The position numbers and the translations under genes are program-made. This document shows, piece by piece, positions 1 to 64,000 of a DNA stretch of 64,000 bases. The notes below the pieces were generated by a model. It had not been told where the DNA came from. It did not search any database and worked only from the letters and a program-made list of their open reading frames with translations. This DNA is from Longimycelium tulufanense (GTDB lineage: Bacteria > Actinomycetota > Actinomycetes > Mycobacteriales > Pseudonocardiaceae): positions 102,867 to 166,866 of the forward strand of contig NZ_BMMK01000013.1 of assembly GCF_014645795.1 (NCBI RefSeq), written 5' to 3'. Position 1 is the first letter of the stretch. Every line of letters starts with the position of its first letter.

Positions 1-476
1 AGCCACAACACGAACGCACGGCGCCGGGCCGCGCCCCGCAGCTGGTCCAGGATGCCGCCCCGCGCCTCGGTGAACGGCACGGCCCCCACCACGTCCGCAT
101 TGCGTGCGTAGTAGGCGGCAACCTCCTCGTCTCCCACCTCGACGTCACGCGTGACATCGTCGAACACAGCCCGCGCCAAGGCATGACGACGCAACAGCGC
201 AGCCACCACGCTCCCCAACTCCAACAGGTGGTGCCGCTCCCGCGCGATGGCGCGCAACGGTGGAGCATCGTGCTCGGCCAGGTGGCGCCGTGCCGCCTCC
301 GCGCGCACCAGCTCCGCGGCCGTGAGCAGCTGAACCAGCCACCGCCGGAGCTGCCGCCCTTCGCTGCTGTCGTGCGCGGGCAGCACCGACGAGCCCGGCC
401 GAGCGCGCAGCTCGTGCTCCACCCGATCCACCTCGGACACCCGAAGCGGTGTGCCGTCCACCCACGCGGCGATCAC
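1..476 (-). CDS. Hypothetical protein, 3' end cut by window edge
   Basis: A GTG start at 476 overlaps the stop of the upstream mannosidase gene by 4 bases, so the two are translationally coupled. About 158 residues are visible and the stop lies outside the window. The protein begins VIAAWVDGTPLRVSEVD and continues as a mostly helical, Arg/Glu/Leu-rich chain (for example RQLRRWLVQLL), the look of the N-terminal chaperone region of SurA/PpiC-type peptidyl-prolyl isomerases. No catalytic parvulin domain is seen in the part present. The family cannot be fixed from this fragment; coupling to the mannosidase suggests the two are co-expressed. Confidence 0.6.
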   Translation of the reverse strand, partial: MIAAWVDGTPLRVSEVDRVEHELRARPGSSVLPAHDSSEGRQLRRWLVQLLTAAELVRAEAARRHLAEHDAPPLRAIARERHHLLELGSVVAALLRRHALARAVFDDVTRDVEVGDEEVAAYYARNADVVGAVPFTEARGGILDQLRGAARRRAFVLW

Positions 477-3400
477 GGGACGACCTCCACCGGCACCGCA
501 GGCGAATAGCGGAGCGCACCGGCCGCGGACAGCTTCACCAGCGCCCACCACCGGCCCGGTTCCGCCCACGGCGGCGGCCACACCGGGAAGGTCACCTCCG
601 CGTGGCCGCGCGCGGGCAGCTCGACCCCGCGCACCGCGACCGGCAGCGCCTCCCACGTCCCCCACGGGCTGATGAGCTGGGCCGTCAGCGCCAGCGGCGC
701 ATGCGCATCGGTGCCGACGACCACCCGGAGCTGGCCCTGTCCACCCCGGCGCACCCGGACCGCCTCCGGCTCCTGCACCAGCTTCAGCACCTCACCGGGC
801 ACCGCCCCGGCCTCGTCCAGGCCACCGTCCGCCGCGAGCCCGACCATGCCGAACACCCCGGTCGAGTCCTCGGGCACGCCCAGCAGCGCCACGTCCTCGA
901 CCACCTGGCGCCAGCTCGGCGGCAGGTCATCGCCCATCAGCCGCAGCTGGGCCCGCACCGGGTAGCGCCCGGGCGTCGGCAGTGCGGCGAGCTGCCCCAC
1001 CGACGGCTCCTTGATCCGCACATCCCAGTGGTGATGCCCACCGGGCCGAAGCGAGACCTCGAACTCGGCCGGCTCCACGGTCCAGTTCTCCGGCGCGACC
1101 AGCCGCACCACGCCGTGCAGATCCCCGTCGGTGCGGTCGGAGGCGACCGTGACCCGCAGAACGACGCCCTTCCCGGCCTCAACAACCGGCTGCACCGGGT
1201 CGACGTGGATCGCGGCGGGCAGACCACCGAGCGGCGCGGGCCCGCTGTTGTGCGCCCAGTACCGGGCGTAGAGGGGTTGGGCCACCTCGGACTCCGGACC
1301 GAGCGGCACCACCATTCCGTTGTCCACTATGGACGTTGCGGCCAGTTCCGGCTTCGCCACGAAGGTCGCGGTCTCGAAGCCACCCAGCTCCGTCACCAGG
1401 TCTCCGTCGGTCGGGACGCTGTCCTCCCGCTGCTCCAACAGATCCGCCCGCGCGGCGTCGATGAACCGCAGCATCGGCGAGCTGACCGCCACCGACGTGT
1501 TCTCCCCGTGCCGCTCGGCGAGCCGGATCGTGAGTGCGCCCGCCGGGTTCACCGGCTCGCCCGAGCCGCGGCTGAGCGGGTTCCCGGCCGCCTTCAGCGT
1601 TGCGAGCGCGACCCGCTCGGCCGGCTCCACCCGCAGCAGCGAGCCCCGGGCCGGAAGCTGGCGACGCGTTCCCGGCGCCAGCTCCACGGGCAGGCCGAAC
1701 AGCGGCTGGGAGTAGGTCTCGCCGAGGGCGGGGATGCCCGCCTCCCGCCAGTCACCCGCCCCGCTGACCAGCGCGTACTCGAACACGTGCGTCCAGTGCT
1801 GGAGCTGGAAGCCGGAGCCGTCCGGGGTGGTGCGCTTCGGTGGGTCGATCCACACACCCGAGGGCCAACCGGTGCACGAGCGCATCAGCGAGACGTGCAG
1901 CGTGCCGTCCGGACCGACGGCGAACCCGGGCATCCCGCGGTTGAGCAGCGCGACGGTCCGCTCCTCGGCCGAGTTCTCCGGTACTCCAGGCTGCTGCGAG
2001 ACGACGATCTCCTGGTCGTCGAGGTCCGCGACGACGGCGTCGATGGCGGCATGCAGGTCCTCCCGGCCGCGTCCGGCCACCACCAGCACCGGCAACGCCC
2101 GCGCGTCCCGCAGGTCGGCACCGGGCACCCACACCTCCGCCAACGCGCGTTCGGCGGGCACCCACAGCACGGCCCTCCCGCTCGCCGCGAGCTGCCGCTC
2201 CAGCTCCTCGTGCCAGGCGAGGCCGGCACGCCCCAGCACCTCGGCGGTGAATCCGTTCTCCGCCGGCCCGCCCAGCGCGATCCGGAAGTCCGGCAGGTTC
2301 GAGTCGACGTCGAGATCGCCGTACCGCGCGCCCTGGGCCTCCCCGGTGGTCGCCGTGACCCCGGCCCGGCCCAGCGCGGTGACCAACCGGCGTGCCAACG
2401 GTGCGGCCTCGTCGCGTGTCGGTACGACCACCTCGGCCACCCCGACCGCACGCACCACGTCGTTGACCCGGACCCGGGCCGTCGAACCCAGCCCGAACCA
2501 GGTGTGGGCCGGGTTGTCCAGCGTCCATGGATGATCGGCCGCATCCACGTCGACCAGCCCGAAACCACGCCCGATGACCGGGTTCCCGACCTCGCTCACC
2601 GGCAGTCCGCCGGCCACCGGGCACGGCCAGCGCACCCGCAGCAACTCGTCGGAGCCGGTGAACTCCTCGACCCGGGTCGAACACTCCACCCGTCGCGTCC
2701 CACGCCACAACGTGATCGCCTGCTGGTAGCGGACCGAACCCACGCGCCCCCGCACCTCGAGGCGTTGCCCCAACGCGCAGCGCAGTACCCGCACCGACTC
2801 CGCTTCGGTGTCACCGGAGACCGTCGCCGGCCCACGCGGCAGGAGATGCCAGGGGCCCTCGCCGAAGCTGGGATGGCTCGGGTGCTCGGGATAGAGGGCC
2901 AGCTCGTTGCCCACCCGCCCGGCGGCGATCAGCTCGCGGTCCAAGGCCAGCTCCCGCAGGCTCGACACCCCGCCACCCCGCCCGGGATCCACCGTGACCC
3001 GGTAGTACTCGTTGGCGATCTCGGTGCCCTCGGCCGGCGTCCAGCCGGAAGGCGTGGCAGAGGGATGCAACAGGAAGCTGCGCCATCCCAGCGAAGGAAC
3101 ATCGCGGGCAAGGAACGTCACACTCGTCCCGTCGTGCTCCACCAGGGTGGGCAACGAACGTCCCTCATCGTCCACAACATCGATACCCACACCGATCGGG
3201 TCCGGAAGACGGATCGTCACCAGGTCCGTTCGGTTGCGCGGCAACGAGTTCCATACGGTCGCCGGAAGGCCGCCACCCGTCGGCGCATCCACAATGGACG
3301 TCAACGTCCGCAGCACGGTGTCCCGTACCCCCACCGCGATGTCCCGTGCATCCCGCCATCCCGTCAGCAGATCCAGGTAGACCTGATCTCCTTCGGATCC

Positions 3401-4807
3401 GGTTATTCCGTCGTGATGCGCGTTGTACGCGAGCTGCACCCAAGCCTTCGTGAACGCGGCATCGGGATAGCGCGCCCCCGTCAGCAGGGACGCGAAGACC
3501 GCGAAGCGCTCGGCTTGCAGCAGCGCGATCTCGGCTTCCCGCTGGGCCTGCTTGGTGTCGATGTAGGAGACGTCCTTGCCGGTGTAGATCGGGTTCATGT
3601 CCCGGGTCACCGGCACCGGCTCCACCGCACGCTCGGCCAACTCCGCCCGCACCGCCGCAAAGAACTCGCGCGGCAACGCACAGACGAACCGCGGCCAGGT
3701 GTAGTAAGCGTTCCAGTCCCGCTGGATGCTCGTCACCCACTTGTTCGGCGGGCTGTAGTCGGTGCCCACCGGTAGCAGGACGTTCCGCGTGGTGGCGACC
3801 TTTTTCAGGGTCAGGAACAGCTCGTAGGTGGCGGCTTCCGCCTCGGCCAGCGACGGCGCGGAGTCCATCCAGTACCCCGCCGAGTAGTGCTGCGCCATGT
3901 AGCTGGTCAGCAGGCCACGACCGGACGGCGCGAGCCACTCGAACTCGCTGGGGAACTGCATCCGCGTCGGATCGCCCCTGCCACCCGGCCGGCCCTCGAC
4001 CGGCCCCCACTGGTGGAACGGCCCACGTGCCCACGAACTGGACGACAGCCCGGCGTCCGCCGCCATGCCGGGAAACGCCGGATCGTGCCCGAACACGTCG
4101 AGCTGCCACGCGGTCCGCGGGTCCGCACCCAGCACGTGCCGCTGGAACCCCAGGCCGAGCACGAAGTTGCGGATCGCGGTCTCCGGCCCGGTCAGGTTCG
4201 TGTTCGGCTCGTTGTAGGTGCCCCCCATGATCTCCATCCGGCCGTCGGCCATCAGCCGGCGCAACACCGCGCGATGCTCGGGATGGGTGTCCCAGTACGG
4301 CTTGAGGTAGTCGACCTCGGCGAGCACGAACTTGTACTCCGGTTCCCGCAACGCCAGTTCCAGGTGGGCCCGCACCAGGTCGAAACCGGCCTGCTGGAAG
4401 GCGGCTCGCGGCGAGTCGGGGAAGTTCAGCCGATCCCAGTCGGCGGTGTAGGCGGCCTGCGTGTTCCACCACACCGGGTCGTAGTGGAAATGGCTGACCA
4501 TGAACATCGTCCAACCGGGCTCGGCCACGACGAGGTCGACGTCGACGGTCGCCTCCTCGTCGCCGGAGACCGCCACGACCCGCCCGGGCACCACCGAACC
4601 CGGCCGGTGGGCCGATGTGGACACTCCCAGTTCGAAGGTGGTCCGCCCGTGCACCGTTGCCACGACGGGCACCGGGGTGTCCAGCCCCCGGCCCTCGACG
4701 TGCACCCGAACCGGGCCGGCAACCTCCGCAACCGTCACCCGCACCACCTGGAGCGGCGCGTCCTCGGGCCCGGTGAAGAGCTCGGTCGGCTCGACGGTGA
4801 CTTCCAC
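473..4807 (-). CDS. Alpha-mannosidase, glycoside hydrolase family 38
   Basis: A 1444-residue GH38 enzyme, which releases mannose from alpha-mannosides using a zinc ion and a covalent Asp intermediate. The zinc-site motif SHFHYDPVWW is at residues 105-114 and the nucleophile motif WQLDVFGHD places the catalytic Asp near residue 237. The rest is the long GH38 mid and C-terminal beta domains. No signal peptide is visible, so it is probably cytoplasmic. At 1444 residues it is longer than typical bacterial GH38 enzymes (about 900-1050), with an N-terminal extension of about 95 residues ahead of the catalytic domain and an extended beta-rich C-terminus. It is co-oriented with the sugar ABC importer at 6.5-9.7 kb, which may supply oligosaccharides; that link is inference. 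Confidence 0.93.
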   Translation of the reverse strand: MEVTVEPTELFTGPEDAPLQVVRVTVAEVAGPVRVHVEGRGLDTPVPVVATVHGRTTFELGVSTSAHRPGSVVPGRVVAVSGDEEATVDVDLVVAEPGWTMFMVSHFHYDPVWWNTQAAYTADWDRLNFPDSPRAAFQQAGFDLVRAHLELALREPEYKFVLAEVDYLKPYWDTHPEHRAVLRRLMADGRMEIMGGTYNEPNTNLTGPETAIRNFVLGLGFQRHVLGADPRTAWQLDVFGHDPAFPGMAADAGLSSSSWARGPFHQWGPVEGRPGGRGDPTRMQFPSEFEWLAPSGRGLLTSYMAQHYSAGYWMDSAPSLAEAEAATYELFLTLKKVATTRNVLLPVGTDYSPPNKWVTSIQRDWNAYYTWPRFVCALPREFFAAVRAELAERAVEPVPVTRDMNPIYTGKDVSYIDTKQAQREAEIALLQAERFAVFASLLTGARYPDAAFTKAWVQLAYNAHHDGITGSEGDQVYLDLLTGWRDARDIAVGVRDTVLRTLTSIVDAPTGGGLPATVWNSLPRNRTDLVTIRLPDPIGVGIDVVDDEGRSLPTLVEHDGTSVTFLARDVPSLGWRSFLLHPSATPSGWTPAEGTEIANEYYRVTVDPGRGGGVSSLRELALDRELIAAGRVGNELALYPEHPSHPSFGEGPWHLLPRGPATVSGDTEAESVRVLRCALGQRLEVRGRVGSVRYQQAITLWRGTRRVECSTRVEEFTGSDELLRVRWPCPVAGGLPVSEVGNPVIGRGFGLVDVDAADHPWTLDNPAHTWFGLGSTARVRVNDVVRAVGVAEVVVPTRDEAAPLARRLVTALGRAGVTATTGEAQGARYGDLDVDSNLPDFRIALGGPAENGFTAEVLGRAGLAWHEELERQLAASGRAVLWVPAERALAEVWVPGADLRDARALPVLVVAGRGREDLHAAIDAVVADLDDQEIVVSQQPGVPENSAEERTVALLNRGMPGFAVGPDGTLHVSLMRSCTGWPSGVWIDPPKRTTPDGSGFQLQHWTHVFEYALVSGAGDWREAGIPALGETYSQPLFGLPVELAPGTRRQLPARGSLLRVEPAERVALATLKAAGNPLSRGSGEPVNPAGALTIRLAERHGENTSVAVSSPMLRFIDAARADLLEQREDSVPTDGDLVTELGGFETATFVAKPELAATSIVDNGMVVPLGPESEVAQPLYARYWAHNSGPAPLGGLPAAIHVDPVQPVVEAGKGVVLRVTVASDRTDGDLHGVVRLVAPENWTVEPAEFEVSLRPGGHHHWDVRIKEPSVGQLAALPTPGRYPVRAQLRLMGDDLPPSWRQVVEDVALLGVPEDSTGVFGMVGLAADGGLDEAGAVPGEVLKLVQEPEAVRVRRGGQGQLRVVVGTDAHAPLALTAQLISPWGTWEALPVAVRGVELPARGHAEVTFPVWPPPWAEPGRWWALVKLSAAGALRYSPAVPVEVVP

Positions 4808-4909
4808 GGCCGACCCGGCTACGTCTCACGAAAACACGACGGCATATATCGACGATGACTCTCCGTGACCCCAAATACAAGGCGAACCGCCCGCGAGGCG
4901 GTAAGCAAC

Positions 4910-4942
4910 GTCCCGGGCACCGCCTGTCACGGTCCCCGGGAC
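4910..4942 (-). terminator. Possible terminator after the S1 protease
   Basis: GTCCCGGG and CCCGGGAC form an 8-bp stem with a long 17-base loop, just downstream of the protease stop. No T-run follows. Weak candidate. Confidence 0.3.
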
Positions 4943-4963
4943 AGACTCCCCGTGCTGGGTTGC

Positions 4964-6211
4964 TCAGGAGGTTGTCAGGGTGAGGTTGTACGCGCTGAGC
5001 ACCTCCCCGATCGGCTGGTAGTAGGACACGTTGGGCTCGCCGACCTTCTCCCCACAGACGGCCTTGTCCGGCTTGCCGTCACCGTTGGTGTCGACCTCGT
5101 ACCCTTGGCCGCCGCTGTTGACGCCCTGAGCGGAGGTGCCGGCGATCGCCGACCCGCCGCTGTCACCACCCTCGCTACAGGCGTCGTGCTGGGTCAGCCC
5201 GCTGACCGTCACGAAACTGTTGTCGGGCATCTTGTACCTGACAGTGACGTCGTGTGCCTTGATCTCACCGCAGGTCCAGTTCGTGGTGCGGCCCGACTTG
5301 CAGACGGTGGAGCCGACGCTGGCCTTCGAGTGACCGGACACCGACACAGCGGTGCCGTTGTACCTCCACACCGCGGCCTTGGGGTTCCAGTTGTCGGTGT
5401 CGAGCGTTGAGTACGCGTAGTCGTTCCCCGGGAAGCTGTAGTCCTTCACGTCTCCCAGGTGGGTGCCGTTGCGCGTGAACCTGCTGACGCCCTCCGCGCA
5501 GTGCCCGGCGGTGACCATGACCTCGTTGCCCGCGCTGTCGGTGGCGTTGAACCCGACCGAGCAGACGTAGGAGTGCCCGTTGCTGGTGAACTCGATCTGC
5601 TGGCCGCCGTACAGGTCGCCGGACTGCGTGGTGGGCGTGCCCGCGCTGCTCTCCACACGCACGGCGTCGCCCAGTCGCTCGGCGGTCCGGAGCAGGTCGG
5701 TGACGCCGCCGTGGCTCTCCGGCACCTGCAGGACGACCTGGTTGCTCGGGATGTCGATGTACCAGCTCGCGGCCGCGGTGGCCCGCTCCCCGGCCCGGTC
5801 CAGCGCGGCCTTGGCCCGCCGTAGCTCGTCCATGCCGCGTTGCACGGTGCGGGCCTTGGCCCCGGCTCGCCGCACCTCGGATTCGGCGGCCCTGTCGGTC
5901 AAGTTCACGACGAGGCCGCCGGAGCCCTGGTCGATGTAGGCGCCCACCGCACGGCTGCTGAGCCGGGCGGTGAGGCGGTCGGCGACCTCGGTCTGGTCGT
6001 CCTGTGCCAGGACGCGGCGCGTTGCCTCGACCCGGTCCAACCCAGTTGCGGTCAGCTGGTCGACCGCGGCGAGCTGGGCCCCGGTCAGTGGTGTCGCGCT
6101 CTGGTCGGCGATCGCCGGTGCACCGGCCACGACCAGGGTGGCGGTGGACACCGCGGTCAGGGTCGCGGCGGCGCCGAGACGCCGTGCCCTCGGCCTGCTG
6201 GGCGCGGACAT
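4964..6211 (-). CDS. Secreted S1 serine protease with alpha-lytic-type prodomain
   Basis: A 415-residue secreted chymotrypsin-fold protease of the streptogrisin/alpha-lytic group. An Arg-rich N-terminus and hydrophobic segment (residues 13-30) ending in A-A-like APAIA is the signal peptide. Residues about 40-190 are the foldase prodomain, and the mature domain follows. The triad is visible as His237 in TAGHCA, Asp264 in NDYAYS and Ser351 in GGDSGGS. Cys pairs flank the His and Ser loops. The start is supported by AGGAGG just upstream. It is monocistronic. Likely extracellular protein degradation for nutrition. Confidence 0.93.
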   Translation of the reverse strand: MSAPSRPRARRLGAAATLTAVSTATLVVAGAPAIADQSATPLTGAQLAAVDQLTATGLDRVEATRRVLAQDDQTEVADRLTARLSSRAVGAYIDQGSGGLVVNLTDRAAESEVRRAGAKARTVQRGMDELRRAKAALDRAGERATAAASWYIDIPSNQVVLQVPESHGGVTDLLRTAERLGDAVRVESSAGTPTTQSGDLYGGQQIEFTSNGHSYVCSVGFNATDSAGNEVMVTAGHCAEGVSRFTRNGTHLGDVKDYSFPGNDYAYSTLDTDNWNPKAAVWRYNGTAVSVSGHSKASVGSTVCKSGRTTNWTCGEIKAHDVTVRYKMPDNSFVTVSGLTQHDACSEGGDSGGSAIAGTSAQGVNSGGQGYEVDTNGDGKPDKAVCGEKVGEPNVSYYQPIGEVLSAYNLTLTTS

Positions 6212-6545
6212 GCATCCTCCTGGTGTGCAGGGGTCGACGCCCAGCGCAAGGAGAATTGCCCCTTCTGGGGGCAGGGCGTCGACACGATGGGTGATGTCCG
6301 GCGGAGTTTTCCCCGGAGATGACCGATATTCGAGTAATCAGGTCATTTCAATGAGGCATAACAGCCGGGGAATGGATACATATAGTTACATAACCTGGCT
6401 ATTCGTCCGGTGTTCCCGTCGCACGCCCTCGCCGGTCGGGGCGCCATCGGGTCGCCCGAGCCGGGAACGGTGAGTCATGGCTGGACCTGACCGCGACGGT
6501 GCGAAACCGATCTCGTGTCGTCTCGCCTGGTGATAACGCCGCTGG
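6212..6545. other. Intergenic region, 334 bp
   Basis: Upstream of the protease gene and downstream of the sugar permease. It includes an AT-richer stretch near 6340-6400 (atacatatagttacataa) that may contain the protease promoter. No gene or RNA is recognised. Confidence 0.4.
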
Positions 6546-7370
6546 TTACGCCTTCACCGCGCCGGTCAGCGAGAACGCGCCGCCGAGGGCGCGCGAGACC
6601 ACCAGGTACAGCCCCACGACCGGGACCGTGTAGACGATCGAGTACGCCGCCAGCTGGCCGTAGGTGACCAGACCGGCCTGGCCGAAGTAGGTCAGGACGT
6701 TCACCGCGGCCGGTTGCTTGGCGGGGTCCAGCAGCAGGATGAACGGTACGAAGAAGTTGCCCCAGGCCAGGATGAAGGTGAAGATCGCGACCACGGCCAT
6801 ACCGGGCAGCATCAGCGGCAGCACGACCGTGCCCAGGGCACGCATCGGCGAGGCGCCGTCCACCCAGGCCGCCTCCTCCAGCTCGATCGGCACGCCGTCC
6901 ATGAAGTTCTTCGTCATCCAGATGGCGAAGGGCAACGAGGCGGCCGCCAGGAAGACGAGCACCGCCAGCCGCGAGTCGATCAGGTTGAACCGCACGAACA
7001 GGCTGTAGACCGGAACCATCACGGCGGTGAGCGGAAGCCCGGTCGCGAACAGGACCGTGTAGAGGAACGGGCGACGGAACCGGAGCTGGTAGCGGGAGAG
7101 CGGGTACGCGCAGAAGGTGGCGGCAACCATGGTCACAAGCGCGGCGCCACCGGACAGCAGGACGCCGTTCCACAGTGCGCGCCCACCCGACTCCCAGGCC
7201 AGCACCGACGCGAAGTGCTGGCCGGTCAGGTCCGGGACCTGGACCCGCAGGCCCGCCGCGGCATCGACGGACGTCGTGAGCAACCACAGCAGGGGAGCCG
7301 CGAAGACCAACGCGATACCTGCCAGGACGAGGTTCGCCAGGGCCGCTGCGACTCGACGGCGGGTCATCAC
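6546..7370 (-). CDS. Sugar ABC transporter permease, MalG type
   Basis: A 274-residue inner-membrane permease of the carbohydrate uptake (CUT1) family. Six hydrophobic helices are visible, and the cytoplasmic EAA loop that docks the ATPase is EEAAWVDGASPMRALGTVV at about residues 166-184. It starts at GTG 7370 or ATG 7367, directly after the stop of the MalF-type partner at 7371. It is the last gene of a binding protein-MalF-MalG operon with no ATPase gene; in actinomycetes such importers usually share the MsiK ATPase encoded elsewhere. Confidence 0.93.
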   Translation of the reverse strand: MMTRRRVAAALANLVLAGIALVFAAPLLWLLTTSVDAAAGLRVQVPDLTGQHFASVLAWESGGRALWNGVLLSGGAALVTMVAATFCAYPLSRYQLRFRRPFLYTVLFATGLPLTAVMVPVYSLFVRFNLIDSRLAVLVFLAAASLPFAIWMTKNFMDGVPIELEEAAWVDGASPMRALGTVVLPLMLPGMAVVAIFTFILAWGNFFVPFILLLDPAKQPAAVNVLTYFGQAGLVTYGQLAAYSIVYTVPVVGLYLVVSRALGGAFSLTGAVKA

Positions 7371-8246
7371 TTACACCTCCGCGCGGAGTGCTCGGGCGTA
7401 GATCGCGGAGAACAACGCGCCGACGCCGAGGAGGACGAACGCGATCGCCGTGCCGTAGGCGATCTCGCCGAACTCGAAGGCACGGTCGTACATCAACAGC
7501 GGTAGCGTTTGGCTCGCCGTGCCCGGGCCGCCGGACGTGAGCACGTAGATCAGGGTGAAGACACCGATGGTCTGCAGGGTGATCAGCATCAGGTTGGTCA
7601 TGACGGTCCGCCGTACGATCGGCAGGACCACGTGCCAGAAACGGCGGAGGGGGCCCGCGCCGTCCACCTGCGCCGCCTCGAGCAACTCGACGTCCACATC
7701 GGACAACGCGGCTTGGTAGATGAGCATGGAGAACGCCGTGCCGCGCCAGACATTGCCCAGGATGATGGCGAGCATCGGTGCCGTGAAGAGCCAGTTCTGG
7801 CCCTCCATCCCGAGCGTGGTGAGGACTGCGTTCAGGGTGCCGTCGCCGCTGAGGAACGCGTACAACGCGAACGCGGCAACGATCTCCGGCAGCACCCACG
7901 CCGCCACGACGAGCATGCCCACGATGGCACGGATGACCTGGTTGCGGCGCTGCATCAGCACCGCGAGCAGCATTCCGAGGCAGTTCTGGCCGATAACCGC
8001 GGAACCGAACGTGAAGAGGACGGTGAGCCAGACCGCGTTCGCCAGGTTCGGGTCGTGCAACGCGCGCCGGAAGTTCTCCCACCCCACGAACTCCGGGTCA
8101 CGTGCCGCTGGACCGGATAATGCGGCGTTGGTGAAGGCGGTGTAGGCGGCCCAAAGGATCGGACCGATGAAGAACAGGCCGAGGAGCAGGAACGTCGGCA
8201 CCATGGGGGGCAACCACGCGAACACACCAGGCCGCCGGCGACGCAT
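7371..8246 (-). CDS. Sugar ABC transporter permease, MalF type
   Basis: A 291-residue CUT1 permease partner of the MalG-type protein. An N-terminal Arg-rich cytoplasmic start is followed by a first helix (FLLLGLFFIGPILWAAY) and five further helices. The EAA loop is LLEAAQVDGAGPLRRFWHVV at about residues 186-205. The stop abuts the MalG start. A 118-bp gap separates it from the binding-protein gene upstream, without an obvious terminator. Role: half of the membrane channel for sugar or oligosaccharide uptake. Confidence 0.93.
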   Translation of the reverse strand: MRRRRPGVFAWLPPMVPTFLLLGLFFIGPILWAAYTAFTNAALSGPAARDPEFVGWENFRRALHDPNLANAVWLTVLFTFGSAVIGQNCLGMLLAVLMQRRNQVIRAIVGMLVVAAWVLPEIVAAFALYAFLSGDGTLNAVLTTLGMEGQNWLFTAPMLAIILGNVWRGTAFSMLIYQAALSDVDVELLEAAQVDGAGPLRRFWHVVLPIVRRTVMTNLMLITLQTIGVFTLIYVLTSGGPGTASQTLPLLMYDRAFEFGEIAYGTAIAFVLLGVGALFSAIYARALRAEV

Positions 8247-8364
8247 CCCAGGACCTCCTTCTTCTCTCCGCGGTACCTGTCCCAGCCCTCCTCAATGTCG
8301 TGGCTCCCGCTCGGTGCGTCAGCTCTCGATGTCCCAGGTCGTCGATGTGTCAGGTCGTTCTGCC

Positions 8365-9717
8365 TCAGCCCTCCTCGACCCGGTCCGGCCCGACCACCTG
8401 ACGGACCCGGACCGCCCACTCGCGGCCCGCCTGCTCCGGGTCCGCGCCGTTGACCACCCGGTCCATCGCCACCTGGATCTCCTCGGAGACCTTGGGGTAC
8501 TCCACCAGCGTCGGCCGGTAGCGGGTGATGTCGAGGAGCCCGGCCCAGAAGGCCGTCGACGGGTTGCGCTCGGCGAGTTTCGGGTCGCCGGCCACGTCCC
8601 TGCGGACCGGGAGCTGGCTGGCCGCGATGGCGTAGGCCAGTGAACCTTCGCGGTCGAGAGCCTTGGTGAGGAAGGCGAAGGCGCCGTGCTTGTTCTGGCT
8701 GTGGGCGCTGATGGAGAGCACCCAGCCGCCGGAGAGGCTGACCTTGCCGGGGGGCTGGCCGTGCTGGGTGGGCATGGGCGCCATGCCCATCACCTCGACC
8801 CAGTCCGGCCACTCCACCATGCCACCCGGGATCCAGTTTCCGGGCAGCCAGCTGCCGTCCAGGCGGATGGCGATCTTTCCGTCGCGGGTGAGTTCTTCTT
8901 TGGTGGACTTGCTGTATTGCGGGTCCGCGACCTGGGCCGGCGTGGGGCCAAGCCCCTCCCGGAAGACCTCGCGGACGAACCGCAGGGCGTCGGTGAACCC
9001 GGCGCTGGGTGCCACCCATCGCTCGGACTGCTCGTTGTAGAGATCTGCCGTCGGCGTGCCGTAGAGCAGCATTTCCATGGTTTGCATGGCCGCGGCCTCG
9101 CCTACCGGCTTGCCGGCTGGCACGTCGAGCGCGATGACGTCGGGATGCTTCTCCTTGATGGTGCGGGCGGTGTCGAGCACCTCGGCCCAGGTCTTCGGTT
9201 GCCAGTCGGTGGGCAGGCCGGCCTCGGTGAACAGACGCTTGTTGAACCACAGGCCGCGGGTGTCGGTGCCCATGGGGACGCCATAGATGCGGCCGTCGAC
9301 GGCCCGGCCGGCCTGCTTGGTGGTCTCGACGAACTGGTTCCACTCTGGCCAGCCGTGGAGTTGGTCGTCGAGGGGGTGCAGGTACCCGGCGGCGACGTCG
9401 GCGTTGACGTTGTAGCTGTCCTCGTAGAGGACGTCGGGGGCGGTACGGGGCGAGCGCAGCATGAGCTGGACTTTGGAGAGGTACTCGTTCTCCGGCGCGA
9501 CGACCGGGACTAGCTCGATCTCGGTGCCCGGGTTGTCCTGCTCGAAGGTTTTCTTGACCTGCTGGAGGTGCTGGTCGAGCTGGATGCCGGTGCCGTAGCG
9601 CTGGTAGACGACCCGGATGCGGTCGGTGTCGTCGCCGCTGCCGCCCCCGCAGCCGGCCAGGGCCGAGGTGAGGAGGAGCGTGGTGACCAACGCCCTGCCC
9701 AGCCTGTTGAGTGTCAT
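8365..9717 (-). CDS. Sugar-binding lipoprotein of ABC importer
   Basis: A 450-residue extracellular solute-binding protein (family 1) that delivers a sugar to the MalF/MalG channel. The ATG at 9717 is preceded by TGGAGG and begins a lipoprotein signal, LTSALAGC, with Cys23 as the lipidated residue. A longer in-frame start 63 bases upstream exists but would bury the signal peptide, so it is rejected. Mature regions show typical features such as DVLYEDSYNVNADVAAGYLHPLD and WFNKRLFTEAGLP. Substrate is unknown; alpha-mannosides are possible given the GH38 gene nearby. A DasR-like half site lies about 70 bp upstream. Confidence 0.92.
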   Translation of the reverse strand: MTLNRLGRALVTTLLLTSALAGCGGGSGDDTDRIRVVYQRYGTGIQLDQHLQQVKKTFEQDNPGTEIELVPVVAPENEYLSKVQLMLRSPRTAPDVLYEDSYNVNADVAAGYLHPLDDQLHGWPEWNQFVETTKQAGRAVDGRIYGVPMGTDTRGLWFNKRLFTEAGLPTDWQPKTWAEVLDTARTIKEKHPDVIALDVPAGKPVGEAAAMQTMEMLLYGTPTADLYNEQSERWVAPSAGFTDALRFVREVFREGLGPTPAQVADPQYSKSTKEELTRDGKIAIRLDGSWLPGNWIPGGMVEWPDWVEVMGMAPMPTQHGQPPGKVSLSGGWVLSISAHSQNKHGAFAFLTKALDREGSLAYAIAASQLPVRRDVAGDPKLAERNPSTAFWAGLLDITRYRPTLVEYPKVSEEIQVAMDRVVNGADPEQAGREWAVRVRQVVGPDRVEEG

Positions 9718-9786
9718 TGGTGCCTCCAGGTGACCTGGATCACCCGACGCTAAGGCTGGGGTGGTGATCAGACAACGCACCGACCG

Positions 9787-9802
9787 AGTGGTCTGTACCG
9801 GG
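9787..9802. promoter_or_regulatory. Possible GntR/DasR-type operator
   Basis: AGTGGTCTGTACCGGG shares its first eight bases and the ACC core with the DasR consensus AGTGGTCTAGACCACT, 11 of 16 positions. It lies upstream of the sugar-binding protein start. One arm is degenerate, so this is weak. Confidence 0.28.
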
Positions 9803-9920
9803 TGACGGGCACGCGTCGGGCTACCGGCCGATCTTCGAGGAAATCTCGGGTTTCGTGCTCGATGTGGACGACACCCGAGTGACGCTCACCCGGTTGACCC
9901 TTCGAGCTGGCCCATTCTCC

Positions 9921-11084
9921 TCACCGCTGCGAAGGCTGTTCGGCTGGACGCTCAAACCGCCCCACCGCCACTGTCATCGCAGCAAGCACCACCGCGAACA
10001 CCACCAGCCACGGCAGGCGGGCCAGCACCCACCCCCAGTCGTCGGGCGAGGTGTGCAGCCCGGGCACAGGTCCGAACGGCAACAGCAACGCGGTCACCAC
10101 GATCATCGCCGCCTGGTGCCACAAGAACACCGTCATGATGTTCCGGTTGAGCACCACAGTCGCCAGCCAGGCGCCGGGCCTCCGCAACAGCCGCGCGAGG
10201 TGGTTCCACAGCAACACCACCAAGCCCACCTGCACGGCCGTCAGTGCCGGCACGATCAGCGACGGCGGGTTCAGGTTCGACCGCCCCAGCCCCGTCACGC
10301 CGACCGCACTCGCCGGGTAGTTGAACAGCAGGATCAGCACCGCCATCCCCACGACACCGGCACCGATCAGCCACAGCGCGATCCGCGTTCCCGCCAGCCC
10401 GCCTCGCCCACGCGCGACACCAAGCTGGTACCCGACGAACCACCCACCCAGCACGCTCAACACGAACAGCTGGGGCCCCTCCCAACCCACGCCGAACCGG
10501 ACGAGGTCGGCAAACAACACCACGCCCAACGGCCCCAGCGCCGACCAGGCGCCAAACCGCCGGTCCAGGCCCACCGCCAGCGGCGTCAGCATCGTCAGCA
10601 CCGCGTACACGACCAGGAACCACAGCGGCGTGCCCAGTACCCAGACGATCGTGCCGACCCACGGGCTCAAGACGCCCAGCCACGCACTTCCCAACACCGA
10701 GAGCACGAGCAGCACCGGCACCCACACCACGGCCAGCACCAGCACCGGCCGGGCCAGCCGCCGTAGTCGTGCCGCCAACCACTCGCCGTACCAGGTCCCG
10801 CGCTCCTCGGCCGAGAGCACGCCGCGCGAGTTGACCCAGCCCCCGACGAAGAAGAACACGCCGAGCGTCTGAAGCACCCAGCTGATCGGCGCTCCCTCCG
10901 GCAGCGCGGCCAGCGGGGTGGAGATCCCGCCGTCCATGGCCACCGCCGTGACCAGCCAGTGGCCGACAACGATGCCCAGGATGGCCAGGGCACGGAGCCC
11001 GTCCACCACCCGTTCCCGGTCGGCGGGGGTGGCCGCGTCCACCCGCTCCGCGGCGGTCCGCCATTGCGTCCGGAGGGAAACCAT
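9921..11084 (-). CDS. Acyltransferase family 3 membrane protein
   Basis: A 387-residue integral membrane protein with about ten hydrophobic helices. The N-terminal RVVDGLRALAILGIVVGHWL carries the conserved Arg and His (R..AI..VV.GH) of acyltransferase family 3, which O-acylates sugars, lipids or cell-wall polymers at the cytoplasmic membrane. The ATG at 11084 overlaps by one base the stop (TGATG) of the upstream hydrolase gene, so the two form a coupled pair. A longer frame to 11312 is open but runs over the hydrolase gene and is rejected. Substrate unknown. Confidence 0.85.
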   Translation of the reverse strand: MVSLRTQWRTAAERVDAATPADRERVVDGLRALAILGIVVGHWLVTAVAMDGGISTPLAALPEGAPISWVLQTLGVFFFVGGWVNSRGVLSAEERGTWYGEWLAARLRRLARPVLVLAVVWVPVLLVLSVLGSAWLGVLSPWVGTIVWVLGTPLWFLVVYAVLTMLTPLAVGLDRRFGAWSALGPLGVVLFADLVRFGVGWEGPQLFVLSVLGGWFVGYQLGVARGRGGLAGTRIALWLIGAGVVGMAVLILLFNYPASAVGVTGLGRSNLNPPSLIVPALTAVQVGLVVLLWNHLARLLRRPGAWLATVVLNRNIMTVFLWHQAAMIVVTALLLPFGPVPGLHTSPDDWGWVLARLPWLVVFAVVLAAMTVAVGRFERPAEQPSQR

Positions 11085-12163
11085 CAGACCAACTCCCCGC
11101 TCACCAGCTCGGGCTCCCCCAGCCCGACCCGGGCCAGGTTCCGCAGGGCCTCGGTGCCCTCCGCGAAGTATCGGTCGTGTCCGTCGGCGCCGACAGTGCT
11201 GAACGAACGAGCCCCGAACGACGGGTCGTCGGGCTTCATCCCGAACCCCACCCCGAGCACCTGGACTCCCGGCACCCAACGCATCCAGTCCCCGTCGGCC
11301 CGCGCCGCCCACACCCGCGCCGAGGTGTGCAAACCGTCCCGGTTGGCGACACCCATGCCGGGGCTGCCGATCGCCACGATGTCGGTGACGTCCGACGGCA
11401 GGCGCGACGCCGCGTAACCGGCAACAACGGACCCGTAGCTATGACCGATTACGGTCACCCGGGCCTCGGGGTTCACGACCTCGATCCCCCGCATGAACCG
11501 GACGAACCGGTTCGCACCGTCCAGTGCGCGCTCACTCCGCACCATGCTCGGGCTGAACCCTTCGGGCGTGTCATATCCGAGCCAGGCGATGACCGCGACC
11601 GGCTGCCCGCCCGCCCGCGAGCCCCTCTCCCCGTCGATCATCTCCCGGTACAGGTGCCTTGCCTGCACCGCCGGCGCCCGGTCCCGAACCCCGCCGAGGC
11701 CCCTGTCGAAACGAGCCAGCGTGTTGTCCACGCCCGGCACGATCACGGCGACCCGCCGCGCCGTCGCCAGGTCGCCGAGGACCTCCACCACCTCGCCGTC
11801 CCCTCGCGGATCGAACGCGAGCACCTGCCGCCCCACACTCATCGCGCTCGTCGCCACCCCCAGATTGGCGGCGTATCGCAGATCGAGGGGCGCGCCGTCA
11901 AGGTTCCCCACCACCCGCGGGTGCCGGTCGACGAGCCCGGCGCGCTCGTCCGGCGAGAGGCCGGCGAAGAACGTCGCCACCTGGGACGGCGAGGTAGTGG
12001 CTGGATCCGGCAGGGGACGCCCGTGCACCGAGTCGGCCCGCCACGCCGCGATGCCTGCCGGCTCGTGCGCGACCGCCGCCTCCTGCGGCGGGGCCACCAG
12101 CATGAGCGCCATCGCGGCGCCCATGGCGGCAAGCATCCGTACCGGCTTGGTGATCCCACCCAT
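11084..12163 (-). CDS. Exported alpha/beta hydrolase, DUF1023 family
   Basis: A 359-residue protein with an N-terminal hydrophobic segment (MLAAMGAAMALMLVAPP) consistent with export or anchoring. The alpha/beta-hydrolase core shows VTVIGHSYGSVVAGYA with the Ser nucleophile in GHSYGS, followed by DIVAIGSPGMGV, the typical DUF1023 (PF06259) pattern; the His is probably in GADGHDRYF. The ATG at 12163 is chosen because GGGAGG lies 9 bases upstream. It is coupled to the acyltransferase gene. Substrate unknown; an esterase on cell-envelope material would fit. Confidence 0.85.
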   Translation of the reverse strand: MGGITKPVRMLAAMGAAMALMLVAPPQEAAVAHEPAGIAAWRADSVHGRPLPDPATTSPSQVATFFAGLSPDERAGLVDRHPRVVGNLDGAPLDLRYAANLGVATSAMSVGRQVLAFDPRGDGEVVEVLGDLATARRVAVIVPGVDNTLARFDRGLGGVRDRAPAVQARHLYREMIDGERGSRAGGQPVAVIAWLGYDTPEGFSPSMVRSERALDGANRFVRFMRGIEVVNPEARVTVIGHSYGSVVAGYAASRLPSDVTDIVAIGSPGMGVANRDGLHTSARVWAARADGDWMRWVPGVQVLGVGFGMKPDDPSFGARSFSTVGADGHDRYFAEGTEALRNLARVGLGEPELVSGELV

Positions 12164-12303
12164 TCCCGGCGCCTCCCTGCTCAAACCCGGTCCCATCCGG
12201 GCAGCGGTGACGCTAGGTATTCAATTGGGTGGAATTCGTCACTCTGCGGCGCTTCTCGCTACCCCCGTGGGGGTATGCGGCGACGGGACGTCGGTCCCAG
12301 GTA

Positions 12304-12966
12304 TCACTCGCCGGGCACGACCAGGCCGCTCTCGTACGCGAGGACCACGGCCTGGGTACGGTCGCGCAGGTTGAGCTTGCCGAGGATGCGACCCACGTGG
12401 GTCTTCACCGTCTGCTCGGCGATCACCAGGGTCTCGGCGATCTCGGCGTTGGACAGCCCACGGGCGACGAGTCGGAGCACGTCGACCTCGCGTGAGGTCA
12501 GCTCGCGCAACCGCGTGTCGTCCATCGTGCTCCTGCGCTGCTTGGCGAAATCCCCGATAAGACGCCGCGTGACCGACGGCGCGAGCAGGGCATCGCCGGC
12601 AGCCACCACACGAACCGCATTGATGAGGTCGGCCATGGGCGCGTCCTTGAGCAGGAAGCCGCTCGCGCCGGCGCGCAACGCGTCGTAGACGTAGTCGTCC
12701 AGGTCGAAGGTGGTCAGCATGACCACCCTGGGCCGGTGCACACCGGGTGGCACGTCGAGCAGCCGCCGAGTGGCTTCGAGGCCGTCCATCTCCGGCATCC
12801 GCACGTCCATCAGCACGATGTCCGGCCGTGCCTCGCGAACCGCGGTGAGCGCTTCCAGGCCGTTCCCGGCATCGCCGACGACCTGGATGTCCGGCTGGGC
12901 GTGCAACGCCGCGCGGAAACCCTCCCGGACCATCATCTGGTCGTCGACGATCAGAACGGAGATCAT
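12304..12966 (-). CDS. LuxR/NarL-family response regulator
   Basis: A 220-residue transcription factor with an N-terminal receiver domain (phosphoacceptor Asp54 in VLMDVRMPEMDG, acidic pocket VDDQ at residues 7-10) and a C-terminal LuxR-type HTH (LTSREVDVLRLVARGLSNAEIAETLVIAEQTVKTH, given here in two halves: residues about 149-167 and 168-184). The start ATG overlaps the histidine-kinase stop (ATGA), so kinase and regulator are made together. Targets are unknown; the neighbouring esterase or hydrolase pair are candidates. Confidence 0.93.
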   Translation of the reverse strand: MISVLIVDDQMMVREGFRAALHAQPDIQVVGDAGNGLEALTAVREARPDIVLMDVRMPEMDGLEATRRLLDVPPGVHRPRVVMLTTFDLDDYVYDALRAGASGFLLKDAPMADLINAVRVVAAGDALLAPSVTRRLIGDFAKQRRSTMDDTRLRELTSREVDVLRLVARGLSNAEIAETLVIAEQTVKTHVGRILGKLNLRDRTQAVVLAYESGLVVPGE

Positions 12967-14252
12967 GCGGAACCCTTCAACGGAAGCGTGACGGCCAGCA
13001 GGAAACCACCCTCGGGTGTCGGGCCGACCGTGATGTCCCCGCCCAGCACCCCGACCCGTTCCCGCACGTTGACGAGGCCGTGCCGCACGCGTTCGCTCTC
13101 GGGCTCGGCTGCCGGGGCGGTTCCGGTTGACGGACCGTTGCGCACCTCGATCCGGAGCTGGTCCGGTTCGTAGCCGAGCTCGACGTGCGCATCGGCGCCC
13201 GGCGCGTGCCGGGCGACGTTGCTCAACGCCTCCTGCACGATCCGATAGGCAGAGAGGTCCACGCTTGCGGGCAACGGCATCGCTTCACCGGTCACCGACT
13301 TGGTCACCTCGACACCCGTGGCGCGCAGGCGATCGACCGCGGCGTCGATCTGGTCGACACCGGGCTGTGGCGTGTGTTGCGCCGACTCGTCGGCCCCACG
13401 CAGTACGCCGAGCAGGCGACGCATCTCGTTGAGCGCGTCCCTGGCTCCTGCCGCGATCGTGCCGAACTCGGTCCGTGCGGATTCGGGTAGGTCCGGTAGC
13501 CGGTACTGTGCGGTGTCGGCCTGCACGGCCAGCAAGGACATGTGGTGCGCCACGACATCGTGCAGCTCGCGGGCGATCCTGCTGCGTTCCTGGAGCACCG
13601 CGTGTGCGGCCTCCTCAGCCCTGCGACGTTCCTCCTGTTCCTGCTTCTCCCGCTCGGCCTGCCGGCGTCGACGCACGCTGTCCCCGAGCAGCATGAGGAC
13701 AGCCGCGATTGCGCCCGCCTGCAGGACGTCGGCGGTCGTCGCCGCGGCAAGTGCGAACGCACCAACGGTCAGCAACCACGCCCAGACCCAGACGGCGAAC
13801 TCGGTTCGAAGCGCCACCAGGTACAGCACGACCAGGGCGCTGACGAGCATGAACGGCGACCATGGCCCGGTGACGCCCCAGCTCACCGGCAGCAGGGGTG
13901 TGACCACCAGCAGGATGAGCAGGACGCGCCAGGCAAGGAGGGGGAACCACCAGGTGAACGCGATCGGCACGGCGCTGAGCACGGCCAGGGTCAGGCGCAG
14001 GGAGACGGGCTCCACATAGCTGGTGAAGAAGGTGCCGACACCCACGAAGTACCCGGCGGCAACGCTGAGGATGACCGCGAGGACCCGAACCCACCAACTC
14101 CGTGACCTCGGCCCCGCGGATGACCCCGTGAGGACGGCACCCAGCAGGCCCCGGGGAAGCTCCCGGACAGCCCACCGTCCCCACGACCGCCAGCGCTCCT
14201 CCACACCGGGAGCGTATGTGACCAGCGCTGATTCGGCTTTGAGCGGGGCCAC
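12963..14252 (-). CDS. Sensor histidine kinase, NarL-type (HisKA_3)
   Basis: A 429-residue membrane kinase paired with the response regulator. Four to six hydrophobic helices span residues about 55-190, then a basic coiled region, then the dimerisation motif RELHDVVAHHMSLL with phospho-His231, and the ATPase domain with an N-box (ALSNVARHA) and G-box (GLVNVRERVGVLGGDITV). No sizeable periplasmic sensor domain is visible, so it probably senses a membrane or intracellular signal. The start is uncertain: GTG 14252 gives the longest frame and GTG 14204 is also possible; neither has a good ribosome site. Confidence 0.9.
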   Translation of the reverse strand: MAPLKAESALVTYAPGVEERWRSWGRWAVRELPRGLLGAVLTGSSAGPRSRSWWVRVLAVILSVAAGYFVGVGTFFTSYVEPVSLRLTLAVLSAVPIAFTWWFPLLAWRVLLILLVVTPLLPVSWGVTGPWSPFMLVSALVVLYLVALRTEFAVWVWAWLLTVGAFALAAATTADVLQAGAIAAVLMLLGDSVRRRRQAEREKQEQEERRRAEEAAHAVLQERSRIARELHDVVAHHMSLLAVQADTAQYRLPDLPESARTEFGTIAAGARDALNEMRRLLGVLRGADESAQHTPQPGVDQIDAAVDRLRATGVEVTKSVTGEAMPLPASVDLSAYRIVQEALSNVARHAPGADAHVELGYEPDQLRIEVRNGPSTGTAPAAEPESERVRHGLVNVRERVGVLGGDITVGPTPEGGFLLAVTLPLKGSA

Positions 14253-14264
14253 CCCGCAACGGCG

Positions 14265-14302
14265 GCGGTGCCCCGGGGGTGGAGAGACACCCGGGGCACC
14301 GC
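14265..14302 (-). terminator. Rho-independent-like terminator after the esterase
   Basis: GCGGTGCCCCGGG and CCCGGGGCACCGC form a perfect 13-bp stem around a short loop, about 29 bp downstream of the esterase stop. No T-run, as is usual in high-GC actinobacteria. Confidence 0.65.
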
Positions 14303-14330
14303 AACAGCGTTCACAACCGGTGAACCAGTG

Positions 14331-15365
14331 TCAGTCCCGAATCGCTTTCAGAAGCATCGGAAGCGAGTCGTGCAGTTCCCGCTCCCAGTAGGGCCAGTCG
14401 TGGGTCCCTGGCTGGTTGAGCGACGTTGTCACGTTGCCGCCCAGCTCTTTCAGCCGCTCCGCGACCGCCGCCGACTGCGCGTGGATCAACTGCTCGGCGC
14501 CGTCGAACTGCTTGTCCGGCTTGTCCAGTGGGCCGGGCTGTCCGTTGCCCGCCGAGACGTAGACCGGCATTTGGCTCAGGGCCGGGGCCAGGTCGTACGG
14601 GTTGTGCGCGGCCCAGATCTCGCGTTGCTCGACGGGGTCGCCCCACAGGCCGTTCGGGTCGTCGCTGGCGGCCTTCAGGATCGCCTGGACGAACTCCGAC
14701 CCGCTCCGGTACGGCGTGAAGTCGCCCTCGGGCATGAGGGTGTGCACCAGCCCGCTGTAGGAGGCGGCCGCACGGAACAGGTCGGGGTGTCGGCCCGCGT
14801 AGCTCAACGCGCCGAACCCGCCCATCGACAGCCCGGCGATCGCCTGCCGGTCGCGGTCTACCCCGTATTCCTGCAGCAGAAGGGGGAGGAGCTCGGTGAA
14901 GTGGTAGCTCTCCCAGCGCTGTCGCGCTCCGGTCACCGCTTGGTCCGAGTCGGCCAACCAGTCGCTGTAGTGACCGTCGACCCCGCCATCCGGCATCACG
15001 ACGAGCACGTTGCGCAGCTCCGGAATTTCCTCCACGTCGGTGAAGGCCGGCCACGCTCCGTACCGGTTCTCCCACCCGCAGCATCCGTGAAGCAGCCACA
15101 GGGTGGGCCACTGCTTTCCGGTGCCCTTCGTCCAGCCGTCCGGAAGGAGCAGTTGCGTTGTCATTTCCTTGCGGACTGCTGGCGACCAGACCGTCACCAG
15201 CAGTGTCCGGTCGTCCACCCGCTGTTCGGAGACGACCCGGGCCTGCTCGGCCGAAACCGCCGGCGGTGCGGGCGGCGCGGCCACGGCCGGTGTCGCGCCC
15301 AGCGGCACAAGTAGCGCTACGACCAGCGCAAACAGCCCCATGAGGGGTCTGCCTCGCGTGTGCAT
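14331..15365 (-). CDS. Secreted esterase, antigen-85/esterase D type
   Basis: A 344-residue alpha/beta-hydrolase with a clear signal peptide (LFALVVALLVPLGATPAVAA, cut near residue 30). The nucleophile is Ser180 in AGLSMGGFGAL and the catalytic His is in PGTHDWPYW near residue 327, with WLLHGCCGWENRYGAW forming the oxyanion-side loop. It belongs to the esterase family that includes mycolyltransferases of the antigen 85 complex; in organisms lacking mycolates such proteins act as general esterases. The gene is monocistronic with its own terminator. Activity on mycolates cannot be deduced here. Confidence 0.88.
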   Translation of the reverse strand: MHTRGRPLMGLFALVVALLVPLGATPAVAAPPAPPAVSAEQARVVSEQRVDDRTLLVTVWSPAVRKEMTTQLLLPDGWTKGTGKQWPTLWLLHGCCGWENRYGAWPAFTDVEEIPELRNVLVVMPDGGVDGHYSDWLADSDQAVTGARQRWESYHFTELLPLLLQEYGVDRDRQAIAGLSMGGFGALSYAGRHPDLFRAAASYSGLVHTLMPEGDFTPYRSGSEFVQAILKAASDDPNGLWGDPVEQREIWAAHNPYDLAPALSQMPVYVSAGNGQPGPLDKPDKQFDGAEQLIHAQSAAVAERLKELGGNVTTSLNQPGTHDWPYWERELHDSLPMLLKAIRD

Positions 15366-15620
15366 CCGTGCTCCTGGTCTGATTGATGGACTTGGTCAAC
15401 GGCCCACGGTCCCTGGACCGGTTAACTCGAACGGGTGGTCCTGGCCACATGTGGCAGGGCTCACGGAGGCGGGTGATTTCGTGCCAGGATGGCGAGTGAG
15501 CGATCCGTCAGCGCCGACGGCCCGTCGCCCGCGCCAGACCGGTGCGCGGCGGCGACCGGTGGCGCAGTCGCGTCGGTGGCCACAAGCGACCGGGGCGGCC
15601 GAGAGGACGAGGAGACATGC
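15366..15620. other. Divergent intergenic region
   Basis: Region between the divergent esterase and E1alpha genes. It must carry both promoters; none stands out by eye. Confidence 0.4.
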
Positions 15621-16859
15621 ATGTCGTCGCCGGAGCAATGGACCCGACCGGTGGGTCGGACGGCTGAACGGTCGCCGACCGGCGCTGCAGGAACCACTGC
15701 GGCAACCGCAGGAACGCCCACGAGGGAGCAGGTGATCGCCGGCTTGCGTGCGACCACGGAGGGTGGCGCCGACCTGGTCCAGCTGTTGAGCCCGGAGGGC
15801 GAGCGGGTGTCGCACCCCGCCTTCGACATCGAGGTCACGCCCGAGGAACTGCGTGGGCTGTACCGCGACATGGTGCTGGTGCGCCGCGCGGACCGCGAGG
15901 GCAACGCCCTGCAACGCCAGGGCCAGCTGGGTATCTGGGTGCCGCTGCTGGGCCAGGAGGCCGCGCAGATCGGCGCCGGCCGCGCGATGCGCCCCAACGA
16001 CATGGCGTTCCCCAGCTACCGCGAGCACGGCGTCGCGTGGTGCAAGGGTATCCAGCCCACCGACATCCTGGGCATCTTCCGCGGCACCGACCACGGTAGC
16101 TGGGACCCGATCGCCACGCGGTTCCACCTCTACACCATCGTCATCGGCAACCAGTGCCTGAACGCCGCCGGCTACGCCATGGGTCAGCGGTTCGAGGGAA
16201 AGGTGGGCGACGACGACGGCGAGGCCACCATCGTGTTCTTCGGCGACGGCGCCACCAGCCAGGGCGACGTGCACGAGGGCATGGTCTGGTCGGCCGTCTA
16301 CGACGCGCCGCTGGTCTTCTACTGCCAGAACAACCAGTGGGCCATCTCCGAACCGGTGGAGCGGCAGACCCGGGTTCCGCTGTACGAGCGGGCCCGCGGC
16401 TACGGCTTCCCCGGCATCCGGGTGGACGGCAACGACGTGCTGGCCTGCCTGGCGGTGACGCGTTGGGCGATGGACGAGTGCCGGCACGGCAACGGCCCGG
16501 TGCTGATCGAGGCGTTCACCTACCGGATGGACGCCCACACCACCTCCGACGACCCGACCCGCTACCGGCTCTCCGACGAGCTGGAGGCGTGGAAGCTGAA
16601 GGACCCGATCGAGCGGGTCCGCGTGCACCTGGTCAAGCAGCAGTGGGCCGACCAGGAGTTCTTCGACCAGGTGCAGGCCGAGGCCGACGAGCTCGCCGCG
16701 CACCTGCGCGAGTTCTGCGTGAACATGCCCGACCCGCACCCGGAGCGGATCTTCTCGCGGGTCTACGCCGAGGAGAGCCCGGTGGTCCGGCGCGAGCGCG
16801 ACGAGTTCCTGGACTACCTCTCCGGGTTCGCCGACGCCCACGCGGGAGGTGAGCGGTGA
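15621..16859 (+). CDS. 2-oxoacid dehydrogenase E1 component, alpha subunit
   Basis: A 412-residue thiamine-diphosphate enzyme subunit that decarboxylates a 2-oxoacid (branched-chain 2-oxoacid or pyruvate). The ThDP-binding motif is GDGATSQGDVHEG running to YCQNNQW (GDG...NN), and the typical SYREHGVAW and RMDAHTTSDD blocks are present. ATG 15621 is chosen for GAGGAG six bases upstream; an upstream in-frame ATG at 15489 lacks a ribosome site. It is the first gene of an E1alpha-E1beta-E2 operon and its TGA overlaps the E1beta start. Separate alpha and beta subunits favour the branched-chain type complex. The first 40 residues are Ala/Thr-rich and probably disordered. Confidence 0.93.
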   Translation: MSSPEQWTRPVGRTAERSPTGAAGTTAATAGTPTREQVIAGLRATTEGGADLVQLLSPEGERVSHPAFDIEVTPEELRGLYRDMVLVRRADREGNALQRQGQLGIWVPLLGQEAAQIGAGRAMRPNDMAFPSYREHGVAWCKGIQPTDILGIFRGTDHGSWDPIATRFHLYTIVIGNQCLNAAGYAMGQRFEGKVGDDDGEATIVFFGDGATSQGDVHEGMVWSAVYDAPLVFYCQNNQWAISEPVERQTRVPLYERARGYGFPGIRVDGNDVLACLAVTRWAMDECRHGNGPVLIEAFTYRMDAHTTSDDPTRYRLSDELEAWKLKDPIERVRVHLVKQQWADQEFFDQVQAEADELAAHLREFCVNMPDPHPERIFSRVYAEESPVVRRERDEFLDYLSGFADAHAGGER

Positions 16860-17881
16860 TGGCCGCGCCGACGATGGAGAAGCCCAGGACCAACGAGGGC
16901 GCCAAGGTGCAGACCGTGACCATGGCCAAGGCCCTGAACATGGGCCTGCGGGCCGCGATGGAGGCCGACCCCAAGGTCCTCGTGCTGGGTGAGGACGTGG
17001 GCAAGCTCGGCGGTGTCTTCCGGGTGACCGACGGCCTGCAGAAGGACTTCGGTGAGCAGCGGGTGCTGGACACCCCGCTGGCCGAGTCCGGGATCATCGG
17101 CACCGCGATCGGCCTGGCGATCCGGGGCTTCCGGCCCGTCTGCGAGATCCAGTTCGACGGGTTCGTCTTCCCCGGCTTCGACCAGATCGTCAGCCAGCTC
17201 GCCAAGCTGCACTTCCGCAGCCAGGGCAAGGTGAAGATGCCCGTGGTGGTGCGAATCCCGTTCGGTGGCGGGATCGGGGCCGTCGAGCACCACTCGGAGT
17301 CGCCGGAGTCCTACTTCGCGCACACCGCCGGACTGAAGGTCGTCGCCTGTTCCAACCCGATCGACGCCTACTGGATGATGCAGCAGGCGATCGCCAGCGA
17401 CGACCCGGTGATCTTCTTCGAACCCAAGCGCCGCTACTGGGAGAAGGCACAGCTCGACCCGGGCATCACCCCCGACCCGCTGTTCTCCTCGCGGGTGCTG
17501 CGACAGGGCGGCTCGGCTACCGTTGCCTGCTATGGCCCGTCGGTGAAGACCTGCCTGGACGCCGCGACCGCGGCCGAGGAGGACGGCATCGACCTGGAGG
17601 TCATCGACCTGCGCACGCTGTCGCCGCTCGACCTTGGACCGGTGTTCGACTCGGTGCGTCGTACCGGGCGGCTGGTGCTGGTCAGCGAGGCGCCGAGCGA
17701 GTCGTCGGTGACGGCCGAGGTGGCCACCCGGGTGCAGCAGGAGTGCTTCTACTCGCTGGAGGCCCCGGTGCTGCGGGTGACCGGCTTCGACACGCCGTAC
17801 CCGCCGTCCAAGCTGGAGGAGGACTTCCTGCCGGACCTGGACCGGGTGCTGCACGCCGTCGACCGTTCGCTGGCCTACTGA
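16859..17881 (+). CDS. 2-oxoacid dehydrogenase E1 component, beta subunit
   Basis: A 340-residue transketolase-like beta subunit that completes the E1 heterotetramer. Conserved blocks include VLVLGEDVGKLGGVFRVTDG, DTPLAESGIIGTAIG and a C-terminal transketolase domain (SEAPSESSVTAEVATRVQQE). ATG 16859 shares its first base with the stop of the alpha subunit; GTG 16856 is an alternative one codon earlier. It lies 15 bp upstream of the E2 gene. Substrate class as for the alpha subunit. Confidence 0.93.
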   Translation: MAAPTMEKPRTNEGAKVQTVTMAKALNMGLRAAMEADPKVLVLGEDVGKLGGVFRVTDGLQKDFGEQRVLDTPLAESGIIGTAIGLAIRGFRPVCEIQFDGFVFPGFDQIVSQLAKLHFRSQGKVKMPVVVRIPFGGGIGAVEHHSESPESYFAHTAGLKVVACSNPIDAYWMMQQAIASDDPVIFFEPKRRYWEKAQLDPGITPDPLFSSRVLRQGGSATVACYGPSVKTCLDAATAAEEDGIDLEVIDLRTLSPLDLGPVFDSVRRTGRLVLVSEAPSESSVTAEVATRVQQECFYSLEAPVLRVTGFDTPYPPSKLEEDFLPDLDRVLHAVDRSLAY

Positions 17882-17896
17882 GGGAGTTCGGGGCAG

Positions 17897-19396
17897 ATGC
17901 CGCAGGTGAAGCACTTTCCCCTGCCCGACGTGGGTGAGGGGCTGACCGAGGCGGAGATCCTCAACTGGCACGTCCGGCCCGGGGACGACGTCGAGGTCAA
18001 CCAGATCATCGTGGAGATCGAGACCGCCAAGGCCGCGGTCGAGCTGCCGTGTCCTTATCGGGGCCGGGTGGTGGAGCTGCTGGCCGAGGTCGGGCAGGCG
18101 GTGGAGGTCGGGAACCCGATCATCGCCATCGACCTCGACCCGAGCGGGACTTCCGCGGATTCCGCCGCGGAACCGGGCGCGCCGGCATCGCGGGAGGACG
18201 CCGGCGGGTGTGCCTCGGGGCAGGTCGCGGCCAATGCCGCCCGGACCGCCAACGGGGCCCCGGCGCCGGCCAGGGCCGAGGGCGGGAAGATCGGTGAGGA
18301 AGGGGCGGACGGCCGGATCGCGACGCTCGTGGGTTATGGGCCGCGCTCGACGACGGCGAAGCGCCGGCCGCGCAAGGGCACCGCGGTGCCCTCGCAGGGT
18401 GGTGTGCCGGAGTCGGAGCGGCCTACGGCGCGGGTCGCCGAGCCGACGGTGCCGGAACGGCCCGCGGCGGCGCGGCCGGAGGTGACCGCTCCGGATGAGC
18501 CGGCGGCGCTCGTTCCACTGGCGAAGCCGCCGGTGCGCAAGCTCGCCAAGGACCTCGGTGTGGACCTGCGCACGGTGGCGGGTTCCGGGCCGGAGGGCCT
18601 GATCACGCGGGAGGACGTGGAACGCGCGGCGGCGCCCGGTGCACCGTCCACTGTGGAGGTTGTGCCGCGGGTCGAGGCGCCGGCCTACGACCCGGCCACC
18701 CGGGAGCGGCGGGTGCCGATCCGGGGTGTGCGGCGGGCGACCGCCGCGGCGATGGTGGAGAGCGCGTTCACCGCGCCGCACGTCACCGAGTTCCTGACGG
18801 TCGACGTCACGCCGATGATGCAGTTGCGGGAGCGGCTCGGGACGCACCCGGAGTTCCGTGGCGTGAAGGTGACGCCGTTGGCCTTCGCCGCCAAGGCGGT
18901 GTGCCTGGCGGCCCGGCGGACGCCGGACGTGAACGCCACCTGGGACGAGCAGGACGGCGAGATCGTCTACAAGGAGTACGTGCACCTCGGGATCGCCGCG
19001 GCCACGCCGCGTGGGCTGGTCGTGCCCAAGGTGCGCGACGCCGACCGGATGTCGTTGCGTGAGCTGGCGGTGGCGCTGGAGGAGCTGACCACGACCGCAA
19101 GGGAGGGCAGGACCGCGCCGGCCGACATGCTCAACGGCACGATCACCATCACCAACGTCGGTGTGTTCGGTGTGGACACCGGCACGCCGATCCTCAACCC
19201 GGGCGAGTCCGCGATCCTGGCGCTCGGCGCGATCCGCGACATGCCGTGGGTGGTCAACGGAAAGGTCGTGCCGCGCAAGGTCTGCCAGCTCTCGCTGAGC
19301 TTCGACCACCGGGTGGTCGACGGACAGCAGGGCTCGCAGTTCCTCGCCGACGTCGGTGCGCTGCTCTCCGACCCGGCCATGGCCATGACCTTCTAA
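17897..19396 (+). CDS. 2-oxoacid dehydrogenase E2 acyltransferase
   Basis: A 499-residue dihydrolipoamide acyltransferase. Domains in order: one lipoyl domain with the lipoylated Lys45 in IETAKAAVE; a long Ala/Pro/Glu linker; a peripheral-subunit-binding domain (VRKLAKDLGVDLRTVAGSG); and the catalytic domain ending with SFDHRVVDGQQGSQFL, whose His and Asp are the active-site residues. A single lipoyl domain is typical of branched-chain E2. No E3 (lipoamide dehydrogenase) gene is in this operon, so E3 must be shared. A hairpin terminator follows 12 bp after the stop. Confidence 0.94.
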   Translation: MPQVKHFPLPDVGEGLTEAEILNWHVRPGDDVEVNQIIVEIETAKAAVELPCPYRGRVVELLAEVGQAVEVGNPIIAIDLDPSGTSADSAAEPGAPASREDAGGCASGQVAANAARTANGAPAPARAEGGKIGEEGADGRIATLVGYGPRSTTAKRRPRKGTAVPSQGGVPESERPTARVAEPTVPERPAAARPEVTAPDEPAALVPLAKPPVRKLAKDLGVDLRTVAGSGPEGLITREDVERAAAPGAPSTVEVVPRVEAPAYDPATRERRVPIRGVRRATAAAMVESAFTAPHVTEFLTVDVTPMMQLRERLGTHPEFRGVKVTPLAFAAKAVCLAARRTPDVNATWDEQDGEIVYKEYVHLGIAAATPRGLVVPKVRDADRMSLRELAVALEELTTTAREGRTAPADMLNGTITITNVGVFGVDTGTPILNPGESAILALGAIRDMPWVVNGKVVPRKVCQLSLSFDHRVVDGQQGSQFLADVGALLSDPAMAMTF

Positions 19397-19408
19397 GCTG
19401 ACTGTTGT

Positions 19409-19444
19409 GGTGTTGCCCCGGGGCCACGGCTTCGGGGCAACACC
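19409..19444 (+). terminator. Terminator of the 2-oxoacid dehydrogenase operon
   Basis: GGTGTTGCCCCG and CGGGGCAACACC form a perfect 12-bp stem with a 12-base loop, starting 12 bp after the E2 stop. Confidence 0.75.
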
Positions 19445-19511
19445 GTGGCAGGCGCTTCGCGGCGTTGCCACCCCCGGCGACTCCGTGCTGTTTTGGCGTC
19501 TCTGCACCTAA

Positions 19512-19618
19512 CGCGGACACCACCCGCCCTCCCAGGGGGGCAAACCCAGTTCCAGCCTACCGATCTTCGCAACCGGACCAAAACGGCTGTCCACAGGGGA
19601 AACGAGTTGTCCACAGGG
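19512..19618 (+). repeat. Copy 1 of a dispersed inverted repeat (about 107 bp)
   Basis: About 80% identical by eye to the reverse complement of 27012-27117. Shared blocks include AACCCAGTTCCAG, TACCGATCTTC and the double CTGTCCACAGGGGAAAC / GTTGTCCACAGGG, which contains sequences resembling actinobacterial DnaA boxes (TTGTCCACA). Both copies lie in non-coding gaps. No transposase or target duplication is seen. Confidence 0.7.
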
Positions 19619-19645
19619 CACGGCGACGGGCTTGCCGGAGCCCGC

Positions 19646-20155
19646 TCACGGCAGGCAGGCTCCTCGTGCAAGGACAGTGCGGATGATCAGGCCGTGGAAC
19701 GGCTTGATCGCGTTGTGGTAGAGGCGTCCCCAGATGTTGTTGTAGGTAACCACGGTCGTGCACACGCCTTCGCGACCCCGGCCGCCCTCCCGGATCGCGA
19801 ACGAAGTACGGAACCTGAGGTGCCTGTCGTCCCGCCCAAGCAGGACCTCACCGTCGGACACCGACAACACGATGAAGGCATCCAGCTCCCGGCCCACCTC
19901 GATCTCGACCTCGGGTGTCGGAGCCCGCGACCCGGTGTGCAGACCGAACGGCCGGACCAGGATATCGCGCACCCGCAACAGGGCACGCACCCAGCCGGGC
20001 GTAGCCGCCAGCGCTCGGCGCGCCAGCTCCGGCGCGGTCATACCCGGCGGGACGGCAACCGAGAAGGCGTCGACATGGTCCGACCGCCCGAGATCGGCCA
20101 GAGCCGCGGTCTGAACCGGATGCGCCTACCTACGCACCCGCGGTCCCGTCGTCAT
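19646..20155 (-). pseudogene. DUF2867-family protein with in-frame amber stop
   Basis: From ATG 20155 (with AGGGTGGG upstream) the frame reads nine codons, meets a TAG at 20126-20128, and then continues open in the same frame for 160 codons. The readthrough product has DUF2867 features: SDHVDAFSVAVPPG, PGWVRALLRVRDILVRPFGL, and a C-terminal TYNNIWGRLYHNAIKPFHGL. An internal ATG at 20041 would give a truncated protein of 131 residues without a ribosome site. The stop could be a real inactivation or a base error. DUF2867 proteins have no settled function. Confidence 0.7.
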
Positions 20156-20223
20156 TCGGCCCACCCTGCCCGGCGGGAAGCGGACGAGCGCCCCGGCACG
20201 CCGGTCGCGCCGGAGCCGGGAAG

Positions 20224-20263
20224 GCCCCGGTCACCCGCCCGTGCCCACACGGGTGACCGGGGC
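20224..20263 (-). terminator. Terminator after the PadR gene
   Basis: GCCCCGGTCACCCG and CGGGTGACCGGGGC form a perfect 14-bp stem with a 12-base loop, about 36 bp downstream of the PadR-family stop. Confidence 0.75.
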
Positions 20264-20298
20264 GTCCCTATCCCTGTTCCCCATTTCCCGGGAAGCGC

Positions 20299-21045
20299 CT
20301 AACGCTCGTCCGGCTCCTCGTCGGTAGCGGCGTCACTGGTCACGTCGTCCTCGGCGAGGATGCGGTACATCGACCGGCGGGTCTCGTCGAGGACCTTGCG
20401 GGCCTCGGTGACCTGCCGCTCGTTCCCCGCGGCCAGCACCTGCATGACCGCCATGAACGTCTGCCGCAACGCGCGCCCGACATCCTGGGTGTCCTCGCGG
20501 ACGTCCTCGGTGAACGCCGCCCACGGCTCACCCAGCTCGTCCCCGTGCTCCTCGACATACTCCCGGCCGGCCGTGGTCAGCTCGAACGCCCGGCGGCCAC
20601 CCTCCTGCTGCACCGGCTGGATCAGGCCCTCGTCCTCGAGCTGCTGCAGCGCGGGGTACACCGAGCCGGAGCTGGGACGCCACATGTTGTCGCTGCGGGC
20701 CTTGATCTCCTGGATGATCTGGTAGCCGTTGCGCGGCTCCTCCGCCAGCAGGACCAGCGCGGCCGCGCGGACGTCCCCGCGCTTACCCCGACGCCGCCCG
20801 CCGAACCCGCGCCCCCAGTGCCCGAACGGCCAACCCGGACCGAACGGCCCGCCCGGGCCCAGGTCGAACGGGTGCTCGTGGTGCGGCGGACGCGGCGGGC
20901 CGTGCCGGTGCCCCGGGCCGTGCCGGTGGTGCTGCCGGGGTCCGCGGCGACCGCCCTCCGTCGCCATACGGAGCCAGCGGTGCGCCTCGCGCCGCAAGTC
21001 TTCGAACGCGTCGCCCGGGAAGGGCGTGGCCTGTGCTGCACCCAT
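20299..21045 (-). CDS. PadR-family transcriptional repressor with His-rich N-terminal tail
   Basis: A 248-residue regulator. Residues about 91-165 are the PadR winged helix (RAAALVLLAEEPRNGYQII, then SGSVYPALQQLEDEGLI). Residues 165-230 form the C-terminal dimerisation helices. Unusually, residues 35-90 are a Gly/His/Pro/Arg-rich tail with repeated His pairs (GHRHGPPRPPHHEH), which could bind a divalent metal or nucleic acid. An ATATAT palindrome in the gene's own upstream region looks like its operator, so it is probably autoregulated. No divergent target gene is adjacent. Ligand unknown. Confidence 0.9.
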   Translation of the reverse strand: MGAAQATPFPGDAFEDLRREAHRWLRMATEGGRRGPRQHHRHGPGHRHGPPRPPHHEHPFDLGPGGPFGPGWPFGHWGRGFGGRRRGKRGDVRAAALVLLAEEPRNGYQIIQEIKARSDNMWRPSSGSVYPALQQLEDEGLIQPVQQEGGRRAFELTTAGREYVEEHGDELGEPWAAFTEDVREDTQDVGRALRQTFMAVMQVLAAGNERQVTEARKVLDETRRSMYRILAEDDVTSDAATDEEPDER

Positions 21046-21108
21046 GAAACCCTCCGATCGTGTCGTGATCCACCTTCGTCCCTACGAAGCTCTGTCGCGA
21101 CACGTTGA

Positions 21109-21118
21109 CGATATATCG
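21109..21118. promoter_or_regulatory. Putative PadR operator
   Basis: CGATATATCG is a perfect 10-bp palindrome, followed by ATAACT, and lies about 63 bp upstream of the padR-like start. PadR-family operators are typically AT-rich dyads of this kind. It is an isolated AT-rich spot in GC-rich DNA. Confidence 0.5.
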
Positions 21119-21152
21119 ATAACTGTCGCCGACACAACCCCCGGGACATGAC

Positions 21153-21199
21153 GAGGGGGCGTTCACAGCCGGGGCCACATCGGCTGTGAACGCCCCCTC
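21153..21199 (-). terminator. Strong terminator after the SCP2-domain gene
   Basis: GAGGGGGCGTTCACAGCC and GGCTGTGAACGCCCCCTC form a perfect 18-bp stem with an 11-base loop, 30 bp downstream of the SCP2-domain stop. Confidence 0.85.
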
Positions 21200-21228
21200 C
21201 GGGTGCCCCCCGGGCTTGAAGGGCGGGG

Positions 21229-21885
21229 TTAGGCGTGTGGGATGTCGAAGAGGCTCATGAAGCCGGCCGCGAAACCCAGGTCTCCGTTGACCTTGAGCTT
21301 CCCGGTCATGAACAGCACCGGGGCCGAGGCGTTGCCGGTCGCGAGCTTGAGGAACTCGGCCGGGCCGAGGGTGACCGTGGCGCGCGCGTCCCGCGTGGTG
21401 CCCTTGTTGATCGAGCACTTCCCGTCCTCGATGACCGCCTCGTACCGGTCCAGGCCGTCCTCGCCCCGGCCACCGGTGATGCGGAAGTGCATGACCGACG
21501 ACGTGGCGCCCGCCTTCTCGGTACGGAAGTGCGTCTCCATCCGCCGGAACACCTCGTCGAGGATGGGTTCGCGCAGCTCCGGAGCACCCATCACGGCCTC
21601 GATCTGGTCCTTGCCGGCACGGGACATCAGGCGCGCGAAGTTCTGCGGGGCCATCCGGGTGAGGTCGAGCGCGGCGCCCCCTTGCGCCAGCCGGGTGATT
21701 GCGGACAGCAGGGCGACGAAGTCGTCCTTGTTGAGCTCCTTGGGGTCAACGGCGCGGGCCACGCTGTCGATGTCCAGATCGGCGATGGTCTCGTCCTCCG
21801 GGCTGAGGCGGCTCAGCGCGTCGACCAGCTCCTTGGGGCCGAGCCGGGTGATGGCGTCGGCCGTGTGGTCCTGGCTCTGCGACAT
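21229..21885 (-). CDS. SCP2 sterol-binding-domain protein
   Basis: A 218-residue protein whose C-terminal half (residues about 105-215) is an SCP2-type lipid-binding domain: VIEDGKCSINKGTTRDARATV and a closing LKVNGDLGFAAGFMSLF. The N-terminal half is helical with no recognised domain. SCP2 proteins bind fatty acyl-CoA or sterols. It is transcribed away from the TetR gene, and their shared upstream region carries the same double operator found between the fabG and thiolase genes, so it is part of that lipid regulon. It has its own strong terminator. Confidence 0.88.
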   Translation of the reverse strand: MSQSQDHTADAITRLGPKELVDALSRLSPEDETIADLDIDSVARAVDPKELNKDDFVALLSAITRLAQGGAALDLTRMAPQNFARLMSRAGKDQIEAVMGAPELREPILDEVFRRMETHFRTEKAGATSSVMHFRITGGRGEDGLDRYEAVIEDGKCSINKGTTRDARATVTLGPAEFLKLATGNASAPVLFMTGKLKVNGDLGFAAGFMSLFDIPHA

Positions 21886-21901
21886 CGGACACCTCCGCTA
21901 C

Positions 21902-21931
21902 CTACTAACGAGTAAGACTACTTCTGAGTAG
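21902..21931. promoter_or_regulatory. TetR-type double operator, copy 1
   Basis: CTACTAACGAGTAAG followed by CTACTTCTGAGTAG: two tandem dyads of CTACT/AGTAG. The same arrangement occurs at 25421-25450. It lies between the divergent SCP2 and tetR genes, as expected for autoregulation. Confidence 0.75.
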
Positions 21932-21987
21932 ATAATGGGGCAAGGGGGACCGTTAACCTTCTACAGACCAGTGTTCGAGGGGGTGTG

Positions 21988-22674
21988 ATGGAGACCGAGC
22001 AGCGGGGCCGCCCGGCCCGCGTCAAGCGGCTGCCACGCGCCGTCCGGGAGCGGCAGATCCTGGACGCGGCGACAGCGGTCTTCTCCCAACGTGGCTACCA
22101 CGCGGCGTCGATGGACGAGGTCGCCGAGGTGGCGGCCATCTCCAAGCCGATGGTGTACGCCTACCTGGGCTCGAAGGAGGAGCTGTTCGCCGCGTGCATC
22201 AAACGGGAGGCGACGCGCCTCACCGAGTCGGTGGGCACCGTCGTCGACCCCAACCTGGCCCCGGAGGAGCAGCTCTGGCGGGGCGTGCTGGCCTTCTTCA
22301 CCTTCGTCGGCGAGCACCGGGACAGCTGGAACGTCCTACACCGGCAGGTCACCTCGGAGGGACACCCCTTCGCCCAGCAGATCGCCGAGGGGCGCAAGCG
22401 GGTGATCGCCCTCATCGGTGCGTTGCTCTCGCAGGCCGCCCAGGCCCAGGGCATGCCCGACTACTTCGTCCCGGAGACCAAACCGATCGCCGCCGCCCTG
22501 GTCGGGGCGGGGGAGTCGCTGGCCGACTGGTGGCTGGACCACCCGGACGAGACCGCCAAGGCCATGGCGTTGCGCCTGATGAACCTGGTCTGGCTGGGCT
22601 TCGGCACCCTGGTGCAGGGCCGTACGTGGCACCCGCCCGCAGGCCCGGCCGACGCCACACCCACGCCGGCCTGA
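21988..22674 (+). CDS. TetR-family regulator of the lipid regulon
   Basis: A 228-residue regulator. The N-terminal HTH is typical TetR: ILDAATAVFSQRGYHAASMD then ISKPMVYAYLGSKEELFAAC. The C-terminal ligand pocket is helical. ATG 21988 (or GTG 21985) follows GAGGGGG. The matching double operators in front of this gene, the SCP2 gene, fabG-maoC and the thiolase make it the probable repressor of all of them, with a fatty acyl-CoA as likely inducer (inference from family members such as FadR/KstR-like TetR proteins). Confidence 0.9.
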   Translation: METEQRGRPARVKRLPRAVRERQILDAATAVFSQRGYHAASMDEVAEVAAISKPMVYAYLGSKEELFAACIKREATRLTESVGTVVDPNLAPEEQLWRGVLAFFTFVGEHRDSWNVLHRQVTSEGHPFAQQIAEGRKRVIALIGALLSQAAQAQGMPDYFVPETKPIAAALVGAGESLADWWLDHPDETAKAMALRLMNLVWLGFGTLVQGRTWHPPAGPADATPTPA

Positions 22675-23236
22675 CAGCCCGACCCGGCCGGTGTTGTGGC
22701 CGGCGTGGGGGAGATGCAGGGAAGCCCGCCGCGCGAGCGCACGCTGTGCGTGAGGGCCGTTCTGGGCCCGAACTGGCGGTGTTCAGCAGGCAGCGCGATT
22801 CACGACATAACGCCTGGGGCCAGGCTCTCGGCCGAACCGGCGCCGGGGCCTGACTCATCCCGGACTCCGAACTTCGGAGAATGCCGAGCCTGCGTCGACC
22901 CGGGACCTGTGCGGCCTTGGCTGGTTGGGCGGGTGTCGGCCAGGGGGATCCCCGGCACTGGTCTCGTTGCGCCAGGCCCGTAATGGTGCTTCCTGGCGCG
23001 TGATTCGGTATGGCGCATGTACGGGCTGCCAGCAGGCCAGGCGAGCGCCACAAGCTGGCTTGCCCCGCCGCCGGCATCCTGAGTGCGCCGGGGCAAGCGT
23101 CAGCAACGGACCACGCCGACACGCGCATGCTCGCGCTCTCCCGACGGCATGGTCATGCGGCCGCCACGGGTGGGCACCCCGTGATGTCGTACCCGGCCCG
23201 TCGTCGGGAACCGACGAGAGGACACATCCGGCCCGG
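22675..23236. other. Gene-free region, 562 bp
   Basis: No frame here looks coding. A hairpin, GCTTGCCCCG (23058) with CGGGGCAAGC (23089), may be a terminator or a small repeat. A short dyad CTCCGAACTTCGGAG lies at 22865-22879. Otherwise nothing recognised. Confidence 0.4.
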
Positions 23237-24079
23237 TCAGGCCGGCTGCACCGACCCCGACAGGTGCGGCTTCCCCTTCTTCGCGTCGTGCACGCCGAAG
23301 GACCAGCCCTCACCCTCCCGGGACGCCCAGAACGCAACTTTCGACGGCAGCAGGATCGGGGTCTTGAACTGCGCATCCACGGTGAACGACGCCGGGAGCC
23401 GTCCCTCGAACGCCGCCAGGCAGTGCGCCTTCGTCCACATCCCGTGCGCGATCGACCGCGGGAACCCGAACGCCTTGGCCGCCAGGTTGTTCATGTGGAT
23501 CGGGTTGATGTCCCCGGACACGGCCGCGTAACGGCGCCCGATGTCGACCGGAACCCGCCACACCGCACTGGCCGGCGGCGGCTCAGCAGCCGCGGAACGC
23601 GACCGCTCCCCACTACCACCACCGCGCCGAAGCATGGTGCCGATCGCCCGGAGCACCAGTTCGTCACCGACGAACACCTCGCTGACCACGTCGAACTGCT
23701 TCCCACGCTCGTGCGGGCGCAGGTCTGCCGCCCGGACCCGGAAGCTCAGCGCCTCCTCGGCACGCACCGGTCGGAACTGCGTGATGGTGTTGCGGATGTG
23801 CACCAGCCCCGGTAGCGGGAACGGGAACGACGGATCCGTCATCAGCTTCACCTGCAACGGGAACGCGAGCACGTTCACGTAGGTCGCCGGCAGTTCGTCC
23901 CGCAGCGTGAATCCGCAGACGCGGTCGTAGTCGGCCAGCCGCTCCACGTCCACCGACACGTCCCGCAGCTCGAGCTCGACGTCGGGCAACTCCCTGCCGT
24001 GCCGGCCGAACCCGGTCAGCACCGCCTTCCGGTACAGCGCGCCGAGATTCGGCGGCGTGGAGAGCGTCTGCGTGCTCAT
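23237..24079 (-). CDS. MaoC-family (R)-specific enoyl-CoA hydratase, HtdX-like
   Basis: A 280-residue double-hotdog protein. The C-terminal hotdog carries the hydratase-2 signature (AVSGDINPIHMNNLAAKAFG with FPRSIAHGMW), whose Asp and His are catalytic. The N-terminal hotdog is the non-catalytic half. It hydrates trans-2-enoyl thioesters to (R)-3-hydroxyacyl forms. ATG 24079 overlaps the fabG stop by one base, so the two are coupled. The pairing FabG-MaoC divergent from a thiolase matches the fabG4-htdX-fadA2 arrangement in mycobacteria. Confidence 0.9.
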   Translation of the reverse strand: MSTQTLSTPPNLGALYRKAVLTGFGRHGRELPDVELELRDVSVDVERLADYDRVCGFTLRDELPATYVNVLAFPLQVKLMTDPSFPFPLPGLVHIRNTITQFRPVRAEEALSFRVRAADLRPHERGKQFDVVSEVFVGDELVLRAIGTMLRRGGGSGERSRSAAAEPPPASAVWRVPVDIGRRYAAVSGDINPIHMNNLAAKAFGFPRSIAHGMWTKAHCLAAFEGRLPASFTVDAQFKTPILLPSKVAFWASREGEGWSFGVHDAKKGKPHLSGSVQPA

Positions 24080-25410
24080 CACGCCCCCAGCAGGCTCTGG
24101 CCGCAGACCCGCACCACGTTGCCGTTCACCCCGGTCGAACCGGGGTTGGCGAACCACGCGATGGTCTCGGCGACGTCCACCGGTAGCCCGCCCTGCGCCA
24201 TGCTGTTCATCCGCCGCCCGGCCTCCCGGACGAAGAGCGGGACGACGGCCGTCATCCTGGTCTCGATGAACCCGGGCGCGACCGCGTTGATCGTGCCGCC
24301 GCGGGCGGCCAGTGTCGGAGCGAGGGAACGCACCATGCCGATCACCCCGGCCTTGGACGTGGCGTAGTTGGCCTGACCCATGTTCCCGGCGATCCCCGCG
24401 ATGGAGGACACCCCGATCAGCCGGCCGCCGGGGCGCAACACCTCGGCGCCGAGCAGCACATCGTTGATCCGCTCCTGTGCGGAGAGATTCACGTTGAGCA
24501 CCGAGTCCCACTGCTGCTCGGACATCTTCGCCAGCGTCTTGTCCCGCGTGATGCCCGCGTTGTGCACCACGACGTCCACGCCGCCGTGTCGCTCCTTCAG
24601 GTACTCGCCGAGCTTTCCGGGCGCGTCCTCGGCCGTGATGTCGAGCTGCACCGTCGAACCGCCGATCCGGTTGGCCACCGCGCTCAGGTCCTGGCCCTGC
24701 GCCGGGATGTCCAGGCACACCACGTGCGCCCCGTCCCGGGCCAGCACCTCGGCGATCGCCTCGCCGATACCCCGCGAGGCACCGGTGACCAGGGCGACCC
24801 TGCCCGCGAGCGGGTGCGCCCAGTCCGCCGGCGTGGTGACCTCGGCGGGGCCGATCCGGACCACCTGTCCGGACACGTAGGCCGACTTGGCCGACAGCAG
24901 GAACCGCACCGTGGACTCGATGCCGCCCTCGGCACCGGCCGAGACGTAGACGAGCTGGGCGGTCGCGCCGCGTCGGAACTCCTTGCCGACCGTCCGGACG
25001 AAACCCTCCAGCGCGCGCTGGGCGGTCGCCTCACGGATGTCGGTGCAGTCCTCCGGCGGCGTGCCGATCACGATCACCCGGCCGCACGTGACGAGGCGGC
25101 GGGCAACCGGATGGAAGAAGTCGTAGAGGCTGCGAAGCCCCGAGCTGTCCGTGATGCTGGTTGCGTCGAAAACGAGCGCGCCGTACCGGGTGCCCTCGTC
25201 GACGGTGGTCTTCGCGTCCACCTGCGCGGACTTCAGGACGCCGAGGACCGCGTCGGCGACCCGGCCCCCACCCGCGACCAGCACCGGACCGGCGACCAGG
25301 GGGTCACCGGGGCGGTAGCGGCGCAGCGGGACCGGGTTGGGCAGGCCGAGCCTCCGCACGAGCTGGCGGCCGACTCGGGACGACGCGAACTGCTGGTACC
25401 GATCTGCCAT
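24079..25410 (-). CDS. fabG: 3-oxoacyl-thioester reductase, FabG4 type
   Basis: A 443-residue short-chain dehydrogenase of the long FabG4 type: an N-terminal non-catalytic Rossmann-like flavodoxin domain (residues 1-200) and a C-terminal SDR domain with the NAD(P) motif TGASRGIG, NAG in VVHNAGITRDK, and catalytic Ser-Tyr-Lys in SSIAGIAG ... ANYATSK. It interconverts 3-oxoacyl and (R)-3-hydroxyacyl-CoA or -ACP. AGGAGG precedes the ATG. The TetR-type double operator lies 11 bp upstream of the start. Confidence 0.93.
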   Translation of the reverse strand: MADRYQQFASSRVGRQLVRRLGLPNPVPLRRYRPGDPLVAGPVLVAGGGRVADAVLGVLKSAQVDAKTTVDEGTRYGALVFDATSITDSSGLRSLYDFFHPVARRLVTCGRVIVIGTPPEDCTDIREATAQRALEGFVRTVGKEFRRGATAQLVYVSAGAEGGIESTVRFLLSAKSAYVSGQVVRIGPAEVTTPADWAHPLAGRVALVTGASRGIGEAIAEVLARDGAHVVCLDIPAQGQDLSAVANRIGGSTVQLDITAEDAPGKLGEYLKERHGGVDVVVHNAGITRDKTLAKMSEQQWDSVLNVNLSAQERINDVLLGAEVLRPGGRLIGVSSIAGIAGNMGQANYATSKAGVIGMVRSLAPTLAARGGTINAVAPGFIETRMTAVVPLFVREAGRRMNSMAQGGLPVDVAETIAWFANPGSTGVNGNVVRVCGQSLLGA

Positions 25411-25420
25411 GTGACGCCTC

Positions 25421-25450
25421 CTACTCGCAAGTAAGCCTACTCTGGAGTAG
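25421..25450. promoter_or_regulatory. TetR-type double operator, copy 2
   Basis: CTACTCGCAAGTAAG then CTACTCTGGAGTAG; the second is a perfect 6-bp dyad with a 2-base centre. It is laid out as at 21902-21931 and is followed by a similar GGGGCAAG tail. It sits between divergent fabG and thiolase genes, so it can control both. Confidence 0.78.
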
Positions 25451-25498
25451 GTTGGGGGCAAGAGGATCCATAGCACAGGATCGTGATGGAGGTCACCG

Positions 25499-26779
25499 AT
25501 GGCCGCGAGTGTTCGCCGGGTGGCGATCGTCGGGGGTAACCGAATCCCGTTCGCCCGCTCCAACGGCCCCTACGCGTCGGCGTCCAACCAGGCCATGCTC
25601 ACCGCGGCCCTGGACGGCCTGGTGAGCCGATTCCACCTGCAGGGTGAACGGATGGGCGAGGTGGTCGCCGGTGCCGTGCTCAAGCACAGCCGCGACTTCA
25701 ACCTCACCCGGGAGTCGGTGCTGGGCACCCAGCTCGACCCGAACACCCCGGCCTACGACATCCAACAGGCGTGCGGCACCGGCCTGCAGGCCGTCATCGC
25801 CGTCGCCAACAAGATCGCGCTGGGCCAGATCGAGTCCGGTATCGCCGGCGGCGTCGACACCACCAGCGACGCGCCGCTGCCCGTCAACGAGGACCTGCGC
25901 CGGATCCTGATCAAGATCAACGCCACCAAGAGCACGGCGGCCCGGCTCCGGCTGCTCGCGAAGATCCGGCCGTGGCACATCATCCCGGCCATCCCGCAGA
26001 ACGCCGAGCCCCGCACCGGGCTGTCCATGGGCGAGCACGCGGCCATCACGGCCGAGCGGTGGGGCATCACCCGGGAAGAGCAGGACGAGCTGACGGTGGC
26101 CAGCCACCACAACCTGGCCGCCGCCTACGACCGCGGCTTCTTCGACGACCTGGTGACGCCGTACCTGGGGCTGGTCCGGGACCAGAACCTGCGCGCGGAC
26201 ACGTCGCTGGAGAAGCTGGCCAAGCTCAAGCCCGTGTTCGGCAAGGGCGAGAACGCCACGATGACGGCCGGCAACTCCACCCCACTGTCCGACGGCGCCT
26301 CGACGGTGCTGCTGGCGAGCGAGAAGTGGGCCAGGGCGCGCAAGCTACCGGTGCTGGCGCACATGACGTTCTGCGAAACCGCCGGCGCGGACTTCGTGCA
26401 TGGCGAGGAGGGTCTGCTGATGGCCCCGGCCTACGCCGTACCGCGCATGCTCGCCCGCGCTGGCGCGGAGCTGAAGGACTTCGATTTCTACGAGATCCAC
26501 GAGGCGTTCGCCTCCCAGGTGCTCTCCACGCTGAAGGCGTGGGAGGACCCGCAGTTCTGCAAGGAACGCCTGGGTCTGGACGGGCCGGTGGGCTCGATCG
26601 ACCGCAGCAAGCTCAATGTCAACGGCGGCTCGCTGGCCGCCGGCCACCCGTTCGCCGCCACCGGTGGGCGGATCGTGGCGAACCTGGCGAAGCTGCTGAA
26701 CGAACGGGGAAGTGGCCGCGGCCTGATTTCGATCTGCGCGGCCGGTGGCCTCGGCGTCACCGCGATCCTGGAGAAGTGA
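25499..26779 (+). CDS. Acetyl-CoA C-acyltransferase (thiolase), FadA2-like
   Basis: A 426-residue thiolase. The nucleophile is Cys92 in IQQACGTGLQA. The other active-site blocks are present: NSTPLSDGAS, FYEIHEAFA, GGSLAAGHPFAATGGR and the final CAAGGLG, whose Cys is the acid/base. It cleaves 3-oxoacyl-CoA or condenses acyl-CoAs. ATG 25499 follows GGAGG. It is divergent from fabG-maoC across the shared operator; with these genes it provides reduction, hydration and thiolysis steps of a fatty-acid pathway. Confidence 0.93.
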   Translation: MAASVRRVAIVGGNRIPFARSNGPYASASNQAMLTAALDGLVSRFHLQGERMGEVVAGAVLKHSRDFNLTRESVLGTQLDPNTPAYDIQQACGTGLQAVIAVANKIALGQIESGIAGGVDTTSDAPLPVNEDLRRILIKINATKSTAARLRLLAKIRPWHIIPAIPQNAEPRTGLSMGEHAAITAERWGITREEQDELTVASHHNLAAAYDRGFFDDLVTPYLGLVRDQNLRADTSLEKLAKLKPVFGKGENATMTAGNSTPLSDGASTVLLASEKWARARKLPVLAHMTFCETAGADFVHGEEGLLMAPAYAVPRMLARAGAELKDFDFYEIHEAFASQVLSTLKAWEDPQFCKERLGLDGPVGSIDRSKLNVNGGSLAAGHPFAATGGRIVANLAKLLNERGSGRGLISICAAGGLGVTAILEK

Positions 26780-26793
26780 CGTAAGAAAGTACG

Positions 26794-26839
26794 CACCTCT
26801 GGGGATTACCGTGCGATCGCACGGTAATCCCCAGAGGTG
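26794..26839 (+). terminator. Perfect 46-bp palindrome, terminator of thiolase gene
   Basis: The 46 bases form one uninterrupted palindrome (23-bp arms, centre GCGATCGC), starting 14 bp after the thiolase stop. Ends are CACCTCTGGGG and CCCCAGAGGTG. It most likely acts as a transcription terminator. Confidence 0.8.
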
Positions 26840-27011
26840 ATCTTGTGGTGGCGACACGCCGGCCGACCCGGAACCCGCGGTCCCCGGCGAACGATCTGCC
26901 TGGGCTACCCGGTTCCCTCCGAAAGCGCTGCAGCCTGTACAAACTCCGCTCGACAGGGACCGGGCGCGCCGACGCGGCAGCTGGGTCGGCCTCCGTTACA
27001 TGCGCCGGACT

Positions 27012-27117
27012 CCCTGTGGATAACCGGTTTCTCCTGTGTACAGTCGTTTTCGCCCACTCGTGAAGATCGGTACGCTGGAACTGGGTTCGCCCCCCGGGAG
27101 GGTGGGCGGTGTCAGCG
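27012..27117 (-). repeat. Copy 2 of the dispersed inverted repeat
   Basis: Reverse-complement match to 19512-19618. The end contains CTGTGGATAACC and CTGTGTACAG where copy 1 has the TTGTCCACAG pair. It lies in the 387-bp gap between the thiolase terminator and the next gene; nothing else is recognised in that gap. Confidence 0.7.
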
Positions 27118-27166
27118 GAAAGGCTGGAGCGCCGCTGCCGACGGCAGGCGAAGCTAGGGTCGACGT

Positions 27167-28048
27167 GTGGGAACTGACAACACGCCAACCGTCGCGGTGT
27201 TGGGCACCGGCATCATGGGGGCCGGCATGGCCCGCAGCATCGCCCGGACCGGCCTGCCACTGCGAGTGTGGAACCGAACCAGGGACAAGGCGGCGCCACT
27301 GGCCGAGCACGGCGCCACCGTCGCGGACAGCCCGGCCGAGGCCGTCGCGGGCGCCGATGTCGTGGTCACCATGCTTTTCGACGCCGTCTCCGTGGCCGAC
27401 ACCATGCGCCCAGTCCTCGGGGCGATGCCCTCGGACACCGTCTGGGCCCAGATGAGCACGGTTGGGCTCGAGGGAACCGCCCAGCTCGCCGACCTGGCCG
27501 CCGAGCACGGCGTCGGTTTCGTCGATGCCCCGGTGCTCGGCACCCGGCAGCCCGCCGAACAAGGCACGCTCGTCGTCCTGGCCTCCGGGCCCGATGCGCT
27601 CCGGGTGCGCGTCGAACCCGTCTTCGACGCTGTCGGGTCACGAACCCTGTGGGTGGACGAGCAGGCGGGATCCGCGAGTCGGCTCAAGCTCGTGCTCAAC
27701 GCGTGGGTGCTGTCCATCACCGCTGGCACCGCGCAGTCGGTGGCGCTTGCCCAGGACCTCGGGCTGAACCCACGCCTGTTCCTGGAAGCAATCGCGGGTG
27801 GCGGTACGGACAGCCCGTACGCGCAGCTCAAGGGCGCAGCGATGATCGAAGGGCGGTTCGAGCCCGCCTTCGCTCTCGAGGGCGCGGTCAAGGATTCCGC
27901 GCTCATCGCGGCGGCGATGCGGGAGGCTGGCACCGACGCCTCCGTCATGACCGCCCTGCACGAGCGATTCCAGTACGCCGCGGAACTCGGCCACACCGGC
28001 GCGGACATGGCAGCCGTCTACCACGCCTTCCGCTCCGTTCAACCTTGA
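27167..28048 (+). CDS. NAD(P)-dependent beta-hydroxyacid dehydrogenase (HIBADH family)
   Basis: A 293-residue 3-hydroxyisobutyrate dehydrogenase-like enzyme. The N-terminal dinucleotide fold has VAVLGTGIMGAGMARSIA, the substrate-side loop is FVDAPVLGTRQPAEQGTL (the usual signature, with G.R in place of the common GG), and the catalytic Lys is in ASRLKLVLNAW. The C-terminal domain is all-helical. It starts at GTG 27167. Oxidises a small beta-hydroxyacid or reduces a semialdehyde; the exact substrate is unknown. Confidence 0.88.
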   Translation: MGTDNTPTVAVLGTGIMGAGMARSIARTGLPLRVWNRTRDKAAPLAEHGATVADSPAEAVAGADVVVTMLFDAVSVADTMRPVLGAMPSDTVWAQMSTVGLEGTAQLADLAAEHGVGFVDAPVLGTRQPAEQGTLVVLASGPDALRVRVEPVFDAVGSRTLWVDEQAGSASRLKLVLNAWVLSITAGTAQSVALAQDLGLNPRLFLEAIAGGGTDSPYAQLKGAAMIEGRFEPAFALEGAVKDSALIAAAMREAGTDASVMTALHERFQYAAELGHTGADMAAVYHAFRSVQP

Positions 28049-28075
28049 CCTCGAGTTAGGTCGAAGTTCTAGCGT
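28045..28075 (+). promoter_or_regulatory. MerR/SoxR-type promoter in front of the VOC gene
   Basis: TTGACC (28045) and TAGCGT (28070) are separated by 19 bp, the over-long spacing of MerR-family promoters. The spacer, TCGAGTTAGGTCGAAGTTC, carries an imperfect dyad in the position of SoxR boxes (consensus CCTCAAG..CTTGAGG). This suggests redox control of the VOC gene. No soxR gene is in the window. Confidence 0.5.
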
Positions 28076-28117
28076 GGAGGTTGAGAACGAACGGACACCG
28101 TCGAAGGGGTCAGCATC

Positions 28118-28504
28118 ATGGCGGTCTATCTCAACCACACCATCGTCCGGGCCCGTGACCGGGAGGCAACGGCAGACTTCTACGCGAAGACGTTCGGCTT
28201 CCGCGAACCCGCCGAGTTCGGACCGTTCCTGGTCCTGGAGACGGACAACGAGGTCAGTCTCGACGTCCTGCACGACGACGGCGAGATCGCCCCGCAGCAC
28301 TACGCCTTCCTCGTCAGCGAAAGCGAGTTCGACGAGATCTTCAGCCGGGTCCGCGAACAGGGGCTGACCTACTGGGCCGACCCGTACCACAACGAGCCCG
28401 GCAAGATCAACCACAACGACGGCGGCCGGGGCGTGTACTTCGACGACCCGAACGGCCACAAGCTGGAGATCATCACCCGCCCCTACGGCAGCGAGGACTC
28501 CTGA
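28118..28504 (+). CDS. VOC-superfamily (glyoxalase/dioxygenase fold) protein
   Basis: A 128-residue single VOC domain with two beta-alpha-beta-beta-beta modules: LNHTIVRARDREATADFYAK at the start and GRGVYFDDPNGHKLEIITRP at the end. Candidate metal ligands are His7, His near 62 and Glu near 118. Such small proteins are glyoxalases, epoxide or antibiotic-binding proteins, or dioxygenases. The SoxR-like promoter hints at a role in detoxifying reactive or redox-active compounds (inference). GAACGGAC-type ribosome site is weak. Confidence 0.85.
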   Translation: MAVYLNHTIVRARDREATADFYAKTFGFREPAEFGPFLVLETDNEVSLDVLHDDGEIAPQHYAFLVSESEFDEIFSRVREQGLTYWADPYHNEPGKINHNDGGRGVYFDDPNGHKLEIITRPYGSEDS

Positions 28505-28550
28505 TACTCACGGGGAAACCAAGCCCGGCCGACAAGTGGGCAACAACGAC

Positions 28551-28584
28551 GACGCGGCCTCTCCGACACCGGAGAGGCCGCGTC
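28551..28584. terminator. Bidirectional terminator
   Basis: GACGCGGCCTCTCC and GGAGAGGCCGCGTC form a perfect 14-bp stem with a 6-base loop, between the convergent VOC and glycosyltransferase genes. Confidence 0.82.
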
Positions 28585-28595
28585 ATGCCGGCGGT

Positions 28596-29512
28596 CTACC
28601 TGCGGAAGAAATGCTCCCGCTGGCCCAACCGAACCAGGCGCAGCCATTGCAGGAACGCCTTCGGATCACGTCGCACACCGAGGAAGTACAACCCGAACCG
28701 GACCACCTCGAGCAGGCCGAGTTTCCGCATCCCTGGCTGGGAAAGCAGATAACCCCGGTTCCGGTAGGTGTAGTAGCGCTTGACCTCGTTCTCCGGATCC
28801 TGGGCGTGGAACCGGCCTCCCAGCATCGGCTTGAACTCGTCCGAACCGTCGGGATGTACGTAGGCGGCCCGCAGCGACGTTCCGAACGGCAACCCGCTGC
28901 GCACCAGGCGCCGGTGGATCTCCACCTCGTCGCCCCGGACGAACAGCCGGTAGTCCGGCACCCCCACCACGTCGAGCGTGGACGCCCGGAACAACGCCCC
29001 GTTGAACAACGACGCGATGCCCGCCCGGAAGTCGCTTCCCAGCTCGGTGACGTTCCGCTTCCAGTTCAGGCCCCGCCGCAGCGGGAACGCCAGCCGGTCC
29101 GGCTGGTCGATGTTGACCACCATCGGCGACACCGCGGCCAGCCCCCGCCGCTCGGCCTCCGCCAACAACACCGCCAGGACGTTCTCGTCGGCTGGGTGCC
29201 CGTCGTCGTCGGCCAGCCACACCCACTCCGCGCCCAGCGCGAGCGCGTGCAGCATGCCCAGCGCGAACCCACCCGCACCGCCCAGGTTCCGGTGCGACGG
29301 CAGGTAGGTGGTCGGAACCGCGCAGTCCGCCACCACGTCCTCGGCCGGCCGGTCCGGGCCGTTGTCGACCACCACGAGGTGGTCGGGGACCCGGCTCTGC
29401 GCCGCGATCATCTTCAACCCGTCGGCCAGCAGCTCACGCCGGTGCCGGGTGACGATCACGGCCACCACCGCGCCCTTCGGCAACGGCGGCCGGACGGCCG
29501 AGGACTCCTCGC

Positions 29513-29516
<4 letters not shown>
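28596..29516 (-). CDS. glfT1: Galactofuranosyltransferase GlfT1-like (GT2)
   Basis: A 306-residue GT-A glycosyltransferase. The metal/nucleotide-binding Asp cluster is Asp103-105 in WLADDDGHP; DNGPDRPAED and RNLGGAGGFALG are typical of the galactofuranosyltransferase group, and RGDEVEIHRRL is the catalytic region. In mycobacteria GlfT1 adds the first galactofuranose residues to the lipid-linked arabinogalactan primer. Its ATG overlaps the wzt stop. The linkage to wzt/wzm and, further on, bpa reproduces the Rv3780-Rv3783 neighbourhood, which supports the assignment. Confidence 0.9.
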
Positions 29517-30334
<818 letters not shown>

Positions 30335-31237
30335 TCAGACCCAGTAGGAGACGCGGGAACGGTAATTCCGCAGGAAGATCAGTGCCAGAGCCCATCCCAC
30401 CACGGTGATGCCGCCGACCACGATCCAGTGCCGGGGCTCCACGGGCTGACCTAGCAGGGGGTCGCGCACGACGGCCACGTAGTGCAGGAACGGGTTCAAC
30501 TCGGCGTACTGCGCCCGGGGCGTGTTCGCGAGCAGCGCGTTGTCGTACTTCCAGACGATCGGCGTCATGAAGAACAACAACTGGGTGATGCTGCTGATGA
30601 TCGGTGGGATGTCGCGGAACCGTGTCGCGATGATGCCCACCAGCAGCGCCACCCACACGCCGTTGAGGGCCACCAGCATCAGCCCCGGGATGGCGAGCAG
30701 CGTGGCCAGCCCGAGCGGGTGCGGGAAGACCACCATCAGCACGACGTAGACCAGCAGGTTGTGCGCGAAGAACAGAGACTGTCGCCACACCATGCGGTAG
30801 ATGTGCACGCTCAGCGGTGCGGGCAGATGCTTGATCAGGCCCTCGTTGGTGATGAAGACCTCGGTGCCCTCGTTGATGCAACCCGCGATGAAGTTCCAGA
30901 CGATCAACCCGACCGCAACGTAGGGCAGAAACTCCGGGACCTCGGTTTTGAAGAGCGTGGAGTACAGGATGCCCAGTGCGACCGCGGTCATGGCGGTGCT
31001 CAGGGTGATCCAGAGCGGACCGATCACCGAGCGGCGGTACCGCTGCTTGATGTCCTGGAAGCCGAGGTGACCCCAGAGCGGGCGCTGGCGCCAGCCCTGG
31101 GCGAGGTCCTGGAACGCCCGCCGGAAGCTGCGGGACGGTGCGTGGGGCAGCGTGGGTGGCTGCTCGACCGTGCTGGGAGCTTGCACGGTAGCCGAGGGTA
31201 CCGGCGGGTCCGTGCTGGTCTTGCGGCGGTCTGTCAC
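30335..31237 (-). CDS. wzm: Polysaccharide export ABC transporter permease, Wzm type
   Basis: A 300-residue ABC-2 type permease with six hydrophobic helices and the conserved FQDIKQRYRRSVIGPLW amphipathic start. It ends with a helix and NYRSRVSYWV. The first 55 residues are Pro/Ser/Thr-rich and cytoplasmic. GTG 31237 overlaps the methyltransferase stop (GTGA), placing it in the same operon. Partner of the Wzt ATPase in exporting lipid-linked galactan. Confidence 0.9.
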   Translation of the reverse strand: MTDRRKTSTDPPVPSATVQAPSTVEQPPTLPHAPSRSFRRAFQDLAQGWRQRPLWGHLGFQDIKQRYRRSVIGPLWITLSTAMTAVALGILYSTLFKTEVPEFLPYVAVGLIVWNFIAGCINEGTEVFITNEGLIKHLPAPLSVHIYRMVWRQSLFFAHNLLVYVVLMVVFPHPLGLATLLAIPGLMLVALNGVWVALLVGIIATRFRDIPPIISSITQLLFFMTPIVWKYDNALLANTPRAQYAELNPFLHYVAVVRDPLLGQPVEPRHWIVVGGITVVGWALALIFLRNYRSRVSYWV

Positions 31238-32091
31238 GTTCCGGTCACGCGCACGACGACTTGCTCGTTGTCGATCGTGTACGCCTCGTACTTGAAACGG
31301 ACACCGGTCTTGGCGACGTACTCCTGCCACGCCCGGTACTCGTGGCACTGCCAGCCCGGGTAGTTGAAGAACTCGTCGAAGACGATGACGCTGCCCGGCT
31401 GCAGGCGGGGCCCGACCTGCTCCAGCACGGTCCTGGTCGACGAGTACAGGTCGGCGTCGACGTGCAGGAACGCCACCGGGCCCTGGTGCTCGGCCAGGAA
31501 GGCGGGCAGGGTGTCGTCGAACCAGCCCACCACCAGCTCGGCGCCGGGCACGTCGGGGAGCCCGTCCACGGTGAACATGCCGGCCGGGAACCCGGACCGC
31601 CAGCCCTCGGGCAGGCCCTGGAACGAGTCGAACCCGTAGACCTCCTTGCCCTCCCGGGCCTGGGCGATGATCTTGAGCGTGGTCCCGGTGTAGACGCCGA
31701 ACTCCAGCGCCATGCCTGCCTGCTCGTCGGCCAGTGACAGGGCGTAGTCGAGGGTGGCGTGCGGGTGCGGGAAGTGCGGCACCGGCCCCATCCGCTCCCG
31801 AACGAGCCGGGCGCTCTCGGTGGCGGCCTCCCTCTCGCCCGCGTACAGCAGGTCCCGCCGGGCGCGGATCTCGAACTCCTTGACCGCCTGGATCACCCGT
31901 TCGACCTCGCGGTGAACCTCCGCACGCAGCTCGCGAAGCTCAGCCAGCTGGCCGTTCAGCTCGTCCATCTGCTGCCGGTGGTAGCGGGCAACCACATCGT
32001 CCACCGCACGCATGAGCTTCGCCCGGAGTATCTCGCGGGCCCGGTTCAGCGCCTCGTGGAGCACGTCGAGGTCCTTTCGCCGCGTGACCAC
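31234..32091 (-). CDS. TylF/macrocin O-methyltransferase-like protein
   Basis: About 285 residues. The C-terminal two thirds is a class I SAM methyltransferase of the TylF family: ALEFGVYTGTTLKIIA (SAM motif I), VYGFDSFQGLPEGW, and FLHVDADLYSST with the metal-binding Asp residues. The N-terminal third is a predicted coiled coil (QQMDELNGQLAELRELRAE). Start GTG 32091 is the first sensible one. It heads the galactan export operon and may methylate a glycan. Its start is only about 70 bp from the Zur-like box A that faces the ABC importer, so it could share that control. Confidence 0.82.
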   Translation of the reverse strand: MVTRRKDLDVLHEALNRAREILRAKLMRAVDDVVARYHRQQMDELNGQLAELRELRAEVHREVERVIQAVKEFEIRARRDLLYAGEREAATESARLVRERMGPVPHFPHPHATLDYALSLADEQAGMALEFGVYTGTTLKIIAQAREGKEVYGFDSFQGLPEGWRSGFPAGMFTVDGLPDVPGAELVVGWFDDTLPAFLAEHQGPVAFLHVDADLYSSTRTVLEQVGPRLQPGSVIVFDEFFNYPGWQCHEYRAWQEYVAKTGVRFKYEAYTIDNEQVVVRVTGT

Positions 32092-32161
32092 GTGGTCATC
32101 GTATGTGAGCCTGGTGTGATGCCCGACACTGGTCTCCTTCGGGAGCGGTGGACGAGTTAAA

Positions 32162-32176
32162 TGAAAACAGTTATCG
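32162..32176. promoter_or_regulatory. Zur-like box A
   Basis: TGAAAACAGTTATCG matches the actinobacterial Zur-box consensus TGAAAATGATTTTCA at 10 of 15 positions and is an imperfect dyad (GAAAAC/GTTATC). It is nearly the same as box B at 39028: over a 20-base window starting at GA, 16 positions agree, including a shared downstream TATTCG. It lies 50 bp upstream of the binding-protein ATG, in an AT-rich patch, and is a good place for a repressor. Confidence 0.6.
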
Positions 32177-32225
32177 TATTCGTCTGCGTCGTCCGTCCTG
32201 CCGGTCCGCCTCCTGGGGGTATCCC

Positions 32226-33212
32226 ATGCGCCTTGCGCGCGCTGCCGCCGTCCTTGCCGGTACCGCCCTGCTGGCCAGTTGCTCCAGTGCCACCTCGTCC
32301 GCCCCGCCGAACCAGTCGCCACCGAGCATCAATGTCTCGGTCGCACCGTTGGAGCCGGCCCTGCACGTCACCGACCCCCACGGCCAGGAAATCACCCTGC
32401 CCGCGGCGCCGGAGCGGATTGTCTGCCTCACTGGTCTCTGCGACGACGCCCTTGCCGAACTGGGCGTGAAACCGGCCGGCACCAGTAGCCCGACCTTGCT
32501 CACACACCCCGCGCTCCTCGGCGCCGCCGGGGCAGGGGTAGCGGTGGTGCCTGGCACCTTCGGCAGCGAGGACGTCGAGGCCGTCGCCGGCATGCGACCA
32601 GACCTGGTCATCGGCCTGGAGGGCGTGCACGACGCCCTCCGCCCCGCCATCACCAGGTTCGCGCCGCTGTGGACGGTGGGGCCGAAGGACTGGCAGGAAA
32701 GCGTCGGCTACCTCCGTGCGCTGGGTGCACTGACGGGAAGGACCCAGCAGGCCGCCGATGCCGAGCGGCGGTTCCGGCAGAAGCTGGCTGACGCGGTGCG
32801 CACCAGCCGGGAGCGGGGCCTGCGGGACCGCACGGTCCTCGTGATGTACGGCAGCGCCGACTCGATCAGCGTCGACACCGCCGACTCCCTCACCGGCCGG
32901 CTGCTCGGTGAGCTGTTCGGCTACCCCTGGCCGGCCAGGGGCACCGACGCCGACACGGCGAGCACCTACAGCGTCGAGGAGATCCTGGCCAAGCAGCCGG
33001 ACGTCGTGTTCGTCTACTCCCTGCTGTTCAGCCCCACCGACAAGAAGCTGTCCGAACAACTCGCGGACAACCCGGTGTGGGGCCAGGTGAAGGCCGTCCA
33101 ACACGGCAACGTCCACGAGACGCACGCCAAGCTGTGGGGCGCCGGTCGCGGGACCCGCAGCCTCGGCGCCATCGTCGACGAAGCACTGGACAAGGTTGCC
33201 GCCGCCCGGTGA
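32226..33212 (+). CDS. FecB/BtuF-type metallophore-binding lipoprotein
   Basis: A 328-residue ABC substrate-binding protein. The lipobox LLASC puts the lipidated Cys at 19. The fold is the helical-backbone siderophore/cobalamin class: RIVCLTGLCDDALAELGVKP, MRPDLVIGLEGVH and a C-terminal IVDEALDKVAA. There is no His/Asp-rich metal loop of the ZnuA type, so the ligand is more likely a metal chelate than a free ion. First gene of a four-gene importer operon with overlapping genes. The Zur-like box A sits in its promoter region. Confidence 0.88.
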   Translation: MRLARAAAVLAGTALLASCSSATSSAPPNQSPPSINVSVAPLEPALHVTDPHGQEITLPAAPERIVCLTGLCDDALAELGVKPAGTSSPTLLTHPALLGAAGAGVAVVPGTFGSEDVEAVAGMRPDLVIGLEGVHDALRPAITRFAPLWTVGPKDWQESVGYLRALGALTGRTQQAADAERRFRQKLADAVRTSRERGLRDRTVLVMYGSADSISVDTADSLTGRLLGELFGYPWPARGTDADTASTYSVEEILAKQPDVVFVYSLLFSPTDKKLSEQLADNPVWGQVKAVQHGNVHETHAKLWGAGRGTRSLGAIVDEALDKVAAAR

Positions 33213-34174
33213 GAGAACGGCTGCTCGTCGGCGGCGCGCTGGTGGCCGCGGCCGTGGCCACGTTGTGCGTGGGCACCCCGTTCGTGTCCCCCGTTCGCCT
33301 CGCCGACGCCCTGACCGGCTCCGGCCTGGAACACGCGTTGGTCGTGCAGGTGCGGGCCCCACGCCTCGCCCTCGGCCTGCTGGCCGGTGCGGCGCTGGGC
33401 GTGGCGGGCCTGCTGCTCCAGGAGTCGCTGCGCAACCCGTTGGCCGTCCCGGAGCTGCTGGGCGTCTCCGGCGGTGCGGCGGCGGCCGTCGGGGCCTGCG
33501 TGGTGTGGGCCCTGCCGGTTCCAGGTGCCCCGCTGGTGCCCGCCCTGGCCGGCGGTGTCACCGGCGGGCTGCTCACCCTCCTCGCCGTGCGCGGTGCCGT
33601 TGGTCCCGCCGCGGCGCTGCTGACCGGGGCGGCCGTCAGCGCGGGAATGCAGGCCCTCCTGCTCGTCGCGGTGTCCATGTCCGACTCGCGCGAGCAGGGG
33701 GTGCTGTTTCGCTACCTCCTCGGCTCCCTCACCGGCACCACCTGGTCGACGGCGGTCGCGGCCGTGCCCGGGCTCCTCGCGGCCCTGCCCTTGGCCGTGC
33801 TCGCGGTGCCCGCTCTCGGGGTACTGCGGCTCGGTGATGAGACGGCGGAGGCGGTCGGCCTGCGCGCCGGACCGGCCCGCGTCGCCGTACTGGCCATCGC
33901 GTGCGTTCTGGTGGCCGCCGTGGTGGGCCCGACGGGGCCGATCGCATGGGTGGGGCTGCTGGCACCCGCCCTGGCCCGGCGGTTCCGTTCGGACTCCCGG
34001 GCACGGCTTGGTTGGTCGGCGGCGTTCGGTGCCCTGGTCGTTGCCGTCGCCGACCTCGTCGCCCGCACGTTGCTGTACCCGGTGGAACTGCCCGTGGGCG
34101 GGCTGACCGCGGTGGTCGCGGTGGTGGTTGGGCTCGCCCTGCTGCGTCGGCGGCGCGCGGAGGCCCTGGGATGA
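33209..34174 (+). CDS. FecCD-family ABC transporter permease 1
   Basis: A 321-residue permease of the FecCD/BtuC family, with nine to ten hydrophobic segments. Family motifs: RAPRLALGLLAGAALGVAG, LQESLRNPLAVPELLGVSGG and the ATPase-contact region AEAVGLRAGPARV, then GPTGPIAWVGLLAPALARR. GTG 33209 overlaps the binding-protein stop (GTGA). It forms the transport channel with the second permease. Confidence 0.92.
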   Translation: MRERLLVGGALVAAAVATLCVGTPFVSPVRLADALTGSGLEHALVVQVRAPRLALGLLAGAALGVAGLLLQESLRNPLAVPELLGVSGGAAAAVGACVVWALPVPGAPLVPALAGGVTGGLLTLLAVRGAVGPAAALLTGAAVSAGMQALLLVAVSMSDSREQGVLFRYLLGSLTGTTWSTAVAAVPGLLAALPLAVLAVPALGVLRLGDETAEAVGLRAGPARVAVLAIACVLVAAVVGPTGPIAWVGLLAPALARRFRSDSRARLGWSAAFGALVVAVADLVARTLLYPVELPVGGLTAVVAVVVGLALLRRRRAEALG

Positions 34175-35169
34175 GGAAGCTCGCGTGGCTGCTTCTCGCG
34201 GTGGCCGCTGCCGCCCTGGCCCAACTCGTGATCGGGCCCGCGGTCGGTCCGGTGGCCTCGGTGCGGGCCCTGTTCGGTACGGCCGACGGCACGACCGCAC
34301 GGATCGTCGGTGGGCTGCGGGTCCCCCGGGTGTTGGTCGCCCTCGCCGCGGGCGCCTGTCTCGGCCTGGCCGGTGCGGTGCTCCAGGCGGTCCTCCGCAA
34401 CCCCCTGGCTGCACCGGAGGTGACCGGGGTCGGCTCCGGGGCCGTGCTCGGCGCCGTGACGGCGACCGTGTTCGGCGCGGCCGGTGCCCCGAACGTCCTT
34501 GCCGCCGCGGCGGTCGTCGGCGGCACGCTGGGCGGTGGGGTGCTGTGGCTGGTGGCGGCCCGCACCGCCGCCGAACCGGTTCGCCTCGCCGTGCTGGGGG
34601 TGGTCGTGTCGGCGGTGCTGGCCGGGCTGAGCCTGGTGTTGCTGACCGCGCGCCCGCAGCTCGCCGGGGCGGTCGCGCGCTGGCTGGTCGGCTCCCTCGC
34701 CAGCCGGACCTGGGAACACTGGCACGCGTTGTGGCCGTGGCTGATCGTGGTGATGTCCGCACTCGCGCTACTCGGCCCCGCCCTGGACCTGCTTGCGGTG
34801 GACGACGATCACGTCCGTGGCGTCGGACTGGCGGTCGGGCCGTGGCGGGTCGCAGCACTCGGGGCGGCCGTGCTCGCGGTGGCAACGGCGGTGTCGGCGG
34901 TCGGCGCGATGTCCTTCGTGGGGCTACTCGCCCCGCATGCCGCACGCCTGCTCGTTGGCGCAGAACACCGTGTGCTGCTGCCTGCAGCCGCGATGTCCGG
35001 TGCGGCGGCCGTGGCCGGTGCTGATGCGTTGGCGCAGGCGGTGAACTCGCTGGCGGGTGGTCAGCGCATGGGTGTGCCCGCGGGCGCAATCACGGCAATG
35101 GTCGGGGCCATGGTGTTGGTCGCGGTGGCGCGGCGAAGTTCGCGTTCGATCCTAAGAGGGTGTGGGTGA
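34171..35169 (+). CDS. FecCD-family ABC transporter permease 2
   Basis: A 332-residue FecCD permease paired with the preceding one. Motifs: LRVPRVLVALAAGACLGLAG, LQAVLRNPLAAPEVTGVGSG, GVGLAVGPWRVAALG and GAMSFVGLLAPHAARLLVG, which is the usual end of the family. ATG 34171 overlaps the upstream stop by 4 bases. The stop lies inside the start region of the ATPase gene. Confidence 0.92.
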   Translation: MRKLAWLLLAVAAAALAQLVIGPAVGPVASVRALFGTADGTTARIVGGLRVPRVLVALAAGACLGLAGAVLQAVLRNPLAAPEVTGVGSGAVLGAVTATVFGAAGAPNVLAAAAVVGGTLGGGVLWLVAARTAAEPVRLAVLGVVVSAVLAGLSLVLLTARPQLAGAVARWLVGSLASRTWEHWHALWPWLIVVMSALALLGPALDLLAVDDDHVRGVGLAVGPWRVAALGAAVLAVATAVSAVGAMSFVGLLAPHAARLLVGAEHRVLLPAAAMSGAAAVAGADALAQAVNSLAGGQRMGVPAGAITAMVGAMVLVAVARRSSRSILRGCG

Positions 35170-35948
35170 ACCCGGTCGAGGCGCGCGGCATATCGGTCCA
35201 CTATGGACCTCGTGTCATTCTGTCCGAAGTGGACGTCTCGGTGCGGGCGGGCGACTGGCTCGCCCTGGTGGGCCGCAACGGGTGCGGCAAGACCACCCTG
35301 CTGCGGGTGCTGGCCGGTCTGCAACGACCCCGGGCCGGCGAGGTTCGGCTGGGCGGGGATGACCTGCGCCGACTTTCCCGGCGCTCGGTGGCTCGCCGGC
35401 TGGCCGTTCTCCCGCAGGCGATGCCGGCCGTGCCCGGCCTGACCGTGCGGCAACTCGTCCGGCAGGGAAGGTATGCGGTACGTGGGCCGCTCGGGATGCT
35501 TCGTGCCGGGGACGATGAGGCCGTACGGCGGGCGCTGGCCGAGACCGGGGTCGGGGCCCATGCGGACACGCCCGTGGACCGACTCTCCGGTGGCGAGCGG
35601 CAACGGGTCCGGCTGGCGTTGGCACTGGCCCAGGACGCGCCCGTGCTGCTACTCGACGAACCCACGACCTACCTCGATGTCCGGCACCAGCTCGAGGTTC
35701 TGGACCTGGTGACCCGGCTGCGCGCCGAGCGTGGCCTGACCGTGGTCGCCGTGCTCCACGACCTCGCGCAGGCCGCGCGTTTCGCCGACCACGTACTCGC
35801 CCTCCGGGACGGCCGGGTGCACGCCGACGGACCCGCCACGGAGGTCGTGGATTCCGACCTCCTCGCTGAGGTCTTCGGTGTGCGGGGCCGCGTCTGGCAC
35901 GACTCCGTGACCGGCCGGCCCACCTGTGTCTACGACGCTGTTCTCTGA
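35160..35948 (+). CDS. FecE-type ABC transporter ATPase
   Basis: A 262-residue ABC ATPase. Walker A is GRNGCGKTT, the Q-loop is PQAMPAVPGLTV, the signature is LSGGERQRVRLAL and Walker B is VLLLDEPTTYLD, followed by the H-loop VLHDLAQAAR; these spellings are typical of siderophore and cobalamin importers. GTG 35160 (or GTG 35166) overlaps the second permease. It completes a FecBCDE-type importer. It is probably expressed from the box A promoter. Confidence 0.92.
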   Translation: MWVNPVEARGISVHYGPRVILSEVDVSVRAGDWLALVGRNGCGKTTLLRVLAGLQRPRAGEVRLGGDDLRRLSRRSVARRLAVLPQAMPAVPGLTVRQLVRQGRYAVRGPLGMLRAGDDEAVRRALAETGVGAHADTPVDRLSGGERQRVRLALALAQDAPVLLLDEPTTYLDVRHQLEVLDLVTRLRAERGLTVVAVLHDLAQAARFADHVLALRDGRVHADGPATEVVDSDLLAEVFGVRGRVWHDSVTGRPTCVYDAVL

Positions 35949-36096
35949 GGTGTGGGGATGAGCAGCAGCGCCCGTCCGCGGTGTGCCCGACCATCCGGTA
36001 CACCTCTGTGCTACTCGCGCCGTGACCCACCATCGCGGCGGGGCGGCCGGAGAGTGGCCGAAAACGTCCGCGGGTACCCGGGGCCGGGCCTCTCCT

Positions 36097-36933
36097 TCAT
36101 TCGCCCGGGGCGCGGAGCACGTCCGCCAGTGACCTCGCCGGATGGCCGGTGATGTCCGGTACGGCACTGCTCACGCCTTCCAGCTCACCGGCCGCGATCG
36201 CCGTGTAGGTCGACACCCACGCGTCGACCTGCCAGTCCGGTGCGCCGAACCCGGCACGCGAGTCGTATGCCTCCGGAACAGTTTCCGGGTAGTAGGTCGT
36301 CTTGCGCCCGGTCACCGTGGTGATGACTTCGGCAACCTCGTCCAGAGTGAGCGACTGCGGCCCGGTCAGGTCGTAGGTCGCCCCGACGTGTGTGTCGGGG
36401 GAACGCAGGACAACGCTGGCGACATCGGCGACATCGTCCAGCGCTACGGCGGCAACGCGCCCCTGCCCCGCCGGTCCCCGGATCACCCCGTCGTCGCCCC
36501 TCATCAGGGCTAGGAAGTCGGCGTACAGGTTGTCCCGCAGGAACGTGAAACGGAGTCCACTTCCCCGGATGTGCTCCTCGGTGAACCAGTGATCGCGGGC
36601 GAACGTGAAGGTCGCGGACGGGCTGGCCCCAGCGAACGACGTATAGACGAGGTGCTGGATCCCCACGGCTGCTGCGGCGTCGGCAAAGGTGCGGTGCTCC
36701 GTCATCCGTTGCGGGCTCTCGGTAGCCGACACCATGAACACCGTGTCGGCACCTTCCAGGGCACGTCGGACCGCTGCACCGTCGCCGTACTCCGCCTCGA
36801 CGGCTGTCGCACCATCGAGCTGGGGAGCGCGGGAAAGATCACGCACGACCAGCCGTTGCGGCACTCCGGCTCGGGCGAGCCGACGAGCTACCCGGCCACC
36901 CAGCCGGCCGGTGGAACCGGTCACAACAAGCAC
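36097..36933 (-). CDS. NmrA-like NAD(P)-binding oxidoreductase
   Basis: A 278-residue atypical short-chain dehydrogenase. The N-terminal Rossmann motif is TGSTGRLGGRVARRLA. DTVFMVSATESPQR and QHLVYTSFAGASPSATFTFARDH match QorB/NmrA-like quinone reductases or redox sensors. It starts at GTG 36933 and is monocistronic on the minus strand. It sits inside the accessory block between the importer and the RiPP genes but has no clear link to them. Confidence 0.85.
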   Translation of the reverse strand: MLVVTGSTGRLGGRVARRLARAGVPQRLVVRDLSRAPQLDGATAVEAEYGDGAAVRRALEGADTVFMVSATESPQRMTEHRTFADAAAAVGIQHLVYTSFAGASPSATFTFARDHWFTEEHIRGSGLRFTFLRDNLYADFLALMRGDDGVIRGPAGQGRVAAVALDDVADVASVVLRSPDTHVGATYDLTGPQSLTLDEVAEVITTVTGRKTTYYPETVPEAYDSRAGFGAPDWQVDAWVSTYTAIAAGELEGVSSAVPDITGHPARSLADVLRAPGE

Positions 36934-37617
36934 GCTCGTAAGCTAGCCAACCTCCTGCCGTCCCGCCGGTTGGGGTAACCCTGCCGAGACTTGGTGCTTC
37001 CGCTGCCGACGGAGCACCCGTGCGGGCGAGTCCCCTGATGTGCCCGGCCAGCGCGGTAACCGCGGCCAGGCAGAAGCATCGACGCGTCTCATCCACCAGC
37101 GTCAGGGGTGAGGGGCCGCAAGGGCAATGGCCGGCAGCTCCTCGTGCTGATGGGGCGTAGCCCCGACCGGCTCCCTAGCTGTCTCGGCACGCTCTTGGTT
37201 GCCTTCTCGGACACATTCGTCGATAGCGCCAATGGAAGATCGTTGGCGCCACACCCGGGCTGGCGCCGCCGCGATCGTGATCAGCCAGTAGGAGGCGACT
37301 AGGACCCCAGCAGGCAAGCAGGCAACACGTCCACCGGCAGGCCACACGGGCCCGTGGGTGCTCGCGCGGGGGCATACCCGTCGGATCCTCGACTCGTCGC
37401 CGGCCCGCCGGGTGGTACCGGTACGTCCTGGTCCCGGCGCGGCTACGTCTATCCGCCCATTGCTGGGGCCGGTCGTGCGGCCGCTCCCCGAACGTCCCCG
37501 CACCGCAGCGGATACGGCCACCCCTGTCGCTGGGTCCGGCGGTGCAAAGGTCCGCTGCGCTTACTTCCCTTGCCCCAGCGACCACGCCTTCCTACGCACA
37601 GTGGAAACCCTCGCATC
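36934..37617. other. Gene-poor region holding duplication debris
   Basis: 684 bp with no intact gene. The right part lies downstream of the MFS gene. A degenerate copy of part of the MFS gene is recognised at 37215-37330 and listed separately. Otherwise nothing supported. Confidence 0.5.
37215..37330 (-). pseudogene. Remnant of an MFS transporter gene
   Basis: On the minus strand a short frame reads GVLVASYWLITIAAAPA, close to GVLVASHWLITGAAASA of the intact MFS protein encoded at 37618-38886. At DNA level, GATCAGCCAGTAGGAGGCGA resembles GATCAGCCAGTGGGAGGCGA near 37936 and the similarity continues on both sides with small gaps. It is a fragment of about 115 bp, without start or conserved ends, and is read as debris of a second gene copy. 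Confidence 0.7.
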
Positions 37618-38886
37618 TCATCGGCCGCCGGAAGCGGTGGGGGGTGTGCGGCGCCAGTGCGCTTCTGCGCGCAGTGGGGAACACCATGCCGCCGCAACGC
37701 CCAACGCGAGCACGCCCAACGCAACACCCAGCGCGGCGTGCGGTCCGACGCTGACCGTCATGGCTCCCGCCAACATGGCACCCAGTGGTTGGCCCAGGCC
37801 CCACGCCAGCATGCGGGCGGTCGTGTTGACCCGCGACTGCAGCTCGTCAGGGGTCACCTGTTGCCGGTAGCTGACCCCGTTGATCACGACAATCGTTGCT
37901 GTCACACCCCACGCCGATGCCGCCGCTCCGGTGATCAGCCAGTGGGAGGCGACGAGCACCCCCAGCCCGCACGCGAGCGAAGCAGGCAGGGCGAGCAGGG
38001 CTAGGAGTGCCGCGCCGTACCTTCTGACCAGCGGGGGCGTCAGACGGGACGCCGCCAACGCCCCCACGCCCCAGCAGCTCATCAGCACCGCGAGCCGGGC
38101 GTCTCCGGACGGTGCTACCCCGAGCACGCGATCCGCCCAGGGCACGAGAAGTGAGATCCACGCCCCGGTTCCCACCGCGTGCGTCACCCCGACCAGGGTG
38201 AGAACACGAACCGTCCCGTGTCGCCAGAGGAACGTCAAGCCATCCCGTACATCGTGGACGACGAAACCGGACACAGTGGACCGTCGTGTGGATAGCGCAC
38301 GGGTTATTGCTCGGATCAGTAGGGCGGAGGCTACGTAGGTCACCGCGTCCACGGCAAGGAGCGCCGCCGGACTCACCACGGTGACCACCAGTCCCGCCAA
38401 GGGTGGGACGAGAAGCTCGGCCAGCGTGGTCGCACCGTAGACCGACGCGTAGGCCGTGGTGAGTCGGTCCCTACCGACGAGGGAGGGCAATGCACCGAAG
38501 TTGGCCGCGTCGAACACCACGAACAAGGACTGGACGGCAAAGGCTACGAGGACGATGTGGGGCGCCGTCACCGCATCGGCGGCCCAGGCAAGCGGGATCG
38601 TGGCGAGGAGCGCCGCGCTGACGAGATCCGCGGACACCATGAGTCGGCGACGGTCCACGTGATCCGCGAGTGCGCCCGCCACCAACCCGAACAGGAGGTA
38701 GGGCAGGGCTTCCACCACGGCGACGGCGGAGGTCCAACCGGGCGAACCAGTCAGCCGGTAGACCAGGACCGGCAGCGCAACGGCGGTGATCAGCGTGCCC
38801 GACACCGACACCACGCGCGCCAGTAGGTAACGGCGGAAGTCGGCGACGGGGCGCGTGGGTCTGGCGTGCTCCAGGGCGGTCGTCAC
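37618..38886 (-). CDS. MFS transporter, candidate exporter of the RiPP product
   Basis: A 422-residue major facilitator protein with twelve hydrophobic segments; ADHVDRRRLMVSADL is the conserved loop 2-3 motif (DR.GRR type). It resembles drug or siderophore efflux proteins. It is divergent from the RiPP operon, with Zur-like box B lying about 140 bp upstream of its ATG 38886, so it may be co-regulated. Role proposed by context: export of the mature peptide or drug-type efflux. GGAGG-type ribosome site (caggaggtg) precedes the ATG. Confidence 0.88.
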   Translation of the reverse strand: MTTALEHARPTRPVADFRRYLLARVVSVSGTLITAVALPVLVYRLTGSPGWTSAVAVVEALPYLLFGLVAGALADHVDRRRLMVSADLVSAALLATIPLAWAADAVTAPHIVLVAFAVQSLFVVFDAANFGALPSLVGRDRLTTAYASVYGATTLAELLVPPLAGLVVTVVSPAALLAVDAVTYVASALLIRAITRALSTRRSTVSGFVVHDVRDGLTFLWRHGTVRVLTLVGVTHAVGTGAWISLLVPWADRVLGVAPSGDARLAVLMSCWGVGALAASRLTPPLVRRYGAALLALLALPASLACGLGVLVASHWLITGAAASAWGVTATIVVINGVSYRQQVTPDELQSRVNTTARMLAWGLGQPLGAMLAGAMTVSVGPHAALGVALGVLALGVAAAWCSPLRAEAHWRRTPPTASGGR

Positions 38887-38908
38887 CGGACACCTCCTGT
38901 GGGTCCCA

Positions 38909-38973
38909 GAGTTCTGCGACGTCGCGTGTGCGGATCGTCGAGCGGTGCGCGCCGCCTCCGCGGTGATGTCGGA
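38909..38973 (+). pseudogene. Duplicated fragment of the leader-binding gene
   Basis: This stretch matches 39761-39832 inside the leader-binding protein gene: GAGTTCTGCGACGTCGCG against GAGTTCTACGACGTCGCG, then GATCGTCGAGCGGTGCGCGC against GATCGCCGAGCGGTGCGCGC, with one small gap between. In frame it reads EFCDVA...DRRAVRAA, the end of the predicted RRE domain. No start codon or remainder of the gene is present, so it is a scrap of a former second copy. Confidence 0.75.
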
Positions 38974-39027
38974 TCCGACGGCAGGGCCGCACCGGACCTC
39001 GTGACGCCGCCGCCATCCCAGCCTAGA

Positions 39028-39042
39028 CGAGAACGGTTGTCA
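39028..39042. promoter_or_regulatory. Zur-like box B
   Basis: CGAGAACGGTTGTCA, followed by TATTCG, is closely similar to box A (16 of 20 bases in the aligned window) and matches the Zur consensus at 10 of 15. The core GAGAAC-G-GTTGTC is a one-mismatch dyad. It lies upstream of the MFS gene on the minus strand and 460 bp upstream of the precursor gene. Confidence 0.58.
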
Positions 39043-39068
39043 TATTCGATTGGGGCCGTGTCGACCCG

Positions 39069-39245
39069 TTACCCGGAGAGGCTGCTGTTGACGTTGATCG
39101 ACCGGGGGAGTCCGACGTCGCGGTCGATCGCCGGCGCGCACAGGCCGGGGCACGGCCGTGCCCCACTCTCGGGGGAGGCCGGAGCAACGCCACTGGCCCA
39201 AAGTCGAACCAAGATCCACTGGTCACCGGTGGCGTGCAGAAACAT
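39069..39245 (-). CDS. Possible small protein between boxes B and C
   Basis: A 58-residue frame begins MFLHATGDQWILVRLWASG with AGGAG five bases ahead of the ATG. It is Pro/Gly/Ser-rich in the second half. It has no recognised relatives and its codon use is not convincing. A palindrome GGGGCACGGCCGTGCCCC (39147-39164) lies within it. It may be spurious; listed because of the good ribosome site and location. Confidence 0.3.
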   Translation of the reverse strand: MFLHATGDQWILVRLWASGVAPASPESGARPCPGLCAPAIDRDVGLPRSINVNSSLSG

Positions 39246-39426
39246 GGACGCTCCTACGCCTGTTCGATCGCTAGGTGAGCCGGGATCGAGGTCGGCGTCG
39301 ATCCGCGCTGCGCTGGTCCCGGTGCTACTCGCGTGAGGCGTGGTGCTCCCCGCCGTGTGTTGCGCCTCGCCGCGCGTTGCGTCCTCCGTGCGTTGCGTTG
39401 GCTTGAGCGAGCCTCCCATTCCTTGT

Positions 39427-39441
39427 TGGCAATGATTTTCA
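39427..39441. promoter_or_regulatory. Zur-like box C over the RiPP promoter
   Basis: TGGCAATGATTTTCA agrees with the Zur consensus TGAAAATGATTTTCA at 13 of 15 positions, the best match of the three, and contains the perfect dyad AATGA-TTT-TCATT. TTGGCA or TTGTTG could be the -35 element and TACTCC/TGGTAC the -10 element, so the box would cover the promoter spacer. The precursor ATG is 60 bp downstream. Confidence 0.68.
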
Positions 39442-39501
39442 TTTGTGGTACTCCTGGTATCCGCCGGCCGGACGGTCGGGCAACGTGGAAGGAGATTCGC
39501 C

Positions 39502-39609
39502 ATGGACAAGGTCTTTGTGCGCGTGGAGAACGAGCGCGAACTGCCGCACAACTCCGCCAGTCACAGCAACGCGCTGGTCGAGAACCCCTTCGGGGACGAC
39601 CAGGAGTGA
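39502..39609 (+). CDS. RiPP precursor peptide (azole-type), 35 residues
   Basis: A 35-residue peptide with a strong ribosome site (AAGGAG, seven bases before the ATG). Residues 1-15 are MDKVFVRVENERELP, an acidic amphipathic stretch suited to be the leader. Residues 16-23, HNSASHSN, hold three Ser and two His; the C-terminus is ALVENPFGDDQE. There is no Cys or Thr. It is the first gene of an operon encoding a leader-binding protein, a hydrolase, a YcaO and a SagB-type dehydrogenase, the enzyme set that turns Ser/Cys/Thr into azoles. Ser18, Ser20 and Ser22 would be the oxazole sites. The boundary between leader and core is inferred. Expression is probably controlled by Zur-like box C. Confidence 0.72.
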   Translation: MDKVFVRVENERELPHNSASHSNALVENPFGDDQE

Positions 39610-39682
39610 CTCGCTAGTGGTCGCCGCCCCAGCCCCGGGGCGGCGACCACCGCGTCGTCAGCGGTCCGAGAGGTGGAGGGTG

Positions 39683-40894
39683 ATGGCTCGAGAACTGGCG
39701 CCGGGCGCGGCGTTGTTCGCGGTCCCGGGGCGCGGGGACGTCCTACGCGCGCTCGACGGGGAGTTCTACGACGTCGCGTTGCCTGAGGAGGATCGCCGAG
39801 CGGTGCGCGCCGCCCTCCGTGGTGACGTCGGAGCTCACGACACGGCCTCGCCAGTGGCCGGCGACGCCGTTTCCTCGAGCGGCCAAGCCGGTCTGAGCGG
39901 TGAGGGTTCAGGCTGTGCCGCCGATGCCTCGGTTGCGCAGCGGGCTAGGAGCGCGGATCCCCCGGGTGGACAGGGCGACCGGGCTGCTGATGGTTCCGAA
40001 CGGCAGGACCCCGGTGCTGATGACCCTGTTCGGCGGGATACCAGTGTTGGTGGCCCGGATCAGCAGGCTGCCAGCGGTGCCGGTGATCCGGACCAGAAGC
40101 GGGGAGACCGGAACGATCGTCAGGTTCAGTGGGCAGACCACGCGGCCCGCGTTGCTGATGGCACGACTGGGCAGGGGAACCATCACGTAAGGCACCCGCA
40201 TCGGTCGGTGGGCCCGAACGTCAACGGATCCACCTGGGGAGCGGGTCCGGCGGAACCGTCGGCACTCACCGCATTCGCCGCTGCCGGCTACCTCGGTAGG
40301 CGGCGACACTGGCCCGAGGAGCTGGCTCGGATTGGTGTCCTCGGCGACCATCTTGCCCTCCCCGTCCTCGACGCACTGGACATCTTCGGGGCGCGCCCAC
40401 TTCTACTCCGGAAACCGTCCGAAGTGGACAACTACGAGCTTGCAGCCGTTTGCGCTGTCGCCAACGGGCCCGCGCCCGAGCACTGGCTCGACCTCGACCA
40501 CCTCCCCGGCCGCGGCATCGCCTGGCAACGCGTCAGCCGGGAAGGCCGGCACGTCGTGCTGGAACCGGTCGCCGGCCGCGCCGGCGACGTCCGGCATGGC
40601 GACGTGCGCCGGCGCCGCCTCGCAGCGGCGGGATCAGGCCACCGCCATCTGACCGCCTACTGGTCAGGCCACGACGCCATGACCGGAGACGAGCGCCCGG
40701 ATCCCGCCGAACAAGCCCTCATCGCGCACCTCACCGCACTCGACCTGCGTACCTGGGCCCTCGGGCACATGCCGCGCGGCGGCTCCCTGACCCCCGGCGC
40801 GGTGCCTCCCCCGCGCCGGGTCCGCATCCTCGACCTGGACAGTGGCGCCATCAGCGACCACCCGGTGCTTCCGGTGCCGCCTTGCGCCCCGTGA
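39683..40894 (+). CDS. RiPP leader-peptide-binding protein, ocin-ThiF-like YcaO partner
   Basis: About 403 residues. Residues 1-50 (GAALFAVPGRGDVLRALDGE, then FYDVALPEEDRRAVRAAL) look like an RRE winged-helix that binds RiPP leaders. Residues about 50-195 are low-complexity, rich in Asp, Gly, Gln and Arg, with lower third-position GC. Residues 195-403 resemble the degenerate E1/ThiF-like domain of cyclodehydratase partner proteins (IGVLGDHLALPVLDALDIFG, RPLLLRK) and end DHPVLPVPPCAP, the Cys-ending tail typical of the family, although the usual CxxC is reduced to one Cys. GGAGG precedes ATG 39683. It would present the precursor to the YcaO enzyme. Assignment is by pattern and context; direct homology should be checked. 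Confidence 0.68.
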   Translation: MARELAPGAALFAVPGRGDVLRALDGEFYDVALPEEDRRAVRAALRGDVGAHDTASPVAGDAVSSSGQAGLSGEGSGCAADASVAQRARSADPPGGQGDRAADGSERQDPGADDPVRRDTSVGGPDQQAASGAGDPDQKRGDRNDRQVQWADHAARVADGTTGQGNHHVRHPHRSVGPNVNGSTWGAGPAEPSALTAFAAAGYLGRRRHWPEELARIGVLGDHLALPVLDALDIFGARPLLLRKPSEVDNYELAAVCAVANGPAPEHWLDLDHLPGRGIAWQRVSREGRHVVLEPVAGRAGDVRHGDVRRRRLAAAGSGHRHLTAYWSGHDAMTGDERPDPAEQALIAHLTALDLRTWALGHMPRGGSLTPGAVPPPRRVRILDLDSGAISDHPVLPVPPCAP

Positions 40895-42369
40895 TCCACG
40901 TCGAGCAGCACAGGGTGCACGGGCCGGACGGCGTGCGCCTCGCCGTCACCGTCGTCCGGCCCGTGACCCCCGACCGGTTGCCCGTGCTCGTCAACCGCAC
41001 GCCCTACGGACGGCACGAACACCTCGCCGAAGCACGCGCCTGGGCGCGGCTCGGTTTCGCCTGTGTTCTCGGTGACGTGCGCGGACGATTCGACTCCACC
41101 GGCGACTTCCACCCGTATCGGTACGAAGGCGTCGACGGTGCCGCAATCCTACGATGGGTGCACGAACAGGACTTCTGCGACGGGCGGGTCATCCTGGCTG
41201 GCGCCTCGTACGGAGCTCACTGCGCAATCACGACCGCTCTGGCTGACGTCGCCCCCGTCACCGGGCTGATCCTTTCCGTCCCGGCCCTCGGCTACGGGGC
41301 AACGGCCCGGGAGCCGGGCGGAGCGGCTCGGCTCGCCTGTCGGATCGGCTGGTGGGCCGAGCACGGTGGAGCCCGACGCCCCCGCCGACCGACTCCACGA
41401 ACCACCGATCTGCTGGCCCGCGTTCCCATCCGCTCCACCATGGAATGGTTACTCGGCACGAACCCGCCGGGCTGGGATGACCTGTGGAAGGCGGGCACCA
41501 GGGATCCACTCTGGTCCGAACTGTCCAGACTGGACATTCCACTACTGCTGGTCGGTGGCGTGCACGACCCCTTCGCGCAGCAGACCCTCGAGCTGGCCAA
41601 GGTATGGAGGGGGCCGGTACGTCTCGTCCTCGGCCCCTGGGGCCACGGGCTGGACTCCGAAGCTCCCGGCCGCGCGCTCGGCGGCCGGCGGCTGGGCGCG
41701 CTCTACGCAACGTGGACTGAAGCGCTCTGCGTCGGGCGACTGACCGGGAGACGCAGCTGGATCGCGGTCGACGGCCAGGGCCAGTGGCGCCGGTGGTGGC
41801 CCGGTTCCGGAGTGGAGCGGAACACTCGGGTGACGATCGAGCAGGATTCTTTCCGCGCCGCACCGGGAGACCCGTTCCGGTCCCGACGACCGCGCGCCGA
41901 TCTCCGAAGCGACGCGGCACGCCAGGACCGTGCATTGTTCCGGACCCCGCCGCTGACCTCCGGGGAACTTCGTGGTGCGCTGGCGGCCCGGCTACGCGTC
42001 ATCGCCGATGCGGTGGACGCCGACTGGGTACTTCGAGTCTCCGCCGAGCTACCCGGTGGGGCGATGCCCCAACTCGGACACGCGATCCAACGGGTCCAGC
42101 ACGTGCCGGAGCAGCCCACCGACATCACCCTGACCGTCGGCCCGCTCGGCACGGTACTCCCCACCGGGAGCCGGCTGCGGTTCGAACTGGCCGGCCATCA
42201 CTGGCCCCGACACGCACGTAACCCGCACACCGGGGTCGACCCCGTTGACGCCGTGGATCTCCGTCCCAGCCGGCGTCGGCTCCTCGATGCCACGGTCTGG
42301 CTGCCGTGGTGGGAGCAGGGCGCCGACGCCGTTCCCGCCGCCGCTCTCATCGAGGAGGTCACCCAATGA
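40891..42369 (+). CDS. CocE/NonD (S15-type) alpha/beta hydrolase in RiPP operon
   Basis: A 492-residue serine hydrolase of the CocE/NonD/X-Pro dipeptidyl-peptidase group. Domain order is hydrolase core then the C-terminal jelly-roll. The triad is visible: Ser106 in LAGASYGAH, Asp226 in VGGVHDPF and His252 in LGPWGHG. The GDVRGRFDSTG loop is typical. GTG 40891 overlaps the stop of the preceding gene by 4 bases (GTGA) and its own stop overlaps the YcaO start, so it is firmly part of the operon. S15 enzymes cut after Pro near the N-terminus; the precursor has a single Leu-Pro before His16, so a role in leader removal is an attractive guess. Confidence 0.88.
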   Translation: MIHVEQHRVHGPDGVRLAVTVVRPVTPDRLPVLVNRTPYGRHEHLAEARAWARLGFACVLGDVRGRFDSTGDFHPYRYEGVDGAAILRWVHEQDFCDGRVILAGASYGAHCAITTALADVAPVTGLILSVPALGYGATAREPGGAARLACRIGWWAEHGGARRPRRPTPRTTDLLARVPIRSTMEWLLGTNPPGWDDLWKAGTRDPLWSELSRLDIPLLLVGGVHDPFAQQTLELAKVWRGPVRLVLGPWGHGLDSEAPGRALGGRRLGALYATWTEALCVGRLTGRRSWIAVDGQGQWRRWWPGSGVERNTRVTIEQDSFRAAPGDPFRSRRPRADLRSDAARQDRALFRTPPLTSGELRGALAARLRVIADAVDADWVLRVSAELPGGAMPQLGHAIQRVQHVPEQPTDITLTVGPLGTVLPTGSRLRFELAGHHWPRHARNPHTGVDPVDAVDLRPSRRRLLDATVWLPWWEQGADAVPAAALIEEVTQ

Positions 42370-43700
42370 CGTCCGCCCTGCCGAACAGCGCACTCGTCGA
42401 TCCCATGACCGGGATCATCCGGCGGCTGGTCGACGTCGCACCCGTTCCCGGGATGCCGCCGCGCTACCGGGGGATGACCGCCGAGGTCGCCGACGCCCGA
42501 CGCCTCGGGGCCTGGCCGGCGGACCGGGTCAGCCTCGGCACCACCTTCGGGGACGTCGACGGGGCCCGGGTTGCCGCCCTCGGCGAGGCGGTCGAGCGGT
42601 ACTGCGGCAACTGCGTGCCCACCGACCTGCGACGGGCCTCCGCCGCCGAACTGATGGCATCGGGGGAGCGCCTGCTCGGTCCCGACGACCTTCCGTTCTT
42701 CCGTGCGGACCAGTACGGGCGTCCAGGCTTCCCGTACCAACCGTTCACCACGGATTTCGAGCTGCTGTGGGCCCGCGGTGTGGAGGACGGCGAGCCGTGT
42801 TGGGTTCCCGCGTCCTGGGCCTACCTCAACTTCCATAGTGGACAACGTCGAGGTGAGCCTCGTCTGCACCATCTCAACTACGCCGGAATCGCGACCGGGG
42901 AGGGCGGGGAGGACGCGATACGGCGCGGGCTGCTGGAGCTCGTCGAACGTGACGCGTTGGAACTGTGGTGGCACCTGGGCGCACCCACCACCGGCATTCC
43001 CCTCGACGAGGTTCCGGGACTGGCGCGGGAGATGGCGGGTTCCCGGCTCAGCACCCACCTCGTCGAGCTGCCCACCGAGCATCCGGTCGCCTGCGTCGCC
43101 GCTGTCGTGGTCGACGAGGAGACCGGAATCGTCGCCGGCGGCGGAGCCGCACGGTTCGATCCGGCGGAAGCCTGCGTCAAGGCCGTGCTGGAAGCCGTGC
43201 ACACCTGGGTCTTCACGCTGGGACTGCTCGAACCCGATGGCTGGGTGTTCGCCGCCATCGAGGCCGGGATCCTCGCCGAGGGGCTCTACCTCCCGCACCG
43301 GACCGACCGCGGCTACGCCGACGACGCGGGACCGGACCTCGCGCGGATCCGCGACCTGGGGGCACAACCGCAATATTGGCTCGATCCGCGGGTGCGGCAC
43401 CGCCTCCTGCCGCGATTCACCGCACCACGGCGGATCGTCGGGCTGGACTCGCTCCCGGCCGGCGACCTGGCCGCGTTGCGCACCAGCCTGCGGCAACAGG
43501 GCTGCCGCGTGGTGAACGTCGACCTCACCACCCCGGACATCGCCGAAACCTCGCTCCGGGTGCAACGGGTGTGTGCGACCGGCCTCATACCCAACGCCCC
43601 CGCGGCATTCCGTTACCTCGGCCTGCCCCGGTGGTCCCGGGTCCGCGTCGAACGAGGATGGGACGGCGGCATCCTGCTCGACCCACCGCCGTTCCTCTGA
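42366..43700 (+). CDS. YcaO cyclodehydratase
   Basis: A 444-residue YcaO enzyme, which uses ATP to cyclise Ser, Thr or Cys side chains onto the backbone. The conserved ATP/Mg-binding acidic residues are present: GEAVERYCG (Glu74, Glu77), LLELVERDALE (Glu191, Glu194) and ACVKAVLEAVH (Glu276). The C-terminus is Pro-rich, ILLDPPPFL, similar to the PxPxP tail of azoline-forming YcaOs and suggesting azoline rather than thioamide chemistry. Its ATG overlaps the hydrolase stop (ATGA). Partner of the ocin-ThiF-like protein at 39683. Confidence 0.92.
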   Translation: MTSALPNSALVDPMTGIIRRLVDVAPVPGMPPRYRGMTAEVADARRLGAWPADRVSLGTTFGDVDGARVAALGEAVERYCGNCVPTDLRRASAAELMASGERLLGPDDLPFFRADQYGRPGFPYQPFTTDFELLWARGVEDGEPCWVPASWAYLNFHSGQRRGEPRLHHLNYAGIATGEGGEDAIRRGLLELVERDALELWWHLGAPTTGIPLDEVPGLAREMAGSRLSTHLVELPTEHPVACVAAVVVDEETGIVAGGGAARFDPAEACVKAVLEAVHTWVFTLGLLEPDGWVFAAIEAGILAEGLYLPHRTDRGYADDAGPDLARIRDLGAQPQYWLDPRVRHRLLPRFTAPRRIVGLDSLPAGDLAALRTSLRQQGCRVVNVDLTTPDIAETSLRVQRVCATGLIPNAPAAFRYLGLPRWSRVRVERGWDGGILLDPPPFL

Positions 43701-43714
43701 GCCGGACTCGTGCG

Positions 43715-45094
43715 ATGGGAGCCGTGGTGGAAGCACTACGTTCGGCTTGGTCGGGTGTTGATCCAGGCGGCACCAACCCGGCCCAGCGACCACCGGTGAG
43801 CCGGCGTTGGCCGGGGCCGGCGGTGCCGCTGACGCGATGGCCGGGTCGCGGGCTCGGCGGTTTTCTCGACCTGGCTGTGGCGGCCGATCCGCGGCGCGTG
43901 GGCGGCGGGGTACGACTGCGACGCGTGCCCTCGGCCGGCGGGCGCTATCCCGTCGACCTCCATGTGGTGAGCAATGGTGTGGCGTACCGGTACGACCCGA
44001 TCGCACATGCCCTGGCCGCACCGGTTCACGTTGAAGCGAACTTTGTTGGCGCGTGTGTGGTGCTGTCACTCGTGCCCCGGCGAACCACGTGGCGGTACGG
44101 CGCACGCTCCCTTCCGGTCGTGCTGCTTGATCTCGGGCATGCGGTGGCGTCGTTGCTGGCCGCCGCCACCGCATGCAACATCCCGGCCCACGCGGTTGTC
44201 GGAATTCCCGGCGAGCGCCTGGCCGCGCTCGCCGGACTTCCCTGGGACGCCGGAGCGGTGCGGTGGCCGGGGTGCGCCCCCGAGTACCCGCTCGCGGTTG
44301 TCCACATGCTTGTCCACAAGCCTGTGGACAGGCTGGGGATAACCGCGAGTTGTCCACAGGCCGAGCCTGGAGAACATCTGTTTCCGCTGGTAGATGGGGC
44401 CCTTCGGGAGTTGTGCACGGCGGCGGACGACAGACCTGATCGGGCGAACCTTGCTGTGGACAACCGGGCGGAGACGCTCTTGGCGAGGCGTAGTGCCGCC
44501 TGGCCACTGCGCGGCAACGTGCCCGACGAGGCGTTGCGAAGCATCCTTGCCGCGGCCCGCTCGATCTCGACGCCAGACCCACCCGCAACCGCGGGCAGTG
44601 CCGCGGCAAGCGCCACGACACCTCCCACGTTTCTGGTCGAGCAACTGCCGATCACGGCAAGCGCCGTGGGCGTCCGTGAGAGGCGGCAAGCTGCCACGGC
44701 TCACCGGCGACGTGCGGGGGAGAGGCCGTCACCTTCCGCCAGTCCCACCGGTCACCTGCGACGGGATCACGCCATCTCCACACTGCTCATCCGGCCGGAC
44801 GAGCACCGAGAACTCGCCGCGGCGCTGGCCCCGCGCTCCTGCGGTCAACCGCAGGCCACGGAGTCGGCCGCCCTTCTTCTCGTCGCGGGCACCCCGGAGC
44901 CCACTCCCCGCCAGGCTCGCCACGACCTGGTGCACGCCGGACTCGCCGTCCACCAGGCGTGGCTCGCCGCCACCCGGCTCGGCCTCCGCGCCCGGCCGGT
45001 TGGCTGCTGGATCGACGCCGTTCTGCGACTGCCCGAACGGCGACGCCTACTCCACGCCCTCGCTCTGGGACCGGCACCGATGGACCGGAGCTGA
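43715..45094 (+). CDS. SagB-type dehydrogenase, two-domain
   Basis: About 459 residues with two nitroreductase-like halves. The N-terminal half has the SagB hallmark RRVPSAGGRYPVDLHVV followed by YRYDPIAHAL. The C-terminal half shows ESAALLLVAG and a helix LVHAGLAVHQAWLAATRLGL typical of the FMN-binding fold. Such enzymes oxidise azolines to azoles with FMN. The middle (residues about 190-260) is Cys/Asp-rich and coincides with a cluster of DnaA-box sequences. ATG 43715 lies 15 bp after the YcaO stop. It ends the RiPP operon. Confidence 0.82.
   Translation: MGAVVEALRSAWSGVDPGGTNPAQRPPVSRRWPGPAVPLTRWPGRGLGGFLDLAVAADPRRVGGGVRLRRVPSAGGRYPVDLHVVSNGVAYRYDPIAHALAAPVHVEANFVGACVVLSLVPRRTTWRYGARSLPVVLLDLGHAVASLLAAATACNIPAHAVVGIPGERLAALAGLPWDAGAVRWPGCAPEYPLAVVHMLVHKPVDRLGITASCPQAEPGEHLFPLVDGALRELCTAADDRPDRANLAVDNRAETLLARRSAAWPLRGNVPDEALRSILAAARSISTPDPPATAGSAAASATTPPTFLVEQLPITASAVGVRERRQAATAHRRRAGERPSPSASPTGHLRRDHAISTLLIRPDEHRELAAALAPRSCGQPQATESAALLLVAGTPEPTPRQARHDLVHAGLAVHQAWLAATRLGLRARPVGCWIDAVLRLPERRRLLHALALGPAPMDRS
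44298..44463. repeat. Cluster of DnaA-box-like sequences inside the sagB-like gene
   Basis: Four exact TTGTCCACA motifs (44298, 44310, 44350 and, inverted, 44455-44463) plus CTGTCCACA inverted at 44323-44331 and TTATCCCCA inverted at 44335. TTGTCCACA is the DnaA-box spelling of high-GC actinobacteria. TGTCCACA and TGTGGACA at 44311-44330 form a perfect 8-bp hairpin stem. All lie within coding sequence. Confidence 0.75.
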
Positions 45095-45224
45095 AAAGGC
45101 ACCGCAGCTGAGTGCACTGACCTGCCCCACCAGCTCGTCAGGTCCTGCCGTGATGCGCGGCCCGGCAGGTCCCGGCGCCGTGCGGTCGGCTTCCGATGCC
45201 CACCGCACGGCACCGGGCTCGGGA

Positions 45225-45785
45225 TCACAGGTACTGGCCGAGGCTGTGGCCGTGGCCACTTTCCTGCTGGCCCGAGCCGGGCGGCAACGCGCCGCGGCGC
45301 ATCTGCTCCAGCTGCACCCGCGCCGCCATCTGCTGCGCGAACAACGCAGTCTGGATGCCGTGGAACAGCCCCTCCAGCCAGCCGACCAGCTGCGCCTGGG
45401 CGACCCGCAGCTCCGACTCCGAGGGCGTGGAGTCGTCGGTGAACGGCAAGGTCAGCCGCTCCAGCTCCTCGCGCAGCTCCGGCGCCAGCCCCTGCTCCAG
45501 CTCGCGGATTGACGAGTGGTGGATCTCGCGCAGCCGGTTCCGGCTCGCCTCGTCCAGCGGCGCGTGCCGGACCTCCTCGAGCAACTGCTTGATCATGGTG
45601 CCGATCCGCATCACCTTGGCCGGTTGCTCGACCAGGTCCGACACGTCCCCGCCCTCGCCCTGCTCGGCCGACTCGTCGCCGCTGGGGATGCGCGCGGTGC
45701 CGATCGGGGCGCCGTCCGGACCCACCACGACCACGTGCTGCTCCGGCTCGCGCCCGGCCGCGCCCTCCCCGGCCCGGTCCATGTC
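45225..45785 (-). CDS. bpa: Bacterial proteasome activator Bpa
   Basis: A 186-residue protein almost identical in pattern to mycobacterial Bpa/PafE (Rv3780): SDLVEQPAKVMRIGTMIKQL, APLDEASRNRLREIH, QAQLVGWLEGLFHGIQTALF and the C-terminal GQYL, the HbYX-like tail that opens the 20S proteasome gate. It forms an ATP-independent ring that feeds unfolded proteins to the proteasome. Start 45785 has AGGA seven bases upstream; ATG 45809 is also possible but its ribosome site is too close. In mycobacteria bpa adjoins the galactan genes; here about 13 kb separates them. Confidence 0.94.
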   Translation of the reverse strand, partial: DMDRAGEGAAGREPEQHVVVVGPDGAPIGTARIPSGDESAEQGEGGDVSDLVEQPAKVMRIGTMIKQLLEEVRHAPLDEASRNRLREIHHSSIRELEQGLAPELREELERLTLPFTDDSTPSESELRVAQAQLVGWLEGLFHGIQTALFAQQMAARVQLEQMRRGALPPGSGQQESGHGHSLGQYL

Positions 45786-45923
45786 TCGATCCTGGCCTGC
45801 TCCGTTCATACCTCCATCCTGGCCTGCCCGGGCCGGGTATGGCGAACCACCCCGGACCTCGGCGGAGCGCAACCGGACGCCCCGCGCGTCACGAGGCTTG
45901 GCGTCCTCCGTACGGTGTCAGCC

Positions 45924-47123
45924 ATGGCGTTTGACGTCGCTCGGGTACGTGGGTTGTTCCCCGCGCTGGGCGACGGGTGGGTGCACCTGGACGCGCCCGC
46001 GGGTATGCAGGTCCCCGAGCAGGTGGCGACCGCGGTGTCCACGGCGCTGCGCGCGCCCGTCTCCGGACCGGGAGGCATTTTCCCTGCCTCCCAGCGGGCC
46101 GAGGCCATCGTGGACGCCGCCCGCAGAGCCGTCGCCGACCTCGTCGGTGCCGACCCCAACGGGGTCGTACTCGGGCCGAGCAACGCGGTCCTGCTGCAGC
46201 GGCTCGCCGACGCCCTCGGCGACGGCTGGCTCATCGGCGACGAGGTGGTGGTCTCCCGCCTCGACCACCCCGCCAACATCGCGCCCTGGCAACGGGCCGC
46301 GCAGCGCTCCGGCGGCACGGTGCGGTGGGCCGAGATCGACATCGAGACCTGCGAGCTGCCCGCCTGGCAGTACGACGACCTGCTCTCCTCCCGAACCAAA
46401 GTGGTCGCCCTGACCGCCGCCTCCGGCGTCGTCGGCACCCGGCCGGACCTGCGCACCATCACCGACGCCGCCCGCAAGGTGGGCGCGCTGGTCGTGGTCG
46501 ACGCCTCCGCGGCGGCCCCGTTCGTGCCCCTGGACATCGCCGCGATGGGCGCGGATGTGCTCGCCCTGTCCGCCTCCGCCTGGGGCGGCCCCCCGGTGGG
46601 CGCCCTGGTGTTCCGCGACGCCGGAATGGTCGACCGGTTGCCCTCGGTGGCCCTGGAGCCCGGCGCCCGCGGCCCGGAACGCCTCGAGCTCGGCCCGCAC
46701 GCCTACCCGCTGCTGGCCGGGCTGGTGGCCTCCGTCGACTACCTCGCCGAGTTGGACGACACGGCGATCGGCCCACGCCGGGAGCGGCTCGTCACCTCGC
46801 TGGGCTCGGTCAAGGCCTATCAGGCCGGTTTGCTGGCCAACCTGATCAGCGAGCTGCGTGCGCTACGCCACGCGATGGTGATCGGCGACGCGATGCGCCG
46901 GGTACCGGCACTGGCCTTCACCGTCTCCGAGGTGAAGGCTTGGGAGGCCGTCGAGCACCTGGCCGAGCGCGGCGTGTGTGCGTTCTCCGACCCGGGCCAT
47001 CACGGCGTGTTCGCCGCCCTCGGGGTTGGCGAGGTGGGCGGGGCGGTGCGGGTCGGCCTCGCCCACTACACCAACGCCGTCGAAGTCGACCAACTGGTGC
47101 GGGCAGTGGCAGAGCTGGGGTAG
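45924..47123 (+). CDS. Class V aminotransferase-fold protein lacking the PLP lysine
   Basis: A 399-residue fold-type I protein related to cysteine desulfurases and matching the position of Rv3778c next to bpa. Recognisable blocks: LDHPANIAPWQ, LTAASGVVGT and VVVDASAAAPFVPLDIAAMG. The segment where the PLP Schiff-base lysine normally lies (SxHKxxGPxG) reads LSASAWGGPPVGALVF, with no lysine, and the usual pre-Asp Gln/His is also absent. It may bind PLP poorly or have a non-enzymatic role. Divergent from bpa. Confidence 0.85.
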   Translation: MAFDVARVRGLFPALGDGWVHLDAPAGMQVPEQVATAVSTALRAPVSGPGGIFPASQRAEAIVDAARRAVADLVGADPNGVVLGPSNAVLLQRLADALGDGWLIGDEVVVSRLDHPANIAPWQRAAQRSGGTVRWAEIDIETCELPAWQYDDLLSSRTKVVALTAASGVVGTRPDLRTITDAARKVGALVVVDASAAAPFVPLDIAAMGADVLALSASAWGGPPVGALVFRDAGMVDRLPSVALEPGARGPERLELGPHAYPLLAGLVASVDYLAELDDTAIGPRRERLVTSLGSVKAYQAGLLANLISELRALRHAMVIGDAMRRVPALAFTVSEVKAWEAVEHLAERGVCAFSDPGHHGVFAALGVGEVGGAVRVGLAHYTNAVEVDQLVRAVAELG

Positions 47124-47136
47124 TGCGGGAGGCCGG

Positions 47137-47826
47137 GTGGACGACACACTCGCCAGCGTGGTCGCCGATCTCGCCGCGTGGTTGCGGTTGGCGCCCCTGC
47201 TCACCGAGTACCTGCCGTTCCCGGAACGTGCGTTACGCCCGGCCGCCGTCGCGTCCTTCCTCGACGAGGTATTGGTCGGCAACCGCACCGTGCTGCTGGA
47301 GCTTGGCTGCGGACCCTCGACCGTGCTCCTGGCCCGCCTGCTGGACAGACGCGGGTTCGGCAGGCTACTCGCCCTGGAACACGACGAGAAGTGGGCCGCG
47401 TTCGTCGACCTCCAGCTCCGCCGCGAATCACTGCACCACCTGGCCCGGGTCGTGCACGTGCCGCTCGCCCCGCACCCGGCCGCGGTGCTCAACCTGCCCT
47501 GGTACGCACCCCGCCCCGCCCGTGACGAGGTGACCGCCTACGTGGAGCGCTTCGGTCTGGTCGACCTTCTCATGGTGGACGGCCCCGACCTGAGATATGG
47601 GCCAACACTGCCCGGCCTGCCCGCAGCCGACCCCTCCTCCGACCTGGTCCGACAGCCAACGCTGCCGGTGCTCCGCGGAGCACTCGCACCCGGGGCCACC
47701 GTGCTGGTCGACGACGCCGACCGTCCGGGAACCCGTGCCCTGCTCGGCCGGTGGGGCGAGGAGTACGGGCTCACGTTCCACATCAACAAGTCCACCGGCC
47801 TCGCGGCCGCCCAGCTGACGCCGTAG
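47137..47826 (+). CDS. SAM-dependent methyltransferase-like protein
   Basis: A 229-residue Rossmann-fold protein with motif I LLELGCGPSTVLLARLL, an acidic residue after beta-2 (LLALEHDEKWAAF) and an acidic motif DLLMVDGPDLRYG before a C-terminal VLVDDADRPGT. The pattern fits class I methyltransferases of the FkbM/TylF-like metal-dependent set. GTG 47137 follows GGGAGG. It begins 13 bp after the aminotransferase-fold gene, so they are probably co-transcribed. Substrate unknown. Confidence 0.75.
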   Translation: MDDTLASVVADLAAWLRLAPLLTEYLPFPERALRPAAVASFLDEVLVGNRTVLLELGCGPSTVLLARLLDRRGFGRLLALEHDEKWAAFVDLQLRRESLHHLARVVHVPLAPHPAAVLNLPWYAPRPARDEVTAYVERFGLVDLLMVDGPDLRYGPTLPGLPAADPSSDLVRQPTLPVLRGALAPGATVLVDDADRPGTRALLGRWGEEYGLTFHINKSTGLAAAQLTP

Positions 47827-47864
47827 CGCCGAGCTTTCCGCCGACCAAGCGCCCTCGGCCCACC

Positions 47865-47893
47865 CTTCGCCGCACGCCTTGGGTGCGGCGAAG
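47865..47893 (+). terminator. Terminator after the methyltransferase-like gene
   Basis: CTTCGCCGCAC and GTGCGGCGAAG form a perfect 11-bp stem with a 7-base loop, 39 bp after the stop. Confidence 0.7.
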
Positions 47894-48046
47894 CGGACAG
47901 CGGCAGTCAGGCCAGCACGCTGTGTGCCACCCGCACGAAAGGTCGGGGCAGCTGCCGCCTGTCCGGATCCGGCTGTGCCGGAGGCACTCCGCCCAGCAAA
48001 AGGTGCTTCCCGCCCAACCAGCCACTTCCACCTAGGGCGGGGCGTG

Positions 48047-49036
48047 TCAGCTTTCGATCAGCAGGAGAACCTTGCCGAAGATGCCACCCTGCTCCACCAT
48101 CCGGTGCGCGTCCGCTGCCTGCTGGATCGGCAACGTCGCGTGCACCAGCGGGCGGACCTTGCCCTCGGCGATCAGCGGCCACAGTCGCTCCCGGACGTCC
48201 GCCACGATCTCCGCCTTGCTGCTGCGGCCCTCCACCGGCCGGCCACGCAGTCCCGTCGCGGTGATACTCGCCCGTTTCGCCAGCAGCTTCGCCAGGTCCA
48301 GCTCTGCTTTGCGGCCACCCTGCAACCCGATCACTACGAGCCGGCCGTCCGTGGCGAGCACGTCCACGTTGCGGGCCAGATAAGAGGCGCCCATGTTGTC
48401 GAGCACGACATCCGCGCCGTGGCCATCGGTCGCGGCCTTCACCTCGGCCACGAAGTCCTGCTCCCGGTAGTCGACGGCGATGTCCGTGCCCAGCTTCCGG
48501 CAGTCGTCCAGCCGCCCGGCGGAGGCGGTCACCGCAACGGTGGCGCCCAACGCCTTGCCGACCTGGATGGCGTGCGTGCCCACGCCACCGGAGCCCCCGT
48601 GCACGAGGAACACGTCACCGGCCCGCAGCCCGGCGGTCATCACCACGTTCGACCACACCGTGCACGCCACCTCGGGCAGGCACGCGGCGGTGGCGAGGGC
48701 CACGCCCCGCGGCACCGGAAGCAGCTGTGCCGCCGGCACCGCGACCCGCTCGGCGTAGCCGCCGCCGGCGAGCAGCGCACACACCTCGTCCCCGACCTTC
48801 CAACCGGTCACGCCCGGGCCGATCGCGGCGATCCGGCCGGAGCACTCCAGCCCCAACACCTTGGACGCACCCGGCGGTGGTGGGTAGAAGCCCTGCCGCT
48901 GCAGGAGGTCGGCACGATTGACCGCGGTCGCCACGACGTCCACCAGCACCTTGCCCGGTCCCGGAACCGGGTCGGGCAGCGCCGACCAGCGCAGCACCTC
49001 GGGCCCGCCCGGCTCACGCGTCGTGATCGCGTACAT
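48047..49036 (-). CDS. NAD(P)H quinone oxidoreductase, zeta-crystallin type
   Basis: A 329-residue medium-chain reductase. AVNRADLLQRQGFYPPPPGASKVLGLECSG (read in two parts, residues 37-52 and 53-66) and VHGGSGGVGTHAIQVGKALG (cofactor motif) are typical of PIG3/quinone oxidoreductases, which lack catalytic zinc. It corresponds by type and location to Rv3777. Reduces quinones or enones using NADPH. Monocistronic on the minus strand. Confidence 0.9.
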   Translation of the reverse strand: MYAITTREPGGPEVLRWSALPDPVPGPGKVLVDVVATAVNRADLLQRQGFYPPPPGASKVLGLECSGRIAAIGPGVTGWKVGDEVCALLAGGGYAERVAVPAAQLLPVPRGVALATAACLPEVACTVWSNVVMTAGLRAGDVFLVHGGSGGVGTHAIQVGKALGATVAVTASAGRLDDCRKLGTDIAVDYREQDFVAEVKAATDGHGADVVLDNMGASYLARNVDVLATDGRLVVIGLQGGRKAELDLAKLLAKRASITATGLRGRPVEGRSSKAEIVADVRERLWPLIAEGKVRPLVHATLPIQQAADAHRMVEQGGIFGKVLLLIES

Positions 49037-49261
49037 GTGTCGACGCTAGCCGAGCAGTGCACCCGTCCGCAGTGTGGGGCGTCACCGCCGACCCCTGGGG
49101 CTCCGGCGGTTGGGCCGGACGGCCGCGAGCTGGCCTACTCCGGGTGGCACCCGACGATCGGCTCTTGACCCCTTGGTCCATGCAGGTCAGGCTTCGCCCT
49201 CATGTGGCGCCGGCCACCGCGGGGTGGCCGGCGCCGCGCCAGCCGCCAGAGGGGAGCAGAT

Positions 49262-50791
49262 ATGGCAGCAGCCAGACGAATGCTGATGGCCGTGCTGGGG
49301 GTGGCGTCCTGCGCCGCCGTCACCCTGCCGGTCGCGCCGGCCCTGGCCGCGCCCGCCGCCGCGGCGCCGGACGGGCCGGCCCTGGCCAGACAACTCGTCC
49401 GCAAGGTCACCGTGGCGGGGGTGAACCGCCACCTCATCGCCCTGCAACGCATCGCCGACCGGAATGACGGTCGCCGCGCGTCCGCCACGCCCGGCCACGA
49501 GCAGTCCGTGGACTACGTGGCCGGGAAGCTGCGCAGCGCCGGCTTCGACGTGACGGTTCAGGAGTTCCCGTTCACGTTCACCGAGACGATCGCCGAGCGG
49601 CTCACGGTGGACGGCACCGACGTCAAGATCAACCTGATGCGGCACTCGCCCAGCACCCCGGAGGGCGGGCTCACCGCGCCGCTCGCCGTCATCCCGGTGG
49701 ATGACACCCCCGGCTGCGAAGCGGGCGACTTCGCCGGCACCGACGTGCGGGGCAAGATCGTCCTCATCAAGCGCGGGGCCTGCGCCTTCGCGAAGAAGCA
49801 GCAGCTCGCCGCGGATGCGGGCGCGGTCGCGGCGGTGATCTACAACAACGAGGACGGCGAGCTTCACGGCACCCTCGGCGACCCGTCCGCGGGCCGCATC
49901 CCCACCGGCGGTATCAGCAAGGTCGACGGCGAGGCCCTGTCGCAGCGGGCCGGCGCCTCCGCCACCCTCGACCTGCGTGAGCTGTCCGAGGAGCGGACGT
50001 CGAAAAACGTCATCGCCGAGACCAGGACCGGTCGCAAGAACAACGTCGTGATGGCCGGTGCGCACCTGGACAGCGTCACCGAAGGCCCGGGCATCAACGA
50101 CAACGGCACCGGCTCGGCCGTACTCCTGGAGACCGCACTCAAGATGGGTAGCTCGCCCAGGGTGAACAACGCCCTGCGGTTCGCTTGGTGGGGTGCTGAG
50201 GAGTACGGGCTCGTCGGTTCCACCCACTACGTGCGCAACCTCAACTTCGAGCAGCAGCTCGACATCGCGCTGTACCTGAACTTCGACATGGTGGGCTCGC
50301 CGAACGCCGGCTACTTCGTCTACGACGGCGATGATTCCGACCAGGTCGGTGCCGGGCCAGGTCCCTATGGTTCCGCGCAGATCGAGAAGGCGTTCGTCGA
50401 CTACCTCGCTTCCCGCGGTATCGAGACCGAGGGAACGGACTTCAGCGGACGCTCGGACTACGGCGAGTTCATCGCCCAGGGCATCCCGGCCGGCGGCTTG
50501 TTCACCGGTGCCGAGGGCATCAAGACCGAGGCACAGGCGGCCAAGTGGGGCGGCAAGGCGGGCGAGGCCTACGACCCCTGCTACCACCAGAAGTGCGACA
50601 ACCTGGGCAATGTCGACCGTGTGGCACTCGACCGCAACGCGGACGCCATCGCCTTCGTCGCGGCCTCCTACGCGATGGACACCGAGGACGTGAATGGCGT
50701 GCCGCCTCGAGCCAGGCGGGCGGAGACCCGTGCGCTCCAGCAGCGCGCCATGCTGGCCCGGGCCGAAGAACAGCACGGCGAAGCAGCCTGA
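49262..50791 (+). CDS. Secreted M28 zinc aminopeptidase with PA domain
   Basis: A 509-residue exported peptidase. The signal peptide ends near residue 35 (PALAAPAAAAP). A PA domain lies at residues about 130-230 (GKIVLIKRGACAFAKKQQLA). The catalytic domain carries M28 zinc ligands: His268 in GAHLDSV, Asp280 in INDNGTGS, Glu313/314 in WGAEEYGL, Asp342 in NFDMVGS and His in CYHQKCD. It resembles the Streptomyces aminopeptidase/Lpq-type family that removes N-terminal residues from peptides. A strong terminator follows. Confidence 0.92.
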   Translation: MAAARRMLMAVLGVASCAAVTLPVAPALAAPAAAAPDGPALARQLVRKVTVAGVNRHLIALQRIADRNDGRRASATPGHEQSVDYVAGKLRSAGFDVTVQEFPFTFTETIAERLTVDGTDVKINLMRHSPSTPEGGLTAPLAVIPVDDTPGCEAGDFAGTDVRGKIVLIKRGACAFAKKQQLAADAGAVAAVIYNNEDGELHGTLGDPSAGRIPTGGISKVDGEALSQRAGASATLDLRELSEERTSKNVIAETRTGRKNNVVMAGAHLDSVTEGPGINDNGTGSAVLLETALKMGSSPRVNNALRFAWWGAEEYGLVGSTHYVRNLNFEQQLDIALYLNFDMVGSPNAGYFVYDGDDSDQVGAGPGPYGSAQIEKAFVDYLASRGIETEGTDFSGRSDYGEFIAQGIPAGGLFTGAEGIKTEAQAAKWGGKAGEAYDPCYHQKCDNLGNVDRVALDRNADAIAFVAASYAMDTEDVNGVPPRARRAETRALQQRAMLARAEEQHGEAA

Positions 50792-50820
50792 TCGGACCGC
50801 TGTTTGGGTCGCTGTTCGCC

Positions 50821-50864
50821 GGTGAAGGAGGGTCGGCCGCGGGAGCGGCCGACCCTCCTTCACC
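50821..50864 (+). terminator. Strong terminator after M28 peptidase
   Basis: GGTGAAGGAGGGTCGGCCGC and its exact complement form a perfect 20-bp stem with loop GGGA, 30 bp after the stop. Confidence 0.9.
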
Positions 50865-51532
50865 GAGGGGACCTCGCGTCGGGGACCGGGCTACATGTCC
50901 TGCCTCAGTGAGGCGGGACAGGACAAGGTATGGAGCTGCGGTGCCTTGGCGGGCCCAGACATTACGCAGAACTGGCGGGTTTGATCTGGCAACGAGTTGA
51001 TAGGCGGACGAATCGCGTTCTCCGTGGCACGGGCACAGATGGGCTTGTGTACCTACGCTGTGGGAGCCGGCCGGGACACGCGCCGGCTGCCTTGCGGCCC
51101 AAGACCAGCGTGGCCTGGTGGGGCATGCCAGCTTGGGAAACCTCCTGTCGACAGGCAGGCTGTCGATTCGTCAGTCGTTTGCGATGGGCTGGACTCGAAT
51201 CCGTGGCCGCCGCACCCCGATCCGCTCGATGTCGGCGGTCACCTCACCACTTTTCGTTCCTTACCCGGGTGCTCGCAACGCGAGTTCCTGAAGTTTCCTC
51301 CGGTGACGGCGCCTCTCCCCCGGGTACCGGTCGTCTGTCGGACCGGGCCCCGTAGACCTCGACCGAGAGCGGGTGGTCGGCCGCCCTGCTACGGCCAGGC
51401 TTGAGGTGAGGAACCCAGGCTGATCGGCGTGCTGCCTGCGTGTCATGCGGCCGAGACGCACCCCGGCAGAGCGACACACGGAAGAAAGACGCTTGCGGAC
51501 TATGCGGGTACGGTGCCGAACGTGCCGTGACT
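50865..51532. other. Gene-free region, 668 bp
   Basis: Between the M28 terminator and the convergent zinc peptidase. No frame has convincing codon use, and no RNA or repeat is recognised. Confidence 0.4.
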
Positions 51533-52492
51533 TCAGCCGAGGTCTGCCGTTCCGAAGGTGTTGCACTGCGCCGGGTCACCGCTCTTCAGCCCGGTGGTGA
51601 ACCACTTCTGCCGCTGAGTTGAGCTGCCGTGGCTGAACTTGCCCTCGTCCACCCGACCGCTGCCCAGGTTCTTCTGGATGTAGTCGTCGCCGATGCGGGC
51701 TGCCGCGTCGAGCGCCCGGTTCACGTCGTCCTGTGTGATCTCGGTGATCAACGGTTTACCGGACCTGGTCGGTGTCCTGGTGGCGTGGTGTGCCCAGGTT
51801 CCGGCATAGCAGTCGGCTTGCAGCTCCAGCCGCACCGCTCCGGAGGTCGGTCCGGTCTCGCCCGGTCGGACCCGCCGCGACGTGCCCAGCAGTTTCTGCA
51901 CGTGGTGGCCGTACTCGTGTGCCAGGACGTACGCCTCCACGAAGGTGCCGCCTTGTGCCTTGAACCGGCCCTGCAGTTCCGTGAAGAAGCCGAGGTCGAT
52001 GTACACCTCGGTATCGGCGGGGCAGTAGAACGGGCCCACGTCGGAGCTTGCGCCACCGCAGCCGCCGGTGCTCACCGCGCCGGTGAAGAAATTCGTCGGC
52101 GCCTTCTGATAGGTCTTGCCGGACCGGGCGAACTGGTCGCTCCAGTAGTTCTGGATCGAGTTGATGATCGCCACCAATGCGCAGTCCTGGTCCCGGTTGG
52201 CGTCGCGCCCGGTTCGGCACTTCTCCTCGAGCTGACGGTTGTCCGCCTGCTGCCCCGGTGCCAGCTGATCAAGTGCGGTCCCGCCGCCTGGTAGGACAGT
52301 GCCGCCCCCGCCGAGCTGGCCGAGCAGGAAGAAGATCAGCAGCCCGACGATGCCGAGGCCACCGCCGCCGAGCGCCACCCGGCCGCCGACGCCCATCCCA
52401 CCGGCGCCCCGCAGGTCGTCCACCTGCGAGGTGTCGAGCTCTGCGTCCTCGTTGAACCGCACCGCGTCCTCCCGGAAGCGAGACCACTCCAC
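51533..52492 (-). CDS. Neutral zinc metallopeptidase, YpfJ type
   Basis: A 319-residue membrane-anchored protein of the YpfJ/KPN_02809 family (PF04228). FREDAVRFNEDAELDTSQVD starts the conserved cytoplasmic part, one helix (GIVGLLIFFLLGQLGGG) follows, and the extracellular domain has the zinc motif AHEYGHH and a downstream LELQADCYAGTWAHHA with the third ligand Glu. Four Cys residues are conserved. GTG 52492 is the first suitable start; a shorter one at the conserved RFNEDAEL is possible. Function in the family is not settled. Confidence 0.88.
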   Translation of the reverse strand: MEWSRFREDAVRFNEDAELDTSQVDDLRGAGGMGVGGRVALGGGGLGIVGLLIFFLLGQLGGGGTVLPGGGTALDQLAPGQQADNRQLEEKCRTGRDANRDQDCALVAIINSIQNYWSDQFARSGKTYQKAPTNFFTGAVSTGGCGGASSDVGPFYCPADTEVYIDLGFFTELQGRFKAQGGTFVEAYVLAHEYGHHVQKLLGTSRRVRPGETGPTSGAVRLELQADCYAGTWAHHATRTPTRSGKPLITEITQDDVNRALDAAARIGDDYIQKNLGSGRVDEGKFSHGSSTQRQKWFTTGLKSGDPAQCNTFGTADLG

Positions 52493-52596
52493 CGGTAGCC
52501 ATTGGTACCGCGACCCACTCCCGGTGGCGAGGCGCCGGCCTGTCGCATGACCTGACCGGACGGCGCCTCGCCCACTCGGCAGCCGGCTGGCACTCC

Positions 52597-52620
52597 ATGG
52601 TGACGATATGTGGTCACCAT
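52597..52620. promoter_or_regulatory. Perfect dyad, possible operator
   Basis: ATGGTGAC and GTCACCAT are exact complements separated by 8 bases (GATATGTG), about 105 bp upstream of the zinc-peptidase start. It resembles a regulator binding site; the protein is unknown. Confidence 0.4.
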
Positions 52621-53307
52621 ATGGAGTACGCGCACGGCATCCACTCCGCCGTACTCGCCAGCCGTGGTGGTGGCGGTCGTCCGCGGCTTCGCATCTCTGT
52701 CGAGTTTTCAAGCACCGAGCCGGTCGCGCGGCCTGCTGATGGTGGTGTCGACTGTCGTGGGAGTGGTGCATCGGGAGTCTGCGCGGCAGGGCCGCCTCCA
52801 GGCGTCGAAGTGCCTTGTGGGGGCTGTGGTCGCTCACCCCTTGTGGGGTGACTTGGTTGCGCGGTCCTGTGTTCAGTTCGCTACCACGGACGCCAGGGTG
52901 GCCAGCTCCCCGCGGGCGAGCTGGATGTCGTTCGCCTCCCGCCAGCTGCTCGGGACACAAGATTGTCGAGGTCGTCGTCCGGTTACCCGATGTTCATCGG
53001 GACCTCGCCAACGCGTCGGCCCGGCCTGCCACCGTTTGTCCCGGCCGATCCGTGGGTCTTGGTGCGGGGGTCGAGCAGGGCGGCATTCCCGGGGATCCAC
53101 GGATCGTGCCTCGTCGCGGAGGTCTCCTGGATGGCAAAGGCGTGGCCGTCAGCAGGGCGAAGCCATCGTGCGGTACCTGGGCACCGATCGCTGCTGAGCC
53201 CCTGCGTCCGCCGTGGTCGAACCGCCTGTGCGCGGCCGACTGAGCATTGTCTTTCTTGTCCGATGGCCCGCGCGGGCATGTGTACGAGGCAGGTCTGAGC
53301 GATGCCC
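52621..53307. other. Gene-free region
   Basis: No coding frame with normal codon use and no recognisable element. The longer open frames overlap each other on both strands and have no ribosome sites. Confidence 0.4.
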
Positions 53308-53515
53308 TTACCCAGCTGGCTCCGCGGCTTGTGTGGGCACCCGTGGGTCGAGCAGTACCGCCGCAAGCATGAGGACGGCGTTGAGGCGTTCCACGGGCGA
53401 GGTCTCCAGGAGGACCAGCACCCCAAAGGTCGTTGGAACGAGCGAGCCGAGCAGTAGCCGGGCCCAGTGGCGCGAAGCCGACTTCCGGACGGAACAGGTG
53501 AAGTGAGGTCTGCAT
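53308..53515 (-). pseudogene. Broken small membrane-protein gene divergent from marR
   Basis: ATG 53515 has an excellent ribosome site (AAGGAG, six bases) and begins MQTSLHLFRP. A hydrophobic reading, RLLLGSLVPTTFGVLVLLE followed by NAVLMLAAVLL, then appears in a different frame and runs to a stop at 53308. One frameshift near 53490 would join them into a protein of about 68 residues with two membrane segments. It is divergent from the marR gene across a MarR-like operator, the normal layout for a MarR target. Confidence 0.4.
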
Positions 53516-53539
53516 GACAACTCCTTGACGTCGTGTCTC

Positions 53540-53581
53540 TTGACATCAAACTTTCTACCCGTTACCTCCCTCGAGGTCAAG
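53540..53581. promoter_or_regulatory. MarR-type operator region
   Basis: TTGACATCAA (53540-53549) is a dyad of the TTGA..TCAA type; CTTGAC and GGTCAAG also form a longer inverted pair across 53539-53581. It lies between the marR gene and the divergent frame. Confidence 0.5.
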
Positions 53582-53608
53582 AAAAACGACGTGGGGCAAC
53601 ATAGAAGT

Positions 53609-54148
53609 GTGCGCGAACGAGTGAAGGGGCAGCAGAGCCCAGCCGAGGACGCGATCTCCGCGGTCCTGGAGGAGTGGCGACGGGAACGGCCCGACCTGGA
53701 CCCGTCCCCGATGGCCGTGATCGATCGGCTCGGCCGGCTCGCGGTGCTGGTCGACCGCGGCCTGGCCGAACACTTCGCCGGCTACGACCTCAGCGGATGG
53801 GAGTTCGAGGTGCTCGCCTCGCTGCGGCGATCCGGTGAGCCGTTCCGGCTTCCGGTGGGCCGGCTGCAGAACACCATGATGATCAGCTCCGGCACGATGA
53901 CCCACCGCCTGGATCGGCTCGAGCAACGCGGACTGGTGGAGCGCGAACCCGATCCCCACGACCGGCGCGGTGTCCTGGTCCGGCTCACCGAGACCGGACG
54001 CGACCTCGTCGACGCCGTGCTGGGCACCCACGTGGAGCGGGAGAAGCAGCTGCTCGCCGGCCTCGACGAGTCAGATCAACGCCACCTCGCCGATCTCCTC
54101 CAACGCCTTCTCATCCACCTGGGCGACACTCCACGACCGGGTCGCTAA
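53609..54148 (+). CDS. MarR-family transcriptional regulator
   Basis: A 179-residue winged-helix regulator. YDLSGWEFEVLASLRRSGEP, then MMISSGTMTHRLDRLEQRGL is the recognition helix region, and DPHDRRGVLVRLTETG the wing, all typical MarR. GTG 53609 is chosen as the first start past the operator; longer in-frame starts would read through it. Probably autoregulated and controlling the divergent gene at 53308-53515. Ligand unknown, commonly a small phenolic or drug. Confidence 0.9.
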   Translation: MRERVKGQQSPAEDAISAVLEEWRRERPDLDPSPMAVIDRLGRLAVLVDRGLAEHFAGYDLSGWEFEVLASLRRSGEPFRLPVGRLQNTMMISSGTMTHRLDRLEQRGLVEREPDPHDRRGVLVRLTETGRDLVDAVLGTHVEREKQLLAGLDESDQRHLADLLQRLLIHLGDTPRPGR

Positions 54149-54153
54149 AGGAA

Positions 54154-54180
54154 CGGACCCCCGGCACCGCCGGGGGTCCG
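54154..54180. terminator. Bidirectional terminator
   Basis: CGGACCCCCGG and CCGGGGGTCCG form a perfect 11-bp stem with a 5-base loop between the convergent marR and 5'-nucleotidase genes. Confidence 0.78.
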
Positions 54181-54198
54181 CAGACAGCGGCTCCGTGA

Positions 54199-55910
54199 CT
54201 AGCCGAGGGAAATGCGGTCGGTCGCGGGCGGAGCCAGGCCCGGGTGCGCCTTCAGGTAGTCGACGAAGGCGTCGAGATCCACGACGCCGCCGGTCACGTC
54301 CGCCCCGTTTCGCAGCTCGGTGAAACCATCCCCGCCACCGGCGAGGAAGCTGTTCACCGTCACGCGGTACGTCCCAGTGGGTTCCAGGGGCTGACCACCG
54401 ATGGTCACGTCGGACACCTTCGACCCCACGGGCGCAGAGGCCGACCACGTGTAATGCAGTCCGGCCGACGGCTGGAGGACCCGCTGCTGCACGGTGCCGT
54501 CCGGCTTCGTCAGCCACTGCTGCTCCAGCACGGCCTTGAGCTGGGTTCCCGTCAACGTCATTGTCTGCAGAACGTTCCCGAACGGCTGAACCGTGTATGC
54601 CTCGCCGTAGGTCACCACGCCGTCGCCTTCCCCAGCTGGTGAGGACGCGAACACCAGGTCCCCACGCACACCACCGGGGTTCATCAACGCGATTTGTGCA
54701 CCGGTGTCCTTGGTGGCTTCGAGCTGCGCATCCGCGATGAGGTTGCCGAGCGGCGACTCACCAGAGGCCACCGACGACCGTGGGATATCCGCGGTGATGG
54801 AGCCGACCGGACGGTTCGCGATGGGTGCCGCTTTGGACTTGGCCTCGTCCACGAGCGTCTGCGCGCTCCGGTCGGCAAGTACGTCCCGCGTCACCACGTG
54901 GTTGAACGCCTTGGTCTCCGACCGGATGACGTCCTTGGTGCGACGGTCCACCTTGATGTCGACCACCGAGAGGATCCGGCCGAAGGAGAAGCCCTGCACC
55001 ATCGGCCGCGGCTGACCTGCCGGGTCGGTCACCGTGCACACGTACTGCTGGTGGCTGTGTCCGGTGAACACGACGTCCACCTTGGGCGACACTTTCTCGG
55101 CGATGGCCCGTGCCGGCCCTGGTGTCGTGCGACAGTCGTTCGGTCCCCCGCCTTCGGTGTTGTCGCCTTGGTGCAGCGTCACCACGATGACCTTCACGCC
55201 CATCCGGTCGAGGATGTCGGTGTAGCGGTCGATCGCGTCGATCTCCGGGCCGAAGTCGAGGTCCTTGATGCCCTCGGCGGAAACCACGCTCGGCAGGTCC
55301 TGCAACGGCAGACCGATGATGCCGACACGCACGCCGTGCACCTTCTTGATGGTGAACGGCGGGGCAGCTGGGACGTGCGAGCCCTTGAAGGTCATGTTGG
55401 CCGCGAGGTACGGCCACTGCGCGCCCCGGTAGGGATCGCGGAACTGGCACCCGTCGACCGGGTGACAGCCGCCGAACTGGATTCGCTGCAGCTCGCGGTA
55501 CCCTCGTCCAGCTCGTGGTTGCCCACGGCCGATGCGTCGACCCCGATCTGGTTGAACAGCTCGATCGTCGGCTCGTCGTGGAACAACGCGGATGCCAGCG
55601 GCGAGGCACCGATGTTGTCGCCGGCGGAGAGCAGCAGCGAGTTCGGTGTCTGCGCGCGGAGCTCCCGCACGTGGGTCGCGAGGTACGCGGCGCCGCCGGC
55701 CTCCACAGCCGTGCCGTCCGACAACCTGACACGCCCCGAAGAGCCGGCGGGCGGCTCGAGGTTGCCGTGGAAGTCGTTGAAGCCGATCAGGCGGATCTCG
55801 GTGGTGCCGGGATCGTGCCCGGGACCGGCGGCTGCGGCCGGCGCGACGAGCAACGCCAGCGCGGTCACCAGTGCCGAGGCGCGCCGTAGCAGGCGAGACG
55901 AAATGGTCAT
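54199..55910 (-). pseudogene. Secreted 5'-nucleotidase, apparent frameshift
   Basis: A UshA-like metallophosphoesterase, about 570 residues if repaired. ATG 55910 starts a signal peptide (RRASALVTALALLVAPAAAA). The catalytic domain has RLIGFNDFHGNLEP, LSAGDNIGASPLA and AVGNHELDEG. Immediately after this, near 55500-55505, the frame is lost: the next conserved segment, YRELQRIQFGGC, is read one base off and continues through TGHSHQQYVC and the C-terminal nucleotide-binding domain to 54199. A one-base deletion in GAGGGTAC explains it. Either a recent pseudogene or a sequencing error. Active homologues hydrolyse extracellular nucleotides. Confidence 0.88.
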
Positions 55911-56050
55911 GAAGTTCCCTCCAGACGGCGCCCGCACAGCTCCGGGCACCCGGCGCAGGAGTGTGCCGGGCGAGGGCGGCCGGCACCAGACGTGGCGGTG
56001 AACACAGCGTGAGCAGCCCTGAGCGGGGACGGAGCGCCTAGCCTGGAGGG

Positions 56051-56527
56051 GTGACCGCTGCTGGAACCGAACCTCGCTGGCTCAACGACGACGAGATGCG
56101 TGCGTGGCGGGCCTACATAGTCGGCAGTCAGATGCTGGAGTACCGGCTGCACCGTGATCTGGCCGAGGAGCACGACCTGGCACTGGCCGACTACGAGATC
56201 CTGGTCCGCCTTTCCGAGCAGCCCGAGCACCGGATGCGGATGAGCCAGCTCGCCAGCGAGGTGGCCTCGTCGAAGAGCCGGGTGTCGCACCAGGTGGCGC
56301 GGCTGGAGTCGGCCGGGCTGGTACGGCGTTCGGAGTGCCCGAGCGACGGTCGCGGCGTGTTCGCCCATCTCACCGAGCAGGGCTGGGAGCTGCTGCAGGC
56401 CGCCGCGCCCACCCACCTGGACGGGGTTCGCGCGCACCTGATCGACCTGCTCGACGACGAGGAACGGGCCATGCTCACCCGCATCTTCGAACGTGTCACC
56501 AACCACCTGCGGGATGCCAACTCCTGA
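56051..56527 (+). CDS. MarR-family transcriptional regulator
   Basis: A 158-residue winged-helix protein: LALADYEILVRLSEQPEHRM, then ASSKSRVSHQVARLESAGL as recognition region and CPSDGRGVFAHLTEQGW as the wing. It starts at GTG 56051. The neighbour upstream is the divergent 5'-nucleotidase gene and a tRNA gene follows. Target and ligand unknown. Confidence 0.9.
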   Translation: MTAAGTEPRWLNDDEMRAWRAYIVGSQMLEYRLHRDLAEEHDLALADYEILVRLSEQPEHRMRMSQLASEVASSKSRVSHQVARLESAGLVRRSECPSDGRGVFAHLTEQGWELLQAAAPTHLDGVRAHLIDLLDDEERAMLTRIFERVTNHLRDANS

Positions 56528-56560
56528 TCCGCGGGGCCGGCCGGTTACCCTCCGGTTCCT

Positions 56561-56645
56561 GGAAGCGTGGCAGAGCGGCCGAATGCACCCGCCTTGAAAG
56601 CGGGAGACCCGCAAGGGTCCGGGGGTTCGAATCCCTCCGCTTCCG
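56561..56645 (+). tRNA. tRNA-Ser (anticodon TGA)
   Basis: An 85-nt type II tRNA with acceptor GGAAGCG/CGCTTCC, anticodon arm CCCGC-CTTGAAA-GCGGG giving TGA, a long variable arm (GACCCGCAAGGGTC) and GGTTCGAATCC in the T arm. The CCA is not encoded. Confidence 0.95.
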
Positions 56646-56786
56646 CTGTAATGCCTCTGGCCTGCGGAAACGTGGGTCAGAGGTGGTCTTAGCAGTGCAC
56701 GGCTGAGCGCGCACGGGCGCGTCCAGTGCACACGCTTGGGCTGGCTTCTCCGTCGGGACAAGGGCGGACTGGACTCCACGACGGCC

Positions 56787-57047
56787 TCAGTCCCAGTCGT
56801 TGAACAGGACCTCTGCCACGGTCTCGGGGCGCCAGAAGCGGATCTCCCGGAGCTCGTGCCGCGACAAGGTCGCCAGGTCCTCCTCCGTGAGAGGGCTCTC
56901 CAGAACAGCACGAGACAGCACCCGGTACGGCGAGATCCGCATGAGGGCCTGCGCAAGCGCTGGCACATCCAGGAACCGCAGCGTCAGCCCATGCTCATCC
57001 TTCGGCTCCACGATCGCGAGTAGTGGGAGCCACACCTGGCCCAGCAC
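56787..57047 (-). CDS. Hypothetical protein, possibly truncated by frameshift
   Basis: An 86-residue frame starting at GTG 57047, ending ELREIRFWRPETVAEVLFNDWD (read as ELREIRFWRPETV then AEVLFNDWD). The same frame is open upstream (QSRNYHRVKIALPRSGVVV) but has no start, while a second frame overlapping it around 57100 reads RILKTVFHNAARQVWGRVTG; joining the two by one frameshift gives a more natural protein. The family is not recognised. May be a decayed gene. Confidence 0.5.
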   Translation of the reverse strand: MLGQVWLPLLAIVEPKDEHGLTLRFLDVPALAQALMRISPYRVLSRAVLESPLTEEDLATLSRHELREIRFWRPETVAEVLFNDWD

Positions 57048-57280
57048 GACGACCCCGCTACGAGGCAGAGCGATCTTGACCCTGTGGTAGTTGCGTGACT
57101 GCTCGACGGGAAGTAGCCGGTCACCCGACCCCAGACTTGTCGGGCCGCGTTGTGGAAGACGGTCTTGAGAATCCGCTCATCCGGTGGTGGGGGCCCAGGA
57201 TCCCGGCTTCCGTATCCGAGAGGGCACCATGGGGCAGTCGCATCCTGTGATCGTCGCCGAGGGTGCAAGTGAATACCCCG

Positions 57281-57309
57281 ACGTGGGAAGACGCACGATC
57301 TTCCCACGT
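57281..57309. promoter_or_regulatory. Toxin-antitoxin operator
   Basis: ACGTGGGAAGA and TCTTCCCACGT are perfect 11-bp inverted arms with a 7-base spacer, 20 bp upstream of the antitoxin ATG. Typical location for antitoxin autorepression. Confidence 0.65.
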
Positions 57310-57328
57310 AAGGCGTACCGTGGGCGAC

Positions 57329-57589
57329 ATGGCGACCTACCGGCTCGTCCTGGACAGCAAGCGGCGGCCCACCCTCCCCGCCCGCCTACTGGCCGAGGCT
57401 GGGCTGACCGAGGTCACCGAGCTGGTGGCCCGGGTCGACACCCCCGGCCGGATCCTGCTGGAGGACCCCCGCGCCGCTCTGCGCCGGTTGCGCACCGCGG
57501 TCAGCGAGGGCAAACGCCGCCGACACCGCAACGAACGGCTGGAGACCAGCCTGTTCGCCGACCGTTCCGCCGACACCAGCCTGGAATGA
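57329..57589 (+). CDS. VapB-like antitoxin (AbrB/SpoVT fold)
   Basis: An 86-residue small protein. The N-terminus, YRLVLDSKRRPTLPARLL, followed by a short beta segment ILLEDP, resembles the AbrB/MazE DNA-binding swapped-hairpin fold. The C-terminal tail is basic and helical, then SLFADRSADTSLE, likely the toxin-binding part. Its stop overlaps the toxin start by 4 bases. The perfect dyad just upstream is its probable operator. Confidence 0.78.
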   Translation: MATYRLVLDSKRRPTLPARLLAEAGLTEVTELVARVDTPGRILLEDPRAALRRLRTAVSEGKRRRHRNERLETSLFADRSADTSLE

Positions 57590-58053
57590 CCTCGCGCCGC
57601 CGGCTCCCGTCCGGGCCGATCCTGCTGGACGCCTCATTCGTCCTCGCCCTACTCGACGGGGACGACCGGGCCGCCCGTTTCGACGACGTGCTCTCCCACG
57701 CGGTCATCACCGCGGTCAACCTCGGCGAGGTGCTCCACACCCTGGCCGAGCTGGCCGGCCTCGACCCACACCGCGCCGCAGCCGACCTGGACGCCACGGG
57801 CCTGCAGGCCCAGCCGGTCCTCCCCACCGACGCCGAGCACTTCGTCGAGCTCAAGCGGCTGGACGCCACGGCCCGGCGAGCAGCGGGCCCGCAGGCCGCT
57901 GGCACCCTGTCTCTGGGCGACATCTGCTGCCTGGCGCACGCCTGGACGGAGCAGCTACCCGTACTCACCGGCGACAAGCACTGGCTCGCATTGGCCGAAG
58001 CCGGCCTCCCCGTCCCGGTCCTCGACTTCCGCGACCCAGCACTGCGCCCCTGA
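57586..58053 (+). CDS. PIN-domain toxin, VapC-like
   Basis: A 155-residue PIN ribonuclease. The acidic metal-binding residues are in place: Asp15 in ILLDASFVLALL, Glu in TAVNLGEVLHTL, Asp in LSLGDICCLAHA and Asp in PVLTGDKHW. VapC toxins cut tRNA or rRNA when free of antitoxin. The ATG overlaps the antitoxin stop (ATGA), the standard arrangement of the module. Confidence 0.88.
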   Translation: MTSRRRLPSGPILLDASFVLALLDGDDRAARFDDVLSHAVITAVNLGEVLHTLAELAGLDPHRAAADLDATGLQAQPVLPTDAEHFVELKRLDATARRAAGPQAAGTLSLGDICCLAHAWTEQLPVLTGDKHWLALAEAGLPVPVLDFRDPALRP

Positions 58054-59106
58054 TCAGGACAGGAACGACCGGGCAGCGGCGAGGAACACGTCGTTCTCCT
58101 CCGGCGTGCTCACCGTGACCCGTGCCCCGTCACCCGCGAACGCCCGCACCACGACCTTGTTGTCCAGGCAGTGCTCGTTGAACGCCTCGGTGCGTTCACC
58201 CAACGCCAGCCACACGAAGTTCGCCTGCGTCTCGGGCACCTCGTACCCCAGCGACAACAGCTCCGACCGCACTCGCTCCCGCTCGGCGACAATCCCCTGA
58301 CACCGCGCCAGCAACTCGTCCGCGGCATCCAACGATGCGACTGCCGCCGCCTGGGCGACCGAGTTCACGCTGAACGGGATGTACACCTTCCGCAGTGCCT
58401 CGGCGACGACCGGGGTCGCCACCGCATAGCCCACCCGCAGGCCAGCCAGCCCGTAAGCCTTGGAGAACGTGCGCAACACGACCACGTTGTCCCGCTCGCG
58501 CGCCAGCTCGAGCCCGTCCGGCACCTCGGGATCGGTCACGAACTCCCGGTATGCCTCGTCCAGGACCACGACCACATCCGACGGCACCGAGTCCAGGAAC
58601 CGCTCCAGCTCCGCCCGCCGCACCGCGGGACCGGTCGGATTGTTCGGGGTGCACACGAATACCAGCCGGGTTGCCGGCGTCACCGCCGCAGCCATGGCCG
58701 GAAGGTCCAACGTGTACTCGGCCGTCAGCGGCACCCGAACCTGCCGTGCGTTGGAAACCTGCGCGATGATCGGGTACGCCTCGAACGACCGCCAGGCGAA
58801 AATCACCTCGTTCGCCTCGGTACAGGTCGCCTGCACCAGTTGCTGGCACAGCGTCACCGAACCGCACCCCACCGCGAGCCTCCCCGGCGCCACCTCCAGC
58901 CGCTCCGACAGCCGCTCGACCAGCGCCGACGCCGCGGTATCCGGGTAACGGTTGACCTCGGTCCCGGCCCGCGTAATGGCCTCCACCACGCTCGGCAGTG
59001 GGCCGAGCGACACCTCGTTGCTGGCCAGTTTGATCGCACCAGGCACGGTGCGGCCGGGCACGTAACCCGGCAGCCGGTCGAGGTCGGGGCGGATCCGGAC
59101 ACTCAT
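58054..59106 (-). CDS. hisC: Histidinol-phosphate/aromatic aminotransferase
   Basis: A 350-residue fold-type I PLP enzyme. KLASNEVSLGPLPSVVEAI starts the conserved part, FVCTPNNPTGPAV and VVVLDEAYREF follow, and the PLP lysine is in LRTFSKAYGLAGLRVGYA. This is HisC family, corresponding to Rv3772 (hisC2), which mostly acts on aromatic or histidinol phosphate substrates. No other his gene is nearby, so a Phe/Tyr aminotransferase role is possible. The stop abuts that of the toxin gene on the other strand. Confidence 0.9.
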   Translation of the reverse strand: MSVRIRPDLDRLPGYVPGRTVPGAIKLASNEVSLGPLPSVVEAITRAGTEVNRYPDTAASALVERLSERLEVAPGRLAVGCGSVTLCQQLVQATCTEANEVIFAWRSFEAYPIIAQVSNARQVRVPLTAEYTLDLPAMAAAVTPATRLVFVCTPNNPTGPAVRRAELERFLDSVPSDVVVVLDEAYREFVTDPEVPDGLELARERDNVVVLRTFSKAYGLAGLRVGYAVATPVVAEALRKVYIPFSVNSVAQAAAVASLDAADELLARCQGIVAERERVRSELLSLGYEVPETQANFVWLALGERTEAFNEHCLDNKVVVRAFAGDGARVTVSTPEENDVFLAAARSFLS

Positions 59107-59228
59107 CTGCGACTCCTTGTCAGGTCACTCACCTGGCCGCACCGTAGCGGCCCGAACCTCCACACGGCAGTGCTCCAACAGAGTTGGCACGTTGACTCGG
59201 GTTCACCCCCACGTGGTTGGCTGGGGGT

Positions 59229-59933
59229 ATGACGGAGATCCGGACCGAGACCCTCCCGCTCACCGACGGCAGCGAGCTGCGGCTCACCGTCGGCGAGCCG
59301 GAGTCCGCCGTGCGGGGTGGGCTCGTCGTGCTGCACGAGGCCCGCGGCGTCACCGACGCGGTTCGCGACATGGCGCGGAGCCTGGCCGCCGAGGGCTGGC
59401 TGGCCGTCGTCCCGCACCTGTACCACCGCGACGGCGCCGACGAGCTCGACGAGAGCGAGGGTGAGGAACGGCTCCGCGACCAGGTCAACCGGCTGTCGGG
59501 CGAGTCTGTGCTGGCCGACACCGACGCCTCGTTCGTGTGGCTGTCCGGCCGTGGCGTCAAGGACGACCAGATGGGCGTCGTCGGCTACGGACTGGGTGGA
59601 TCGGTCGCCATGGTGGTGGCCGCCAGCCGCACGCTCGGCGCCGCGGTCACCATCGGTGGCGGCGGAATCCTGTCCCCGGTGTCCGACGGGCTCCCCTCGC
59701 TGGTCCACGTGGCCGGCGAGCTGACCTGCCCCTGGCTCGGCATCTACACCGAGGCGGACCCGAGGATCTCCGCCGAGGAGGTCGAGAAGCTGCGCGAGGC
59801 GGCCGAGCGCTCCGAGATGGCCACCAACGTCGTGCGCTATCCGGAACCGGTCGACCCCGTGCTGGACCGCGCCCGCAACGCCGAGGACGCCTGGCAGCGC
59901 ACCCTCAACTGGTTCGACTCCCATCTGCGCTGA
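59229..59933 (+). CDS. Dienelactone hydrolase-family protein, nucleophile replaced
   Basis: A 234-residue alpha/beta-hydrolase: GGLVVLHEARGVTDAVRDMA (a family opening with the catalytic-loop Glu) and LGIYTEADPRISAEEVEKL as the Asp region. At the nucleophile elbow, where the family has GxCxGG, this protein reads VVGYGLGGSVAM, with Gly in place of Cys/Ser. The C-terminal His is not obvious either. It may be non-catalytic. ATG 59229; monocistronic and co-oriented with the next gene. Confidence 0.82.
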   Translation: MTEIRTETLPLTDGSELRLTVGEPESAVRGGLVVLHEARGVTDAVRDMARSLAAEGWLAVVPHLYHRDGADELDESEGEERLRDQVNRLSGESVLADTDASFVWLSGRGVKDDQMGVVGYGLGGSVAMVVAASRTLGAAVTIGGGGILSPVSDGLPSLVHVAGELTCPWLGIYTEADPRISAEEVEKLREAAERSEMATNVVRYPEPVDPVLDRARNAEDAWQRTLNWFDSHLR

Positions 59934-60005
59934 CCGGACGCCCCCGACGTGGGCACCCCCGTCGGACCCCTTCTCCCGGCCCGCCGGATCGGCTAGGAAC
60001 AGGGC

Positions 60006-62030
60006 ATGACCGACAACCCGGCCGGCAACGGTGCCGGCGCACCGGACGTGTTGTGGCGCCCCGACCCCGACCGGGTCGCACGCAGCCGCATCGCGGCGTT
60101 CCGTGGGTGGCTTCGCGACAACCGCGGCCTCGACCTGCCCGACTACGACGCGCTGTGGCGGTGGTCGGTCGACGACCTCGCCGGCTTCTGGGGAGCGGTC
60201 GCCGGGTTCTGCCAGGTGCGGTTCCACGAGCGGCCGACCGCTGTGCTCGGAAACACGGACATGCCGGGTACCGAATGGTTCCCGGGGGCGACGCTGAACT
60301 ACGCGGAGCACGCGCTCCGTCCTGGTCCGGGCAAGGACGACCAGGACATCGCCCTGGTGTTCGCGCGGGAAGACGGACACACCGAACGCCTCACCTACGG
60401 GGAACTGCGCTCGCGAGTGGCCGCCTTCCGCGCCGGGCTCGTCGAGCTGGGTGTGCGCCGGGGCGACCGTGTGGTCGGCCTCGTACCGAACTCCCCCGAG
60501 GCGCTCGTCGCGTTTCTCGCAGCCGCGAGCCTGGGGGCAACCTGGTCCTCGTGCTCCCCGGACTTCGGGGTACGGGCCGTCGCCGACCGCTTCGAGCAGA
60601 TCGGGCCCACGGTGCTGGTGGCGGTCGGCGGCTATCGCTACGCAGGCCGCGCCTTCGACGTCCGACCGACCGTCGAGCAACTGCGTGCGGCCATCCCGAG
60701 CCTGTGCGCCACCGTGCTGATCGACTATCTCGGCCAGGGCGCGACCCTCGCCGATGGACCGCACCAGGTCGTCGAATGGTCGGACCTACTGTCCCGGCAC
60801 GAAGGCGCTGAGCTGGCGTTCCAGCCTGTTTCCTTCGCCCACCCGCTGTGGGTGCTGTACTCATCCGGCACGACCGGTCTCCCCAAGGGCATCGTGCAGG
60901 GGCACGGCGGGATCGTCCTGGAGCACCTCAAGGCGCTGTCACTGCACTGCGACCTCGGCCCCGGCGAGCGCTTCTTCTGGTTCACCACCACCGGCTGGAT
61001 GATGTGGAACTTCCTCATTTCCGGCCTGCTGGTGGGCACCACGGTCGTGCTCTACGACGGCAGCCCGGGCCACCCCGACATGCGCACCCTGTGGCGGCTC
61101 GCCGAGGAGCACCGCGTCTCCTACTTCGGCACGTCCGCGCCCTACGTCCAGGCGTGCCTCAAGCAGGACCTCCATCCGAACCGGGAGTTCGACCTCTCCG
61201 GGCTGCGCGCGGTCGGCTCGACCGGCGCGCCACTCACCCCCGAGGGCTTCGGCTGGATCATCGAGTCGGTAGGCAAGCACGTGCAGATCTGCTCGGTTTC
61301 CGGCGGCACCGACCTGTGCACCGCCTTCGTCGGGTCGGCGCCGGACGTTCCCGTGTGGCGGGGCGAGATCTCGTGCCGCATGTTGGGCGCCGCCGTCGCC
61401 GCCTACGACGAGGCCGGCCGGGAGGTCGTGGACGAGGTCGGCGAGCTGGTGATCACCAAACCGATGCCGTCCATGCCGGTGTTCTTCTGGAACGACCCGG
61501 ACGGCACCAGGCTGCGGGACGCCTACTTCGACACCTACCCGGGGATATGGCGGCACGGGGACTGGATCCGCGTCACCCCACGGGGCTCCTGCGTGATCTA
61601 CGGACGCAGCGACTCGACCCTCAACCGCGGTGGCGTGCGCATGGGAACGAGCGAGTTCTACCGCGTCGTCGAGAGCTTCGACGCCGTCGTCGACTCACTG
61701 GTCATCGACACCACCGGCGTGGGCCAGCCGGAAGGGGAGCTGCTGTGCTTCCTTGTGTTGGCACCGGGAACCGAGCTGGCGGACGTGGAACCGGAGCTGC
61801 GGGCCGCCTTGCGGACCCAGCTCTCGCCGCGCCACGTGCCCAACCGATTCTTCGTGGTGGCCGACGTTCCTCGAACGCTCAACGGGAAGAAGTGCGAGGT
61901 TCCGGTCAAGAAGATCCTCTCCGGTACGCCGCCGGAGCGGGCTGTCAGCCGGGACGCCCTGGCGAACCCGGACGCGCTCCGGCCCTTCCTCGAGCTCGCC
62001 GTCCGGGCCGGCGCCCAGCACCCGAGTTGA
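60006..62030 (+). CDS. Acetoacetyl-CoA synthetase
   Basis: A 674-residue adenylate-forming enzyme that activates acetoacetate with ATP and CoA. The P-loop-like motif is LYSSGTTGLPKGIVQ, with FWFTTTGWMMWN and ICSVSGGTDLCTAF downstream, the latter typical of acetoacetate-CoA ligases (extended N-terminal domain, length about 650). The catalytic Lys is in RTLNGKKCEVPVKK. Role: use of acetoacetate/ketone bodies. It follows the DLH gene by 72 bp. Confidence 0.93.
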   Translation: MTDNPAGNGAGAPDVLWRPDPDRVARSRIAAFRGWLRDNRGLDLPDYDALWRWSVDDLAGFWGAVAGFCQVRFHERPTAVLGNTDMPGTEWFPGATLNYAEHALRPGPGKDDQDIALVFAREDGHTERLTYGELRSRVAAFRAGLVELGVRRGDRVVGLVPNSPEALVAFLAAASLGATWSSCSPDFGVRAVADRFEQIGPTVLVAVGGYRYAGRAFDVRPTVEQLRAAIPSLCATVLIDYLGQGATLADGPHQVVEWSDLLSRHEGAELAFQPVSFAHPLWVLYSSGTTGLPKGIVQGHGGIVLEHLKALSLHCDLGPGERFFWFTTTGWMMWNFLISGLLVGTTVVLYDGSPGHPDMRTLWRLAEEHRVSYFGTSAPYVQACLKQDLHPNREFDLSGLRAVGSTGAPLTPEGFGWIIESVGKHVQICSVSGGTDLCTAFVGSAPDVPVWRGEISCRMLGAAVAAYDEAGREVVDEVGELVITKPMPSMPVFFWNDPDGTRLRDAYFDTYPGIWRHGDWIRVTPRGSCVIYGRSDSTLNRGGVRMGTSEFYRVVESFDAVVDSLVIDTTGVGQPEGELLCFLVLAPGTELADVEPELRAALRTQLSPRHVPNRFFVVADVPRTLNGKKCEVPVKKILSGTPPERAVSRDALANPDALRPFLELAVRAGAQHPS

Positions 62031-62206
62031 TCTCGGTGCGGCGGATCACAATGATCCGCCCGCGTGCGCTGGGCCTGCGGTTTCGTCCTGCCGGAGGGGG
62101 TGGGAAGGGCCCTGTGTGGGCCCACCCGCCCACCTGGCGACCTCCCGCTTTGCTCTTCGGGGTCGAAGGTGTGTAGTCTTTGCGTCCGGTGGCCGCGGTG
62201 GCCCCG

Positions 62207-62300
62207 GGAGGCTTCGCCTAGTCTGGTCTATGGCGCCGCACTGCTAATGCGGTTGGGGGCTCAAACCCCCTCCCGGGTTCAAATCCCGGAGCCTCCGCCA
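62207..62300 (+). tRNA. tRNA-Ser (anticodon GCT)
   Basis: Acceptor GGAGGCT pairs with AGCCTCC; the anticodon arm CCGCA-CTGCTAA-TGCGG gives GCT; a long variable arm (TTGGGGGCTCAAACCCCC) marks a type II tRNA; T arm CGGGTTCAAATCCCG. The terminal CCA is encoded. Confidence 0.95.
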
Positions 62301-62331
62301 ACCGGCTCCGCCGGACAAGTGAAGAGAAGAT

Positions 62332-62404
62332 GCGCTCGTAGCTCAATGGATAGAGCACTTGACTACGGATCAAGAGGTTGCAGGTTCGAGTCCTGCCGAG
62401 CGCG
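62332..62404 (+). tRNA. tRNA-Arg (anticodon ACG)
   Basis: Acceptor GCGCTCG/CGAGCGC, D arm AGCTCAATGGATAGAGC, anticodon arm CTTGA-CTACGGA-TCAAG giving ACG, and T arm CAGGTTCGAGTCCTG. The ACG anticodon is normally edited to ICG. No encoded CCA. Confidence 0.95.
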
Positions 62405-62412
62405 CATCGAGG

Positions 62413-62444
62413 AGGGTCTTAGCCGCTCAGCCGGCTAGGGCCTT
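62413..62444 (+). terminator. Terminator after the tRNA pair
   Basis: AGGGTCTTAGCCG pairs with CGGCTAGGGCCTT (a few G-T wobbles) around the loop CTCAGC and is followed by CTCTTTT, a true T-rich tail. Confidence 0.75.
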
Positions 62445-62768
62445 CTCTTTTCGTGACCCCTGGGGCGTCGCCCGTGTCGAGCACACCGCCGGCTGACACC
62501 TTGACCTGACGGTGCCGGTATGGCCGTGCACGATCGGCCCACCTGCCGAGTGCTGGCGTGGGCCCGGGTCGAGGCGGGAGGGCGACGCTGACCGCGCCGA
62601 ACAGGAGCCGGTCAGGATGACTGTGGGGCAGCACCTCGGTGCTCGGGCCGATCCCGACGGCCCACGTTCACCGACCCCTGATACGTGCACAGGTGCGAGT
62701 CGGGTTGGCGTCGATCCATCCGCGCCGGATCGGTCCTGTGTGCCAGGCCCGGGCTCCAATGTTGATTG
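62445..62768. other. Intergenic region
   Basis: Between the tRNA terminator and the convergent hypothetical gene. Nothing recognised. Confidence 0.4.
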
Positions 62769-63164
62769 CTACTCCATCCGGCCCATGTCACGAAGCATCG
62801 TCTGATCCTGCTCGACCCACTCTTGGAGCAACGCCAGCAGTTCCTGCTCAGCCTGCACGAACTTCTCGAAGATCTCGGCAACCTCCGGTGACGCCATCAG
62901 GTTCGGGTCATGCCTGCCCATCGGCAGGTCTCGATACCCCGCCATCTCCCGACCCGTCGCGAGCAACTGAGTAGCGACCTGCCGGTGTGCCTCGACAAGC
63001 CTCTGGTAGACGACGTGCTCCTGCTTGGCGTTCTCATCCTCGAGGTCAAGGGCCTTCGCGTGGGTCTCGAGCACGTTCGCCACGGCAGCGGTCAACCCGC
63101 CAAGCTTCGCGGGTAACACGGAATGCGCCGCGAGGCCCTGGCCACAGGTAGATGGCACGTCCAC
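62769..63164 (-). CDS. Hypothetical protein, helical
   Basis: A 131-residue protein from GTG 63164 with AAGGGAG about seven bases upstream. Almost entirely helical (AVANVLETHAKALDLEDENA, EHVVYQRLVEAHRQVATQLL, QAEQELLALLQEWVEQDQTM), with a central MAGYRDLPMGRHDPN loop. No signal peptide or membrane segment and no family recognised. Coiled-coil-like pattern suggests a protein-binding role. It is transcribed away from the rRNA operon. Confidence 0.7.
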   Translation of the reverse strand: MDVPSTCGQGLAAHSVLPAKLGGLTAAVANVLETHAKALDLEDENAKQEHVVYQRLVEAHRQVATQLLATGREMAGYRDLPMGRHDPNLMASPEVAEIFEKFVQAEQELLALLQEWVEQDQTMLRDMGRME

Positions 63165-63718
63165 AGGTGACTCCCTTCGTCCGGCCGTTGGTCCGAGCTT
63201 GGCCGATCGGGACAACTCGTGCCGGTCAGTGCGGTGCGTATGGCGAACTTCTGTGCTGGGTGCGAGCGCTCTTGGAACCCCGGGGTCGGGTCTGGAACCC
63301 GCGCTGGTGTGAGCCCAAGGATCTTCACGTGTCGCCCGTCACGTCGGTCTGGAACCGGTGAGCGGGTGATCCACTACCGAGTGATTGACCACCGAAAACA
63401 CGCCACCTGTTCCGCGGCGAGAGCCTGTGACCAGGCGATTTGACCTTGAGGTGGCGGACGCGTAAATTTCTCTCTCGTCAGCGCGGAACGGACGTCGATG
63501 GCCCGGGGGACTGGGTTGCTGTGGCGGACGGGCGGGGCAGTGGGTCGCGAACCAGGCTCCCATCGGTGGGTGGTAGAGTGGGCGGCCGCCGGTTTCGGGT
63601 CCTAGATCCCCTCCTGGTGGGGTGGATGTGTGTGGGTTCTCCGGGACTGGTTGTGTGTGGGAATGTGAATATCGGGAGCGGTTTCTGCTGTTTGGGTTCG
63701 CCTCTGGTGGGGTCGGAT
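63165..63718. other. Long upstream region of the rRNA operon
   Basis: No gene. GT-rich stretches (gggtggatgtgtgtgggttc and similar) lie at 63600-63700. Further rRNA promoters may be present here; none is clear. Confidence 0.4.
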
Positions 63719-63747
63719 TTGACGGGGGAACGGTGATCGGTTAGCGT
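63719..63747 (+). promoter_or_regulatory. rRNA operon promoter P1 (candidate)
   Basis: TTGACG and TAGCGT with a 17-bp spacer, about 120 bp upstream of the next promoter. Typical of the serial promoters of actinobacterial rRNA operons. Confidence 0.55.
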
Positions 63748-63843
63748 TCCCGACGCGTTCGGTGAGAAACCAATATGGGTTCTGGGTTGGGCCGTAGTGC
63801 TGCCGGGGTCTGTGGGCTCGCGTGAGAGTGCGGGTGAGCGGAT

Positions 63844-63873
63844 TTGACAGGCGGGAATCGGGCGGGTTAGCCT
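63844..63873 (+). promoter_or_regulatory. rRNA operon promoter P2
   Basis: TTGACA and TTAGCCT with a 17-bp spacer, a near-consensus housekeeping sigma-factor promoter directly before the rRNA leader. Confidence 0.75.
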
Positions 63874-63951
63874 GGAATCATCGAGAAGGTTTGGTGACAG
63901 ACGCCCTGGATCTGGTCGCGCGGGATGGTGCGGTTGGTGATGGTGTGCGTG

Positions 63952-63972
63952 TGTTCTTTGAGAACTCAACAG
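63952..63972 (+). ncRNA. 16S rRNA leader with boxA-like antitermination motif
   Basis: TTCTTTGAGAACTCAACAG, the sequence found ahead of 16S rRNA genes in Pseudonocardiaceae and related actinomycetes (boxA core TTCTTTGA). It places the start of an rrn operon just past the right end of the window; the 16S gene itself is not reached. Confidence 0.8.
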
Positions 63973-64000
63973 CGTGCCGGATGTATGCCAGTGATGGTGG

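Follow-up and report, generated by a model that had tools for sequence, protein, structure and literature searches.

Methanobactin is a RiPP metallophore for copper, made by other enzymes than those of the ami clusters considered here, and coelibactin is an NRPS product. According to PMC5472717, the coelibactin cluster of Streptomyces coelicolor is a case of Zur-boxed metallophore biosynthesis in an actinomycete, which is what we predict for the present locus. RiPPs likewise act as metallophores in the families of PNAS 2024 and ACS Chem Biol 2026, and these are made by MNIO-type enzymes, unlike the ami peptides. The AztABCD zinc importer combines Zur control with a beta-propeller protein, with which AmiX of the sister ami clusters can be compared; its chaperone AztD is a zinc-binding protein that is under Zur control in Paracoccus (PMC6689063). 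Streptamidine, published in 2021, is an amidine RiPP without azoles whose role was stated to be unknown, though its clusters are widespread. For leader removal by AmiC and modification of the core, the published work gives the genes required and proposes an order of steps; AmiX was described as a putative oxidoreductase that is only partly conserved in the family. The importer amiF1-F4 was already known in ami clusters, and metal import was proposed from it and tested (PMC8442711). Our literature search found no paper linking streptamidine clusters to Zur or to AztD.

The ami cluster of the window

By its gene content, the window (the whole 64-kb stretch of DNA analysed) carries a streptamidine-family (ami) RiPP gene cluster (Table 1). 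It has the NF040714 precursor, amiB, amiC, amiD, amiE and fecBCDE (= amiF1-F4) in common with the streptamidine cluster of S. albidoflavus J1074 (PMC8442711, BGC0002115). The genes amiB, amiC, amiD and amiE stand in this order behind amiA, with amiB placed by tblastn and position only; its product gave no match in Pfam and NCBIfam profile searches, and in most sister clusters its relatives (tblastn) take up the corresponding position. The profile matches bear out the initial annotation, made from the sequence alone, in which a FecBCDE importer, an MFS gene and a precursor/YcaO operon were recognized. Its description of the product as an azole-type RiPP is not supported: the precursor is a member of the streptamidine family (NF040714), whose published product contains an amidine and no azoles (PMC8442711). 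The cluster does encode a SagB-like dehydrogenase. The link of operon, importer and MFS gene through Zur boxes, another part of that reading, is supported.

The window differs from the published J1074 cluster in having an MFS gene instead of the ABC genes amiT1-T2, in lacking amiX, and in the two reverse genes that separate fecBCDE from amiA. The predicted core, obtained by comparison with the published HLSATH of J1074, is HNSASH. No amiX was detected in the window by tblastn or, with one query, in the own genome, where the best match to the AztD model reaches only 19.5 bits. In relatives of the same family, the MFS gene is oriented divergently from amiA. Compared with coelibactin, the window encodes a ribosomal peptide with YcaO, and there is no NRPS gene among the identified cluster genes; compared with AztABCD, the ami binding protein is FecB-type and not ZnuA-type.

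Table 1. Genes and Zur boxes of the ami stretch (positions in the window).
Feature	Position	Strand	Remarks
Zur box A (TGAAAACAGTTATCG)	32162..32176	+	67 nt start-to-start before fecB; 1 mismatch to TGANAANNNTTNTCA; 16.8 bits, window rank 3
Substrate-binding lipoprotein, fecB-like (amiF); has Cys66, Cys71	32229..33212	+	PF01497 84.6 bits
fecC-like permease	33212..34174	+	PF01032 199.8 bits
fecD-like permease	34171..35169	+	PF01032 225.9 bits
fecE-like ATPase	35166..35948	+	PF00005 117.8 bits; top NCBIfam match FecE 252 bits, below cut-off 375
MFS transporter, candidate peptide exporter	37618..38886	-	PF07690 77.3 bits; EntS model 90.7 bits, below cut-off 324
Zur box B (CGAGAACGGTTGTCA)	39028..39042	+	before MFS gene; one mismatch; 17.1 bits, window rank 2
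Zur box C (TGGCAATGATTTTCA)	39427..39441	+	75 nt start-to-start before amiA; 21.5 bits, window rank 1
amiA precursor, 35 aa	39502..39609	+	64.3 bits to NF040714 (streptamidine family; cut-off 40)
amiB, 403 aa, putative cyclodehydratase partner by position	39683..40894	+	
amiC, S15/CocE-type hydrolase	40891..42369	+	PF02129 131.8 bits; TIGR00976 147.4 bits
amiD, YcaO cyclodehydratase	42366..43700	+	PF02624 161.9 bits; TIGR03604 223.8 bits, cut-off 219.25
amiE, SagB/McbC-like dehydrogenase	43715..45094	+	PF00881 43.5 bits, cut-off 23.5; TIGR03605 45.8 bits, below cut-off 78.4

Zur boxes in the window and in its genome

The three sites lie where the initial annotation had placed them (32162, 39028 and 39427), and its counts of 10, 10 and 13 of 15 consensus positions are right; the agreement of A and B at 16 of 20 bases holds for the 20 bases starting at 32163. 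To score the window, we derived a Zur matrix from 31 boxes, all of other genomes, that stand at znu, cobW or ribosomal-protein genes. The training loci were picked by reading the neighbouring proteins, and family scans backed them later, except L36 (L116). Boxes C, B and A are the three best matches of the window (21.5, 17.1 and 16.8 bits), with the fourth at 9.0 bits. Each of them is one base off TGaNAANNNTTNtCA, which PMC5472717 quotes as the core of the znuA motif in actinobacteria, and the 64 kb hold no other such match; shuffled windows gave a mean of 0.19, and three were reached in 0 of 100 shuffles. Box C shows two mismatches to TGAAAATGATTTTCA, against a shuffle mean of 0.04 at up to three mismatches. 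The strict -35/-10 pattern (TTGnnn/TAnnnT) was found around none of the three window sites.

Single 15-bp sites can arise by chance, and the boxes might also belong to another regulator. In 20 Mb of Markov sequence, sites of at least 16.8 bits are expected 0.04 times per 64 kb, and three were observed, all at ami promoters. About four such sites are expected in a genome of this size, so that for boxes A and B it is their place and the relatives that carry the case. With the counts at amiA promoters given below, and with the same motif flanking ZnuA, ZnuBC, L31 and CobW genes, chance or a different regulator is already very unlikely.

When up to three mismatches are allowed, the consensus TGAAAATGATTTTCA finds 22 places (24 strand-matches) in the own genome of 6.8 Mb, versus 4 matches of the reversed pattern, and box C ties for the best of them. 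By our own reading, fitting downstream genes follow at only 2 of the 22 places, box C and the rpmB2/cobW intergenic site, and this consensus alone is thus mostly background. With the matrix, the own-genome box between rpmB2 and cobW scores 19.6 bits and the one before znuA 13.0 bits. Four FUR-family genes are present; one of them (in L187) by our reading stands behind an ArsR/SmtB-like gene, as in mycobacterial smtB-zur, and is the zur candidate. No matrix site above 3.9 bits lies near it, and at the genome's four further YcaO loci, each spanning about 4 kb, none exceeds 6.5 bits.

Summed over 28 ami genomes, the exact pattern TGANAAYNRTTNTCA occurs at 72 places, ami promoters included, versus 6 for its reversed form. 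The 96 ORFs beside the 56 non-ami sites include 13 ZnuA, 4 ABC-3, 5 L31, 5 CobW_C, 2 L28 and 2 FUR matches, and at the level of sequence the motif of the ami promoters is identical to the box at znuA, znuBC, cobW and L31 genes. Since these boxes also stand before zinc-uptake genes of related bacteria, the peptide is likely made when zinc is short. The exact pattern is absent from the own genome and from six more of the 28; the own-genome boxes differ from it by one or two bases. The looser pattern YGRNAAYNRYTNYCR was dropped, as it gave 33 matches versus 23 for the reversed control (G000 forward) and did not separate the two.

Zur boxes across related clusters

A scan of species genomes yielded 282 stretches with an AmiD relative, of which the best 80, and therefore not a random sample, were examined as the main set; 75 of these have amiA, and the other five, short stretches without it, were left out of the amiA counts. 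A box of at least 14 bits is found at all 75 amiA promoters, which by record title come from 20 genera and include one of Streptomyces albidoflavus, to which the published cluster belongs, whereas column-shuffled matrices gave a mean of 0.18 and a maximum of 5 at the same promoters. The search was extended 20 nt into the ORF, and the L206 box was counted through that extension. Elsewhere in the 80 loci, 85 of 4801 segments of 300 nt reach 14 bits. A second set of amiA loci gave 26 of 28, or 23 of 25 after removal of three duplicates of the main set, with the two misses at 11.2 and 7.3 bits; two of the 28 loci come from one genome, and its third copy, lying at the end of a contig, was not counted. 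The initial annotation had let its proposal depend on whether a Zur matrix scores such sites above background, and this is the case both in the window and in the relatives.

At the same threshold, boxes precede fecB in 66 of 81 relatives (15 miss), amiX in 64 of 69 and the MFS gene in 23 of 37, the 14 MFS misses being mostly Nocardioides/Williamsia-type clusters or unrelated MFS genes. The control gene amiC, inside the operon, scored 0 of 99. Within 250 nt of two further control genes, boxes were counted for amiB (25 of 81) and fecC (11 of 94). For amiB, 20 carry the amiA box sequence and the remaining five are also amiA boxes by comparison; for fecC, nine are the box in common with fecB and two (L263, L265) lie at another fecC-like gene. 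The boxes are kept at the same promoters despite a rearranged gene order, as the sequences of the relatives show, and the tie between precursor operon, FecBCDE and MFS gene proposed for the window holds up with them. The 75 amiA promoters contain 34 distinct box sequences, one of them recurring 24 times, so common descent accounts for part of the conservation. Of 73 distinct amiA promoters, 41 have the box flanked by TTGnnn and TAnnnT with a spacing of 16-19 nt (shuffled flanks 0.8, maximum 3), which is the position of a repressor. Judged from the promoter sequences, the Zur link is family-wide among streptamidine-type clusters, and it is new here.

The Zur case is weaker for the distant motif-B precursors (NF040715): no more than 40 nt from the precursor match, 3 of 7 loci have a site of at least 14 bits, a fourth has 11.2 bits, and three have at most 8.7 bits, one of these with a 14.1-bit site 191 nt off.

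A putative zincophore role

Because a Zur box precedes the precursor operon, fecBCDE and the MFS gene alike, zinc-loaded Zur probably represses the cluster. We infer a zinc-acquisition system under Zur repression, most probably one with a RiPP zincophore, and predict that the peptide aids zinc uptake by the cell. Zinc-loaded Zur would bind the boxes and repress the cluster, and zinc starvation would induce the ami genes. YcaO, AmiB and AmiE would convert the core to an amidine peptide after AmiC has cut off the leader, and the MFS protein would export it. Two histidines and the amidine would then chelate zinc, and FecBCDE would take the zinc-peptide back up. For the window, this combination of repression by zinc-loaded Zur with a modified peptide that is a secreted zincophore returned by FecBCDE appears rather probable. 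The peptides agree with it: in all 75 cores Ser3, Ala4 and His6 are present, with a further His at position 1 (66 cores) or position 2 (9 cores).

It is also possible that Zur controls the cluster and that the peptide is no chelator at all: for zinc-starved cells it might be a signal, it might inhibit competitors that depend on zinc, or it might act together with AmiX, while FecBCDE imports something else. Against a zincophore, assays of streptamidine with Zn(II) and six further metal ions detected no binding, and an amiD mutant starved of metals looked like the wild type; activity against bacteria or fungi was not found either, and the authors themselves suggested a role in signalling or development (PMC8442711). 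However, FecBCDE and a transporter share the box of the peptide genes and travel with them, the importer genes were needed for streptamidine production (PMC8442711), and histidine is conserved throughout the cores. Moreover, AmiE is essential although streptamidine carries no oxidation (PMC8442711), so the compound assayed may not be the final product. We therefore regard a non-chelating peptide as somewhat unlikely. ZnuABC, for its part, may have masked a phenotype. Streptamidine was obtained from fermentations in multiple media (PMC8442711), by a strain of a species with the boxes: in S. albidoflavus NRRL B-1271 (L246) they stand before amiA and between an amiX-like gene and fecB. This suggests that repression is not absolute or that the media were poor in zinc.

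A second pointer to zinc, independent of the boxes, is AmiX, which most sister clusters carry behind the same Zur box, an observation that is likewise new here. The predicted model of AmiX (pLDDT 91) has AztD as its top seven Foldseek matches, suggesting that AmiX folds like this beta-propeller zinc chaperone. Sequence searches with phmmer, a profile and NCBIfam all gave no relation between the two, and the AztD family model NF038015 is absent among the ten families listed at E <=1 for 18 AmiX proteins. Profile-profile comparison gave a probability of 94 and an E value of 1.3e-7, with the alignment out of blade register. AmiX has the invariant His40, His84 and His184; zinc site 1 of AztD consists of three pore histidines. 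A signal-like N-terminus was missing by eye in 14 of the 18 aligned AmiX proteins, whose starts were chosen by script. In the sister clusters, zinc would be handed over to the AztD-like AmiX.

The metal might also be cobalt, nickel, copper or iron, useful or dangerous at low zinc, with Zur merely the switch. The best matches of FecB are iron-chelate binding proteins, and SBP_bac_5 genes with nickel-type model matches also adjoin Zur boxes in ami genomes. Against this stand the likeness of AmiX to a zinc protein and the iron box: in nine sequences including the window, the best match to a DmdR/IdeR consensus has 5-8 mismatches of 19. Another metal is accordingly distinctly unlikely.

Returning to zinc, we give an even chance to the broader reading that streptamidine-type clusters in general are ribosomal zincophore systems, in which an amidine/bis-histidine peptide would be made once Zur leaves the promoters, be secreted, capture zinc and come back via FecBCDE with a family-specific Cys pair, the zinc passing in most clusters to the AztD-like propeller. 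Should the product prove to be a zincophore, it would be a zinc metallophore of ribosomal origin that depends on YcaO chemistry, of which our literature search found none. The Zur box at all 75 amiA promoters, including that of one strain of the model species, points to the growth condition under which a function should be sought, and the question of the role of streptamidine can now be tested in an established laboratory strain. The Cys pair, Cys66 and Cys71 of FecB, is invariant across 85 aligned sequences (window included, duplicates kept), with other residues at these positions in the three aligned solved chains shown, and it could be a disulfide.

Zur-like boxes in the ami cluster of the window

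The streptamidine-type RiPP (ami) cluster carries 15-bp Zur-like boxes before fecB (site A, 32162), the MFS gene (site B, 39028) and the precursor gene amiA (site C, 39427), and the positions that the initial annotation had proposed for three such sites were borne out. They are the only places in the 64-kb window with at most one mismatch from TGANAANNNTTNTCA, given in PMC5472717 as the core of the znuA motif from 17 actinobacterial genomes. Site C is tied for the best match to TGAAAATGATTTTCA in the whole 6.8-Mb genome of L. tulufanense, where the remaining 21 TGAAAATGATTTTCA-like places lie mostly at unrelated genes or within coding frames. With a Zur matrix built from 31 boxes from 29 loci, excluding the ami sites and this genome, C (21.5 bits), B (17.1 bits) and A (16.8 bits) rank first to third in the window, and the fourth place scores 9.0 bits. 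In 20 Mb of Markov sequence with the same composition as the window, sites of at least 16.8 bits occur 0.04 times per 64 kb, or about 4 times per 6.8 Mb. In the four other YcaO loci of this genome (L001-L004, about 4 kb each), Zur-like sites reach 6.5 bits at most.

Judged from family matches, the gene set is that of the streptamidine clusters in PMC8442711. The 35-residue precursor matches the streptamidine family NF040714 with 64.3 bits (cut-off, 40). A TylF/Methyltransf_24-type methyltransferase gene (31234-32100, reverse strand) is divergent from fecB, and box A may face its promoter too.

Genes of the ami cluster in the window
Gene(s)	Position	Strand	Assignment
fecBCDE (amiF1-F4)	32229-35948		family scans
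MFS gene	37618-38886	reverse	family scans
Operon: precursor, amiB, amiC, amiD, amiE	39502-45094		family scans
amiB	within 39502-45094		no family match
amiC	within 39502-45094		S15 hydrolase (family scans)
amiD	within 39502-45094		YcaO (family scans)
amiE	within 39502-45094		SagB-like dehydrogenase (family scans)

Conservation of the boxes among related clusters

Scanning species genomes with an AmiD alignment yielded 282 relatives, the best 80 of which were examined. Their loci include amiA in 75 cases, from 20 genera by record title (the Kitasatospora title may be wrong). Williamsia muralis NBRC 105860 (L214) and Kitasatospora arboriphila NRRL B-24581 (L216) have identical boxes at identical places, and one of the two records may be mislabelled. 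Among these best 80, all 75 amiA promoters reach 14 bits, the level counted as a match. Their boxes comprise 34 different sequences, of which the most frequent occurs 24 times. When 200 column-shuffled matrices were applied to the same promoters, a mean of 0.18 and a maximum of 5 reached this level. Elsewhere in the 80 loci, 85 of 4801 300-nt windows did so, including the promoters of fecB and of amiX, which encodes a protein of sister clusters with a predicted AztD-like fold. The precursor was found in 10 of 150 relatives and 19 of 394 class genomes (L. tulufanense counted in both). In 28 further loci from 27 other precursor-bearing genomes, 26 reach 14 bits; once three loci that duplicate members of the best-80 set are removed, the count is 23 of 25.

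Upstream of fecB, 66 of 81 loci have a box of at least 14 bits; for amiX the count is 64 of 69, for the MFS gene 23 of 37, and for the operon-internal amiC 0 of 99. Windows before amiB (25/81) and fecC (11/94) also reach 14 bits, almost always due to the adjacent amiA or fecB box. Depending on the family, amiX stands alone after amiE or is divergent from either fecB or amiA, and the MFS gene is divergent from amiA or placed after amiD. The boxes track the promoters despite differing gene order. In Streptomyces albidoflavus NRRL B-1271, the box at amiA scores 24.5 bits and the one between amiX and fecB scores 20.2 bits. Of 73 distinct amiA promoters, 41 have the box between a -35-like TTGnnn and a -10-like TAnnnT, versus 0.8 with shuffled flanks, a position that would fit repression; this strict pattern was not found at the three sites of the window.

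One locus (L069) has an internal stop in the precursor gene and the perfect consensus box TGAAAATCATTTTCA; here the cluster is decayed and its switch intact. Motif-B relatives (NF040715; L272-L278) have box-like palindromes 32 to 43 nt upstream of the precursor match; three of these palindromes are CGGAAATGGTTTCCG, which scores low with the Zur matrix.

Probable Zur control and probable role in zinc uptake

In 28 amiA genomes, including that of L. tulufanense, exact TGANAAYNRTTNTCA occurs at 72 forward places, ami promoters included, versus 6 for the reversed pattern. The 96 ORFs adjoining 56 non-ami sites gave Pfam matches to ZnuA (13), ABC-3 (4), ABC_tran (5), Ribosomal_L31 (5), CobW_C (5), L28 (2) and FUR (2), and among the NCBIfam matches are type-B L31 and zinc transporter models of the AztA/AztC type. 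In L. tulufanense, two divergent genes read as rpmB2 and cobW have a 19.6-bit box between them, and a 13.0-bit box precedes znuA (PF01297). We consider Zur control of the ami family almost certain, and the family probably serves zinc acquisition. It is likely that Zur would repress all three promoters when zinc is present, and that without zinc the precursor, modifying enzymes, exporter and importer would be produced together. The exported peptide would then likely capture zinc and re-enter via FecBCDE.

Whether the product itself is a zincophore is a closer question, which we lean only slightly toward answering yes. Cys66 and Cys71 are invariant in 85 aligned FecB proteins, including that of the window. 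Different residues occupy these positions in the three solved chains for which an alignment is shown. Ser3, Ala4 and His6 are present in all 75 cores, as is a His at either position 1 (66 cores) or position 2 (9 cores). The Cys pair and this core pattern would suit metal handling without proving it. According to PMC8442711, fecBCDE-type genes are present in more than 90 streptamidine clusters, amiB, C, D, E and F1-F4 are required, and streptamidine is an amidine product without azoles whose role is given as unknown. The same paper reports that metal binding was not seen for streptamidine, which weighs against chelation, and that metal starvation of an amiD mutant gave no phenotype, which redundancy with ZnuABC may have masked. 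Its authors state as a puzzle that the AmiE dehydrogenase is essential, yet streptamidine contains no oxidation; because of this, the assayed streptamidine may be an incomplete product. The word Zur is absent from the main text of PMC8442711. In titles and abstract starts of the open-access papers searched, we found no link of Zur to streptamidine or to an amidine or YcaO RiPP zincophore, and none of amiX or streptamidine to AztD or a Zur box. The zincophores presented in PMC11278768 are of the opine Cnt type, and the part of PMC13174530 that concerns zinc is a method.

Other genes beside Zur boxes

In two loci (L131 and L158), Zur boxes lie between divergent genes read as AMP-ligase and carrier/NRPS-like genes (AMP-binding in two proteins); these look like aryl-capped zincophore clusters in other actinobacteria. 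MFS genes adjoin Zur boxes in L115, L144 and L148. L115 also has a binding-protein-like gene, and L144 and L148 encode a conserved protein of about 280 to 300 aa, possibly representing another metallophore cluster. Exact boxes (L124, L137, L145, L147 and others) also adjoin five SBP_bac_5 genes (nickel/peptide type) and two genes for PhoX-type phosphatases, which are possible Zur targets.
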